Source: Diphasiastrum complanatum (lineage: Eukaryota; Streptophyta; Lycopodiopsida; Lycopodiales; Lycopodiaceae). Taken from it: a stretch of DNA of 64,000 bases. Location: assembly GCA_029204225.1 (NCBI GenBank), contig CM055096.1, forward strand, positions 40,357,215 through 40,421,214, given 5' to 3'. Below are positions 1 through 64,000 of this stretch, one piece after another. The position numbers and the translations under genes were made by a program. Position 1 is the first letter of the stretch; every line of letters starts with the position of its first letter. The notes below the pieces were generated by a model. The model was not told the origin of the DNA. It saw nothing but the letters and a program-made list of their open reading frames with translations, and ran no database searches.

Positions 1-644
1 TATTTTTGACTTCTCTAAGATGATTTGGATTGGAATTTTAATCTTTTTTATTTATCATTAGGGGAAATATGGGCTCAAAATGGGCCCTTTAAGAAGTTTG
101 ACTATAGAGAAAGATTAACAAGAGAGAAAAAATCTTCTGGCAACATCTATGCTCGTTCTTTATGATTCCGGAACTGCTCACCACCCAACTTATATGGTTA
201 ACATGTAGCCTTAATTTCCATGAGCAAATGAGATAATATTGCACATTTTCCCCTTTAAAAAGTGCTCCAAGGGGTCCCATGCCCTTGAAAAAATGTGCAA
301 ATGGCATCTGGAACCGACGGGCGTAATTGTAATAGTGTGTGCTCATTCACTTCTCTTTTGTATTTCCTGGTGATGGTGCGAGAACTTTCCAAATCCTAAT
401 ATTGTTCAACGTGCAGATGTGCTATCTGACTGGTCAAACATGCCATTCGCGCGTTGAATTGATATCAGGTTTTTTTTTTTATAAAAATAGTCTAACTTTT
501 TAATTGTAGCCCCAATTGAGACAAACATTGGTGCCATTAGAAAGAGCTTGACGAGAGCTTTGCAACGACACCCTACATGACCTGGTTCTGAGTCATGGTG
601 AAAAAGTTATAGGCAATCAAAGTTCGCAAAAAATTCCTCATAAA
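1..644. other. Unassigned flank, no gene recognised
   Basis: No reading frame here resembles a known protein. The longest frame (89-346, minus) has low-complexity composition and no motif. A poly-T run lies at about 471-480. The similarity that defines the neighbouring chromovirus LTR stops near 645, so this stretch is either the diverged end of that LTR or DNA joined to it after truncation. Confidence 0.5.
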
Positions 645-1068
645 ATCTCTAGAAGCCTCACCCCCAAGCCAAGGAACAAGAAGCATGAATGTAGAGTGAG
701 AGCCTGACAATGAATCAAGAACATGATGTGGAGTAGGGCGAATTTGGACCTCTTATATAGAGCCAAAAGCATCCTGGGCACATAGCCATGCATAGCCCTA
801 TGTTCCCTATACATACATTCACCTAGAATAGAGTCCTATGCATGGACCAACTATTCATAGAATTGCTATTGATAACTCTACACATGCATACACTGTCTCA
901 TACCTTGTCTAAACTCCCTTTAGTGTGTTTTAGGCCTCACAAGGATATTAGTTACTTTCGGGTCACGTCCAGTATGACGTGGCATAACTAACACCTTGTT
1001 TCACTAGAGTACCGTGTATATAAAACTAGGAGTATATTGTATCCTATGTACTAGTCATGGACATAACA
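645..1068 (-). repeat. Truncated 3' LTR of the chromovirus
   Basis: On the minus strand it begins TGTTATGTCCATGACTAG directly after a purine tract and aligns, with small differences, to the LTR at 35948-36466. The shared blocks include the promoter-proximal segment around GTGACCCGAAAGTAACTAAT and the part reading GGCTCTATATA. Similarity ends near 645, before the LTR terminus, so the LTR is cut at its 3' end. Confidence 0.8.
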
Positions 1069-1081
1069 TTCTTCCCTCCTT
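1069..1081 (-). other. Polypurine tract of the chromovirus
   Basis: The minus strand reads AAGGAGGGAAGAA and abuts the TG start of the LTR, the expected position for the plus-strand primer of reverse transcription. Confidence 0.8.
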
Positions 1082-1096
1082 AAACTATTTCTATCC

Positions 1097-2200
1097 TTAG
1101 AAACTAAAATTCGTAAAATTCTTCTTTATGCTATCAACTCTCTCCCACAAATCATCATCCTCAGTACGACCCTTCCACCGAATTAAGCACTCAGAGATAG
1201 AACAATTTCTCAATCGTTTATCTCTGATTCTGAGCACTTTCTTAGGTTTCAAAATTACAGTAAGTGACAAATATTTCAAATGGGATAAATCCTCATCCGA
1301 TCCGACTGTATCACCATCATGTAAACTTAGTTTCAGATGACTTACATGAAATATTGCGTATGTAGTCTATTTTTCTTAAAGATCGAGTTCATACGGCAAA
1401 GAACCAATTCTACGTACAATCCTGAAAGGTCCACAATAACGGGTAGACAGTTTATAATGCTTCCATGTACATAATATCTTAGAATTTTTTGGAATCCGAA
1501 GATATACCCAGTCATCAACTTTAAAATCTCTTGGAGATCTCTTAAGATCGGTATAGTGTTTAGCTCTATCCTAAGCCCTTCGAATACTATCCTTAGCCAC
1601 TTGCAATATTTCTTGCATATCATGCAAAAATCAGCAACCTTCTGGATCTTAACAGACTTCGTCTCAACATTTACTAGAGATCTAGGTTGAAAACCGTACA
1701 TAAGCATAAAAGGACTATAACCTGTAGCAGAATGTTTTCTACTATTATATGCAAACTCAACCAGTGGGAGATAATCTTCCCAATGAGATTGTCTGTGAGA
1801 AACATACGTCCTCAAAATATCTTCCATAGTTTGATTAGTCCTTTCTGTCTGGCCATCTGACTCAGGATGATCAGAAGAACTTAAACTCAAAGAAGTTTCC
1901 AGTTTATGGAATACTGCTGACCAAAAGTGCCCTGTGACAAAGTTCTGGGTTAAATCAGAAGCGTTTATAGTTGACTTGATTGGTATGAATGCAACTAACT
2001 TGGTTAACCGATCCACTACAACCCAAATAGAATCATTTTGTCGTTGGAAGTCCAACTACAAAATCCATAGATATGCTTTCCCATTTCTTATCTAGGATAT
2101 CTAACGGATGCAACAAACCACCAGGCTTATGGCGTTCAGCCTTTGCTAGTTGACAGGGCTTGCATTTAACAACATATGACTCGACATATGGCTTGAGCTT
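1097..2200 (-). pseudogene. Chromovirus integrase with chromodomain, broken
   Basis: Reading leftward: an H2C2-side remnant (CQLAKAERHKPGG near 2130), an integrase core with DSIWVVVDRLTK and, near 1860, DGQTERTNQTMEDILR followed by WEDYLPLVEFAYN, then the C-terminal integrase domain. A chromodomain-like stretch at 1097-1279 has ECLIRWKG and an acidic-W-E motif (DDDLWE). The core is deleted between FVTGHFWSAVFH and the LSLSSSDHPESDGQTE block, so the middle Asp region is abnormal, and there are frameshifts near 2040 and 1340. The chromodomain places the element in the chromovirus branch of Ty3/Gypsy, whose chromodomain targets integration to marked chromatin. Not functional. Confidence 0.85.
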
Positions 2201-2537
2201 TGGCCAATAAAATTTCCTCTTAACCTAGTCCAGAGTCTTGTCCGGGATGTCCTGCATAGGGTATGTCATGACATTCAAACAAAATCTTCCGTTTGAGCTC
2301 ATCATAACCAAGTACGCAAACTTTTCCATTCCAAAATAGTAATCCATCTCGAATGTGAACTATTCCACAATATTCTTATCTTTCTTAGTTAGTTGAGTCC
2401 CTTGTGTTTCTGACTCAACACTGTCCACAATTCTCTCAATCTGAACAATGTTCCAGATGTGACCAAAATGGGAATCTGATCCGTAGAAATTTGGGTGAAT
2501 GACAACTCGTTCAGTTCACCGATCCGACTAAGAGCAT

Positions 2538-3745
2538 TTAGAGCTGTCTCTTATGTAACAGATTTCCATGATCGAATTCTTGCATCAATTCAGTCCATCG
2601 ACATTTTCTCCCCCGAATATCATGTTGATTACAAAAAAACTTAAGAGGCTGGTGATTCGTATACACAACAAACTTACTACCATACAAGTAGTGTCTCCAG
2701 GATTTAAGTGCATGGACTACAGCAAGCAATTCCTTTTCCTGCGTAGTATAACGCAACTAAGGACCAGTGAATTTTTTTGCTTTCAAACGCTAGTGGCCTA
2801 TCCATTTCTAATAGAACCGCTCCAACTGCAACATCACTTGCGTCCGTTCTCATGACCTAAGGTAAATCTGGATTTGCAATTTGTAACATGGGAGCTGAAA
2901 CAATCATTGTTTTAAGTTTCTCAAAACACTGATTCAATTCCTCGTTCCAAACAACAGGCGGACTAGGTTGATTCCTCTTTTTCTTTTTATTAACAATTCC
3001 TTTTGTCAGATTATTAAGCGGTGCTGCTAACTTACCTTAATCCTCAATAAATCTTTTGAAGAAAAGTGTAAAACCTAAAAGAGACTTTACCTGCCTCACA
3101 GTTCCCAAAATTGGCCACTCAATCACAATCTTGATTTTATCCTCATCAATCTTGATCCCATTCACTGTGATCGTATGACCGAGATAAAGCAACTCTTGCT
3201 TAAAGAATTTACACTTGGATTTTTTAGCGTAGAGTAACTCCTGACGGAGCTTCATCAAGACGATTTTTAAGTGTTCTACGTGTTCCACCAAGGATTTACT
3301 TTAAACAAGAATGTCGTCTAAGAATACAACCACAAACTTCCCCAAATATGGATGAAATAAATCGTTCATCATTTGCTAAAACGTTGCTGGAGCATTCGTT
3401 AATCCAAATGCAACACTAGAAATTCATAATGACCAAATCTAGAACGAAAATCCTGTCTTTCGGACATCTTCCGACTTAATTCTTATTCGATGATACCCTG
3501 TCCCGAGATCTATCTTGGTGAAATATTGTGCTCTACCCAAGCGATCTACAAGGTCATCCATCCTGGGTAATGGATTTTTATTCTTTATACTCACTTTATT
3601 AAGCCCCTTGTAATCCACACACATCTGAAAACCTCCATCTTTCTTCGCTTTAAGAAGAACATGAGCGCCTCATGGTGATTTACTAGGTTGTATATGTTCC
3701 ATCCTTAGATAGTTTTCTATTTGATTTGAAATCTCTGTCTCCTCT
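2538..3745 (-). pseudogene. Chromovirus reverse transcriptase-RNase H, broken
   Basis: Pieces in several frames keep the family order. 3439-3624 gives MCVDYKGLNKVSIKNK and FTKIDLGTGYHRIRI (RT fingers and palm start). 3037-3291 gives the RT thumb with YLGHTITVNGIKIDEDKI. 2538-2756 gives the RNase H segment MRYTTQEKELLAVVHALK followed by YLYGSKFVVYTNHQPLK. Stops and frameshifts lie between all three, and the YxDD palm is only recoverable in a broken frame. It would have copied the element RNA into DNA; in this state it cannot. Confidence 0.85.
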
Positions 3746-3747
3746 CT

Positions 3748-4461
3748 CTAAGAGAACCTATAAGGTTGTCGAGAGACATGCTGACTTCCTGGAATTAACT
3801 CAATCATGTGGTCTACTGACCTAGATGGCGGTAAATCATGAGGTAATTCAGATGGAAAAACATCCCTAAATTCATTTATGATCTGTTCTTTCACTACTTG
3901 TTCATGATCTAAATTTACTGAGTTAAGAATTGCTGAGACTTCACAACCATTTAGATTCATTTCAGGAACATCCACAACTGGAATAGCATAAATTGAAAAA
4001 ACTTCATACTTAGAATAATCCAATGTTTTCATTTTATTAACTGTAAAAATCTGATCCAACGGACGTATAAAATTACTGCCAAATAATGTAACTACCTTAT
4101 CACCCTCCTTGAAAGTGAGAACATGCTTCTCAAAATCAACTAATAGAGAAGGCGATTTACTAAATAACCATTCGTAACCTAAGATTAAATCAATATGAGC
4201 TAGGTCTAAAACATGAAAATTAACTAATTTTGTGTGTCCTTGCATCAAAACTGGGAGCTTCGAGACTTTCACGTTCCAAGACTCCAACTCTGCTCGTGAA
4301 GCTAGATAAACTTTATATCTATGATTGCTGGCTTCAGTTTCCAAGCTGAGTTTCTGCACAAGACGAGAATTAATAAAACTATGAGTTGAACCACTGTCTA
4401 ATAAAATACTCACTTCTTGATCTTTAACTATGCCAATTAAACGAAAAAGTTCATTAGGCAA
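3748..4461 (-). pseudogene. Chromovirus aspartic protease region
   Basis: A 237-codon open frame with the retroviral protease active site LLDSGSTHSFI about 20 residues in and a second hydrophobic block (DLILGYEWL) about 75 residues later. The C-terminal part leads into the RT (LPPSRSVDHMIELIPG, RQPYRFS). It overlaps the end of the gag frame by 25 bases in another frame. The shift probably arose at the A-run in the Lys-rich segment near 4507 rather than by programmed frameshifting, because the rest of the element is also damaged. Confidence 0.8.
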
Positions 4462-5417
4462 GAAAGAAGTAGTACTAAAAGAACATTCACATGAGCAGAC
4501 ACTTTTTTCCTTTCTAGACAGAATTTTATCATATGTCCAGGCTTCTTACAAACAAAACATAAGTTCTCTCTTTTAGCCTTTTCCCGGAACATAGATTTTT
4601 TGAATCTTTTTCTCTTCGACTTCTTGGGTTTTGATGCTGCTTGATCTAATTCGTCAGTAAATTTGGCTTGGTCTGGACCGCGCTTCTTACCCTTCTTGGT
4701 TTTCAAAGTGGTTGGAATTTGCGCAAATCGCTTCCTGGATGCCACCACTGTGGGATTATATGCTTTCGCAATCCGAAATGCATCCTTGAGGCTTTGAAGC
4801 ACATTTCGCCTACATTCGTTTTGATAGTCGGCTGGCAAACCTAGGACAAACTGCCATAATGCCAACTTCGCATTGAATGATGGAACCCTATTTCATAGGT
4901 CCATGAATTCCTGGATATAAGAGTCTAAACTCTTTGTACCCATCTTGCAGTTTACGAACTTCAGGTAGTAGTAGTCCACGTCATTAGCAACTAGGAAAGC
5001 TTTCTTGAAAACTTCCACAAACGCATCCCAAGTAGTTGGCTTCACCAGTATATCTCGCCACCACGATGACGCTTTGTTGTGTAAGAACAACATGACACTT
5101 TCAATTTTCTTCTCATCAGGAACACCGTGCAGATTGCAGTAACTACTCCACTTGGCTAGCCAATCCTCAACAACCTTAGGTTTCTTCTCCTTCTTCTCGC
5201 CCGCATAAAGCTCCGGTTGAAAATCGAGATTGGGTGAAGACATCAATTTGACTTGATTCAATAGAACCTCCATTTGTTGATCTCTCATCTGATTACGGTT
5301 ATTCATATCATTGAGTGTCGTACTCAATTGCTGACAAATCACCATATGAAATGGCGCACCTGGATTTGCAGCTTGATTTGAAGTTTCTTCGGCCATTTTT
5401 GGTGAATTCATGGTCAT
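4437..5417 (-). pseudogene. Chromovirus gag with zinc knuckle
   Basis: The frame starts near 5417 and is interrupted by one in-frame TGA at 4893-4895, then continues to 4437. The first part matches plant Gypsy gag (ELYAGEKKEKKPKVVEDWLA, FLHNKASSWWRDIL). The second ends with a Lys/Arg-rich stretch and one CX2CX4HX4C knuckle, CFVCKKPGHMIKFC. Gag forms the particle and binds element RNA. Upstream, the leader, primer site and 5' LTR are missing: within about 90 bases of the start, sequence changes to a Copia tail. Confidence 0.85.
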
Positions 5418-5504
5418 TTTCTTATGTCAAGTAGATCTTGAAGATGGACTAGTGTAGCCTACTTGGTTGATGGAGTCATGTGGTGCTAGATTTGCATCAT
5501 TGAT

Positions 5505-5891
5505 ATGCTCACCTACTCATGGATTTCCAAGGTTTGATGGATTTTTGTGGCAAGATGGAGATGGAGGCTCATTCATGGAGTTTTATGGTAGAGACATATC
5601 AAGAAAGGACAAAGTTGGAGGAGGCAAGCAACCAAAATGGTCATCAATCACATTTATTGTTTGGTTGCTGTAATTTTTCAAAGAGTTCAAAGTTAATCAT
5701 TTCATTCACATTCTATTTGGTTCTTCATGTTCTAGTTATATCTTGATGTGTAAAATTAAGAAATAGTGAAGCATCCAATTTTCTATATCAATTATGAAAA
5801 TTGATATAGAAAATTCTTAGGATGGAGATCATTCTAAAGTTGGATCAAAGTAATATGGTTAAAACTATGCCAAAACTAGTTGAAGAGGGAG
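5505..5891 (+). pseudogene. Copia-0: tail segment and polypurine tract
   Basis: This stretch aligns with the 3' tail of Copia-2 (minus strand, about 20240 down to 19790). Shared blocks include the codons for GDGGSFME, AAGAAATAGTGAAGCATCC, the CTATATCAATTATG block and ATGGAGATCATTCT. It ends in GAAGAGGGAG (5882-5891), the same polypurine tract used by Copia-2 and Copia-3, then an LTR starting TGTGAGAG. So it is the 3' end of a Copia element whose region before the LTR is not RNase H. The rest of the element is absent, cut near 5500 where chromovirus sequence begins. Confidence 0.75.
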
Positions 5892-5968
5892 TGTGAGAGA
5901 TTTCAACAAGTTTAGTCATATTTTGGTAAATTGTCAATTGAGGCCAAAACGCATTTTAGACTTAGAGA
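5892..5968 (+). repeat. Start of Copia-0 3' LTR, split by Copia-1
   Basis: It begins TGTGAGAG right after the polypurine tract and is interrupted by Copia-1 at the target AGAGA. It resumes at 11969. Confidence 0.7.
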
Positions 5969-6659
5969 TGTGAAAAATTGCCTACATTGGCAAATCTAGC
6001 CATGTAGAATATTGTACATTTTGTCAATATTGTTTGTTGGTTACTTGAATGGCCAAAGTGCCACTTGTACATACACACCTAAAGTAGGTTACCACGAGTG
6101 AAGAGGAGTGGTTGTGTCTATTTGGTAGTGATTCCTACTTTGTAGGATCTAGACCATGATTTATGATGAGATTTGTACCTACCATGCACCTACCAAGCAT
6201 GACTCTTGGATCTAGGCTAGGGTTTTTACATTAGGGCAAGCAAGTGGAGTCTACTTCCTTATTACATGCTGGATTTTCACCTAACTTTGCAAAGGAAGTG
6301 TGTTTTACTATGTATTTCCATTCTCCATAGTGAGAAGATAGAAACTTTTTGGAGCCTCAAGGAGAAACTCGAGTTTCCTCTCATTGTATGGTGATTACTC
6401 TATTTTTCCAATGAAACCCAGCTTTGGCACTTTGTAAACACTGTCTACAGGCCGTACTACAGCCTTATTTCCACACGTGTGGAGCTGGATTAGACTATTT
6501 GATCAATGCTTTGATTGTCTCTACTTGTTTCCTATCAAGTTGCTAAACTAGATCTTGTTTTCTGATGACTAGTTTCTGATAGATTGTTTAACAAGCATAC
6601 AATCACCTTGTGGATCATTCAAAGATCCATTTATGGTCCTTAGTACTGTAATTTTCACA
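5969..6659 (+). repeat. Copia-1 5' LTR
   Basis: Terminal TG...CA with flanking AGAGA. It contains the palindrome CACACGTGTG at 6472-6481. Confidence 0.93.
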
Positions 6660-6672
6660 TGGTATCAGAGCC
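6660..6672 (+). other. Copia-1 primer binding site
   Basis: TGGTATCAGAGCC lies immediately after the 5' LTR and is complementary to the 3' end of plant initiator-Met tRNA. Confidence 0.9.
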
Positions 6673-7290
6673 AAGTACAAGGCCATTGATCTGTGTCTGA
6701 ATCTAATCCAGTTTTAGCAGGTTTTGGTGCAAAAAGCTAGTATTGGAAGGGCGAGCTGGTATCCAGGTTTTGGTGAGGGGATTTGATCCCAAACTTTTTC
6801 AGGATCAAAATCCGTACTGTTCACACGTGTGGGCATCTCTGAACCAGCATTTAATAACCCATATTCATTGGATCATAGAAAATTCATATGGTGTCAATTT
6901 GATGTAATTTTTGATGCAAATTCTAGGATAAGCTACCAAGATCACTTGCCATTGATTAGTTTTGAATTTGTTTCATGAAAACTAATTAATCTAGGCTGAT
7001 TTCAGGCCTTCTTAAAGTGGAAACCAGGTCTTGAAAGTACATTAAAGTGAATGAGAGAGATAGAGTCAGTTTTTGTCCAAGAATAGCCAAGATTGGCAAG
7101 ATTTGCTTGAGTGTAGTTTTCATCTCATCTTATCTTCATTCCAGCTTGTGAGGGAGTGATAGAACTGTGATTACAAATCCATCTGTTGAATTAGAAGTCA
7201 ACATTTGAGTGAAACACTGCAAGTTAGAAACCTTTGTGAGTTTCAGGTCCAAACAAATCTATATCTTGTGTGTAGAATCTTGCTAGTAAG

Positions 7291-10200
7291 ATGGGATCAG
7301 TGGGAGCCTACCTTCTAGAAGCTAGTGAGAGGTTAAATTCTACCAATTATGCTATTTGGAAAGTGAGGATGGAGTCACTAATGGTGCTCCAGGATCTTTA
7401 TGAGTTTCTAATAGATGATGAAGATGAACCTCTAGGTGCACAGGAATTAGTGAGATACAAGAAGAGGTCTAGGCTTGCACTTCACTGTATTAAGATGAAT
7501 GTAAGCATTGATCTTTTAAGAGAAGTATCATCATGTAAGAGTGCTAAAGAGGCTTGGGAATCTTTAAAATCTATCCATGAGTCTAGTAACACTTCGAGGC
7601 TTCTCATGCTTAGGAATCAGATTCTACTAAGCATGAAGAGGAGTGATGAGAATGCACAAGATTATGTGCTAAGAATCAAGTCTCTTAATAGGGAGTTAGC
7701 TTCCATTGGAGAGAAGATTCAAGATAGTGAGCTTGTTCAGATTGTCCTAAATGGTCTAGGGAGTGGCTTTACAAATTTGGTCCAAAGCTTTGCAATCCAA
7801 GACACTTTGCCTACTATAGAAAAGCTACACAGTGTATTAGTAGCTAAAGAGTGTAGGATGTTGCGTACCAATGCAAGAATGAATGCTATTTCTCTGCAGG
7901 ATGGTGATGAGAAAGCTAATTTCTCATTCAAAAGCAAGAAGAAGACCAATGGCAAGAAGAAGCACTTCAAGGAGACCAAGGAGGAGGATGAGGCTTCAAG
8001 CTCAAAGGGCAAGATCAAAGACAAGTCCAAGTACAAATGTTTTTTCTGTGGAAAGAAAGGACATTTTGCATCAGAATGTCTCAAGAAGAAGAAGGCACAA
8101 GAGAGCAAACAAAGCAACATTGCACATCAGGAGGAAGAGGAGGATGAAGAGTCATCCTTGATGGTTTCCAACAAACCACCATCATCCAAGAGCAACACCA
8201 ATGATTCTTGGTGGATTGATAGTGGGGCAAGTTCCCACATGACATATCAAAAGGACATATTCTCCACCTTACTTTCTTACAATGACTTACATAGATCAAT
8301 CTATACTGCAAGTAGTCAAGAATGTAAGATAAGTGAAATAGGAACAATTCCCTTGTATGTGGGATCATCCAAAAGGATGAATCTAGATAATGTTCTTTAT
8401 GTTCCTAAGTTAACCAAGAATTTGCTTAGTGTTGGCCAGTTAATGGATAATGGCCTAGATGTACAATTTAAGCATGGAGTTTGTTCCATCCTTAGAAATG
8501 ATGAATGTATAGCCAAAGGCTTTAAGCAAGGTAGATTGTTTAAGCTTGATGCTAATATTGCAGTGGAGAGTGTTAACTTGGCAAAGGTGGAGCTATCAAA
8601 GGTGGAACTGTGGCACAAAAGGTTGGGCCACCCCAACTACAAAGCCATGGAATCTATGGCTACAAAGGAGCTTGCAGTTGGACTCCCCAAGCATTTGTCA
8701 AAGTGTGGGAAGAGATGTGAAGCATGCAGCCTCTCAAAGGCTCACAAGCTACCCTTCTCAAGATCTACATCAAGATCAAACTCCCCTCTTGAACTCATCC
8801 ATTCGGATGTTCATAGTTTTTCACATGAGTCTAATGGTGGTGCCAAGTACTATGTAATCTTCATTGATGACTATTCTAGATTTTGTTGGATGTACCTCTT
8901 GTCTAGCAAATCAATGGTGTTTGATTCTTTTGTAAAGTTCAAGACTTTGGTAGAAAATCAACTTAGTACCAAGATTAAGGTATTAAGGAGTGATAATGGA
9001 GGTGAATATGTCTCCAATAAGTTGATTGACTTTTGTATTTCTAATGGCATAAAGAGGGAGTTGTCATGTCCATACACCCCTCAACAAAATGGAGTGAGTG
9101 AGAGAAGAAATAGATCTCTTTGTGAGTGTGATAAGGCCTTAAGGCTAGATGCTTCTCTATCCAAACCATTTTGGGGTGAAGCAATAACTTGTGCTAACTA
9201 TTTGTGCAATAGATTGCCAAACCAAGCCATTGGAAGAATCACACCATTTGAAGCTCTATTTGGAGAGAAGCCCAATCTCAAAGATCTCAAAGTTTTTGGA
9301 TCCACTTGCTATGTACACCAATCCTTGGATAAGAGAAGGAAGGATGATGCAACATCCATCAAAGGCATCTTTGTGGGATATGGTGAGAATAGCAAAGGTT
9401 ATAGAGTCTTCAATCCCATCACTAGCAAGGTGATAGTGAGTAGGGATGTTATTTTTTATGGACATGCTTGTGATTTGGATGATAATGCTACTAATCATCT
9501 TGATGCCAAGGATCATGCTAGGATGGAGGAGGAGCTTCCAAGTGAAGAAGAACTTGAGGATCCACTTCAAGATGCAAGAACTCCAAGAACTCCAAGAAGA
9601 TCTACAAGGGCAAGATCCGAGCCATTGAGGCTCACCTATGATGGTCAAGGTGATCAAAGGGAAGGCTCATCATCTTTCACATCTTATACCTTTCTTACTT
9701 CAATGTTAGATGAGCCAACATGCTATGAAGATGCTTGTAAGTCTAAAAGTTGGATGGATGCTATGCAAGTAGAGTATGATGCTCTTATTGAGAATCATAC
9801 TTGGGATCTTGTGGATCTTCCTCAAGGGAAGAAACCTCTTGATTGCAAGTGGGTGTTTATATTGAAGTATAATAAAGATGGATCAATAAGCAAGAATAAA
9901 GCTAGGCTTGTTGCCAAAGGTTTTTTAACAAACCAAAGGCATTGACTATGATGAGACTTTTGCTCCTGTGGCTAAGCTTGTTACTATCAGGTTGATCATT
10001 AGTCTTGCTACAACCTTCAATTGGGAGCTATTCCAACTTGACTTCACAAATGCATTCCTCAATGGTTATTTGGAGGAAGAGATCTACATGAGGCAACACG
10101 AGGGCTTCATCAAGGCAAAGCATGAAGGAAAGGTGTGTTTTTTGAAGAAGAGCCTTTATGGGCTCAAGCAAGCACCTAGAGCATGGTACTCTAGGCTAAA

Positions 10201-11312
10201 CTCTTTTCTCATTTCCATCAATTTTGTAATGAATGCCTATGATCCATCATTGTATATAAGTTTTCATAATGGCATGATCATTATTCTTGTTTTGTATGTA
10301 GATGACATTATCTTGAGTGGTAATGATCTAGATGGAATTAGAGATGTAAAAATTGCTTTAGCAAAAGAGTTTAAGATGGTAGATCTCGGCCTATTGAGCT
10401 TCATTCTTGGAATAGAGGCTATTAGAGGATGTGATTTTAGCTTCATTTGTCAATCTAAATATGCTACATCCATCCTAGATAGATTTGGAATGAAGAATTG
10501 TAAAGGCATTGAGACACCAATGGAGCAACATGTAAAAACATCTATTGGTTGTGATGAAGCATCCTTTGAGGACATCACATTATATAGAAGGCTTATTGGC
10601 TCCTTGATCTATTTAACTATAACTAGACCTGATCTTAGTTATAGTGTTGGAAAGTTAAGCCAATTCATGCAAAGTCCTCTAGTTTCACATTGGAAGATGG
10701 CCAAAAGAGTTCTTAGATACATTTCATTCACTAAGAATTTTGGTATTTTGTATAGAGGAACTAATCTTGGCTTAAGAGCCTATAGTGACTCGGATTTTGC
10801 AGGTGACAAAGTGGATAGAAGATCAACAAGTGCCTTTGCCACCCCTTTCTATGTGATGGAGTAGTATCATGGCTTTCCAAAAAGCAAGATACCATCTCCC
10901 TATCTTCCACAGAATCCGAATACAAGGCCTTGACATCAACATGCAAGGAGGTCTTGTGCTCAAAAGGATATTGGTGGAGCTTCATGTCATGGAGGAGGAG
11001 ATCCCTATCATCTATTGTGACAACCAATCAGTCCAATCACTTGCAACTAATCCTACATTCCATGCAAGGAGCAAACACATCGAAATTGCTCATCATTTCG
11101 TGAGGAAAAAAGTGCAAGCTAAAGAGATCAAGCTCCAACACGTGCCATCATCAAGTTGCTTGGCTGATTTGTTTACTAAACCTTTACCTAAAGATTCATT
11201 TGTCAAGCTTAGATCTTCAATTGGAGTTATTGATAAAAGCATTGTGATCTCCAAGGCTAGATTTGAGGAGGAGTGTGAAAAATTGCCTACATTGGCAAAT
11301 CTAGCCATGTAA
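7291..11312 (+). pseudogene. Copia-1 gag-pol with three frameshifts
   Basis: The first frame (7291-9945, 884 codons) holds gag, a CFFCGKKGHFASEC knuckle near residue 250, protease WWIDSGASSHMT near residue 307, the integrase HHCC and D,D,E core (SDNGGEY; PQQNGVSERRNR) and the start of RT. A one-base indel near the T-run at 9922-9927 shifts frame. The second frame (9968-10864) carries LVLYVDDIILSG (RT catalytic YVDD) and the RNase H start SDSDFAGD. Further shifts lie near 10845 and 10955, after which 10869-11312 gives the RNase H end (CDNQS, ARSKHIEIAHHF). The last frame runs 39 bases into the 3' LTR. Each break is small, so the polyprotein was lost recently in evolutionary terms. Confidence 0.92.
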
Positions 11313-11963
11313 AATATTGTACATTTTGTCAATATTGTTTGTTGGTTACTTGAATGGCCAAAGTGCCACTTGTACATACACACCTAAAGTAGGTTACCAC
11401 GAGTGAAGAGGAGTGGTTGTGTCTATTTGGTAGTGATTCCTACTTTGTAGGATCTAGACCATGATTTATGATGAGATTTGTATCTACCATGCACCTACCA
11501 AGCATGACTCTTGGATCTAGGCTAGGGTTTTCACATTAGGGAAATACAGTGGAGTCTACTTCCTTATTACATGCTGGATTTTCACCTAACTTTGCAAAGG
11601 AAGTGTGTTTACTATGTATATCCATTCTCCATAGTGAGAAGATAGAAACTTTTTGGAGCCTCAAGGAGAAACTCGTGTTTCCTCTCATTGTATGGTGATT
11701 ACTCTATTTTTCCAATGAAACCCAGCTTTGGCACTTTGTAAACACTGTCTACAGGCCGTACTACAGCCTTATTTCCACACGTGTGGAGCTGGATTAGACT
11801 ATTTGATCAATGCTTTGATTGTCTCTACTTGTTTCCTATCAAGCTGCTAAACTAGATCTTGTTTTCTGATGACTAGTTTCTGATAGATTGTTTAACAAGC
11901 ATACAATCACCTTGTGGATCATTCAAAGATCCATATATGGTCCTTAGTACTGTACTTTTCACA
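11274..11963 (+). repeat. Copia-1 3' LTR
   Basis: It follows the purine tract GATTTGAGGAGGAG, has TG...CA ends and is flanked by AGAGA. CACACGTGTG lies at 11776-11785. Confidence 0.93.
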
Positions 11964-11968
11964 AGAGA

Positions 11969-12240
11969 TAAACTTCTTGAAGTTATGTTAGTTTAGAATA
12001 CATTCAATAAACACTTTTTGAAAGTGTGGGAAATTTGGTAGTTGATTTGAGAGAGATTCCCAAAATAGTAAGGTTTTTCATATTGGAGGGAAATCCAAGT
12101 GTCAAAGTAGGGCTTGGACCTGCTATATATTCTTGTAACTCATGGAGAAAGGGATCTTCTCTCTTCTCTCTCTCATTTCATCATTATTACGCATCTGCCC
12201 GCACTACTTTCCATGTAAATAAATGCACCTTAGCTTAGTC
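11969..12240 (+). repeat. Continuation of the Copia-0 3' LTR
   Basis: Sequence resumes after the AGAGA duplication. It contains a TATA-like CTATATATTC near 12120 and a pyrimidine-rich stretch, as a promoter-bearing LTR would. The true end of the LTR is not visible, and no second copy is in the window to set it. Confidence 0.4.
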
Positions 12241-12492
12241 ACATCAAACTTCATTGGTGCTTAACCATAGTTAAAATATAATTTTCAAAATGCTGAAATA
12301 TTCCCTCCCAATAGTTGTAAACACTCAAAAATTTGAATTTGGAGTGACATTTCTGAAACAAAGCCTACAACATCTCTATCTTTAGGTTCAAAAACAAGTG
12401 TTTAGCACCATCTCTATCTCTAGCAAAGTTGTTAGCGCCATCTCCAGCTTTGTTATTGTCATTGTGTTATTTGTTACTATACTATTGTACTG

Positions 12493-14406
12493 ATGACAAA
12501 GCTTTATTTTCTTCATGTGGATCGGTCACCAGAATATGCTCCGCTCAGGACAAGAAATTCAAAGCAACCCAAATTGTCAACTTCTGATATGGTCCGATAC
12601 AGGGAGGAAAAGCTAAAGTATGTAGATTTATGGTCATCAGGAACATTGTATCCTATTGATCCATGTTCATTGCAACATCCAGATTTTCATTCGATGAGTC
12701 AGTTAATAATCTATATGTGTCATGGCCTTTTGGGTTACTGTGAGAATTTGATGCTCTATGGGAATGCACATTCAATGCAAAGAATACATTATTTGGAAGA
12801 GAAATCAAGGAAAATATTAAAGGACTGCGAAGAAAAATCTACAAAGATGAAAACTTGTTTGGATGAAAATGAGATGCTCAAGAAGGAGATCCAAAGGTTG
12901 AAATCTTCTTTGCATCATTATACAACTAGTAATGATGAGACAAAAACTGCATTTCAATCCATGCGTATCTCATATTTGTCTCTTGTTAAAGATATGGATG
13001 TGTTCAATAGAAAGGTCGGAAGCAACAAGAGGAAAAGACTGGTAAACAAAGATATATGTGATCTATCATCCAGAGGAGGTCATAGAAAAAGACAAATCCG
13101 TGCATTCAAGTAAGTTATAGCTTATTTGATATTGAATATTGTTTGAACTTTTTGATTCATTCATAATCACTAATTTTGTTATTTATTCATTTCAACTTCT
13201 GGTGATTTGCTTATTATATATTGCTGTGAATACTATGAGTGTCCTAATTCTACTGACATTTTCATGAACATTATGTTTGCAATGTAGATCAGCATTGGTT
13301 GTTGAAGACCATTTGGCCGATGAGATTTCAATTGGAAACTCACTAGGCTCTACCTTGACTTCTAAATCTATAAAATCAATGTTAAATAATAACAAAATGA
13401 AAAAGATTAAGGCTTCAGTTACTGATAGCATTATGGATGAAGTTGGAAAAATATTAGACACTACATTGCTTCAAGGGACATGTGACTTTTCTAGCAACAG
13501 TAGGGAAGCATATGGAACAATGTTTAAGATGATAAAGGAGGCATTTGCATAGGTAAATATTAAAAAGTTTCCAATCCCATGACCATTTCATCTTTAAAAA
13601 AAAAAGACATGTTAAACCAAGGTATGTAGACAATAGTTGGTAATCCAGCTCATATCAATGAAGTGTATTGCTGGAAAGGAGAAAGTCTAGCTTATAACAA
13701 TTCCAAGAATTTATTTATTGATATTAATCAGTTATTAACATTCATCATAAATTTTTACGGTATTACAAATGAGAATGTCAATAACAAGTTGATAGTTGTT
13801 CTCAAGTTAGATGGATCTGAAATTATAAAAGGACAAAAAATGGAAAGAGTCAGTCTCACGATCATGAATGGAACAAGACTCATAAGGCCTCAATTTCAGT
13901 GTTCAATCAGAAAATGATATCTGGTGGTTGGTAGCATTTCAAGTATAGTAGTTCTTTCGCATAATAAATAGGGATAATCATTTGAATATGGATTTCATTC
14001 GGGAAATCTTCTCTGTGTTAATATTATGAGGCTGATCACGTTTTTGTATTCTCTTATAGGTGATGAAAGAAGATCATGACATTCTCTCATGGATATTTAA
14101 TAGAACATCATATCCTGCCACCATAAAAAATCACATGGAGGGAGTTCCACTCAATATTCCTAGAATTGGCACTTTCAACATTGAATGGCATTTAGTAGAA
14201 GATCTGAAGACATTAAAATGTATGTTCAATATATCTCATGGCACTAACTCTAAACACCATTGTTTGTATTGCATGCCAAATAGCAAAAGACATGACAAGG
14301 AGTACGGGAATATCAAGAGATCGAGAAGATCCTAATTGGAAACCTGTACTACTGATTTCTCTACAAAATGTTCATATCTGTACATTGCATGCGGAGGTGC
14401 GTATTA

Positions 14407-14440
<34 letters not shown>

Positions 14441-14660
14441 TCACATCTTGTTTGCATGGAATTCCGAACCAGAGGCCTCTGCGAAAGAAGCTATTTCCAG
14501 ATTAGAGGATGTGTTGTCCAAAGCAGACTTACATAAAGGCCACATTAAAATAAAAAAAGATGACAAGCTATCAGGTAAAACAAGAAATATTCCATACAAG
14601 CCAAGCATTGGAGGATCTAAAGCTCGAAGATTTTTATCAAATTATTTTGGCAAACAATCC
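12493..14660 (+). pseudogene. 5' half of an unknown multi-exon transposase-like gene
   Basis: Four or five exon-like open stretches are joined by plausible introns. Exon 12493-13109 has donor GTAAGT; acceptor TAG is at 13285-13287; exon 13288-13552 is followed by GTAAAT; then 13637-about 13915, 14059-14397 (donor GTGCGT) and about 14445-14660. The first exon carries a Lys/Glu-rich coiled coil (residues about 95-150) and a basic end. Later exons read VVLKLDGSE, HDILSWIF, HMEGVPLN, FNISHGTNSKHHCLYC, VHICTLHAE and IPYKPSIGGSKARRFLSN. The spaced Asp, His and CxxC pattern recalls uncharacterised eukaryotic transposase-like proteins, but I cannot name the family. The second exon ends in an in-frame TAG and one exon needs a frameshift, so it is probably dead. 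The reading frame is cut near 14660. Confidence 0.5.
14409..14438. repeat. (AT)n microsatellite
   Basis: About 15 uninterrupted AT units inside the intron that starts with GTGCGT at about 14398. Confidence 0.95.
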
Positions 14661-15841
14661 AAGGTTCTTGCTGAGTCAGATTCTCCAGCATCTAACTCAG
14701 AGCTCGGAAAGATAGGGGGTCTCTTGGCCAGGATAACTCTAGGAGGAAGGGAAGCAGCTGGCCTTCGTGATCCAGCCTTCTTGTGGATTGGCTGCTTCCT
14801 CTTCCTCCTAGAGGTAGTCGGCAAGTCAGTTCTATCTAGAGGCAGGTCTCTAGAGGCACTGACATTATCAACATGCAGACCAGAATATCGGTTTCGAAGC
14901 CTTCTGAGAATGACGAAATCCTTTGGCATGATGGTGACACGCTTATCATGCACTACCAAAAGACAAGTATCCTCAAAAAACTGGGACAGAAGATCTTCTA
15001 CAACACCCTGTAAGGCCTGTATGGATGTCACGGCAAAATAAACATTTTGCCCAAGTGACAAAGTGACATTCCTCATAGATCGGCCGAAAGGAGCTCTTGG
15101 GATCAACAATTCAGTTGACATAATGAAACAAGCATCACCACCAAACTTTACCATGTATCCTTTCTCTATCATTTGACCAACACTTAACAAATTCCTTGAA
15201 AGTGAAGGAATGTAAAGAACACCATCAAGTCTTGCTTTCCTATTAGTAGAAAGACAAATAGGAATTGAACCAATACCTTCAATCACACACTCACCACCAT
15301 TGGCTATGTGAATTTCTTTCTTGGCTCCATCATAAGTGACCAAAGAAGTAAATAACTCCTTGTGACTAGTCATGTGTGAACTAGCTTTACTATCAATCCA
15401 CCATAAATCTTTGTCACCTTCACTTGATATTGGACTTGAAGAACACATCAAAAGAGAATCACCACCACCTAGATCCTCATCATTAGTAGTAAAGTTGATT
15501 TGCTTGCTATATTCATCTCTTTTCTTCTTCAAACATTCATTAGCAAAATGCCCTTTGATTCCACAAGAAAAGCATTTCAACTTAGACTTTTCTTTATTTT
15601 TTCCAAAAGAGGAAGTCTCACCTTGATCTTGTCCTTTTGACCACTTGCCTTTGCCTTTGCCCTTGAACTTGCCTTTGACGGACATAGCATCCTCTTCATA
15701 ATGAGATGTCGATGTAGATCCACCTCCTCTTGATTGAAGCCTATACTCCTCATTCATCAAGATCTCTTGCAAATCCACAATACTTGGCAAAGTCTTTTGA
15801 ATAGCAAAACTTTGAGCAAGATTAGCATGATCATCCAACAA
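14642..15841 (-). CDS. Copia gag-protease frame fused to a histone H3-like fold
   Basis: A 399-codon open frame. Residues 1-240 are Copia gag-protease: a basic GKFKGKGKGKWSKG stretch, a CFSCGIKGHFANEC knuckle at residues 90-103 and the protease site at 147-158, where the usual DSG is DSK. The rest of the protease domain ends at GGDACFI. From residue 242 the protein changes to a histone H3 fold without a gap (STELLI, APFGR, ALQ, FFEDT, KRVTIMPKD, RRLRNR) ending near 321. A 78-residue tail follows with a basic cluster SRRKRKQPIHKK, which could be a nuclear signal. Integrase, RT and RNase H are absent. Upstream gag continues to about 16085 but has an in-frame TGA near 15912. Whether the fused product is made is unknown. 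It could also be an accidental join of two decayed fragments. Confidence 0.75.
   Translation of the reverse strand: MLDDHANLAQSFAIQKTLPSIVDLQEILMNEEYRLQSRGGGSTSTSHYEEDAMSVKGKFKGKGKGKWSKGQDQGETSSFGKNKEKSKLKCFSCGIKGHFANECLKKKRDEYSKQINFTTNDEDLGGGDSLLMCSSSPISSEGDKDLWWIDSKASSHMTSHKELFTSLVTYDGAKKEIHIANGGECVIEGIGSIPICLSTNRKARLDGVLYIPSLSRNLLSVGQMIEKGYMVKFGGDACFIMSTELLIPRAPFGRSMRNVTLSLGQNVYFAVTSIQALQGVVEDLLSQFFEDTCLLVVHDKRVTIMPKDFVILRRLRNRYSGLHVDNVSASRDLPLDRTDLPTTSRRKRKQPIHKKAGSRRPAASLPPRVILAKRPPIFPSSELDAGESDSARTLDCLPK
14879..15121 (-). other. Histone H3-like fold domain
   Basis: Aligned by eye to canonical H3 from Ser57 to the C-terminus there is no gap, and roughly 34 of 77 positions are identical. 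The alpha-N/alpha-1 start STELLI, the alpha-2 pieces ALQ and FFEDT, loop-2/alpha-3 KRVTIMPKD and the final RR-x-R are kept. Lys115, Arg116, Thr118, Lys122 and Asp123 of H3 have counterparts; Cys110 is Leu. The H3 N-terminal tail is missing. Loop 1 has canonical H3 length, not the longer form typical of centromeric H3. Divergence is far greater than between normal plant H3 variants. Confidence 0.88.
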
Positions 15842-16085
15842 TCCATTAAGTATAACTTGAACAAGTTCTACCTCCTTAATGCTTTCATCAATACATGCTA
15901 ACTCATCATTGAATCATTTAACCCTCAAAACAAAAGCATGAGTACTCTCTTCCTTATTTTGCAAACTTTGAAAGATTTGCCTCCTAAGAGTAAGCACTCT
16001 TGATGTAGACTTGGATTCATAAAGCTTCTTCAAAGCTTCCCAAGCCTCCAAAGATGATGTGCACTTACCAATCTCTTTGAGAAGA
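15122..16085 (-). mobile_element. Copia gag-protease fragment without LTRs
   Basis: It aligns with gag of Copia-2 and Copia-3 from the segment encoding GKCTSSLEAWEALKKLYESK (near 16040) to the protease end at 15122. It carries one TGA stop near 15912 and no LTR on either side; similarity begins abruptly near 16085. Confidence 0.85.
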
Positions 16086-16449
16086 ATGCCAAATTGATAG
16101 ATGCTGAACTGCTTAAAGCATGATCAGTCACAGTGTTACAATGACTAAGCTATAGAGATATTTCTGCCTCTTTTTGAGTGCAACATTCTAAATCTTGTTT
16201 GATCTCGAATGAATTGTTGTCTGTTATTGCCCGTGTTTAATTCACTTGTTTTATTCATTCCGCACATTGGCTCAATTTCGTTGAATGCTGAATTAATTTA
16301 TAACATAGATCAACAGTGTCTGTATACTTTCTGGAGAATTGTAGGAATGATACAACAGGCAGTGACCAACAATCATATCCAAAATCCATCCAAATTGATT
16401 TCATTAGCGATTAATGTGTTTTTTGCTTCAGCAATATCAGAGCTAATGA
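16086..16449. other. Unassigned spacer
   Basis: It lies between two Copia fragments. The only sizeable frame (16209-16544, plus) enters the downstream integrase remnant. No motif is recognised. It may be a remnant of the gene broken at 14660. Confidence 0.4.
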
Positions 16450-18942
16450 TGCTTCGCTTCGGTTCGTTTCATTCAGATATCTGTGGCCCGATGAAAAATC
16501 CTTCGTTGAAGGATGCCAAGTATTTTATAACCTTTATTGACTAATTTTCAAGAAGAACAATGGTGTATTTCATAAAGAAAAAATCAGAAGCCTTGAACTG
16601 CTTCAGATTCTTCAAGGAGCATGTAGAAAAGGAGACTAGAAGGACGATTAAGGCCCTGAGGTCAAACAACGGTGGAGAATATATCTCTCTCGAGTTCAAG
16701 GAGTACTGCCAAAGCCAAGGCATTGAGCAGTAGTTCATCACTCCTTACAGTCCTCAGTCTAATGGCTTAGTTGAGAAGAAGAACTGAACTCTGGTCGAAT
16801 CTGCTAAGTGTATGCTAGCGCATACATTGTTGCCTAAGAAGTTCTGGACTGAAGCTGTTTCCATTGCAGCTTACATCCATAATAGATGTTCGACCAAAGC
16901 TCTCTCAGACAAGACACCCCATGAGGTGTGGACAGGCTTTAAGCCTTCTTTGAAGAATCTAAAAGTGTTTGGGTGCATTGCCTTTGCACAGATCCCAAAA
17001 GACACAAGGAAGAAATTGGACTTCCAAGGTCTCAAGACCATCCTGGTTGGATATACCTTGTCTGATAACACCTACAAACTGTACGATCCTGATACCTAGC
17101 AAATTTTGTATAGCTGAGATACAGTCTTTATCAAGGATCAGTTCGTCGACCTCAAAGGCAAGGAAGTTATTCAAGTAGAATCCTCATCGCCTACCATTGA
17201 CATGACAGTTCGAGCCTCTGGCTGAAGCATGTCTATCGTCGACCCACTTCGAGACAACAAATTAGACGAAGATGTTGCTACCCAGCAACAAGTTCCAAAA
17301 GTAATTCATCAGTTGAATCTTCCCAGAAGATCAAGTCGAGTGCGCACACAGCTCGCAAGGTATACTCTTGAGTCTGTTTGTTTTTTAATGCAGGAACCAA
17401 CGACAGTCGAAGAGGAACTTAGCCAACCAGACTCTAATCTCTAGAGAGAAGCTATGGACAAAGAGTATTTCTCTCTAATCAAGAATCAGACATGGTCATT
17501 AGTTGAAGCTCCTATTGACTGCAATATTATTGATTGCAAATGGATCTTTAAGATCAAATACAATGCCAACGGAGCAATTGATCGAAGGAAGGCAAGACTG
17601 GTAGCACGAGGATTCACCCAGATCTCGAATGTCGACTACAATGAGACTTTCAGTCCAGTCATCAAACATTCGTCGATCTGAATGTTCCTATCTTATGCTG
17701 CAGCTGCCGACCTCGAAGTACATTAGCTCGATGTACAAACAACTTATCTGAATGGAGTTATACAAGAAGACATCTACATGATCCAGCTCGAAGGATACGT
17801 TCTGGAAGGCATGAAGAATCATGTTTGTAAACTCCATAAAGCACTGTACAGCTTGAAACGGTCTGCCAGAGCCTGATTTCAGAGGATCAACACATTCCTC
17901 ATTGAACAAGGATTTAAACCAAGCACTGCTGATTGCAACGTTTATTCAAAGTCAGTACATCAATCCTTCATTATCATCACCTTGTATGTTGATGATATGT
18001 TGCTCTTCATTCTCAAAATTCGACATGACTGATCTGGGCGAAGCTCACTTCTGTCTTGGAATTCAAATCCACAGAGACAGAGCAAATTGATTGATTAACG
18101 TCACTCAACAAATGTATCTTCATAATGTTCTTAATAAATACAATTTGATGAATTGTAAATTAGCTCACTCACCAATGGATCCAGGCCTGTATTTGTCAAA
18201 GGACCAATGTCCCCAGACCAAGCGAGAAGAGGAGCAGATGAGAGAATACCTGTATTGATCGATACTCAGATCTCTCATGTACGCAATGGTATGTACAAGA
18301 CCAGACATCTCTTTTGCTGTCAGCTCACTCAGCCAATACATGGCTAATCCTAGAATTACCCATTGGAAGGCTCTTATTTGAGTCATGAGATACATTCGAG
18401 CTACCAGGAACGAGTGTATCTGCTATGGAGATGTCAACTACGACAATCTTTATCAGCTCAGTGGATATTCTGATGCAAGCTGGGGAGGAGATGTAGACCA
18501 TCATAAATCCACATCTGGATTTACATTCTTCTTCAATGGGAGTCCTATTTCATGGAACAGTCGTAAGCAAACCTCTATCGCACTTTCTTCTACTTAAGCA
18601 GAATACATTGCTACTTCTCAATCTATTAAGAAAGCATTTTGGTTGAGAAATTTGCTTTCAGACATCAATTTGTATCAGCACAGCCCTACAATCTTGTTTT
18701 GTGATAATCAAAGTGCTATTGCTCTATCAGCCAACCCTAGATTTCATTCTAGGAGTAAGCACATTGAGATAAGAAATCACTACATCAGGGGCAAGGTTCT
18801 CGACCGAGAGGTGAGCTTAACGTACTACAAAACACATGACATGGTTGCATATATTTTCACAAAAGCACTCAGTGTTAATGCACACAAAAAATTTTGTGAA
18901 TTACTCAGTCTGAAGATCAAGGCATTCACGGATCCAGATTAA
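16450..18942 (+). pseudogene. Decayed Copia integrase-RT-RNase H
   Basis: Frames joined by many stops read through: integrase core (FHSDICGPMKNPS; ALRSNNGGEYISLEF; PYSPQSNGLVEKKN), integrase C-terminus (VFGCIAFAQIPKDTRKKLDF), RT fingers (IIDCKWIFKIKYNANGAIDR, VARGFTQISNVDYNETFSP), RT palm remnants (TLYVDDM only with a frameshift, SSFSKFDMTDLGEAHFCLGI) and RNase H (YSDASWGGDVDHHKSTSGF, CDNQSAIALSANPRFHSRSK). Gag and protease are missing at the left. The family differs from Copia-1 to Copia-3. It ends at a purine tract AAGGGGGGG and an LTR. Confidence 0.9.
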
Positions 18943-18949
18943 GGGGGGG

Positions 18950-19133
18950 TGATGGATTTACTCCTTCCAGTCTCCTAAATCCCAATTTTAGTCTGCCTCC
19001 ATTCATGCTGTATATTTTCTAACGTTGTCACGTAGTCTGTATTTTTACACACAAATTTGCACAGACGAATAAAAGGCAAATGAATCGCAATATTGTGTTC
19101 TTACACAGGTCATGGTGACAAGCGAAAGGAGGA
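18950..19133 (+). repeat. 3' LTR of the old Copia, split by Copia-2
   Basis: It begins TGATGGATTTACTCC directly after the purine tract (18941-18949) and is interrupted by Copia-2 at the target GAGGA. Confidence 0.8.
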
Positions 19134-19787
19134 TGTGAAAAATACAGATCCTAAGTGGATCTAAACTCCAAGATCATTGGCTTGAATGCTTGCACTCCAA
19201 ACTACATAAGCTAGGAATTGGCAACACATTCTATGCTACCTAGAATGCAAAGAACTTGATCAAAAAGCATTTATCACAAATGGAAACTTCCATAAACATC
19301 AAGTGCGGCCCAAAATAGCATTATACAGTCCATAATACATCAGCCTACCACTTTTGGAAAGCACCTAAGATCATACACAATAGCTTGAAGACAATACACA
19401 CAACAATGCTCTCAATGGAGGAAGAAACAATGACAATGATCTATTGATCTCAATGAAGCATACAAAAGGTTTCTCCAACCTGTTCTCCACGAATTTCAGC
19501 CTAATATAGGTGAGAGAGATGAATCTCTCTCCTCTCTCTAGAACTTAGGACCCAATTTTAGGACACCAGTAACCTAAAATAGCCAATTTTGGCCTATATG
19601 TCCAAATAACATGATTTTAGTGTCATTTAGAAGGTCCCGAAGTTTGAGACTTCTTCAACATGAAATATATACTAGAATAAAAGTATCTAGGTCTCTTTCA
19701 CACGTGTGAAAGGTTAGATCCAAAACTATGTACAAAAATTGCCAATTTAGGCCTCAAACTAGCTAGGAAATGTTGACAATTTTCACA
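19134..19787 (-). repeat. Copia-2 3' LTR
   Basis: TG...CA ends, GAGGA outside, polypurine tract inside. Palindrome CACACGTGTG at 19699-19708. Confidence 0.94.
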
Positions 19788-19814
19788 CTCCCTCTTCAGC
19801 TTAACTTGCTAGTT

Positions 19815-22800
19815 TTACAACACTCTTTGCTCCAACCTAAGAATGATCTCCATCATGATGATAGATCTCTTTTCAAGTGTTCTAATGTGTACAATATGAA
19901 GTACAACATAATTGATATAGATAATAGTGCCCATATAGGATGCTTCACTATTTCTTACATCAATTTTACATAGAATGGTGAACAAGATACATGTAAAAGA
20001 ACATAGAATAACAATGAAAGGATTCCTCCATGTATCCACCTTTGAGTTCTCTGTAAAACAGCAGCAAACAAGTTGTAAGTGAAAGTAACCAACAGGTGTT
20101 TGCATGCCTCGTCCACATTCCACTATGCCCATAGTGAATGCACCATGTATCTCCATGAATGAACCTCCATCACCACCTTGCCTTTGTAGATCTCCAATCC
20201 ACGAAAGCCCTTGAGTGAATGAATGCCAAAATGATGTGTTCTCTGTTCCATTTGAATGAGCAAAACTTGAACTTGAAATACTTGAAGTATCTCCACAAGA
20301 TTTGCATATAACGCTTGATCCTACATTGTCAACAATTTGCCAATTTGCCAACACTAGGATGCTAGATCTTGAACTTTGCTCAAAAGTAAACATATTGACC
20401 ACTTCCATATCTTTTGAGATTTGAATGAATGCATGTACTTGATCATAAAAACCAGCAATGATAACTATTCCATCTCCAAGATCCAAAAGATGCAAAACTG
20501 TGGAACTAGTTTCATTGAATTTTGACAATTCCAACACATTGACATGACAATGTTCATACATGAGATTAAACAAGTAAGGTAGAGTAAAAGGACACTTCCT
20601 TGCTGCTCCAAGAACCTTACTTGAACCTTCAAGGACCTGTAAAAACATATCCAAGATGCTTTGCCCATGTGGCTCCCCTTTCATGCTTTTGACTAGCTTC
20701 CAATTGCTACTTGCCTCTTGGTGTTGATGAAGCAATTCAAGATCAACATCTTGATCTTCCAATAAAACATCAAGGACTTTGCATTTATAAACATCTTCAG
20801 ATCTGAACCTCTGAAGATACTCCCTCTCAAACACATGATTAACATCCCACAAGATCTCATCATTGCTTGATTTCAACCTTTCACTATAGTTAGTGAAAAC
20901 AATGTCACCATCATAAACCAAAAGATAGATTTCTACACTTCTATCCAACATGAAGTAGAGTAGATGAAGTTGAGTATCAAACCTAATAAAACCAGCCCAT
21001 TTGAGCTCAAACCAAACCTCAACGAGATCTTCCTTGCCTTGAAGAAATTGCCACTTGAGTTGCTCCATGTAAATATCTTCTTCAAGATCACCATTCAAGA
21101 AGGCATTAGTAACATCCATTTGCCACATATCCCAATCATAAAGAGTTGCAAGAGAGATTAGGATTCGAATAGTTACCATTTTTGCCACGGGTGCAAAGGT
21201 CTCATCATAGTCAATACCATATTCTTGAGCATACCCCTTTGCCACCAACCTTGCCTTGTACTTGTTGATTGATCCATCTTGATTTGTCTTGATCTTGAAG
21301 ATCCACTTACAACCAATTGCCTTCTTGTCCTTTGGAAGCTTTACCAACTTCCATGTGTTGCTTTTGATGAGTGCTTGATGCTCATGATCCATGGCTTGGA
21401 TCCATTCCTTCTTTTGAATTGCTTCACCTACACAAGTTGGTTCATCAAAAGAGGTAAGAAAAGCAAAGTTAGAGTTGTCCACCACTTGCTTTCCTTTTTC
21501 ATCATAGGTTAGCCTTGATGGCTTAGCCCTTTGCCTTTGAGTCTTCCTTGAAGTTTGCTTTGGAGTGGCATCTCCATCTTCATCCAAGACATCTTGCACA
21601 TCATGATGATTAGTAGGCACATCAACATCAACATCAACAACATTGGAAACATTCTCTTCATGAAAGATGACATCCCTACTTATGACAACTTTCTTTGTAG
21701 AAGGAATGTACACTTTGTAAGCCTTGCTTACTTCACTATAGCCAACAAACACACCCTTCTTTGATGAAGGATCTTCTTTAGTTCTATCATCAAGTGTGAT
21801 ATTGACAAAACATGTACATCCAAAGATCCTACAATGCTTGACACTCGGCCTTCTACCATAAAGAACCTCATGAGGAGTTTTACCATCCAAGGAAGCACTT
21901 GTCCATCTATTACATAGATAGTTAGCACATGCTAAAGCTTCCCCCCAAAAAGACTTAGCAAGATTAGCATGTAGTCTCATTGCCTTGGCACATTCACAAA
22001 GGGTTCTATTCTTCCTCTCGGCCACTCCATTCTGTTGTGGAGTCCTAGGACTAGACATCTCCCTCTTAATCCCATGTGCTATACAAAAGTCTTTGAACCT
22101 ATTTGAGGTGTATTCCCCTCCATTATCAGATCTTAAGCATTTGATCTTTGTATTGAATTGGTTTTCCATTTCATTCTTGAACTTGACAAATGCAGCAAAC
22201 ACTTCATCCTTACTTTTAAGAAGATAGATCCAAGTATACCTACTAAAGTCATCAATGAAAGTTGCATACATCTTTGCCCCACCATTGCTAGTTGTACTAG
22301 AAGAATGAATATCAGAATGCACAAGTTGAAAAGCTTCTTTAGATCTAGAAGTAGATCTAGAATAAGCAAGTCTATGAGATTTGGACAAGGCACAATGTTC
22401 ACAAACACTATTGTTTGCAACAAGACTTTTAGGGAGACCAAGAACAAGCTCTTTCTTTGCCATTACCTCCAAAGATTTGAAGTTGGGATGGCCCAACCTC
22501 TTGTGCCAGACTTCTTGGTTTGTCAATTGCTCCCTAGCCATACATCCTTCATGATTAGAGATCACACATGCATCAAGCTTGAAAAGTTTACCATGCCTCC
22601 TACCTTGAGCAATCAAGGATCCACATTTACTTATCAAACATGCATCTCCAATGAACTCCACATCAAGTCCTTTGTCAATCATTTGACTTACACTAAGCAA
22701 ATTCTTAGTGATTGAAGGAATGTACAAAACATTTTCAAGATTTGCTTTCCTATTTGTTGAAAGGGAAATAGGAATAGTGCCTATGCCTTTGATGTCACAT

Positions 22801-23828
22801 TGACCATCATTTGCAGTGTAGATGATGTTACCTTCTCCCTCATAAGACAATAAGGATGTAAAGTATTCCTTATGTCTTGTCATGTGAGATGAGGCTCCAC
22901 TATCAATCCACCAAGGATCATTATCATCTATGTTGGCTAACAAACTTGAAGTCATAACAAGTGATTCACATGTGTTATGTTCTTCCTCATCTATTGTAAG
23001 ATTTCCTTGCCTCTCTCCTTGCTCTCTTTTCTTCTTATAACATTCATTTGCAAAATGACCTTTTATCCCACAATAAAAGCACTTGAACTTTGACTTATTG
23101 TTCTTAGTAGAAGAGGAAGAGGAAGAGTGATCATCATGATCAAAGTTACCACCTTTGGACCATTTCCCTTTGCCTTTATCTTTGCCCTTGAATTTGCCTT
23201 TTGTGAAGAAAGCCTCTTCACCTCCACCTTGCAAGGATGCACCATCAAGCTTTGATTGCAACCTATGTTCTTCAGCCAATAAGATTTCTTGCAAGTCAAC
23301 CACACTTGGCAAGACTCTTTGAATGGCAAAACTTTGCACAAGGTTAGCATGTTCATTTAGCAAACCATTCAACATAACTTGGACTATTTCACCATCTTTT
23401 ATGTTCTCATCAATGCATGCTAAATCATCACTTAGAGACTTAACTCTCAAGATAAATGCATGAGCACTTTCACCCTCTCTTTGCCTACTGGAAAATATTT
23501 GTCTCCTTAGGGTCAATACCCTAGATGTGGACTTTGATTCAAAGAGCTTCTTTAAGGCATTCCATGCCTCACTTGCACTTTGACACTTTCCAACTTCCTT
23601 GAGAAGTTCATTTGTAACATTCATTTTAATGATATGAAGAGCCCTTTTGGCCTTCTTATCAAACCTTTGTTGCTCTTGAAGTGTGAGAGGTCTCTCTTCA
23701 ATTTCTGCAACTATGTCCATGAGTTCATTCAACTCAAGTAAGGACTCCATCCTCACTTTCCAAGTAGAGTAGTTTGATGAACTCAACCTTTCACTAGACT
23801 CTAGCATGATCCCACCATTGGAAGCCAT
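19815..23828 (-). CDS. Copia-2 gag-pol with RT-RNase H replaced by an unrelated tail
   Basis: One uninterrupted 1337-codon frame. Gag 1-200; CFYCGIKGHFANEC knuckle near 250-263; protease WWIDSGASSHMT at 306-317; integrase HHCC (WHKRLGHPNF, CEHCALSKSH) at 441-485 and the D,D,E core (HSDIHSS 504; SDNGGEY 567; PQQNGVAERKNR 597); integrase C-terminus to about 730; RT fingers (GCKWIFKIKTNQDGSINK; DVTNAFLNGDLEEDIYMEQ) to residue 923. From 924 the sequence leaves the Copia consensus. A weak echo of RT may persist (EIYLLVYDGDIVFTNYSERL) with YVDD read as YDGD, which would be inactive. Residues 1000-1337 match nothing I know. They include CKSCGDTSS, GDGGSFMEIHG and a Cys-rich hydrophobic stretch at 1252-1290. 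The gag, protease and integrase could be active; cDNA synthesis would need another element. Confidence 0.9.
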   Translation of the reverse strand: MASNGGIMLESSERLSSSNYSTWKVRMESLLELNELMDIVAEIEERPLTLQEQQRFDKKAKRALHIIKMNVTNELLKEVGKCQSASEAWNALKKLFESKSTSRVLTLRRQIFSSRQREGESAHAFILRVKSLSDDLACIDENIKDGEIVQVMLNGLLNEHANLVQSFAIQRVLPSVVDLQEILLAEEHRLQSKLDGASLQGGGEEAFFTKGKFKGKDKGKGKWSKGGNFDHDDHSSSSSSTKNNKSKFKCFYCGIKGHFANECYKKKREQGERQGNLTIDEEEHNTCESLVMTSSLLANIDDNDPWWIDSGASSHMTRHKEYFTSLLSYEGEGNIIYTANDGQCDIKGIGTIPISLSTNRKANLENVLYIPSITKNLLSVSQMIDKGLDVEFIGDACLISKCGSLIAQGRRHGKLFKLDACVISNHEGCMAREQLTNQEVWHKRLGHPNFKSLEVMAKKELVLGLPKSLVANNSVCEHCALSKSHRLAYSRSTSRSKEAFQLVHSDIHSSSTTSNGGAKMYATFIDDFSRYTWIYLLKSKDEVFAAFVKFKNEMENQFNTKIKCLRSDNGGEYTSNRFKDFCIAHGIKREMSSPRTPQQNGVAERKNRTLCECAKAMRLHANLAKSFWGEALACANYLCNRWTSASLDGKTPHEVLYGRRPSVKHCRIFGCTCFVNITLDDRTKEDPSSKKGVFVGYSEVSKAYKVYIPSTKKVVISRDVIFHEENVSNVVDVDVDVPTNHHDVQDVLDEDGDATPKQTSRKTQRQRAKPSRLTYDEKGKQVVDNSNFAFLTSFDEPTCVGEAIQKKEWIQAMDHEHQALIKSNTWKLVKLPKDKKAIGCKWIFKIKTNQDGSINKYKARLVAKGYAQEYGIDYDETFAPVAKMVTIRILISLATLYDWDMWQMDVTNAFLNGDLEEDIYMEQLKWQFLQGKEDLVEVWFELKWAGFIRFDTQLHLLYFMLDRSVEIYLLVYDGDIVFTNYSERLKSSNDEILWDVNHVFEREYLQRFRSEDVYKCKVLDVLLEDQDVDLELLHQHQEASSNWKLVKSMKGEPHGQSILDMFLQVLEGSSKVLGAARKCPFTLPYLFNLMYEHCHVNVLELSKFNETSSTVLHLLDLGDGIVIIAGFYDQVHAFIQISKDMEVVNMFTFEQSSRSSILVLANWQIVDNVGSSVICKSCGDTSSISSSSFAHSNGTENTSFWHSFTQGLSWIGDLQRQGGDGGSFMEIHGAFTMGIVECGRGMQTPVGYFHLQLVCCCFTENSKVDTWRNPFIVILCSFTCILFTILCKIDVRNSEASYMGTIIYINYVVLHIVHIRTLEKRSIIMMEIILRLEQRVL

Positions 23829-24988
23829 GATTCTAATGTTTCTTCAACTTTTAGGTTCTGTCCTAAAGCACTTAGCACTCACTTTTCTCTCAACAAATGA
23901 TAGATAAAGAGGTCTATGAAGATTTAGGACCCTAAAACACTTCGATCTTGAACCTAGATGGTTTCCAAGCATAGAAAGGAAGATTGAAACACATGCAACA
24001 CTTTGCACACACTAAGAATGGATTACAAAATCAAACCAACCTGAACACACTCTTGCTTAAGCTCTCAAACTTTCCAGCAAGTGACCAAATCAAGTTATGG
24101 TGTGAAGAGTTACTTGCATTCTTAGAAAATACCCAAAACTAGGATGCCAAGATTACATAGTAATGAACAAACTTGATCAACATATGATCAACACACTAAG
24201 ATATTGATTCAACCTGTAAAACCACATGTAAACCACACTTCTAAAAGTTTATAAACTCCAGCAAGTGATAAATACAAGATTTAGAGGTGAATGAATGAGC
24301 ACACTTAGTGAATCACAAGACTAGCTTCACTATCTTGTCAAATCTTGGTGTTTAGATGTAGATCTAAGATCACTTCACATGAGAATGTTCCTCAACCTGT
24401 TAAGAATCTGAAAACACACTTGCATAATGGTTAACACCTTCCAGCAAATGCTCCAATCAAATTACATAAGGAGAGTTACTTACATGCTCAACAAAGTACA
24501 CCAAAATTTATGCCAAAATTGATGACAATCTTTACAATATGCTCTTCACAATGGAGCTTACAATATGTTCACCCAAAAAAGGGGATCTTTCATCCAAATG
24601 GGAGCTTTGCTCAGCCTTTAGGAGAATTACAACTCACTCAAAAGATCATTTTTCATCCACTTAAGGAGAAGTTTCATCCACTTAAGGAGAGTGTTCATCC
24701 AAGAATGGAGATTGTCAACAATAGGATTGAAAAGAACATTGTTAGTATTGAATATGCACAAGCCTCACAATAACAAATGATTAGGTGTTATGATCTGATC
24801 CAAAATAGTTTCTTTTCAGCCTCTGATCTTCAATAGACCTGAAATATGCTTTTGATCCACAAGTTCAACTCACAAAACAAAGGTTAGTAAGATTTGATCA
24901 ACAAAGCAATGCAAAATCATGCTAGAACTTGATCAAACATCCAAATATCACCAAAAATGGAATACTTACTGTAAATAGAAGCCAACCA
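23829..24988 (-). other. Copia-2 5' leader
   Basis: About 1.16 kb between primer site and gag start with no gag-like frame. It contains a cluster of short repeats (24575-24720) described separately. The length is normal for a Copia leader carrying packaging signals. Confidence 0.75.
24575..24720. repeat. Short imperfect repeats in the Copia-2 leader
   Basis: The unit TTTCATCCACTTAAGGAGA occurs almost twice in a row (24650-24690), with shorter relatives (CATCCAAATGGGAG, CATCCAAGAATGGAG) on either side. On the plus strand a frame repeats F-H-P-x-K/G, but that strand is antisense to the element, so the repeat more likely works in RNA or is a replication artefact. Confidence 0.6.
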
Positions 24989-25000
24989 GCTCTGATACCA
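24989..25000 (-). other. Copia-2 primer binding site
   Basis: The minus strand reads TGGTATCAGAGC immediately inside the 5' LTR and is complementary to initiator-Met tRNA. Confidence 0.92.
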
Positions 25001-25654
25001 TGTGAAAAATACAGATCCTAAGTGGATCTAAACTCCAAGATCATTGGCTTGAATGCTTGCACTCCAAACTACATAAGCTAGGAATTGGCAACACATTCTA
25101 TGCTACCTAGAATGCAAAGAACTTGATCAAAAAGCATTTATCACAAATGGAAACTTCCATAAACATCAAGTGCGGCCCAAAATAGCATTATACAGTCCAT
25201 AATACATCAGCCTACCACTTTTGGAAAGCACCTAAGATCATACACAATAGCTTGAAGACAATACACACAACAATGCTCTCAATGGAGGAAGAAACAATGA
25301 CAATGATCTATTGATCTCAATGAAGCATACAAAAGGTTTCTCCAACCTGTTCTCCACGAATTTCAGCCTAATATAGGTGAGAGAGATGACTCTCTCTCCT
25401 CTCTCTAGAACTTAGGACCCAATTTTAGGACACCAGTAACCTAAAATAGCCAATTTTGGCCTATATGTCCAAATAACATGATTTTAGTGTCATTTAGAAG
25501 GTCCCGAAGTTTGAGACTTCTTCAACATGAAATATATACTAGAATAAAAGTATCTAGGTCTCTTTCACACGTGTGAAAGGTTAGATCCAAAACTATGTAC
25601 AAAAATTGCCAATTTAGGCCTCAAACTAGCTAGGAAATGTTGACAATTTTCACA
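25001..25654 (-). repeat. Copia-2 5' LTR
   Basis: Near-identical partner of 19134-19787. Palindrome CACACGTGTG at 25566-25575. Followed by the GAGGA duplication. Confidence 0.94.
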
Positions 25655-25659
25655 GAGGA

Positions 25660-26140
25660 CACTACCTCACAGAATGGCAAAGTGTCCTAAAAGCTAAGGC
25701 ACCCTGTAGATCTTATCCTAAGGCCATTCGTAAGAGTGACGCACTCTTGCATCATCACGAACGTTCACCTAACGTCACACCCTTTTCCACGCTCATCCTT
25801 TGCAGCTGTGCTAATAGATTGAACAATGACTGCAGCCACCCACGATCTCTTACAGATAGCACATCCACTCTGTACTTTCATATCTGCACACCTGTAATAT
25901 CTTGTATATAGTAGATACCATCTGTGTATTTAATATATGACGATGAAGCAATGTATGTCAGAAGAGCAAGATAAGTCTAGAACAAAGAAAGGAGGTTATA
26001 TTCCTCATTATAGACAGAAATAAGCTTTGTAGGGCATGCGGTTTCGTCCGCTACTGTCTTGTGCTCTATCGCATTATTGATCTATATACTTGCTATACTT
26101 AATCTGACACAGTTCATTTATTCTGCATTTAAGATCTGTC
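25660..26140 (+). repeat. Continuation of the old Copia 3' LTR
   Basis: It resumes the LTR that starts at 18950. The end is not fixed by a second copy; a terminus near 26140 (GATCTGTCA) is a guess. Confidence 0.4.
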
Positions 26141-26499
26141 AATATTGCTATGCTTATTCTTCTTTCTGTCTGATTGTTTTAGTTGCTCTTTCCGATAATA
26201 AACAATTAATTTTTATTCTTATCTTTCGCGAATAATTTGCGACTAATTATCAATTGAGCACTGTCTAGCTCTTCGCGAATCATTCCCGACAAAAAAATTG
26301 CCTTGCAATTCGCGACAAATTATTCTTCTAGCGCTTTGTCTATTTAAAGGTTTGGCTACGTAATCTAGAATGACCGTGATTTCAATCACTATCTGTTCTG
26401 TTCATTCTGATAGGCGTAGTCATGCTTAGGGGGAGAGTCATTTAACTCATTCTGCTGCGCACAAACATTTTCTGTTCGAGTTCGCTACTCGTTCATTTC
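26141..26499. other. Unassigned spacer with repeated TTCGCGAA-like motifs
   Basis: No gene. TTCGCGAA occurs at 26225-26232 and 26272-26279 and a related AATTCGCGAC at about 26308. A purine run TAGGGGGAGAG lies near 26430. It may be the end of the old Copia LTR or the truncated 3' portion of Tat-2. Confidence 0.4.
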
Positions 26500-27915
26500 T
26501 TGTTCGAGTTCGTTTCTCGTCTCGTCTTGTTCGTCATTTATTCGTTCTCTCTGTCTCCCAACACATACGTTGTTGCTGATTCCATGCGCCGTACCTCGGT
26601 GCCACATTTGGTGTCCCTTGATGATATGGATAAGAAGTTTGATAAGGACTCCTCTCCTGTTGAACAATCCGGGGATTAATGGGCAAAATGTCGTATCGTG
26701 CGATGTTGCATTGCACAAATGGCAAAATCTATGTGTCAGTCTCAGATTTTGCTTTAGGACTAGACACTCATTTGTTGTATGGTTTTGTGTGCATACTGAA
26801 CACCATTCATTCTCGTGTCATGGATATTGTAGCTGATTTGATTCCGGTAGGTCTGGCGTTGCCGCTACAGCTCCTTATAAGGCTTTTAGTTTATGATCAA
26901 ACTACGCCGTAAGCTGTTCCATCTGTTGTTTGTGTCATTTTGTCATCTGATCCAATAGCAGTTCTGTGGATAGAGCGGAAGTATTTGATGATGATGATGC
27001 TATCGAGGAAGTAGGAGTATGGGTGGATGGATATTCATCGTCTGATCCATCATCCTCCTCTCTAATGACATCCTCCATAGCTTATTGCAGAGTAGTGTAC
27101 TGCTCCCATCGTTTTAGTTTTCTTCTGATAGTTCGTGGTAGTCCCACTAGGAACCACATGATCACCGCATGATTGGGAGTTAGGGTTGCACTGCACTCGG
27201 ATCGTAGATGTTTGACCCATTCAATATAGTCCCTGACCCTTTCTTGTTTTCTCATCTTGACCTTGCTAAGCAGGAGAAACATGTCTTCTAGGAACTTCCT
27301 TGGTTTAAAGCGCGTGATGAGAGCCTCTTTAACTGCTTACCAGGTGGATTTCTCTTCCTCTAACAAGTTGAAAAACCAATCTTGAGCCACCGTTAATAGG
27401 GACATGGAAAACAACATCAATTTTTCTACAGATGTTCGTTCGCTGCAGATTTCACAAGCTTGTTCGTAGATCTGGAGGAAGCAGATGAGATCTGATGATC
27501 CGTCGTATTTTGGTATCTCCATCTGAAGTGCCCTCCGAACTGCTTGCAAGGGAGCAACAGGTACGGGTTGATCCATTGGATCGATTGGCGCTAGTTCTGG
27601 TTCTGTCTCTTGTTGCGCAGCTGCCAATCTGGGAAGGAGTGGTGCTTGATTTGCTCTCCTTCTTGCTACTGATCGTTCAGATCTAAGATTAATACGATGG
27701 TGGAGTCCAAGATAGTTGGATCCTGCTTGTACAATGGGATGCACTCTGGATCTTAAGAATCTGATCAATCTGATTGGCCGAAAGTGAATCTTAGGCCTTG
27801 TATGATGGTTTTTCCTTAATAACTTTTTACTCCTTGCATTGATTGACCTGAGATTTTGACAGTAGCTGGATTTAGTGCGATCTTTCCACTGATCCAGTAT
27901 CTGAGATATCTTCAC
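26500..27915 (-). pseudogene. Tat-2 gag (Ty3/Gypsy), broken
   Basis: The frame 27337-27915 contains the typical gag start (LQMEIPKYDGSSD, IYEQACEICSER, LFSMSLLTVAQDWFFNL). After a stop near 27336 it continues in 27082-27282 (MRKQERVRDYIEWVKHLR, FLVGLPRTIRRKL). A Gln/Pro/Tyr-rich C-terminal part lies at 26534-26725. The zinc knuckle is not intact. Protease, RT and integrase are missing; the element is cut near 26500. Plus-strand frames over this region are shadows. Confidence 0.75.
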
Positions 27916-28648
27916 TTTTTAGTGATTTTTTAGCACTTAAACCCAATTTTCTGCTCATTGGAGTCAAACTAACTCTTGTAGGTTGTCCTTTGTCCTGGTC
28001 TCAATGAGATGAAACTTCAAAATTCTCTGCGAGGGTTCTTGCCCACTAGAATTGAAAATTTTAGTGTCTGTGAGAGTTCTTTGGTATTTTTCTATCTTTT
28101 TTTCACTGGGAACTCTCGCACAGGCAATTACACAGTGAAGTAATCTCTCGCAAGTTTCTTTGTGTTGTGGTCTCACAAAGATGGAACTTCAGAGGGCTCT
28201 GCGAGAGTTTTGGTGAAAGTTTGTATTTTTTTGGATTTTTTCAAGGGTTTTCTGAATTTTTTTATGATTTTTGCAATCTGCTTGGAATTAACTCTCGTAG
28301 GCTTCTATGCAGGTCTGGGATAGTACCCTAGAGCTGCTGCCAGTCGTGCAAGGGTTAACTCTCACTAGTTTTTGGAGAAAACAAAATCTGATGAAAAATT
28401 TGGCTCTTTTTCTCTCCAAAATGCAGATTGGTGTGTTTTTGGGTTTTTTTTACTGGTTGGTTTGGATTTCAAGCCCTTAGAGGCTGTTTAAGGCCTCCTT
28501 TACCCTCTCACACCTCCTCCGCTAGCTGTGAATAGTCCAAACACAAAAACTATGGAAAACTAGCTCTAAACACCCAAAAATCTACCTAAAACTACTCCAA
28601 AAAACAAGAAATAGCTAAAATGCAACTATACTAGTTAGTGGAAACCTA
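27916..28648 (-). other. Tat-2 5' leader with repeated GCGAGAGTT motifs
   Basis: Non-coding leader between primer site and gag. The motif CTGCGAGRGTTCT and its reverse complement AACTCTCGCA recur at about 28024, 28065, 28111, 28143, 28195, 28289 and 28355. Confidence 0.65.
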
Positions 28649-28666
28649 TCCTTGGCAACGGTGCCA
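28649..28666 (-). other. Tat-2 primer binding site
   Basis: The minus strand reads TGGCACCGTTGCCAAGGA, close to the Asp-tRNA-type primer site of Tat/Athila Gypsy elements. Confidence 0.75.
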
Positions 28667-28667
28667 C

Positions 28668-29474
28668 TGTAGGGTCGAAGATCTCGCGTAGTAGCAGCCC
28701 TCCCGCCTGCCAACAAGGGTTAGAACACTGGATAGGTACCTAACTATGAATAGATGCTACTTTTAGTTAGTTCCCTACTTTTTTCCTAACTCTACCACCA
28801 CTAACACTACACTAACCTTCATCTTGATTTTTGGTGAAAAGAGAAGAGAAGAATAGAAGAGATTGAGAGGAGAAGAGGGAAAGAGAGAGATAGAGAGTGA
28901 GAGTGAGAGTAGAGGTTAACTCAAATGCTCATTTTACTTGCTAAAGGAGAAACATTAACAATGGAAACCAAGAAAGCATGAACTTGAAAGCAAAGTGAAA
29001 ACAACAATAGCAATAGCAAGCATTGAATAGCAAATGATGATGCTTCTCTTCCCAAAATGGTAGAGTTTCCTCCTTCTCATTAAGCATGGAAAATAGAGTA
29101 CAAGAGGTGTCTTTTTATAAATAGGAAAGGCCCTTTCCCCAAAATCCTATTGGCTAATATTCACATTGATCCTATCCATTCATCTTGGACCCAACTTGAT
29201 CCAAGGGTCCACAAAAAGTACAATAGAAATCACAAGATTCATGTGAGCTCAAAATTGGAACCCAACTCTAAAAAAGTAAACACCAAGTTTAAAATTGACT
29301 TTGGGCCTCAAGTTTTATTTTAATTACAAAGGGGCCCAAGTCTGTTATTTTATTTACATCTCAACTTGCGTGCTCATTGGGCCATGGGCTTATACGCGTA
29401 GGATGCCATGCCCTCGCAACACATTTTATTGGCTGATATTATTTATTTACAATATGTTGGGAATACCCCCAACA
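28668..29474 (-). repeat. Tat-2 5' LTR
   Basis: Inferred from the primer site on the left and the terminus TGTTGGGGGTATTCCCAACA (minus strand) on the right, where transposase-like gene sequence starts. About 807 bp, TG...CA ends, with a terminal palindrome. The partner LTR is not in the window, so the boundaries are inferred. Confidence 0.65.
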
Positions 29475-30345
29475 ATTAGTTTTCAACATCGGGTCAAATG
29501 ATATTGGTGACATCACATTGTTGTGGGGAAAGCAATTTTGAAACTCTACGTTATATTTACCATCTGAAGGAGTTCATTTCTTACAAAGTGTGCTCTCTTC
29601 TCAAGTTAAGCTTGCACCTTTGTGTCATCTAACTTCTACTATGGAAGAGCAAAAGGCTCAAAAAGAACGTCATCTAGTTGATCCATTTGCAGCTTTAAAC
29701 TTTTTAGAAATGACCATTCGAACAACATACCAATTTTTTGATGAGTTTGATCGACATTGGTGGGGGATTTTTTTGAAGAACAAAAGTTAAATTTGTTTAA
29801 CTTGGGAGATGCAAACCTGCCTGAGGAATTTCATTGGCCGTTTAGATTTTCAACTTCAAGAATGACAGTTGTTGGTTCCTCTATTGTTGCCCAATAGACT
29901 CAATATTTGACCCTTGTGCAGAACGAAAAACATGAGATTTATTTGGGTCCTAGAAAAGGTCGACAAACTGTAAATGCTAGAAAGACTAAATGGTTTGATA
30001 AACTCGATGAAATAAAGATTGGTAGTCTCATTGCATTTCTAGCTTCAATAAATAGCGAGAATCATCCATTTTGGGTTGCTAAAATAATTGACTTCATTCA
30101 AAGCAACCACACGTCAGCGAAAACTCTATGTGTGCATTGGATGCGTACCACTTAAACAAATGTTTTTTTGGGTAGGTAAGAGCTAGAAATATTGCAATTA
30201 GATTCAAAAGACAAGCGAAAGCATTCAACAAAGAATCAGCCAAGAGTCGATAATGTAAATCTCCAAGATGTGGATGTACTTGTATTTAATTTCGAGTTGA
30301 CAATGACGAATCATTTACAAAAGTCAACAATATCTATTTTGCAAG
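29475..30345 (+). pseudogene. C-terminal half of a transposase-like gene, part 1
   Basis: Open stretches in changing frames read LPSEGVHFLQSVLSSQ, LVDPFAALNFLEMTIRTTYQ, FDEFDRHWWG, NLPEEFHWPFRF, then a module KWFDKLDEIKIGSLIAFLAS, ENHPFWVAKIIDF, TLCVHWMRTT, and DVDVLVFNFELTMTNHLQKS. The second module (surface-exposed W, 'VGTLIAF...PFWVAKI...VHW') looks like a small beta-barrel reader or BAH/SH3-like domain, as in C-termini of large plant transposon proteins. Stops at about 29788, 29895 and 30153 break it. It ends at a solo LTR. I infer it belongs to the same gene, or gene family, as 12493-14660. Confidence 0.45.
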
Positions 30346-31175
30346 TGTGAAAATTTGTCAAAGAGTCTATCCAGGTTATTTTATGATTTTATATTTGTGA
30401 GTACATTTCACATGTGTGGAGCATGTTCCCACATGTGTAAAATAGTTAAAAATAGTTTATAATGTTGACTTTAGAGGTATCATAAAGATTGCTAATCAAG
30501 CATATTGGTGTCACTAGGTGATAGGGCCAATTTTGGCTTTAGATGTCAAATGGTCAAGTTTTACATGTTTTGTCATGGTTAGGCCAAAATTCAATTGTGA
30601 TGTAACTCAAGCTAGTTAGGTTGCTTACACATGTCAAGTTTAGGTTTGATGAGTGATGCACCCTATGTGGTGGCAAAAGTCAAAGGGTCCAATCATAAGA
30701 GAGAGATGTGTTGGAAGGGTCCAATCAAAAGTGAGGGACGTTGCATCACACATCCAATAGGATTAGAGAGGCTATGTTTAAGGGGTCCAATAGGATTGAA
30801 GCATAGATCTCCATGATTTTTTTATATGTATTTTCATTCCCTTCATTAATGTATGAGAGATTTATGAGTTTTTGAGTCAATTTCAAGATTTGCCAATTTT
30901 GCTTGTATTGTCTTCTCTCTCTAGATGAGCCCAAAAGTGATATTTTCTCTCTCTACCCGAGGAGAGGAGCTTGTTGGGAGTTAGTTTATTTCATGAAGTC
31001 TTCCACTTGTGTGGAACACCTTTTGGTAATGAATGAATGCATGTAGAATGGTCTTTTTGCCTTAGATATTGTCATTGATCTTGGATTTCAATCAATAGGT
31101 GATCTATAGTGCATGAGCCAAGCTTAGGAGATCAATTTCACACATTAGGACATTCCCACATGTGTGAATTTTCAC
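30346..31175 (+). repeat. Solo Copia LTR
   Basis: It starts TGTGAAAATTTG after GCAAG and ends TGTGAATTTTCAC before TCAAG, a 4-of-5 match for a target duplication. The first ~450 bases align with the LTR at 57065-57524, including TTCACATGTGTGGAGCATG. No internal sequence flanks it and the host gene frame resumes beyond it, which is what recombination between two LTRs leaves. Confidence 0.65.
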
Positions 31176-31410
31176 TCAAGAACGTCTCGGATTAAATGCA
31201 CAATTATCATTTTTGATTCGGCTTCAACGTAACAAAGCCACATTACAAATTTTCTCTAAAAATTGGAAGCCGATTTGGATGAGAATTTGTTAGTAGACTC
31301 TAATGAGGAAGATGGATTGTCAACTTCTTCAGCTGAAAAACAAAGTTTTGATAACATTTCAAGCATTGAACTGAGAGGACTTATTGGGAATTCTTTGGAA
31401 TTTGAATTGT
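31176..31410 (+). pseudogene. C-terminal half of a transposase-like gene, part 2
   Basis: After the solo LTR an acidic, Ser-rich stretch reads in plus frame: EADLDENLLVDSNEEDGL, STSSAEKQSFDNISSIEL, GNSLEFELC, then a stop. It is the likely C-terminus of the gene interrupted by the LTR. Confidence 0.4.
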
Positions 31411-32509
31411 GTAATATATATATATAATTTATTACTAGTGTTTTTAAAATTTGTGGATTTATTATAACTGGCTTTAAATATATTGTACGAGTTATTTTCA
31501 TGAAAGTCGATTTAGACTATCAAAACACCATAAATGTCTGTATATTTTGTTTATTTTGAACATTTTTAATTTTTAAGATTTTATTAAAAAAAAAAATTGG
31601 ATATTTTACAAGATTTTTTTTTTCCCTAAAGAGCATATTGTTTGCAAAAAAAATTTGTGGTTATCGAAAAAAAATCCATAAGAAAATATTTTTCTGGCAA
31701 AAATTAAAAAATCAAAAAATAGTTACCCGTTTTTAGAATATTGTTCCATTTCAAAAAAATTTGTTTTGTTAGCCTTTGTTAGAAAATGCCAGTTCTTAGA
31801 GAGCCATCTTTCTAATCAAATATAAGATGAAAAGACTAGAGACGACAATTTTCATCTCAAAATTATAAACTGGGAGATTCACCTCTCCCGTGTATATAAT
31901 ACAATATGAAGTTTGAAATTGCCATCTACAAATTGCCATGAAAATCTTCAAACAAATTACAAACTTTTTTCTAACTCTTCATAATAATGATATTGTAAAA
32001 AAATATTATCTTAAATATTTCTTGTGTAATTGTAATCTTTATAATTAGAGAATTGGACAATGATGAAAATGCATGTAATTAGTTTCGTAAAACATAACAT
32101 AAATAACAAATCATTTTATATCTACAATCAACACAGAATTTTTCGCAATTATGTATTTTTTTTATTGACAACATGTACAAATGTCTCTTAAAATTTGAAT
32201 AAAACCTCTCCAAAATGTAAAAGAGAAATATCGATCCTCTGTTATGCTATAAAAAATTGAGCAAATATTTGTAAGAAATTCAGATCCAAAATGTACTTAA
32301 TGGATTGCTAAGATTTTGACCAAATTTGGATGATCAACTTCATACTATCATAAGTGAATCGTCTACAAATATTGTCATAATAAGAAAGTTTGACTTCTTC
32401 AATCAGCTTCATACTATCATAAGTGAATCGTCTACAAATATTGTCTTGTAATGTAGACATTGCAATCTAGTAATGGGCATTAATCTAAGAGAATTCAAAA
32501 GTGCATCGC
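31411..32509. other. AT-rich non-coding stretch
   Basis: Rich in A and T runs with no convincing gene. It contains a short AT repeat near 31418 and a 39-bp direct duplication (32338-32376 and 32407-32445). Confidence 0.6.
32338..32445. repeat. Two-copy direct repeat, 69-bp period
   Basis: CTTCATACTATCATAAGTGA and the following bases through ATTGTC occur twice exactly, at 32338-32376 and 32407-32445. Confidence 0.85.
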
Positions 32510-34190
32510 ATTTTCGTATGCATATGTAGTCTGCTTCAAGCCATAAATGCATTTGTTTAACCACCGTACTTGAGTAGGGTGTTTGTTGTCAACAAAACCC
32601 TGTGGTTGCTTCATGTAAATTTTCTCCTTCATGTCTCCATGAAGGAAGGTTGTTTTTATATCACTTTACTAAATTTTGATATTGTATTTTGTTCCATACC
32701 CAAGTAATAGCTTGATACTAGACATTTTGACTATTGGTGAGAAGGTTTCAAGATAATCTATGTCATACTTTTGTGAGTATCCCTTCGCCACCAATCTTGT
32801 CTTATATCTAGCAATTGTTCCATTAGATCTAAGCTTTTTCTTATAGTCTTATTTGAAATATATCCACTTTCTACTATTTGGTAGCTCAATCAGTGTCCAG
32901 ACATTGTTTTTGCTCATGCACTCAGTTTTCTCTTCCATCGCTTTCTCCCAAGCGTCCTTTTTGGAGTTGTTAGGGCCTCTCGAATGAGCATGGTTCCTTA
33001 GTGAATCCACAAAATGCATGATCTTTAACATTGTGCGATTAGACACTTTCAATTAACTTTGTTGAAGGTTTTCAAATTTTGTTTGATCTTCTAAGCACCT
33101 GATGATGTTGTTCTTCTTCATTATGTGGCTGAATTTGAACATTTTCTTTTTGCAGTGCTTCTTCTTGTTCATCATGGTGTTCTTCGTCAATATTTTGAGG
33201 CTCTTCATTTATCCTGTTGTGATTTTGTTAGTCATTGCGTTCTCCCTCTCCAACCAAATATGGTTCTATGTCAAGAATTTTATATCCATCAAAATCAAGA
33301 GCACCAGGATAAGTGTTTTTATGAAATTTTACATCTCCACTTACAACCAACTTTTTGTTAGTTAGATTGTAAATTCTATATCCGCAAGATTCAAATGAAT
33401 AACCTACAAATATGCCTTGAATTGATTTCTCATACAATTTTGACCTTTTCACTTTTGGTATATGCATATAAGTAGCACTTTCAAATATCTTCAAATGTGA
33501 TAGATCTAGCTCCATGCTTATCAATAACTCATATGGTTTTTTATTCTTCATAGTTTACATTATAGTTCGATTCTATAGATACATTGTAGCTGCTTCTACC
33601 CAAAATGATTTGGGCACTTGGACATGGGCCATCATGTACTTAGCTGCTTCAACAAGGGTCCTATTATCCCTTTCTGCTATATTGTTATGCTGAGTGTATG
33701 GGATAGTATATTGATGTCCAAAATCCCTTGTCTTCACATAATTTCTTTAACTCGTTACTAGTGAACTATCCACCATTGGCTGATCTGAGAGTTTTCAGCT
33801 TTTTTTGTTTGTCTTTTCACATAGGCACTATATCTTTAAAGTCATCGAACACGTCATCTTTCGATTTTGAAATATATATGAGCATCAAGTGATTGATATC
33901 ATCAATGAAAGTTAAGAAATATTTCAAACTAGAAATCAAATTTGTCTGCATTGGACTACACACATCTAAGTGATTGACTTCCAAGATTTTGCTTGCTCTT
34001 CCATACTCGTGAGTAAAGGGAAAAGAGTGTTGTTTGCCTTTCATACATGTGTCACAAAAGATTGATACTTCTTGAAACTTTAAGGCCAATCACAATATTT
34101 GTTGCTCATCTTGTACAATGCCTTGGAATTCAGATGATACATTCTTTTATGCCATATATCGTCATCACTGCATATTCTTGCTTCTTCTTT
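32510..34190 (-). pseudogene. Decayed Copia gag-pre-integrase, integrase and RT
   Basis: Read leftward: DIWHKRMYHLNSKALYKMSN (integrase zinc start), FIDDINHLMLIYISKSKDD, YTQHNNIAERDNRTLVEAAK, the integrase C-terminus (LKIFESATYMHIPKVKRSKL, GIFVGYSFESCGYRIY), RT start (KAMEEKTECMSKNNVWTLIE) and RT up to IYGLKQ near 32530. Many stops and frameshifts. It has no LTR and joins Tat-3 gag near 34190. Confidence 0.85.
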
Positions 34191-34794
34191 ATTTCTGGCT
34201 CTGCACCTGGAGACTAAACATTTTTGTACAACACCTTCGACTTTTGAGGCTTTGGGCAATCTGCAGCAAGATGTCTTTCTCCTGAGCAGTTTGAACACAA
34301 TGGGAGATAGCTGATTAGTTGACGAGGCTCCGAGCAATCGGGTGAATAATGGCCCTGTGTGTCACAAGTATAACAGTTGCCCACCAACTTCTTCGGCGGT
34401 AGATTGACTGGTGCATAAACAGTCTTTTGATTTCATGTACAAAGCACTTTGGTCCAAATTTTGGTTTGGGCTGCAACGCTGGTGCAGCTGATCCTTGAAC
34501 ATAAAGGCAATGCTCCTCCTGATCAGTTTCATAAACATACAAAACATCTCCGTCTGCACTCTCAACATAAGAAACTTGTTTAACTTTACATTCATGGCTA
34601 GAGTGACCTGGAGCTCCGCATCTTATACACCAAATATTCGGATCAGAAGAAGGTGTCTTTTGTCGCTTATCTAATACTTCATATATCCGTACTTTTAAAT
34701 CTTGCATTTGCTTCAACAGATCTGAAATATTTTTCTTCCAAACTTTGTCAGTCTTTGGAGATGGTTCCTTGGAAGGCTTGATCTTCTTTTTCAT
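34191..34794 (-). pseudogene. Tat-3 gag C-terminus with three zinc knuckles
   Basis: Frame 34315-34794 starts Lys-rich and has CIRCGAPGHSSHEC (about 34584-34626). After a frameshift, CYTCDTQGHYSPDC (about 34337-34378) and CSNCSGERHLAADC (about 34258-34300) follow. All three fit CX2CX4HX4C. Multiple knuckles are unusual compared with the single knuckle of the other gag genes in this window. The N-terminal gag domain is missing or very short. Confidence 0.65.
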
Positions 34795-35670
34795 CTTTTT
34801 CTCCTAGACTCTTTTGATGATCTTGATAGATCTAACTCAAAAATGATGAAGTACTATATTTGGAATTCTCAGGCAAGTTGGCAAAGGTTCTGGTGAAGGA
34901 TCAAGAGTAATACTGTTATTTTTGCAAAAAAGAGTCTTTTTTTGACAAAAATAGATCAATATGACAACTGACCTTGGATTAACCTTCGTCCAACTTACTG
35001 ATTATCAAGAATAGTATGTTGGACTCTGACTCTAGCGAAGGTTCTTCTCAAAGAACTAATATTTTTACAAAAAGGTGTTAACTTTCCACAAAAGATTGCC
35101 AACAACTAGATGCACAATCACTTGGCCTTCTATTTTTGGTATTATTCTTTGCCGACCTGACAATAGATAGATCTGAATCACACCTATGTGCTAGAAAATG
35201 GGCGAAGATTCTTTTTTTGTTTTTTAGAGTTTTTGGTGGTTTTCTAATATTTTTTGTGGTTTTTGTTCTGTTTCTGCAACTAATTAACCTTCACCCTTCA
35301 AACTGAAAATTCTTTGCCATGAAGGCAATGTTGTCTGCAACTCGGTGAAGATTCTTTGCCAGGGAATAAGAAATTATCAAGACTGATGACAAATTTGCCT
35401 CCTCCTTCACCAAATTTGATAGAAATGAATGATTTTTGTTGTTTTCTCTGATTTCTCAAATCCAAATGGATTTTAAGAATTGTGATATGTATGGCTTTCC
35501 CTGATCAACAATCAAATTAGATTTCAAACAAGAAAATCCACCCAAATCAAGCAAGATCTCTCCCAATTTAAACCTAAATTGCAATTTTTACCCTATTATG
35601 CCAAAACAAGATGCCTAAATGCAAACTAACATTCATCCAAACATGCTAAAAACTGAAAAATTGGCATAGC
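34795..35670 (-). other. Tat-3 5' leader with repeated GCGAAGGTTCT motifs
   Basis: Non-coding. GCGAAGGTTCT, variants GCGAAGATTCT and GTGAAGATTCT, and the reverse form AACCTTC occur at about 34884, 34980, 35036, 35200, 35287 and 35345. Confidence 0.6.
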
Positions 35671-35688
35671 TCCCCGACAACGACACCA
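35671..35688 (-). other. Tat-3 primer binding site
   Basis: The minus strand reads TGGTGTCGTTGTCGGGGA, the Tat/Athila-type site (Asp-tRNA-like), one or two bases different from Tat-2. Confidence 0.75.
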
Positions 35689-35692
35689 AAAT

Positions 35693-35947
35693 TGTAGTGG
35701 GCATTCCCTATCCTACCCTCAACCCTAGATGCAAGCACACAAGCATCAAGGAGATGAAGCTAGTTGTCACGCGAAGGTTCGTTCCCATGAGAGCGATAGC
35801 ATATTTCATAATTCAGTATGTGCAAATGATTCACATCTAACAGTGAGATCCATTAACACTAAGCATTAACACTACATCCATTAACACTAATCCACAACGA
35901 TGATAGAGACTTACTCTTCTCTCTCTCCCTTTCTCTCTCACAAAAAG
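35693..35947 (-). repeat. Tat-3 5' LTR fragment
   Basis: It starts (plus strand) TGTAGTGGGC next to the primer site, so the LTR ends ...CTACA on the minus strand. It is cut at 35947 by the chromovirus LTR. It includes another CGCGAAGGTTCG near 35774. Confidence 0.55.
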
Positions 35948-36466
35948 TGTTATATCCATGGCCAATAAGTAGGATTCAGTATACTCCTAGACTTGGATAC
36001 ACGATACTCCAGTAAATCAAGCTGTTAGTTATGCCATGTTATACTGGATGTGACCCGAAAGTAACTAATATCCTTGTGAAGTCCAGAATACACTAAATGG
36101 AATTTAGACAAGGTATGAGATAGTGTATGCATGTGTAGAGTTATCAATAGCAATTCTATGAATAGGTGGTCCATGCTTAGGACTCTATTCTAGGTGAATC
36201 TATATATAGGAAACTTAGGGTTATGCATGGCTATGTGCCCAAGTTGCTTTTGGCTCTATATATTGAGGCCAAACTCGCCTACTCCTCATTGTGATCATGG
36301 ATTCAATGCCAGGGTTTCACTCTACCTTCATGCTTCTTATTCTTTGGCTAGGAGGTGAAGCTTCTAGAGTTGATTGGTTGCTTCTACTTGGTTGGGTGGT
36401 TGCTCCATAGTGTGTTTTCCATTGTGTTTTGTCTTGTAAGCAGGATCTTAGGGAGCTTCCCTTACA
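35948..36466 (+). repeat. Chromovirus 5' LTR
   Basis: TGTTATATCC... to ...CTTCCCTTACA, 519 bp. It aligns to the minus-strand LTR at 645-1068 over most of its length, which places both copies in one family. Confidence 0.85.
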
Positions 36467-36479
36467 GTGATATCAGAGC
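36467..36479 (+). other. Chromovirus primer binding site
   Basis: GTGATATCAGAGC follows the LTR; it is the initiator-Met site TGGTATCAGAGC with two changes. Confidence 0.75.
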
Positions 36480-36835
36480 AAGGCTTACGAAGATTGGAGA
36501 AATGGAGAAGGGCTACCTTTCGTCAAAATTTCAGATTGGATCTTTTCTTCCAAGGTGGATAGCAAGGGTGCAAGTGGGTGTACTATTCCAGTTTCAATTT
36601 GCATGTTGCTAAGATCCGTTATTCTTGGAAGTTTTTGTGGTTTTATGGAGAATTGTCCTTGAAGGCCAATCTGTGAGCTTTTTTGGAGCTTTTTCTTGTG
36701 TAGATCAAATCTTTGGTAGATCTGAATTTTCCAGCAAGTGTACTTTCGTTTTAGGGTTTATTAATGATGAAATTAATGATGCATGCCGGTTCTCTCCAAT
36801 GATTTATGATTCTAGACTATGTTTTTGTTAGCAAC
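36480..36835 (+). mobile_element. Chromovirus leader, cut by Tat-1
   Basis: Internal sequence after the primer site. No gag is recognised before Tat-1 inserts at GTTTT. A short continuation (52676-52745) may follow Tat-1. Confidence 0.55.
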
Positions 36836-37340
36836 TGTGCTAACACACAGAAAATAAAAATAATAATAAAACTTCGTGGCATGCGTTTTGTAAGACCACG
36901 TATGAGTATTTGTCAATAAACTTCAAGCCATGGCATGTGTTTTGTAAGTCCATGAGTAGAAGCTTAAATAATAATAAAATAGCTTAAACTGAGATTTAGA
37001 ACTTAGACTTAGGAAACTTAAGATTAGAAATATTTTATCTTAAGTTGTCCTAAGTTAAGAAAATTGAAATTCTAAATCCTAAGTTAGAAGTTCTAGAAAG
37101 GCTAGAAACAGATTAGTCCCATAAGTTAGTAGACACTTATGGAAGACCCTCCTTGCCATAAAAGGAGAGGTATTTGCATTGTAAATGACACTTTTGAGAT
37201 TAAGCTATCTTGCTCTCTATTTTGGATAATTATCATTCTATTTCATTTGTGTTCCCCTTGTAAAGGTGCATAGCTTGAGAGAAGGTGCTCCGACCTCCTC
37301 TTGCCTCCTTTTCATCGATTTTATTGTGGCATGTTCATTA
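36836..37340 (+). repeat. Tat-1 5' LTR, 3' end deleted
   Basis: It matches 51869-52382 closely, up to GTGGCATGTTCATTA. There the left copy jumps into gag leader sequence. Confidence 0.88.
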
Positions 37341-37989
37341 CATTCAGAATACTTCTTCAGAATTCGCGAGTACTACAGTTAGATTTATCTGCCTCTCCAT
37401 GATTTCTCAGCCTGTCCGCGAATTCTATAACAATCAGAAAGACCAATTTTTATTCTACACTATCCATTCTGCAAGCAAACTACCCTTTTTGTCAAGTACA
37501 ATTTTGCCCTACTACTCTGTATTCTGCATCATGTCTCGTGACTGTGCTGAATCTTCTAACCTGACTCCTCCACAAATGGAACGAAGAATTCCACATATCG
37601 ATGCACCAAAGTACGATGGCAAATCTGACCCAATCTAATTTTTCCAAGACTTTGATAATGCATGCTGTTTTTATGGAGATACCTCTGAAACTGAAAAGCT
37701 TCGCCTATTTTCCATGGTACTCTATGGCACCGCCAAGGAGTGGTACTTGAATCTCGAAACTCCTGATCTTGCTTCTTGGACCACCCTCAAGGACGCTCTC
37801 ATCAAGCGTTTCAAACCATCTAAACTGACTCAGAGCCCGTTCATTCAAATTACTCATATCAAGATGCGTCACGAAGAGTCTGTTCGAAACTACATTTTCG
37901 TCCTAAGTCTGATAATATTGCTCACTCTTCTAAAATTCTACATCAAATGGAAACTTGGCAAAAAGCTCAACAATCACATATGGATAAAC

Positions 37990-38642
37990 TGTGAAAAATT
38001 GTCAACTAGTAGTATTTTCCTAACTTGAGATTTTGTAGGCCTATGGCCAAATAAAAGTTAGAGATAGGTTCATACATGTATGTAGAGGCCCAAAGTATGT
38101 GTACACTACTTTTGAGGTCACATTAATTAGAGGAGGTCGAGTGTGGAGCTCTTCTATTGGCTCATAATTTGGTGCATTCCTATTTGACCAAATTTCTAGG
38201 TATATGGGTGAATCCTATTGGACCCCAATTTTAGCCTATCATAAGACAAGTGGCCAAGAGGCACTATGGCTGCTGTAAATAGCCATCTCCACGAGTATGT
38301 ACACATCTCATTTTCATTCTATTGAATGAATGTTATGCTCTTTGAAGGTCCATCTTCTTCTCTCTCACTTTTTTGTTCATATCTTGCATTCTAGCCACTA
38401 GAATTGTGATTTCTTTGTTGCTATGGCTTCACACGTGTGAAATGCAGGTTGTAGGCTCTGAAGTACGGACAGGGACAGCAAGTTTCTGTTTGTGGAAGCT
38501 TATGATCAGATTTTGATGTTTAGTTGATGTTTAGTATGCTTAACATCACAATTTCTATCATTTTTTCAATCTAGATGTGCATAACTTCCATGGCCAAGAT
38601 CTTTATGAAACTTTAGCATCTTTTGGATCTGAGTTTTTCACA
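37990..38642 (+). repeat. Copia-3 5' LTR
   Basis: TGTGAAAAATTG to TTTTTCACA. Palindrome CACACGTGTG at 38430-38439. Confidence 0.95.
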
Positions 38643-38654
38643 TGGTATCAGAGC
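38643..38654 (+). other. Copia-3 primer binding site
   Basis: TGGTATCAGAGC immediately follows the 5' LTR and matches initiator-Met tRNA. Confidence 0.95.
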
Positions 38655-39251
38655 ATTAGGCGGCCAAATGTGCAGGTTTTGCCAGATTTAGAAGAGATTT
38701 GTGGGCGAGTTTGCTTTTGTAGCATTCCAATCAAGTTTCTAGCTAAAAATCTTGTTGATTTATGTGTAGAAATTGGATCTTTGTGATCAAAACATCATTT
38801 GTATGCATTTCAATTGAAGTAGGGCGAATTCCCTCTGTACTTATCAGAATAAGGAGACAAAAATTGTTTTGGAAAGAGGGAGATGCAAGATCCAACAAGA
38901 TCCTATTAGTTTTCCATTCTAGCATATAGTTTTTTGATTCAATTTCTTGCTTCTTCATGTCAAAAACTTCAAAATTGATGTAACCCTCTGATTTTCAGTT
39001 TGCTGAATGATTCAAGAGTGTATTTCAATCTTAGGAGTGAGGGAAAAGCAAGTATATTGAGGTTTGGTCTTGGTTTGATCAAGAAATCATAAAACTAGTG
39101 GCTAAAATTAAGGAAAAAGTGAGGAAAAGAGAGAAAAAGTAAGGTTTTAGGTTCCAAATCTTTGTGATTTCTTCTTGTGTTTCATTTGTTGATTCAAGAG
39201 AGTGCTTAGTGCATTGGAACAAGTCAAAGATCAGAGATCAATCATTGCAAC
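38655..39251 (+). other. Copia-3 5' leader
   Basis: About 600 bp without a gag-like frame, leading to the gag ATG at 39252 (context CAACATGGC). Confidence 0.8.
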
Positions 39252-42200
39252 ATGGCTACAAATGGAGGCTACATGTTGGAAAGCAATGATAGGCTTACCT
39301 CCCTCAACTATTCTACTTGGAAAGTAAGGATGGAGTCTTTGCTTGAGATGAATGAGTTGATGGATATTGTTGTAGGTGTGGAGGAGAGACCTTTGGCACC
39401 TCAAGAACAATTGAGGTATGACAAGAGGGCAAAGAAAGCCCTTCACATGATCAAGATGAATGTGACAAATGAGCTTATCAAAGAGGTTGGTAAGTGCACA
39501 TCATCTAGTGAAGCTTGGGAAGCCTTGAAGAAGGTTTATGAATCCAAGTCTACTTCTAGAGTGTTGACTTTAAGAAGGCAAATCTTTTCTTGTATGCAAA
39601 AGAAGAGTGAGAATGGACATGCTTTTGTTTTGAGAGTTAAAGCATTGAATGATGAGTTAGCATGCATTAATGATGGCATAAATAATGAGGAGCTTGTTCA
39701 AGTGATTCTCAATGGCTTGTTGGATGATCATGCTAATCTTGTTCAAAGTTATGCTATCCAAAAATGTTTACCAAGTGTTGGAGACTTGCAAGAGGTCTTG
39801 TTGGCTGAAGAATTCAGGTTGCAAGCAAGAGTGGGAGCATCTTCTACATCTCAAGGAGGAGAAGAGGAGGCAATGTTCTCTAAAGGCAAGTTCAAGGGCA
39901 AAGGTAAAAGCAATTGGTCTAAAGGGCAAGACCAAGGTGAGCACTCTACTTTTGGCAAAAAGAAGGATAGATCTAAGCTAAAATGTTTCTATTGTGGAGT
40001 CAAAGGGCATTTTGCTAGTGATTGTTTTAAGAAAAAGAGGGATCAAGGGGAAAAGCAAACCAATCTAACTATTGATGAGGGTGGGGATGAGCTTCTTTCA
40101 AATGATGCTTTTGTTATGTCATCTTGCTTGTTGGCTAATCATGGAGACATTGATCCTTGGTGGATTGATAGTGGAGCCACTTCTCATATGACATATCATA
40201 AAGAGTATTTTTCATCTTTAATGGCATTTGATGGTGATAGGAAGGTAATCTATACCGCAAATGATGGTGAGTGTGCAATCAAGGGGATTGGCACAATTCC
40301 TATTTCACTTTCTACAAATAGGAATATAGAATTGAAAGATGTTTTGCTCATTCCATCCATTACCAAGAACTTACTTAGTGTAAGCCAAATGCTTGACAAA
40401 GGATTCAAAGTTGAGTTTGATGGTGATGCTTGCTTGATCAAAAAGGGGTGTAGTATCATTGCAAAAGGGAAAAGGCAAGGGAAATTGTTCAAGCTTGATG
40501 CATGTGTTGTTGCTAACCAAGTTGGATGCATGGCAAATGAACAAATGTCAATTCAAGAGGTATGGCATAAAAGGATGGGACATCTCAACTACAAGGCCTT
40601 GGAGGTAATAGCCAAAAAGGAGGTAGTAAGGGGACTTCCCAAGTCTCTTACTTGCTTGAATCATGTTTGTGAAGAATGTGCTTTGTCTAAATCACATAGA
40701 TTGCCATATACTAGATCTATATCTAGATCTAAGATGCCTTTTTCTCTCTTGCATTCGGATATTCATGGTGTTACTACAATTAGCAATGGAGGTGCTAAGA
40801 TGTATGTAACTTTCATTGATGATTTTAGTAGATTTTGTTGGGTTTATCTACTAAAGAGCAAGGATGAGGTGTTTGATGTGTTTGTCAAGTTCAAAGTTGC
40901 TATTGAGACTCAATTTACAACCAAAATCAAATGCTTGAGGAGCGACAATGGTGGTGAATACATTTCTAACAAATTCAAAGCCTTTTGCGATGAGCATGGG
41001 ATCAAGAGGGAGTACACATGTCCAAGAACACCACAACAAAATGGAGTGGCCGAGAGGAAGAATAGAACCTTGTGTGAGAGTGCAAAGGCAATGAGATTGA
41101 ATGCTAATCTTCCTAAACCTTTTTGGAGTGATGCTTTGTTGTGTGCAAATTTCCTATGCAATAGATGGCCAAGTGTTGTATTGGAAGGAAAAACCCCTTT
41201 TGAAGCTTTGTTTGGTACGAAGCCTAATGTCAAGTTTCTAAGAACTTTTGGATGCATTTGCTACTTCAACATTACTCTTGATGATAGAACTAAGGAGGAT
41301 CCATCTTCAAGAAAGGGCATTTTTGTTGGTTATAGTGAAGTAAGCAAAGCATATAGGATTTATGTTCCTTCAATCAAGAAAGTGTTCACAAGTAGGGATG
41401 TCATTTTTGATGAAGGTAACATTCCAAAAGTTGTTTCAAGTGATGATGGTGTTGTTGCAACTAATGTGCTTGATGACAATGGAGTTGATGACACATTGGA
41501 TGTGGATGTTGAAGAAGCCTCTTCAAGTCAAATTCCAAGGAGAACTCCAAGGCATAAAGTGAAACCCTCAAGGCTCACTTATGATGGCAAAGGTAAGCAA
41601 GTGGTGGATGGATCCAACTATGCTTTCCTAACTTCTTTTGATGTACCTTCATGTGTAGATGAAGCAAGGCAAGAAGAGGAATGGATCCAAGCAATGGATC
41701 TTGAGTTTGAAGCACTTATGAAGAACAACACATGGAGATTGGTGGAGCTTCCAAAGGGCAAAAGTGCAATTGGATGCAAATGGATCTTCAAGGTAAAGAC
41801 AAATCAAGATGGATCTATCAACAAGTTGAAGGCAAGGTTGGTGGCTAAAGGTTATGCTCAAGAGCATGGCATTGACTATGAGGAAACCTTTGCACCCGTG
41901 GCAAAGATGGTGAGCATAAGAGTAATCATTTCCCTTGCAACTCTTTATGGATGGGATCTTTGGCAATTAGACATTTCTAATGCTTTCTTGAATGGTGATC
42001 TTGAAGAGGAAGTCTACATGGAGCAACCCGAGAGCTATGTTTCTCATAGCAAGCCTAATCATGTGTGTTTTCTACAAAAAAGTTTGTATGGTCTTAAGCA
42101 AGCACCAAGGAGTTGGTATGCTAGGCTTAACTCTTTTCTACTTTCTCAAAACTTCACTATGAGTGAGTATGATCATTCATTTTACTTTAGAATTAGTGCT

Positions 42201-43202
42201 AATGATGTTACAATCCTTCTAATTTATGTGGATGACATTATTTTAAGTGGAGGGAACAAGGAAGATATAGAAGATATCAAGAAAGCACTAAAAAAGGAAT
42301 TTGAAGTGCATGATCTTGGTCTTTTGAGCTATATCTTAGGAATAGAAGTAATTAGAACTTCTCAAATCACTTTTATTTCACAAGAGAAGTATGCTATTTC
42401 TATTCTCAATAGATTTCATATGGTAGATGCAAATCCTATTGATACACCTATGGAATCACATGTAAAGCTAACTATAAGAGGTAATGAAAGATCCTTCGAG
42501 GACATTACTCTCTATAGGAAGCTAATAGGTTCTCTTATATATCTAACCATCACAAGACCTGATTTATCTTATTGTGTTGGTAGATTAAGCCAATTCATGC
42601 AAGATCCTAGCATAGAACATTGGAAACTAGGAAAGAGGATCTTGAGATACATCTCGGGAACAAAAGATTTTGGCATTGTTTATAGAGGCTCATCACCTAA
42701 CTTATTTGGTTTTTCAGATTCAGATTTTGCAGGAGACCTTATGGATAGAAAATCCATAAATGCACATGCTATTTTCATAGGTGATGGAGCTATCTCATGG
42801 ATGTCGAAGAAACAAGCAACTATATCACTTTCTTCTAGTGAGGCCGAGTACAAAGCTTTGACATCATGCACAAAGGAGATGGTGTGGATCAAGAGGATGA
42901 TTATGGAGCTTCATTTGCTGGATTTTTCAGAGAGTCCAATCATCTTTTGTGACAACCTTTCAGCCCAAAGTCTAGCAAGCAATCCGGTTTTCCATGCAAG
43001 GAGCAAACATATCGAGGTGGCTTACCATTTTGTGAGAGAACAAGTGTTGGCAAAAGAGATCAAGCTTGAACATGTCCCATCAAAGGAATGTGTGGCTGAT
43101 ATCTTTACCAAAGCATTGGGAAAGGACTTATTTTTCAAGCATAGAACAAGTCTTGGTGTACTTTCTAAATCTATGCTAAAACTAGTTGAAGAGGGAGTGT
43201 GA
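39252..43202 (+). CDS. Copia-3 gag-pol polyprotein
   Basis: 1316 codons without a stop, the normal length for a plant Copia. Gag 1-240; zinc knuckle CFYCGVKGHFASDC at 245-258; protease WWIDSGATSHMT at 303-314; integrase HHCC (WHKRMGHLNY; CEECALSKSH) and D,D,E core (HSDIHG; LRSDNGGEY; PQQNGVAERKNR) at about 435-610; integrase end GIFVGYSEVSKAYRIY; RT from GCKWIFKVKTNQDG with the catalytic YVDD at 992 (LLIYVDDIILSGG); RNase H SDSDFAGD near 1155, SSSEAEYKAL and CDNLSAQSLASNPVFHARSK. All catalytic residues I can check are in place. The TGA stop lies 2 bases into the 3' LTR, so the last codons overlap the polypurine tract. Gag is close to that of Copia-2, making this a candidate helper. Confidence 0.97.
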   Translation: MATNGGYMLESNDRLTSLNYSTWKVRMESLLEMNELMDIVVGVEERPLAPQEQLRYDKRAKKALHMIKMNVTNELIKEVGKCTSSSEAWEALKKVYESKSTSRVLTLRRQIFSCMQKKSENGHAFVLRVKALNDELACINDGINNEELVQVILNGLLDDHANLVQSYAIQKCLPSVGDLQEVLLAEEFRLQARVGASSTSQGGEEEAMFSKGKFKGKGKSNWSKGQDQGEHSTFGKKKDRSKLKCFYCGVKGHFASDCFKKKRDQGEKQTNLTIDEGGDELLSNDAFVMSSCLLANHGDIDPWWIDSGATSHMTYHKEYFSSLMAFDGDRKVIYTANDGECAIKGIGTIPISLSTNRNIELKDVLLIPSITKNLLSVSQMLDKGFKVEFDGDACLIKKGCSIIAKGKRQGKLFKLDACVVANQVGCMANEQMSIQEVWHKRMGHLNYKALEVIAKKEVVRGLPKSLTCLNHVCEECALSKSHRLPYTRSISRSKMPFSLLHSDIHGVTTISNGGAKMYVTFIDDFSRFCWVYLLKSKDEVFDVFVKFKVAIETQFTTKIKCLRSDNGGEYISNKFKAFCDEHGIKREYTCPRTPQQNGVAERKNRTLCESAKAMRLNANLPKPFWSDALLCANFLCNRWPSVVLEGKTPFEALFGTKPNVKFLRTFGCICYFNITLDDRTKEDPSSRKGIFVGYSEVSKAYRIYVPSIKKVFTSRDVIFDEGNIPKVVSSDDGVVATNVLDDNGVDDTLDVDVEEASSSQIPRRTPRHKVKPSRLTYDGKGKQVVDGSNYAFLTSFDVPSCVDEARQEEEWIQAMDLEFEALMKNNTWRLVELPKGKSAIGCKWIFKVKTNQDGSINKLKARLVAKGYAQEHGIDYEETFAPVAKMVSIRVIISLATLYGWDLWQLDISNAFLNGDLEEEVYMEQPESYVSHSKPNHVCFLQKSLYGLKQAPRSWYARLNSFLLSQNFTMSEYDHSFYFRISANDVTILLIYVDDIILSGGNKEDIEDIKKALKKEFEVHDLGLLSYILGIEVIRTSQITFISQEKYAISILNRFHMVDANPIDTPMESHVKLTIRGNERSFEDITLYRKLIGSLIYLTITRPDLSYCVGRLSQFMQDPSIEHWKLGKRILRYISGTKDFGIVYRGSSPNLFGFSDSDFAGDLMDRKSINAHAIFIGDGAISWMSKKQATISLSSSEAEYKALTSCTKEMVWIKRMIMELHLLDFSESPIIFCDNLSAQSLASNPVFHARSKHIEVAYHFVREQVLAKEIKLEHVPSKECVADIFTKALGKDLFFKHRTSLGVLSKSMLKLVEEGV
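43188..43197 (+). other. Copia-3 polypurine tract
   Basis: GAAGAGGGAG abuts the 3' LTR. The same tract is used by Copia-0 and Copia-2. Confidence 0.9.
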
Positions 43203-43850
43203 AAAATTGTCAACTAGTAGTATTTTCCTAACTTGAGATTTTGTAGGCCTATGGCCAAATAAAAGTTAGAGATAGGTTCATACATGTATGTAGAGGCCCA
43301 AAGTATGTGTACACTACTTTTGAGGTCACATTAATTAGAGGAGGTCGAGTGTGGAGCTCTTCTATTGGCTCATAATTTGGTGCATTCCTATTTGACCAAA
43401 TTTCTAGGTATATGGGTGAATCCTATTGGACCCCAATTTTAGCCTATCATAAGACAAGTGGCCAAGAGGCACTATGGCTGCTGTAAATAGCCATCTCCAC
43501 GAGTATGTACACATCTCATTTTCATTCTATTGAATGAATGTTATGCTCTTTGAAGGTCCATCTTCTTCTCTCTCACTTTTTTGTTCATATCTTGCATTCT
43601 AGCCACTAGAATTGTGATTTCTTTGTTGCTATGGCTCCACACGTGTGAAATGCAGGTTGTAGGCTCTGAAGTACGGACAGGGACAGCAAGTTTCTGTTTG
43701 TGGAAGCTTATGATCAGATTTTGATGTTTAGTTGATGTTTAGTATGCTTAACATCACAATTTCTATCATTTTTTCAATCTAGATGTGCATAACTTCCATG
43801 GCCAAGATCTTTATGAAACTTTAGCATCTTTTGGATCTGAGTTTTTCACA
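43198..43850 (+). repeat. Copia-3 3' LTR
   Basis: Partner of 37990-38642. Palindrome CACACGTGTG at 43638-43647. Confidence 0.95.
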
Positions 43851-44403
43851 TAAACTCACTGCCAACTTACAAACCACCATGAAACAAATTGCTGAGAAGT
43901 CCTTTCCACCAAGAGAAAATGTCTGGTGTCCAATCTGCTCACAGCATCACACTGCTAATGAATTCCCTCAACTGCGAAATCCTGAAATGCCCTTACATCT
44001 AACCAATCCACTCAGCGAACGAGACAACATCAAAATCCCAGCTACCCATCATCAATCCCGTGAAGCTTTATCAGTACTCGATGGAGGTTCCGGGGTTAAT
44101 ATCATTTCCACATCCCTCATGATGGAATGGAATCTGAGAGATAAGCTAGCCAAACCTACTTGTCAGCTTTGAATGGCTGATCAAAGTGTGGTCCAACCTA
44201 TCGGTTTCCTTCCGCACGTGCTGATCAAACTAGGAGGACTCAAATTTTCCGTTGACCTTGTAGTACTTGATATTTCCAATAATGCCTATTCTTATGAATT
44301 ACTACTTGGTCGTCCGCGGCTCACCAATGCATGAGTCGTTCATGACTGGAGCAAAGGCCGAGTCACTTTTGGTAATCATGACAATTCTGTCATAATTGAC
44401 TCA

Positions 44404-46272
44404 ATGGGTAAACTCAAACCTGCACGCATACATGACGAGGGATCCTCAACCACCAACTCAGTATTTGAGCCATACCAGTCCAGCCACAAAAAAGGTCATT
44501 GTGTTAAATCTACTGATATCATAAACTGGAGTCACAGTCTAGCTACTATTGATTGTGTGAATGCTGATTACTGTGCTCAACATCAGGATAATTGTACCTC
44601 TCCACACCCAATCGATCACGACCAATTACCTGATCTGGATACACCCATCATCAATATCAATTTTATTGATATTCTTCCACACCATGATGAGCTACTAAAT
44701 GTTGCATGGCTTCCTACTAGTGAATCAGACGATTTAATCATTGATGAAGAGAACGTTTTACGAATTCAGAATTGCCCAGAAGATATGGACATCTCTGATA
44801 TTCAGATCCTCAACTATATGGAAGCACTTCCCCCGAAGACCTATCTACAACATGCTTCCAGGGTGGAATTAGTTGCCAAGGTTGCAAGTGAAAAACCTGA
44901 GACAAAATTCTACCATCCCAAATGCCCACACTATCTATGGGATCTCTGTGAAGAGGAGACTATCTTTCAAATTGATGACGAGATCCTCCATGACATACCC
45001 ACTGTCTCTCCACCACCAAGACCTCAACTACATGGTCATACTATGAAAGAGAAAATGAAAAAACCACTTCAAATTCAACCGTCGTGTGACCTGACAAATG
45101 TTCGGGAAGTTTCTGAGATTGCCTCTAGCCCTACACCCATCCCCGAAAAAGCACCATTTCGGCAAGATAAAGGCAAGTCCCCCCTCGAATCTCCAGCCCA
45201 TGATCCTGCATACTTTAAGGATTATACGATCGAGGATGTCACAATCAAATTACCCAAAGCTCAACGTGAGCCCACTAGTAATTCACCCTACGAAGGCCCT
45301 GCACAAACCATAACCCTTTCTCTGAGTGAGCCAATTGAAACCAACGAATATCTTGTCCACATCGGAGCTCATCTCAATCGCGAACAACGAAGATGGCTTG
45401 AAAAGCTCTTGCAAAAATATCGACATATCTTTGTCTGGACCTATAAAGACATGAAAGACGTCTCACCCCAAGTAGCTGTGCATCGTATCCCACTTAAATC
45501 GGGTGTGAGGCCCACTGCGAGTCGTCCATACAGATGAAATCCCATCTATAAGGCCAAGATCAAAGAAGAATTACAACGCCTTTTAGATGCGGGATTTATA
45601 TATGAAATTGAACATACTGAGTGGGTCTCCCCAATTGTCATCGTCCCCAAGAAAAATGGAAAACTTTGGATCTGTGTTGATTTTAAGAAACTTAACGCCG
45701 TCACTAAACGAGATCATTTTCCATTACCTTTCGGAGAATCCATCTTAGAAAATCTAGCAGGAGATGAGGCTTACTCCTTCTTAGATGGCTTTAGCGGATA
45801 TAATATGATCCAAATCGCTGAAGAAGATCAACACAAAACCGCCTTTGCCACAGAATGGGGAACCTTCTGCTGGAAAGTCATGCCTTTTGGGCTCTGCAAT
45901 GCTCCTAGCACCTTCCAACGTGTTATGCAAGCGGCCTTTTCTCAACAGATGGGTGATACCTTAGAAGTTTACTTGGACGATTTAGGAGCACATTCCGAAG
46001 AAATACGTCATCTGTCTGTGCTCGAAAAAAATTTTATCCAATGTCAACGCTTCGATATCTCTCTTAATCCTGAAAAATGCCAGATTTGGGTAACCCATGG
46101 TATTGTGTTAGGACATATTATCTCACGAAATGGCATTGCCATGATCCTGAAAAGATCCTTATCATTCAAAATCTACTGGAACCGCATACGATACGTGAAG
46201 TTTACTCCTTTCTTGGCCACGCCAACTACTAGCGGTGCTTTATTTTCGATTTCGCTAACAAAGCCCGCTTAA
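44404..46272 (+). pseudogene. Tat-1 linker and reverse transcriptase
   Basis: 44404-45537 is a 377-codon frame. Its first 270 residues are a poorly conserved acidic linker; the rest leads into RT (EQRRWLEKLLQKYRHIFVW, VHRIPLKSGVRPTASRPYR). One TGA (45535-45537) separates it from the RT body: WVSPIVIVPKKNGKLWICVD, FPLPFGESILEN, AFATEWGTFCWKVMPFGLCN, and the catalytic VYLDDLGAHSEE near 45970. The fingers use D-F-K-K-L-N rather than the usual D-Y/F-R-x-L-N, a small change. The frame decays near 46150 in the thumb. Confidence 0.87.
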
Positions 46273-46945
46273 TCTACAAAGTAGCTGTAGTTCCCAAATG
46301 GACGGATGAACAACGCGTCACCTTCAATCAACTCATAGGAGCCCTTACCAAAGCACCCATCCTCCGGGCTCCTGATTATTCTAAAGAATGCATCCAAGTG
46401 CATTCCATGTGCATACCGATGCATCCAAGTATGCCATTGGAGCAGTGCTCACCCAACCGGGAGAATTCAAAAAGGATTACCCAATTTGTTTTCTTAGTCA
46501 ACAATTGATACCTGCTAAGGTCAATTATACCACCACCAAACGCGAAGCCTTGGCAATGGTATATGCGGTTCAGAAGTTTCGCCATTATCTTTTAGGAAAA
46601 ATCTTTGCATTCTTCACTGATCATCAAGCACTGTTGTATCTCATCAACAAGACTTGCACCACAGGTCGTATTACTAGATGGATCCTATTATTGAGAGAAT
46701 TTGAGTTTAGGATCATGGTTCATAAGGGAGTTCAGCATTTTTTAGCAGTTCATCTATCCCGAATCCCTAACCTTCCTACCCCTGATCAAGGCATCAATGA
46801 TGATTTACCAGATGCAATCCTTTTCCAAGTTGACTCTACACCTATATGGGCTAAGGAAATTATCGAATATTTAACTTCAGGACAGATGGATCCTTCCTTC
46901 TCTAAACCCGAACAACGAGCATTGGTCCTCAAAACTATACCTTAA
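46273..46945 (+). pseudogene. Tat-1 RNase H
   Basis: Frame 46388-46945 holds FHVHTDASKYAIGAVLTQ (first catalytic Asp), TKREALAMVYAVQKFRHYL (the Glu motif) and FFTDHQALLYLINK (second Asp), then IMVHKGVQHFLAVHLSR. It is shifted relative to the RT. RNase H removes the RNA template during cDNA synthesis. Confidence 0.87.
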
Positions 46946-47995
46946 ACGTTAATTGCAGGACAACTCTACAAGCAAGGGTTAGATGGAATTATCCGACGAT
47001 GTCTTACTGAAGGAGAAATTCCCTCTGTAATTTCCCTCACTCATGAAGGTATTGGTGCCAGCCATTTCTCTTCTGAAACAACTGCTAAGAAAATCCTCTT
47101 GGCCAGTTTCTGGTGGCCAACACTCTTCAAGGATACGCACAATTACACTAAGGCTTGTGATGTCTGCCAACGCACAAAACGCTTTCAAAAAACAGACTAC
47201 ATGCCTTTACATCCTGTACCCACTGATCAAGCTTTCCACAAATGGGAAATTGATTATGTCGGACCTATTAGTCCTGCTGCTCGACACACACAATCTCATT
47301 ACATCATAGTAGCTACGGACTACTGCACCAAATGGGTTGAAGCAAGAGTTGTTCGCAATGCTGACGCTCATTCCACCGACAAATTTCTCTATGAACAGGT
47401 TATAATTCGATTCGGCTGTCATAGCATATCTTCTTTCCAAATTTTTTGTGGTACATCGCAAAAGTTCCCCATACTATCCACGCTGCAATGGCCAGGCAGA
47501 ATCCACCAATAAAATCCTATGGCATTCTCACCAAAACCGTCGAATCCAGCCGATCTGATTGGGAACTCAAACTCCATGCTGCTCTCTGGGCTTATCGCAC
47601 TACTCCGAAACGAGCTACATGCTTAACCCCCTTCCAGCTCACGGTCAAGAAGTCGTTATGTCTGTGGAATTCCATATTCCTTCTCTTCGAGTAGCCTACA
47701 ACCTTGAGCTCGATACTCCTCAGAATCTAGCAAATATGTTATTCCATCTGGAGCAACTCTGTGAAACACGACAGATCAGCATCCATGCTCAACAAGTCCA
47801 CAAACGATGACAAGAAGCATGGCATGATCGATCATTGAAACTTAGAGATTTCCAGATGGGCGATAAGGTCCTACTATACCACGCCAAAGCCTTCAAAGGT
47901 AAACTGAAATTTTCAGGCCAAGGAATCTTTGCCTCTGGATATGTTCAACTCCAAACCCTTCAAGGCGATGTCCTCAACACTGTGGTCAATGGGAG
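46946..47995 (+). pseudogene. Tat-1 integrase
   Basis: An H2C2 finger (HEGIGASHFSSETTAKKIL; CDVCQRTKRFQ) and core (FHKWEIDYVGPISPAA, VATDYCTKWVEARVV) lie in frame 47099-47512. The rest shifts frame, with a damaged third motif (AESTNKILW), LKLHAALWAYRTTPKRA, then GDKVLLYHAKAFKGKLKF near 47860, the C-terminal module typical of Tat/Athila. Stops at 47694, 47808 and 47999. Confidence 0.85.
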
Positions 47996-47999
47996 TTGA

Positions 48000-48638
48000 C
48001 TGAGAAAGTACAACGAACCATGCTTTTATCTTGATATGTATTAGCTGCTTTTTCTCTACTGTTTATTTTTTCTTCTTCTTCTCTCTTTTTTATTATTTGT
48101 ATGCCATTTTGACACCATTTTTGCTGTGATTTGTTGTTCCACCCATCAAGATACTATCGGATCAGTCTTCTCTGAGAAAACCACAAAAGTCATTAGTTTC
48201 AGACAAAATGTTTTCACATCATCTCGGATAGAATTCCCTGACCCCTTTTTTACAGAGAACGATTCATTTTTAGCCTCCGCAAATTTTGTCTCAGAAGAAA
48301 AATGTCAAAAAAATCAAAAAAATGGAGTTTTCTTCATCAAATACCCATGTTCAGAATTCGCAGACAATTCACGGGAGCTCAAATCGATCCTCACAATTTC
48401 TCTATTACCTCCGCGAATTCTGATCAGATACATTTTTGCACTATCAGACATTTTCCCTCTTTTGGCCAGCACAAATCACTTGTAGGGATTCGCGGGCCCT
48501 CAGAATGATGCCTCGAAATTCGCGACCATCATTACCAAATCATGGACACTGAGGACGAATTCTGGGTGAAGTTGCGAATTCCTGTCCAAAAAAGTCTATA
48601 TATAGATCTCCACCCTTTCTCCACGAGTTCATTTTAGA
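48000..48638 (+). other. Tat-1 spacer with repeated GCGAATTC motifs
   Basis: Between integrase and the extra ORFs. GAATTCGC/GCGAATTC forms occur near 48350, 48411, 48486, 48514 and 48573; the same motif is in the 5' leader at about 37362 and 37411. Confidence 0.55.
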
Positions 48639-51600
48639 TTGCTGCTCTCGAGTTCATGCCAAATTTTTTCAAAATTTTCAAAATTCTCAGAGCAATCTAA
48701 AATCACTGCTGCCCCGGCTTCCCGTGATTCCTCATTGAGCTTGCACCGCCATAAACCCCCTCGTCCTTATTCAGGGGATATAATCATGATCTCTCTTAAG
48801 AATTACACCGAGCAGCTCACACAGGCCAATGATATCCTCACCAACCTTGGTTTTGATCTAACACTTTTCCGGGACCAGCAGAGCGAGAGCCTCATCCGAA
48901 CAGCTTACTCAACCTATTCGGATGAGTTCCAAACTTTCCGGCTTACAACCAAGACTGGCAATTATTCTATTATCAACGTCTCTCTGGTGGATCTTTAGAG
49001 TGTCGGCTTTCCTAATCTCGGAGAGACAATCCATGGCAAGGGCACCAGTTATGATGCCAAGTACTTCACCAAGTTTCTGACAAACGACGGCAAAACCATT
49101 GCCCAAACCAATGATGGGATCGTTATCCGAATCATCACGGATCCCCATCTATGGGCCGCCTTAGAGATCATCGTCACCATGGCTGCAGTACATACCACCA
49201 AGATGGATCGCATTCCACCGAGCAATTTCTTCTCTCTCACCCTCCCCATGGACGACCCCACTCAAAATTATAAGTGGGCTAAGAAGGTAGCGGAGAAGCT
49301 GTGCGGAGCCCTGAAAGCTCGCAAATCAACTACCAAATGTGGGTATCTCATCCAGATGCTGGTCACCAAGCAATTGGGGTCTAAGGCGGCTGTTGCCATC
49401 AAGGAGTTGGATGCTGTTTATCCAAACACAAAAAAGTGAACCACCCCCCAAACGACAGTAGAACCAGTCTCACCAGCCCCACCTACTAAGAAGTAGAAAG
49501 GGAAGGCCGTCAGTACCGAAGCAGATGTCCCACAAGACATTCTCTCCAGTGAAATCAGGGTAGAATATGCTGAATCTGGAGGGAGCCTTAAACCATCTCA
49601 GGTCCCAAAGGAGCTCCTAGAGCAGCAGGCGGCCTTACTTCACCAGGCCCAACAACGTCGAAAAGCAGTAGCAGCAGCAGCAGATAGCTCCGGAACAACA
49701 AGCACTTATGGCTCTGATCCTATGGGCGTGATTCCGTCCACATAGGCAATCTCCTCTCCATCCCTTGCTCTCACAATCCCACCACCACCCCCACCATTTA
49801 TTGTCACCTCCACACCCTCACTAACTCTCAACACGGGCTTCCCATCCACACTTCCACAAAATCTCTCGACTGTACAAATCTCCACCCTACTTGACTCCAC
49901 AGTCAACGTAGATGATTTTGCCTTACAATTACTAACTGCACTGCCATCAACCACTGTCACCACTAACCCAATCCCACAATCTCCACCACGTAGTCTCTCC
50001 CCACCCCTCAATCCACAATCACCCCTCCCTGCCTTTCCTACACCTCCGTCTAGCCCTGTTCTTGATTTTCTACCATTCAACCCCATGCCGTATCCTAACT
50101 ACACACGAAACCTACCTGACATTGGTCCTTGGGAGCATCTACCCCTTACAGTCCAAAAAGCGGTATGGTTGGTGAATGAGCTCCAATACAATATATTCGA
50201 CACCCTAGGGGGACAACACACTATGCGGCAATTCGACGATGGCGGGCCTTCAGAAAGAAAAAGCAAGGCTAGAGGAGGAAACCAAACAACAACAGCTGCA
50301 GATCCAAAACCTCACGAATTACATTCAACAACAACAGCAGATGCTAATCCATCTCCAAAACCAGCTCCAACTGAAGGTATCCAACATGCAACAAACCATC
50401 GATATCCTCAAAACTGAGAAGGATGAGGTTGTAGCAGATTCACAAGCAGCACGCTCCGCTATGAAGGAACAGTTGGAAATGGTGGACTTCAACGACTTCG
50501 CACCACCAGCTATCCCTAAGGGAACTACCATTCCAGTGGTGGCCTATCAAACGCTGGCCCAAAACCTGAAAGCCACGACGGAGCAACATGCAAAATTACA
50601 ACAATCATACATTGCTTCCGTCGAGGCCCTAAAACAACACATAGCCACCCTGGAAGAACGCTTAAAGGTTGTTGTCCAGTCGACACCGTCGGTTCATGCA
50701 AAGCACGCCCAATTTCATGATTCGGGGCACCACTTTGATGGACCTGATGGTGGAGATGGCGTAGGATTTCAACACCCTCCTCCTGCAACTCAAGGCTCCA
50801 CATTTCAAAGCCAACCCCTAGGGCAAGGAGCTCAAACACCAACCGATCCATCGGGCTCTGGGGGTACTAGCTCCCAACATTTTCTTTTCCCTTCCACCGC
50901 TTCTAACCCCCTCGACACCACTAACCCCACCTTCATTCCACGACACTTTTCACCTGAATCACAACGCATTGCAGAAGCTAACCCCTCGCCTCCTCTATCT
51001 CCTAATCCCGATCCACAAATTGCACACGAGATTGTCTCTGAAGCCCCCACCATCCAGCACAGAATCAGCCTACAGCACCAAGCAAGGAGTTGCGCGTCTC
51101 TCAGGAGTTTGCAAAGAAGTATCTAACATCGAAAGAGTGAGGTGGCTACATACTGCCAGATTTGGACCAGTGTCAAACACATAAAGCAGCAGTCAAACTC
51201 CTAGATCCACAACCTCTCTGGCACCATCAGCTCTTCCTACAAAGTAAGACCTCGATGGCATGGTATCTCGAAGCTCCCTCCTACATGCGTACCAATCGTT
51301 ATTACTATCCAATAGCAAGGTGAGAACCGTTTCCTGCCACCAAGGTCAATAATAGAATCTTTTGGCCTAAGCTCACAGGAGTCGATACCGACAACTTGGC
51401 CGAAGACATGGTCACCAACTGTCGAGTCTTCTACCAAAAGCACCATGGCAATCCTGATCGCGATGTCAGATATTTTACGGATAATTGCGGCCTGGTGGCA
51501 TTTCTGACAGAATTCAGAGGTTTTTGGGATCGAGGATTACCCCCAATTGCCCTTGACATCAATAAACCCTTGCGCACGCAAGATGACCATATCAACGTTG

Positions 51601-51683
51601 CAAGGCTCTATTATCGCGCCTCACTTACTTCCGCCTTGCACGTTGATATGGTGGAGCTATGGAAAACCCATAATTTTCTCTAG
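48639..51683 (+). pseudogene. Tat-1 extra 3' ORF region with coiled coil
   Basis: A once-continuous reading region of about 1000 codons, interrupted by a few stops (48997, 49437, 49494, 49744) and frameshifts (near 50240 and 51065). Parts in order: an N-terminal domain (YTEQLTQANDILTNLGFDL, EALKARKSTTKCG-like stretch), a Pro/Ser/Thr-rich linker at 49700-50080, WEHLPLTVQKAVWLVNEL, a Gln-rich coiled coil (50239-50700, ETKQQQLQIQNLTNYIQQQQ), a Pro/Ser-rich linker and a C-terminal domain (RIFWPKLTGVDTDNLAEDM, YFTDNCGLVAFLTEF). No signal peptide or membrane segment is obvious, so it does not look like an envelope protein. Extra 3' ORFs occur in Tat/Athila elements, but I do not recognise this one. 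Confidence 0.6.
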
Positions 51684-51852
51684 GGTATGCTCCATTATTA
51701 CAAACCCATGCCCTTCCTGAAAAATCATGGTGAAAAATGATGGAGGGCATAGGGATGACCATCTACCACTCCCGACAACAACAGTCTCGCCTCCGAGAAG
51801 CACAAAAAATCCAGGACGAAAAGGCGTCGATTGGTGTGGGACCACCAATCCA

Positions 51853-51868
51853 ATGAGGAGGGGGATAA
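51853..51868 (+). other. Tat-1 polypurine tract
   Basis: ATGAGGAGGGGGATAA directly precedes the 3' LTR start. Confidence 0.8.
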
Positions 51869-52675
51869 TGTTAGCAACTGTGCTAACACATGAAAAATAA
51901 AAATAATAATAAAACGCCGTGGCATGTGTTTTGTAAGACCACATATGAGTATCTGTCAATAAACTTCAAGCCATGGCATGTGTTTTGTAAGTCCATGAAT
52001 AGAAGCTTAAATAATAATAAAATAGCTTAAACTTAGATTTAGAACTTAGACTTAGGAAACTTAAGATTAGAAATATTTTATCTTAAGTTGTCCTAAGTTA
52101 AGAAATTGAAGTTCTAAATCCTAAGTTAGAAGTTCTAGAAAGGCTAGAAACAGATTAGTCCCATAAGTTAGTAGACACTTATGGAAGACCCTCCTTGCCA
52201 TAAAAGGAGAGGTATTTGCATTGTAAATGACACTTTTGAGATTAAGCCATCTTGCTCTCTATTTTGGATAATTATCATTCCATTTCATTTGTGTTCCCCT
52301 TGGAAAGGTGCATAGCTTGAGGGAAGGTGCTCCGGCCTCCTCTTGCCTCTTTTTCATCGGTTTTATTGTGGCATGTTCATTATTGCTTATTTGTTTAGTA
52401 TTAGCCGCAATTTCATTTTATTACCCTTCGGGTGTTAATCTAGGATTAGTCTAGTCACCTTGCTAGTTGGGTAAGCCTTAGCAAGGATTTTCATTGTTGT
52501 TACTGAATAGTTTATTTCCATTTTGGGCACTAGTTGGGTAAGCCTTAGTGCTTTCATTCCTTCATATTTCTCTTGAAGCTTTTGTAGAAACTTAAAAAGT
52601 GGACGAATCTCTACATCCCTATACTACACCCATAAGTAGATCTAGCCACCACACTCACCAGAAATACTTCCAACA
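51869..52675 (+). repeat. Tat-1 3' LTR
   Basis: 807 bp, TGTTAGCAAC to CTTCCAACA, with a GTTTT target duplication outside. It is the complete copy that shows what the 5' LTR lost. Confidence 0.9.
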
Positions 52676-52749
52676 GTTTTGGTCAAAATTGCTTGGTTTT
52701 TCATGTTTTTTGGAACAAAATAAATAGTAAGAACCAAAATCCAGCAAGA
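52676..52749. other. Flank of Tat-1
   Basis: Short stretch between the GTTTT duplication and the next Copia fragment, presumably the continuation of the chromovirus leader. No match is visible to test that. Confidence 0.35.
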
Positions 52750-53624
52750 TTAGATCAATGAGATTTGCTTCTCAACATAAGCTTTGAAAATAAGAAAATG
52801 ATCAAACACCATAGATTTAGAAGCAAGAAGATATATCCAAGTGAATCTTGTGAAATGATCAATTAAGGTAACAAAACAAGTGGCCTCTCCCTTGCTCATA
52901 GATGATGAGAAATGAACATATGAGTGGATCAAATCCAAAGGATGCTTACTCTTGATAGAAGATCTTGTAAATGGCTTTTTGTAAGATTTAGCAATAGCAC
53001 AAGCCTCACATGGCTTGATCTCCTTGGAAAATGACTTTGGAAAGCCAATAGCTTTGGCTTCTTTGATCATAGAGAGCATGGATTTGTAGTTGGGATGTCA
53101 CCTCCTATGCCATAACTCCTCCATAGATAGCTTGTTCACAAGAGCAACATTGCAAGCATTTACACATTCTCTTGGATCTAGTTTATAGATGCCTCCAAAT
53201 CTAGATCCTAGTGCAAGTATCTCATCATTCTTTTTGATAGTACAAGTATCAATATTGAAATTCACATCAAGGCCATTATCAAGCAATTGGCCAATACTAA
53301 TAAGATTCTTTGTAAGCTTAGGTACAAAAAGAACTTTAGTGAGAGAAAGAACTTTAGAATATGCAAGCTTTAAGAAAATATTCCCAATTCCTTCAATAGG
53401 ACATTCATAATCATCTACAGTGTATATTGATTTCTTGGCTCCATCATAAGGTGCAATAGAAGAGAAAGAATCCTTGGAGCTACACATATGTGAAGAGGCT
53501 CCACTATCGGCTTTGTCCTTGCTTGAGGATTGTTGATATTGGTTCTTGCTCCTCCCTTTGTGCTTGTCCTTGACAAATAAAGCTTTGCCATTCGAGACTG
53601 CTCCTTTGTCTCTCAAAGAGTCCT
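52750..53624 (-). pseudogene. Copia fragment: gag end, protease, integrase start
   Basis: Read leftward: KALFVKDKHKGRSKNQY, a deletion that removes the gag zinc knuckle, ADSGASSHMCSS (protease), VLFVPKLTKNLISIGQLLDN, MEELWHRR, integrase CEACAIAKSYKKPF and FVTLIDHFTRFTWIYLL, ending near 52750. One stop near 53097 breaks the frame. Confidence 0.85.
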
Positions 53625-54720
53625 TTGTTCAGGGCTTTGGTGAAGATGTCAGCAACCATGTCTTTCGTTTTGATGAAGGTGGTCTACAGTATCTTCTTTT
53701 TAATTAGATCCCTGATCAAGTGGTACTTGATCGCAATGTGCTTCATTCTGGAATGGAACACGGGATCTTTCGTCAGGTATATTGCAAAAGTGTTGTCCAT
53801 CTGCAAGACCAGGGGCTCATTCCTTGTTTCGCCCAATTCGTCTAGGCTCTGGCAAATTTGCTATAGTCATCAATGAAGGTTATATAATATTTTGAACCTC
53901 CTACTGAGATCACGTTGAATGGTCCGCAGATGTCGGAATGCACTAGCTCCAGAATCTTAGTCGTTATGTAGAAGTCTTTAATGAATGGAGTGCGTGACAT
54001 CTTGCCCTTCAAACATGCATCACAGGTGGTCGAACTGGTTGCATTCAAGATGCTGACCCCTGTTATTGCTCCATGATGGCTTTCCTGGTAAAGTGTCATT
54101 GAGTTCATGTGGCAGAGTCTTTTGTGCCACAGAATGTCTGGCGAGTCGTCATGAGTCTGATGCACCTGATCTGCAGGCAGGCGTACCTTCAGATGATATA
54201 GGTTCCCTTTCCTTCTGCCTTGAGCGATCAAAGTACTAGTACTGGCATCAATCATGTTGCATGTTTCGTCAGAAAACGTCACACGCATCCCTGTATCTGC
54301 TATTCTTGCTACAGAGAGCAAGTCTTGTTACAGAGTAGGCATGAACAGATTGTCTTCGAGTCATCTGTCTGTGTTGTTGGTGTTGAGCCATAGTGAACCG
54401 ATACCGTTCACTTTATGGCTAGATCCATCTCCAAGAACTATGAATCTTGAAGGATCTACACTTCTGAAATCAGACATTATTCATCTTGATGCAACAAAGT
54501 GTGAGGTGGCTCCTGAATCTAGAATCACCTCATGTGTGTCAGATGTTGATGCTGCACACGCGTCTTCACATATGTAGGCGATCGAACAGTTTCTGTTTGT
54601 TCTTTCTTCGCCCATTTTTGAGCTCTCAGGCTCCTCAACATAGGATGAACTATTGATGTTCTCTTGTCTGTTCTGTGCTACTTGAAGTGAAGGTCTACTA
54701 TTTCTAAAGTCCTGACTTTA
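53625..54720 (-). pseudogene. Copia fragment with RT deleted
   Basis: Read leftward: protease VILDSGATSHFVASR (about 54530), SRFIVLGDGSSHKVNGIGSL, LLSVARIADTGMRVTFSDE, DILWHKRLCHMNSMTLYQES, integrase ILELVHSDICGPFNVIS and FIDDYSKFA. At about 53860 it jumps to the RNase H end (DNTFAIYLTKDPVFHSRMKH; DIFTKAL-like). The integrase core, RT and first half of RNase H, about 2.5 kb, are deleted. Confidence 0.82.
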
Positions 54721-54838
54721 GAAGTTGTGACTTAAAAAGAACAAGTCAACTAAACACTGTTGAAAAGAACTTGAAAAAGGAACTCGAACTTAGTGAGGAA
54801 ATTTAACATTCAATCACACAATCATTCATTAAAGAGAC
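54721..54838. other. Unassigned junction
   Basis: Short stretch between two oppositely oriented Copia fragments. No motif. Confidence 0.4.
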
Positions 54839-55130
54839 TTGTTGAGGAGTCCATCAAAAGTTCTATCTCTTCACAAGGTTCTTTTTGTTTTCAAGCTTAC
54901 AAAGAATCTTATAAGTGTTGGCCAATTACTTGATGGTGGCCTTGATGTCAATTTCCATATTGACAATTGTGTTATCAAGAAGGATGGTGAGATCCTTGCA
55001 CAAGGATCTAGATATGAAGGCATCTACAAATTGGATCCAAGAGAGAGTGCAAAATCTCTTGATATTGCTTATGAATCCAAGCTTTCAAAGGAGGATGATC
55101 ACACAAGATGCACATGTTTATATCTTCTCT
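54839..55130 (+). pseudogene. Copia protease/pre-integrase fragment
   Basis: Open frame with VLSLHKVLFVFKLTKNLISV and IKKDGEILAQGSRYEGIYK. It is close to the minus-strand fragment at 53100-53350, so the two form an inverted pair. Confidence 0.82.
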
Positions 55131-55800
55131 CTTCAAGATTTACTTGATGTTTTTCTTCTTCTTCTTGGATGTGGAAGCTTGAGAGGACTCATCCTCTTCT
55201 CCTTTCGCCTTGGAAATAAGATTGTTCTTGTTTGAAGAAGGTTGGTGTTGATTCTTACTTCTTGTCTTGTGCTTGTCTTTGGTAAAGAGAGCTTTACCAT
55301 CAATGTTGAGAGACAGTCTTTCCATTTGAAAGAGTTTATACTCTTGTCTTGATTCTTCAGAAATGAGCACACTTTGGAGTGCTTCCAAACTTGGTAGCTC
55401 CTCCTTAATGGCATAACTCTGAACAAGGTTGTTATATTCCTCCTTTAACCCATTAAGTATGACTTGAACAAGTTCATTTTGGTTGATGGAGTCTCCTATG
55501 CATGACAATTCTCTATGGAGGTCTTTTACTCTCATTACATAAGCTGAAGCACATTCATCGCTTCTCTATACACTTTGAAAAGTTTGGTTTCTTAATGTTA
55601 GAAGTCTAGAAGTATTATTTGCCTTATAGATGGACTTGAGAGTATCCCAAGCATCTTTGGCATTAGTACAAGCACCAATATATCTTAAGATGTCATTTGA
55701 GACATTCATCTTAATATAATGCAGAGCCATCCTAGCTCTCTTTTTGTACTTTGGTGCATGATTATTTCCTATTATTCAAAGCATATGTTGAGATGTAATT
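55131..55800 (-). pseudogene. Inverted Copia gag fragment
   Basis: Read leftward from 55800: gag N-terminal half, one TGA near 55568, then MRVKDLHRELSCIGDSINQN, VQVILNGLKEEYNNLVQSYA, a basic KDKHKTRSKNQHQPSSNK stretch and KKKKKNIKS, ending before the zinc knuckle. It sits between two plus-strand pieces of what may be the same element. Confidence 0.8.
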
Positions 55801-55809
55801 CTCATGGAA

Positions 55810-56371
55810 GATCAAAGCTTTGAGGAGTGAGGGAGATCTTGGAGGAAATACACCATATGGAGTATTATTCAAGAAGCCTAAGGTTGATCACCTTAGTGTC
55901 TTTGGAGATTCTTGCTTTGCACATATTCCCTTGGAAACAAGGAGGAAGGATGATCCAAGCTCATGGATCATGGTTGGATGCTTATCCACCAAGGAGGCCT
56001 ATAAAGCCATTATACTCTCTATTTCAAAAGTGATTGAGAGTAAAGGAGTCATATTTTATAAAGATCTACATTCAATCTTGGAAGGGGCCAAGATCAAGGC
56101 ATCTCAAGATGCATCTCAAATCATATCTATTGAAGACTATCAACATGTGAAGGGGTCGAGGTTTGAGGAGGAGCCTCCTCAACATATGATTTCAAGGGGA
56201 TCATCAAGATGGATGGCCAAGTCTTTATGGCTCATTTTTTATGGTAAAGAGAGGCAAGTTTCAGGTGGTATCCACTCCAATATCCTCACTTATGCTTCTC
56301 TTCCATTACTTGATGTACTATCTTGCTTTGTTGAGATTTCTAATCTCAAAATTCATGTAAGACAATACTAG
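55810..56371 (+). pseudogene. Copia integrase C-terminus
   Basis: Open frame with GGNTPYGVLFKKPKVDHLSV, FGDSCFAHIPLETRRKDD and IESKGVIFYKD. This corresponds to the end of the Copia integrase domain. It runs on through an acidic hinge to a stop at 56369 without entering recognisable RT. Confidence 0.75.
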
Positions 56372-56373
56372 TT

Positions 56374-57064
56374 TTGTATGATGCCTATTGTATGGACATA
56401 CTTATTGTCATTGTTGGCTTATATATGTTTCCAAAACATTTTGAAAGAAAGAGATTGTATTATCAAGAGTATGCTCTTAAATCTGGTAAGAGCAAGAATG
56501 AGCTAGTTGTTGCTCATAGTTTGAAAAATCATGTTTTTACATGGTTTGAGACATTTTGTAAACTTCTCTTGAGATTAGTTGAAACATCCAAAGAGGACAC
56601 CTACATCCTTGAGCAAGTATTTAGCCTCAAGAAGATCAATATTTCATTTGATTTTAAGATTAGATCCATCATGGATAAAGTTCATAGTATGTGGACTAGT
56701 CAAGCTAGAATGCTTAATCTTGATGATCAACACTTTTGCTCATCTTATGATCTTGATCTCTATGATCTTTGTAATCTTTATGAGGCATGGAAGCCTCTGA
56801 TTTTCATCATGGTGCAGCCATCTTCATGAAAATGATACTTTCAAATCAAGATCATCGTCAAGCATGAAGGAAGCACATGGATATAGTGGCAAATTGGTGG
56901 AATGCTCTTCAAAGATGTTGGCAAATGATTTCTATCATGGATATGGTGAGAGTGCAGCTATGATGGATCCGTTGGTTGATCTACACTTCTTATGCATACC
57001 AAAGGATCCACTCAAAAAGTTTCACAAACTCCTTGATCTTACCAAGCTAGTTTTTGAGGAGCAG
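56374..57064 (+). other. Unrecognised ORF in the RT-RNase H position of a Copia
   Basis: A 151-codon frame (56374-56829) followed by a 70-codon frame (56864-57076). Visible pieces are KSKNELVVAHSLKNHVFTWF, VETSKEDTYILEQVFSLKK and SSYDLDLYDLCNLYEAW, then PKDPLKKFHKLLDLTKL. No RT or RNase H motif is present, yet a purine tract (TTTGAGGAGCAG) and an LTR follow directly. Not similar by eye to the Copia-2 tail. Confidence 0.5.
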
Positions 57065-57524
57065 TGTGAAAAATAGTAAAAAATCTATCTTGGTTATTTT
57101 ATGATTTTATGTTTGTGAGTACATTTCACATGTGTGGAGCATGTTCCCACATGTCTAAAATAGTTAGAAATAGTTTATAATGTTGACTTTAGGGGTATCA
57201 TAAAGATTGCTAGTCAAGCATCTTGGTGTCACTAGGTGATAGGGCCAATTTTGGCTTTAGAGGTCAAATAGTCAAGTACACATTTTGTCATTATTAGGCC
57301 AAAATTCAATTGTAATGTAACTCAAGCTAGTTAAGTTGCTTACACATGTCAAGTTTAGGTTTGATGAGTGATGCACCCTGTGTGGTGGCAAAAGTCAAAG
57401 GGTCCAATCATAAGAGAGAGACGTGTTGTAAGGGTCCAATCAAAAGTGAGCGATGTTGCTTCACACATCCAATAGGATTAGCTAATGTGAGTTTTTGAGT
57501 CAATTTGGAGATTTGCCAATTTTG
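57065..57524 (+). repeat. Truncated Copia 3' LTR
   Basis: TGTGAAAAATAG start. It aligns to the solo LTR at 30346 for about 450 bases, with an internal deletion near 57483, and stops at 57524. Confidence 0.8.
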
Positions 57525-57990
57525 TACGATCGTCTCGCAACCGCCAGGAGTAGCACAACCAAACTGATGAGGTGGTCATGCAACAGCCTGAGAAACCAAT
57601 CTGTATAAAACCTCTCCAACAACAATCGGACGCATGCCACTGCCAGGCTTATCCAAGGCTTTCAAACGAGCAGCACCAAGAATACGAGCAATAGAAGAGG
57701 AATACGCCCACATGCTACGGAGGAGCAAACTTGAAAGAGCAAACCAAACATGCTAGTAGAATCATCAGGAGAGAAACAGTCACGAAGATGCTCGAAAACC
57801 ATACCAGAAGGTCCCCCAGTTGACAGATAAGGGCTGCGTAGGAAAGCATTAAAAAAATGGCATTCTGAGAGCTGCAGATCGGAATCACGTTCAAAGTCCT
57901 CAACGAAAGATAGAAGACAATCATTTGCCGATGGGTTCAACAAATGCACATATGACACGAGTGTCTATAATATAAAGCGAAAGGAGAATC
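57525..57990 (-). pseudogene. Reverse-transcriptase-like fragment, probably non-LTR
   Basis: Minus-strand frame 57662-57958 (STGGPSGMVFEHLRDCF, CSSVACGRIP), then in a shifted frame LKALDKPGSGMRPIVVGEVL and YRLVSQAVA. The pattern K-P-G-x-G-x-R-P-I and V-G-E-V-L is the finger motif of non-LTR/LINE-like RTs. The catalytic palm is not present and it has at least one frameshift and a stop. Confidence 0.5.
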
Positions 57991-58480
57991 AAATTTTCAT
58001 AATGGCAATGTATGTTGACTTACTTTAAAGCGTAAGTTTTCAAAGGAGCATTGGCCAAAGGATGATGAAGAAAGGGAGAACATGAGTGCGCCATACCATA
58101 CAAATAGGCATAAGGCAGCTTGATGTATGCCATGGTGTGCACAAGACTGCACACATAATGGGGAGTTTGAGTCAATAATGCTCCCAACAATCTATGGAAG
58201 CCTCATTGGGTAGGAGCTAAACATGTACTCTGGTACTGGGACCTTGGGATTGTGTACAATGGCAATGCCTAGGTGAAGGGAATTTTTGGATATACATCAG
58301 ATGCAGATTGGGAAGGCGACCTCAATTCAAGGAAATCACTTCTGGGTATGTAATCTTGTATAGTGGAGTTGGGGTAGCCAAATTACAAAAGCAGGGCTGC
58401 ATAGCATAATCATCAACTGAAGGAATGTCGTAATCACATAAGCAGCTAAAGAGGGCATATGGCTGAAGAGGATGATAGAT
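57991..58480 (+). pseudogene. Copia RT-end/RNase H scrap
   Basis: In-frame pieces GSLMYAMVCTRLHT, GIVYNGNA and GYTSDADWEGDLNSRKS match the Copia region from the end of RT to RNase H, with several stops. Confidence 0.7.
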
Positions 58481-58839
58481 GAATTGGGTATGCACAATCA
58501 TAATCCCTTGACAATATTTGCAGTATAAACCTACGCTACCCAAACTAATTGAACTATAAGAGCGAAGCTTTTGATGCATCAACCATAGCTTACGAGGCTC
58601 ACCATTGAGGGGGAAAGGAAATGCAGAGACTCCGCCATTTAATCTGTTCAGTTTAACGTTTTTCCTCCAATCTTTAGATTAATGTTTTCTTGGTCTGTAC
58701 TAGTCGTTTACATAATAAGAAAGTGAATGGATGTGCAGCTTCATTTTAATAACATACTGTGGCAGAATTACTCCGAGGTATTCTTGTGCTTTTGCTAGTT
58801 TGCAGCACCAAGAACTCCATTTTATTTCAGCAGGCAAGG
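58481..58839. other. Unassigned spacer
   Basis: Between two RNase H scraps. No supported gene or motif. Confidence 0.5.
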
Positions 58840-59260
58840 GAGCAGATGAGGAATATGCCTTGCCAACATACAATTGGATGCCTTACGTTTCAATGGTATG
58901 CACGCACCTGATCTAGTGCTATTGGGAGTCGGAGTTGCTTTTCCAATGATCCAGGTCTAGCACATTGTGGGGCAATGAAGAATGTATTAAGATATCTTGA
59001 AGGTACATTTGAGTTGATTATGCTATGATGCAAACAGCAGCAATGAAAACTGTTGTAGGCCACTGAGATGATGACTGGCCAGGCAATACCAATACAAGAA
59101 GATCAACTTCTAGTTATGTCTTCCTATTTGTAGGTGGGGCCATAGGTTGGATCAGCAGCAAGAAGCCTTGTCATTCAAAGAATGTGGGTATCACACAAGC
59201 CACAAAAGAAGTCATCTGACTTGGGCAGGGGAATTAGGAATGTCGATGGCAGATGACTAA
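58840..59260 (+). pseudogene. Second Copia RNase H scrap
   Basis: Pieces PYVSMVCTHLI, GNTNTRRSTSSYVFLFVGGA and WISSKKPCHSKN show RNase H of a related Copia, broken by stops. Confidence 0.7.
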
Positions 59261-61125
59261 CACTCTTAGCAGACAATCAGGGCTGCATAGATCTTTGTAG
59301 AGACTCAATATTCCATAAAAGGATGAAGCATATGGCAGTGCATTGTCGTTTTGTTTGACAGGCAATTGAATTGGAGGTGGCGTAAAATCAGCACCACACT
59401 CAGAATCTGGAGGCAGGCATTCTGACAAAGGGGGTTAGGGAAGGAAAAACATATCAGGTCATTCAAAGAATGGGATTAAGAACTCGAAATGAGGCATTGA
59501 GTGGAGGTGTTGGAATGAATCAATGTGCTTTCCGAGTTTAACAAGCAAGTGGACCAGCATGCAAATGCAATGTGTCAAGAGCCCATTAGCGAACCTAAAA
59601 GTATGTCCAGCGACATAAGGAGACCACAACTGTCCCCTTTTGTGAGCCCACTTTCTTGGGCTGAAAAGCACTCTTCTTGGTAAATGCTTCCAATTCAGTA
59701 GGACTAAATATACATGTATGGAGTAGAATCAAATGTACTTCATTGTTGTGTGATTAGATTTTATGAGGAAGAGAATGCTGCTGATGCCTCTTGCTTGTGC
59801 GTTCAAGGAGCCTCTCCTTTGTTTTGGCCTTAAATGCTGCCAGGTTGGTGATTGTATTTGCTGCACAGCCTTGCTTCAAGAAGAGCCGTGCTCATTGCTC
59901 GGTGTGGGCCACACAGGCATGGTAGACATCACACGTGCCATGGTCCCTTGAAAACATGCTAGAGCCCGCACTCGTGATTTCTGATAATTGTGGTTTCTAT
60001 GCTGTATGAATCATCCTTTCTCCGTGACAATAATGAAAAATCGTGAACTTAGGAAGGCCTGATAAACCAAAGCATTAGTTTCATACATGGCTACAAGCTG
60101 ATCTCATGCTCTCTTGGCCAGCTCACTCGGTCTCATGAGCTACTTGTGAATTCTTAAGGTTCAGTAGGATCATTGCCAGGCCCTGCCATTTTGCTTTCAA
60201 TTTGTTTGATTTTCTTAAGTACCTTTCAACAGACTCACCTCATTCAGCATGATGATATCCCATAGATCACAACACACCAGGAGAATTCAAGGGTGGAAAT
60301 TTTACCCATCAAAATTTTCAATCAGCCTTTACTCCATCTTTTTCTGTGAATACGATTATCCTGCAGCCATACTAGACTACATAAGATCCACAACATCTTG
60401 GAGGACAGAATTATGCAGTGCACTGATCCTGGGAGACTTAAGTTTTCTAACACCAATCTTCCTTGCATGCACACAAGTCTTTGAAAGAGCTCAGCAGGGA
60501 AATTGTGCCTTTTTTTTATAGAGTTGAAGTCAGAAAGATCCCGATTCCTATCACACAGACATTGGCTAGAGTCTTCGTGCCAGGCTATGTATGATACTGC
60601 TTGAGGTTGTTCTTGAAGTTAATCTTTTGCAACTATTCTTTTTCCTCTGTCCATTCCTAATAAATCACAGGCTTGTCTAGATTTCTATTAAGCCCTTGCA
60701 CAAAACATCAATTCCTTTGTATATCATCAGCAAGAATGGTAGAAATATTCAATCTTTAGAGATGGAGAACTCGACCATATTGTGAAGTGATGGGGATGCA
60801 TGCGAACGATTTACAATAACAAATTTGTTTGTTAAATTGTGTCAACTATTCAGGTGCTGGAGTAGATGCAAGATGATTTAATTTCTCTTGATTGCCATAA
60901 TTTGATGCTTTATGCTTCAGAGGCTAGTGTTTACCATTTCTAATTTCTTAATAGTAGGCACACATCATCTTGTGAAGAAATGGGTATAGACAAGAAATAG
61001 TTCCAAAATAGGTACCTTCAAGTTGTTGAAGAGTACTAAGCATTAGTGAACAAAATATATGCTCTACTGCCAAAATTCTCATTTGTGAGGGTTGGAGACT
61101 GAAAGGCTCGTAAGACTATTTCATT
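59261..61125. other. Intergenic flank of the PHD gene
   Basis: No supported gene. The reading frames (59459-59671, 59763-59951, 60249-60521) show no motif. The right part lies just downstream of the PHD gene stop and should contain its 3' UTR. Confidence 0.5.
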
Positions 61126-64000
61126 TTAGCATTCTTCATTCGAAGGAAGATCGTCCTTTTCAATGGCCTCACACTCTGGACAGAGCCAATCGCTATTTAC
61201 AGGACTCAAGATAGGAGTCGTTAAACAATACCTATGGTAAACTTCACCACAATCATAACAAAGGATGATGTGTGATCTATCTTCATCAATCCCACAGACA
61301 TAACAAATTCCCTGCAAATAAAGATGCTCTTTAAACTTGTGTTCTGATCCCAGAGTTAGGTTTTCTACCTCCATATTCTTGCATACATTTCGTATTGTTT
61401 CTTTGTTGTCTATACACACTGGACAAAACCAGTGGCCTTCTGGTATTGACTCAAGAGGTGGTTGCAGGCAATACATATGATATCCGTGATCACACGAGTC
61501 ACATAGAAGCACCGAACTATCATCAACATCAATTCGACAAATCCTACAAAGACAAGATTCACAAAGCCATGGACTGTCCGGAACATTTGTTAGAAAAGGT
61601 GAAAGACAGTAAATGTGGTATGTCGCCTTACAAGAATCACAGGAAACAACAAATTCTTCACTTCCAGCGACTTCACAAACTTTACAAGATGCACCTTCCC
61701 CTAGATTTGTTGGCACATTGGGCATTGCAGTGCTAGCATCACTTTTCTTATGTTCCCATTCAGCTATTTCTTTGTCACATGTACTTTCAATCCATTCTAC
61801 AGACCCTGAATGGCAGCTTGGGGAATAGTTCATTCGACATCTGCTGTCTCTGTCATTTCTAGCACTTTCACCAAGTATATCCTTTCCAAAATCTGTGCAG
61901 GTCTTTGTGAACTGTGTTTTTGGATTGTAATCTGATGCCTTGGCCTGACTCTTGTCTTTTCCAGGAACCTGGCATTGATGGTCTGAGAAAGGATGAAATT
62001 TGACTGGAAGTTGTGAGTCATCGTCAATCTGAACTGCATTCAAGTTCGGGGATCGTTTTGCTGCTTCATGTTTCTTCCCAATGACACTTGAAATCTACAA
62101 TATTTGTCATACCAAATAAAGGTTTTTAAATGTCTTCTAGTCTGGTACTTATGAACTTTATATATGCAAACAGCTGAATGTGTAATAAACTGGAAATAAA
62201 GAAAACAAGAAAGCACTGTAGTATTTATTCACTCATGTCAACAGATTTAAATTTCTGCCATGGTTGACTAAGACGGGAACACAAAATACTCTCCTATAAT
62301 GTTAGACGTATATATAACAATTGTTCTTCTGAGATGGGTACCTAATGAGCTCGCATAACGGTATGAATTTTTCAATTTTCCCCAACACAACGGGCCCCCT
62401 TCGTTAACAAATCAAGATACAGATTAGTCTAGTTAGTACACAGTTGACGCAGTTGGTACCTTTTCCAGACTCCCAGATTCGCACACTACAATAGAGAAGC
62501 TGTGCCCTCATCAGCATAAGTATTTCCCTTATGAAACCTTGTTTACAGAGGAAATGGAAATATGTAGAGCATATTTCTTGTTCCACAAATCATTACTTTG
62601 ACATCAATAGACTTTGAAGACTTGAATAGACAAATGAAACTGCTGGTGGACCAAGTGAAACATGCAAATTTAACCTTTCTATCTTAGCAGATTCTTAGAT
62701 CTGAGAAAGTTCTAAGAAAAAATGGGAACAAAACTGTGAAATTGTGTGATTCCAATATACTTGGTAGAATGGAAGGGGTTAATTAAAAAATATAGGACTT
62801 GAGGTTTAGTGGACAATGAGGAAGAATCACATGATTTCCTCATTGGAGATGTCAATTCTCATAAGGATATGTTAAACCCAAGTCAGTGACCCAGAAAGGT
62901 CAAAGCCTGTTGAAGTGAAATCTTGATTTCCAACTCCAATTTGGCGATATAGATTAATCCTGATTGGGCCATGAGACTTGAGGATGAAACCGGTTTCAGA
63001 ATTAGAAAAGGCATGGATAAATTTATCATTCAAGGTTCAACAAAACGGAAGTGTTTTTCTGGAATTTCCCTGTAGGGAAGACAAACCAACTTTATAGATA
63101 CTTTGGTTGTGTTCACAAGTTCTTTTTGATTAGTAGGTGATATTGTGAAGTTTATGAAGCTCTGAAGTTGCCCTTCAGAACTCGATCAAGAAGTTTTTTT
63201 CCTTTCTCAAGGTTTAAAAGCCTATTTTATTTTCGTTCTTTGCTCCTTTTGAAATTCCATGTCCGGTTTTCAAGCTTGGATAAAAGCTGATCATTATAAA
63301 ATATAAGGACACGGCTGTTCCCGGCAAGAACAGAGAAACCTTTGTTGCGCCAAGAACAAAGTGTTCAGGTGTTCAATCTCTTAACCAAGATTAGCGAGAG
63401 CTAAAAGCCATGAGGGGTTTGATAGCCTTCATTAATTGATGGAGAAGTACTTTTCTTGTTTGAACCTTGTCTAGAGACCAGCTTGCAGAGCAGAACTATT
63501 TTGTGTCCTCTTTTTAGTCAGTTTCATCTGTCTTGGAAGAGAGGAATAGATACAAGACATAGTTGTGAGATTCATAACTGGGTTGTGAGATGGTCTGTGC
63601 TCCTACATGTTCTTACTTCCACAACATTCAAGAGTGCTCAACCACTATGGAGAATTGATTATTGAAGTCCTAAGAGTTACAATACAAGCTAACCTCATTG
63701 TACTTTTATATCTAGTTAGTTTTGGAATCCAAAGGAAATGATTATATGACTTTCGAGGTAAAGTTGTTCTCCATGAAAAAGGCCTGCTATATCATGGTAG
63801 AAAAAGGGTTAACCTACCACAACAACTGATACAAGCTTATAAACAACAAGAAGTAATGCATATATCAAATGCCAAAATATACATGTGAAAAGAAAAGGTA
63901 CCTCGGTATTGTACTCAGTCTCAACAATCTCACCCAAAGATTTAGCAAGGAAGATCATCTCAGTTGCAACCTCAATAATATTTGTCCAAACCTGGTACAC
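61126..64000 (-). CDS. Triple PHD-finger protein gene, 3' part
   Basis: The last exon is 61126-62094 (acceptor AG at 62095-62096), the intron 62095-63901 (donor GT at 63900-63901, phase 0) and an exon 63902 to beyond 64000. The upstream exon reads VWTNIIEVATEMIFLAKSLG, a helical segment. The last exon has a Ser/Asp/Lys-rich linker, then three Cys4-His-Cys3 PHD fingers at residues about 120-164 (CKVC...CDSC...YHIYC), 166-210 (CRIC...CDSC...YHMYC) and 247-291 (CYVC...CYDC...YHRYC) of the exon-encoded part. PHD fingers read histone H3 tails, so a chromatin role in the nucleus is likely. Fingers 1 and 2 abut almost without linker. The protein ends soon after finger 3. The 5' end lies outside the window. 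It is the only clearly intact host-type gene here. Confidence 0.87.
62095..63901 (-). other. 1.8-kb intron of the PHD gene
   Basis: Minus-strand donor GAG|GTACCT and acceptor TTGTAG|ATTTC, phase 0, joining ...NTE to ISSVIGKKHE. No transposon protein is recognised inside it. Confidence 0.75.

Follow-up and report, generated by a model that had tools for sequence, protein, structure and literature searches.

In the clubmoss Diphasiastrum complanatum, an open frame that joins a Copia gag-protease to a histone H3 fold is probably best explained in two layers: the frame itself arose by accident, and its histone part is a fragment of a dispersed repeat whose H3-like gene apparently stayed under selection as the copies multiplied. 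The frame comprises 399 codons on the minus strand (14642-15841) of the window, i.e., the whole 64-kb stretch of DNA analysed here (C5:40357215-40421214), and was compared with 1.74 Gb of genome sequence. We confirmed the original prediction that the Copia frame passes without a stop into the H3 fold: Pfam analysis of the 399-codon product detected zf-CCHC (residues 89-103), Pol_BBD, the Copia pol beta-barrel (residues 147-229, E 4.5e-23), and Histone (PF00125; residues 241-316, E 9.3e-17, 61.9 bits against a cut-off of 26.4). A search of solved structures was led by H3 chains, with H3.1t as the top match (56 bits), and the H3-type match occurred only once within the window. Canonical H3 aligned from Ser57 to Arg131 (58-132 in the alternative numbering) with 34/75 identical residues and no gaps, in agreement with the predicted gapless alignment from Ser57 at ~44% identity. 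With canonical H3 as query, the same genome contains 13 full-length places that are 99-100% identical to plant H3, together with one decayed copy and ten exon-like pieces at 81-95%. Judged by these profile and alignment scores, the H3 similarity of the frame exceeds chance. The fragment retains His113, Lys115, Arg116, Thr118, Asp123, Arg128, and Arg129, and has lost Arg63 and Arg83. The predicted structure of the window fragment alone had a mean pLDDT of 44.6 and was not used as evidence.

Read against related copies elsewhere in the genome, the frame is a mosaic of a Copia fragment, a fragment of the H3-carrying repeat, and the end of another repeat, termed segment A (Table 1). The TTG at which it begins lies within gag and is not a genuine start codon; upstream of it the Copia reading continues, interrupted by the in-frame TGA ahead of the 399-codon frame. 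The protease motif is DSKA, compared with DSGA in the other Copia elements of the window (one DSGAT), and GC content is 0.44-0.51 across the H3 piece and about 0.33-0.37 outside it. At the DNA level, the H3-like fragment matches two copies of the repeat, L082 and the longer copy L081, at 88% and 89%, respectively (460 columns; BLAST, 14661-15118), and its basic tail is 70% identical over 82 residues to the D. complanatum protein P0002 (99 residues). The final 8 or 9 codons of the frame consist of antisense segment A plus the 3-base filler; segment A is also present in L082, where it precedes the H3 gene by 3 kb.

Table 1. Components of the fused frame and its surroundings (positions within the window)
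Feature	Position	Strand	Basis
H3-like repeat fragment, 448 bases	14671..15118	-	joints read against L082
H3 fold, Ser57 to Arg131	14894..15118	-	PF00125, 61.9 bits; 34/75 identical to H3
Basic tail of H3-like protein	14671..14893	-	similarity to P0002 and genome repeat copies
2-base filler, Copia/H3 repeat joint	15119..15120	.	compared with Copia L003, L005 and H3-repeat L082
3-base filler, H3 repeat/segment A joint	14668..14670	.	compared with L082
Copia gag-protease fragment, both ends cut, TGA at 15914-15916, DSKA	15121..16084	-	family comparison
Segment A (another repeat)	13875..14667	+	89% to L082 3672-4439; no Pfam match

Some further features of the window were recorded. Segment A and the ORFs preceding it (12493-14667, plus strand) are pieces of a repeat gene that seems to contain introns and a CxxC-like motif and that matched no Pfam family, and a 15-fold AT microsatellite lies inside the segment A region (14409-14438). 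A young Copia insertion (19133-25654, minus strand; LTRs 99.7% alike over 375 bases) carries a 1,337-codon frame in which the reverse-transcriptase match ends at profile position 101/244 and the final ~410 residues have no Pfam match, and another Copia (37990-43497, plus strand) has a 1,316-codon frame and identical 300-base LTR stretches. Three PHD fingers (61126-62043, minus strand) are probably a piece of a host gene.

To place the fusion in its genomic context, we compared the 399-residue product with the genome and scored the best 104 of 113,263 first-look candidates. The H3 part was covered in 2/104 Copia-type matches, namely, the window and its duplicate; the remaining 102 stopped by residue 256. 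The second fusion copy lies on the same contig, 1.37 Mb off, and is 98.5% identical across all 4,197 bases compared; since this identity reaches both ends of the compared stretch, a larger segment must have been duplicated. A second genomic copy joining Copia to H3, for which the original prediction had called, therefore exists, but as part of a larger duplicated stretch and not as a mobile Copia. Between the two fused 399-codon frames, we counted 9 nonsynonymous and 2 synonymous changes, which gives no sign of constraint. The Copia piece itself aligned without gaps to 18/18 family members compared (95.7-96.4%), and several members of this family have 1,203-codon open frames; relative to its own family, the fragment shows 24 nonsynonymous, 14 synonymous, and 2 stop-involving changes, a comparison that supersedes our earlier one with the other Copia elements of the window (N/S 82/36 against 104/113). 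Among 60 loci (L021-L080), Copia gag of this family was found near H3 in the window and its duplicate only, and we found no LTR-bounded Copia unit carrying the foreign gene in several copies, there being one duplicated site with Copia cut at both ends.

The joints bear on how the frame arose. At the first, Copia ends and, after 2 bases, the H3 repeat begins with the codon for Ser57. At the other joint, 3 bases separate the end of the H3 repeat from segment A in antisense orientation. The reported frame is an accidental joining of two broken DNA pieces, not a Copia-borne histone, and in their sequence the junctions look like end-joining scars. In the mechanism we propose, a ~960-base Copia fragment and the H3-repeat fragment would have been joined beside a third repeat during end-joining of a chromosome break, the joined pieces would have agreed in frame by chance, and the patch would later have been duplicated along with its surroundings. 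It is not unlikely for two open pieces to be joined in the same reading frame. End-joining repair can capture filler DNA, and the site resembles such repair in its short, unrelated repeat pieces and its 2- and 3-base fillers; the one unusual feature is that the frame happens to be open. As the origin of the fusion, we rejected a template switch in reverse transcription, given the fillers at both joints and the antisense orientation of the third partner, segment A.

Besides the 98% duplicate, the nearest relatives of the window H3 piece are members of a dispersed repeat, at 73-83% over H3 and tail, and not the ordinary host H3 genes that the original prediction had named as an alternative source. 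A genome search with a 158-residue H3-plus-tail query gave nearly full-length matches in 150/150 scored places (73-100% identity; best 150 of 6,619 first-look candidates), and copies were found on 23 of the 24 largest contigs. More specifically, L081 has a MARTK start; 44 residues precede its Ser57, and after the fold and the basic tail the frame runs on for about 170 residues. Its Pfam Histone match covers nearly the whole profile (83.8 bits), its top PDB relatives, like those of the window fragment, are H3, and its N-tail differs from H3 beyond ARTK. The repeat is thus predicted to encode a gene of ~370 codons with an ARTK-type N-tail, an H3 fold, a basic tail, and a C-part without known relatives. 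Most copies are broken: the 369-residue L081 ORF gave 111 scored places (113 rows) of 10,303 first-look candidates, and stops were present in 102/113 rows, the 11 stop-free rows including L081 itself and a 99% copy. Decay stops in these copies were TAG (217), TGA (52), and TAA (37), and the TAG excess would fit C-to-T decay at CAG in methylated DNA.

The unit common to L081 and L082+L083 spans 5.9 kb, with a gap in L081; the repeat is at least 5.9 kb long. Its copies terminate at varied places, two copies that we read (12.9 kb and 10 kb) showed neither an LTR nor a terminal inverted repeat, and no mobility enzyme was matched by Pfam in the scanned ORFs of the unit. As none of these was found, we infer mobility from copy number, and a dispersed high copy number, as in transposable elements, is what the repeat displays. 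A separate ORF of L081 (613-1194, plus strand) has no Pfam match; from its DIPYG motif, this ORF may be a piece of a methyltransferase.

The canonical H3 query additionally revealed >120 H3-like places among the matches listed (44-57% identity), most of them stop-free, with open frames of 92-440 codons; in many the frame has 200-440 codons. On contigs C3 and C8, 0/21 of the 44-57% places coincided (by eye) with scored H3-repeat places, and further H3-like subfamilies seem to exist in D. complanatum. In a set of 5.8 billion proteins, the search yielded a single hit among 48 candidates, a tail-only D. complanatum protein; restricting the length to 220-698 residues gave no hit among 301 candidates, and a 97-residue H3 query gave no candidate. 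No histone H3 appeared among the hits of these searches, and they are uninformative on H3 relatives.

A fixed divergent neighbour accompanies the H3-like gene. An ORF on the opposite strand of L082 (5590-6162, minus strand) had matches in 150/150 scored places (best 150 of 7,125 first-look candidates), about two thirds of them stop-free (by eye) and with frames of up to 526 codons. When 273 H3 places were used, 43 of the 150 partner places had an H3 place within 6 kb (0.29 expected under random shifts), and 41 of these 43 pairs were divergently oriented, 1.1-2.9 kb apart. The partner matched no Pfam family above cut-off and no solved structure.

To assess selection on the H3-like gene, we compared 37 distinct copies of the repeat (mean pairwise identity 0.878). 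Over 201 codons, variants present in a single copy had an N/S matching what the mutation spectrum of the flanks predicts (ratio 0.99, P=0.94), and nonsynonymous changes were depleted among variants common to at least three copies (ratio 0.56, P=0.0002). In the main tree (32 copies of 36 aligned, 370 codons), N/S was 196/165 = 1.19 on internal branches versus 923/396 = 2.33 on terminal branches (P=3.8e-8). The same difference was detected for the fold (0.59 internal versus 1.67 terminal, P=0.0005), the N-tail (1.03 versus 2.40, P=0.007), and residues 286-370 (1.00 versus 2.46, P=0.0015); it was not significant for residues 120-200 (P=0.21) and 201-285 (P=0.09). The flanks, read in three frames, showed no difference (2.26-2.75 internal versus 2.15-2.68 terminal, P 0.06 to 1), and a tree built on another reference (34 copies) gave N/S of 1.02 internal versus 2.01 terminal (P=2.6e-5). 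Since internal N/S lies below terminal N/S and the flanks are level, we take the protein to have been under selection while the repeat spread. Picking loci for their protein similarity, as was done here, lowers N. Two parts outside the query, the N-tail and residues 286-370, are nevertheless significant, which makes it unlikely that the protein-based choice is the whole cause.

In addition, the ATG was retained in 33/33 copies spanning the start. Decay of individual copies is advanced: 4/21 gapless copies are open over 201 codons, 16/32 carry deletions not divisible by three, and 4/32 have no in-frame stop. Speaking against selection, counts by codon position alone gave no significant bias in any 300-base block. 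Constraint on internal branches followed by terminal decay, the coding pattern of a transposable element, is found in the H3 repeat; its protein was apparently under purifying selection during copy spread, with near-neutral decay after insertion. In a sliding N/S scan of L082, 6150-6374 (frame 2, with 4 stops) also reached P<0.01, as did 8175-8399 (frame 1); the latter signal may stem from the C-part, if an indel in L082 has moved it out of frame.

How does this gene relate to known H3 variants? PMC4357034 defines a plant H3-like class of HTR genes outside H3.1, H3.3, and CenH3, with an absent or degenerate N-terminal part and deviations at positions 31, 41, 87, and 90. In the window fragment, T87 and Q90 deviate from H3.1/H3.3, and positions 31 and 41 fall in the changed tail of the longer copy. 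The H3-like gene thus resembles plant H3-like histones, as that text describes them, in its H3 fold, altered N-terminal part, and deviating residues 87 and 90, but differs in its hundreds of dispersed copies within a repeat and in its long basic tail and C-part. Regarding centromeric histones, the longer loop 1 of CENH3/CENP-A is absent, the fragment aligning gaplessly to H3 but needing a 2-residue gap against both CENP-A and Arabidopsis CENH3; in the PDB comparison, the longer copy scored nearly equally with H3 (75.8 bits) and CENP-A (74.2 bits). The LLIP, KDF, and RRL-like states presumably recall CENH3 motifs. Like CENH3, this is an H3-like protein with a variable N-tail; unlike CENH3, it lacks the loop-1 insertion. 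Capture of genes by plant retroelements, e.g., maize Bs1, is reviewed in PMC13317346, the main text of which does not mention histones. The arrangement here resembles such capture, as presented there, in that a host-type coding sequence lies inside a repeat, and differs from it in that the carrier is not Copia and the coding part was constrained during spread. Caulimovirid relics in lycophytes are treated in PMC13308828, where the words 'Diphasiastrum' and 'histone' are absent from the main text. In the open-licence literature, judged by titles and the openings of abstracts, we found no report of a mobile element encoding an H3.

These results allow other explanations to be weighed. That Copia captured an H3-like gene within its gag-pol frame, as the retroelement-borne histone of the original prediction would imply, is very improbable; the in-frame open fusion does occur at two places, but these are one duplicated site among the best 104 Copia matches, the Copia is truncated, contains a stop, and has a changed protease motif, fillers occupy both joints, and no such Copia lies near H3 elsewhere among the 60 loci. 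What stands of that claim is the repeat-borne H3 fold, since the data suggest a dispersed, selected repeat; Copia as its carrier does not. Scarcely credible is the view that the window fragment arose when an ordinary host H3 gene decayed into a pseudogene. Its 44-45% identity and truncated start would suit decay, but its relatives are members of a repeat family and possess an N-tail and C-part of their own. When neutral decay of H3 to 34/75 identity was simulated 2,000 times per setting, the frame remained open in 11.0% and 7.7% of runs, and with 0.1 indel per substitution no run remained open without an indel. Given the 88-89% DNA match to the repeat, the pseudogene reading is refuted for the fragment. 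Thus, from the proposal of an accidental fusion with a diverged H3 pseudogene, the accidental joining was upheld and the ordinary host pseudogene was not.

An unlikely but weightier alternative is an amplified host H3-like family, in which one or a few functional host loci, themselves selected, gave rise to many passive copies through an unrelated amplifier or by hitch-hiking. An evolving source gene shedding copies would also yield selection on internal branches, and the variable copy ends agree with this, as does the result that neither defined ends nor a mobility gene was found; on the other hand, at least 5.9 kb including noncoding DNA was amplified with a fixed, high-copy divergent partner, and copies are present on nearly all large contigs. 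It is improbable, though less so than capture by Copia, that the repeat goes back to a DNA virus that integrated and introduced an H3-like histone. Histones are encoded by some giant viruses, and divergent genes without a known family alongside a histone, in old dispersed copies, would suit such an origin; against it, Pfam revealed no viral hallmark in the scanned ORFs, and peptide patterns searched in viral contigs matched 16 stretches, 0 of which encoded a relative (records of this genome were possibly left out). The two-layer explanation, i.e., an accidental frame and a repeat-borne H3-like gene selected during spread, accordingly remains the one we consider probable.

The pattern of this gene would be that of one on which the repeat, or a small number of source copies, depended. 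In the mechanism we consider most likely, the protein would pair with host H4 through its retained H3 fold; so paired, it would enter or mark chromatin, and chromatin entry would aid retention, targeting, or shielding of the element. From the sequence, we infer that the repeat may be mobile, that its protein may be produced, and that it may pair with H4. The broader proposal falls a little short of being probable: a mobile element of a class not reported before, having spread to hundreds of copies or more, would encode its own H3 variant and a divergent partner, with the histone kept functional and the element building or entering chromatin by means of it.

By itself, the Copia fusion is of little consequence. 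Few proteins are as conserved as histone H3, and marks on H3 police mobile elements; if a repeat brings along an H3 of its own and keeps it intact, it would have a direct way of escaping or rewriting control by H3 marks. The repeat copies would also form a natural set of many H3 variants for asking which parts of H3 can vary, and counts of H3-like genes in clubmoss genomes may include repeat-borne genes.
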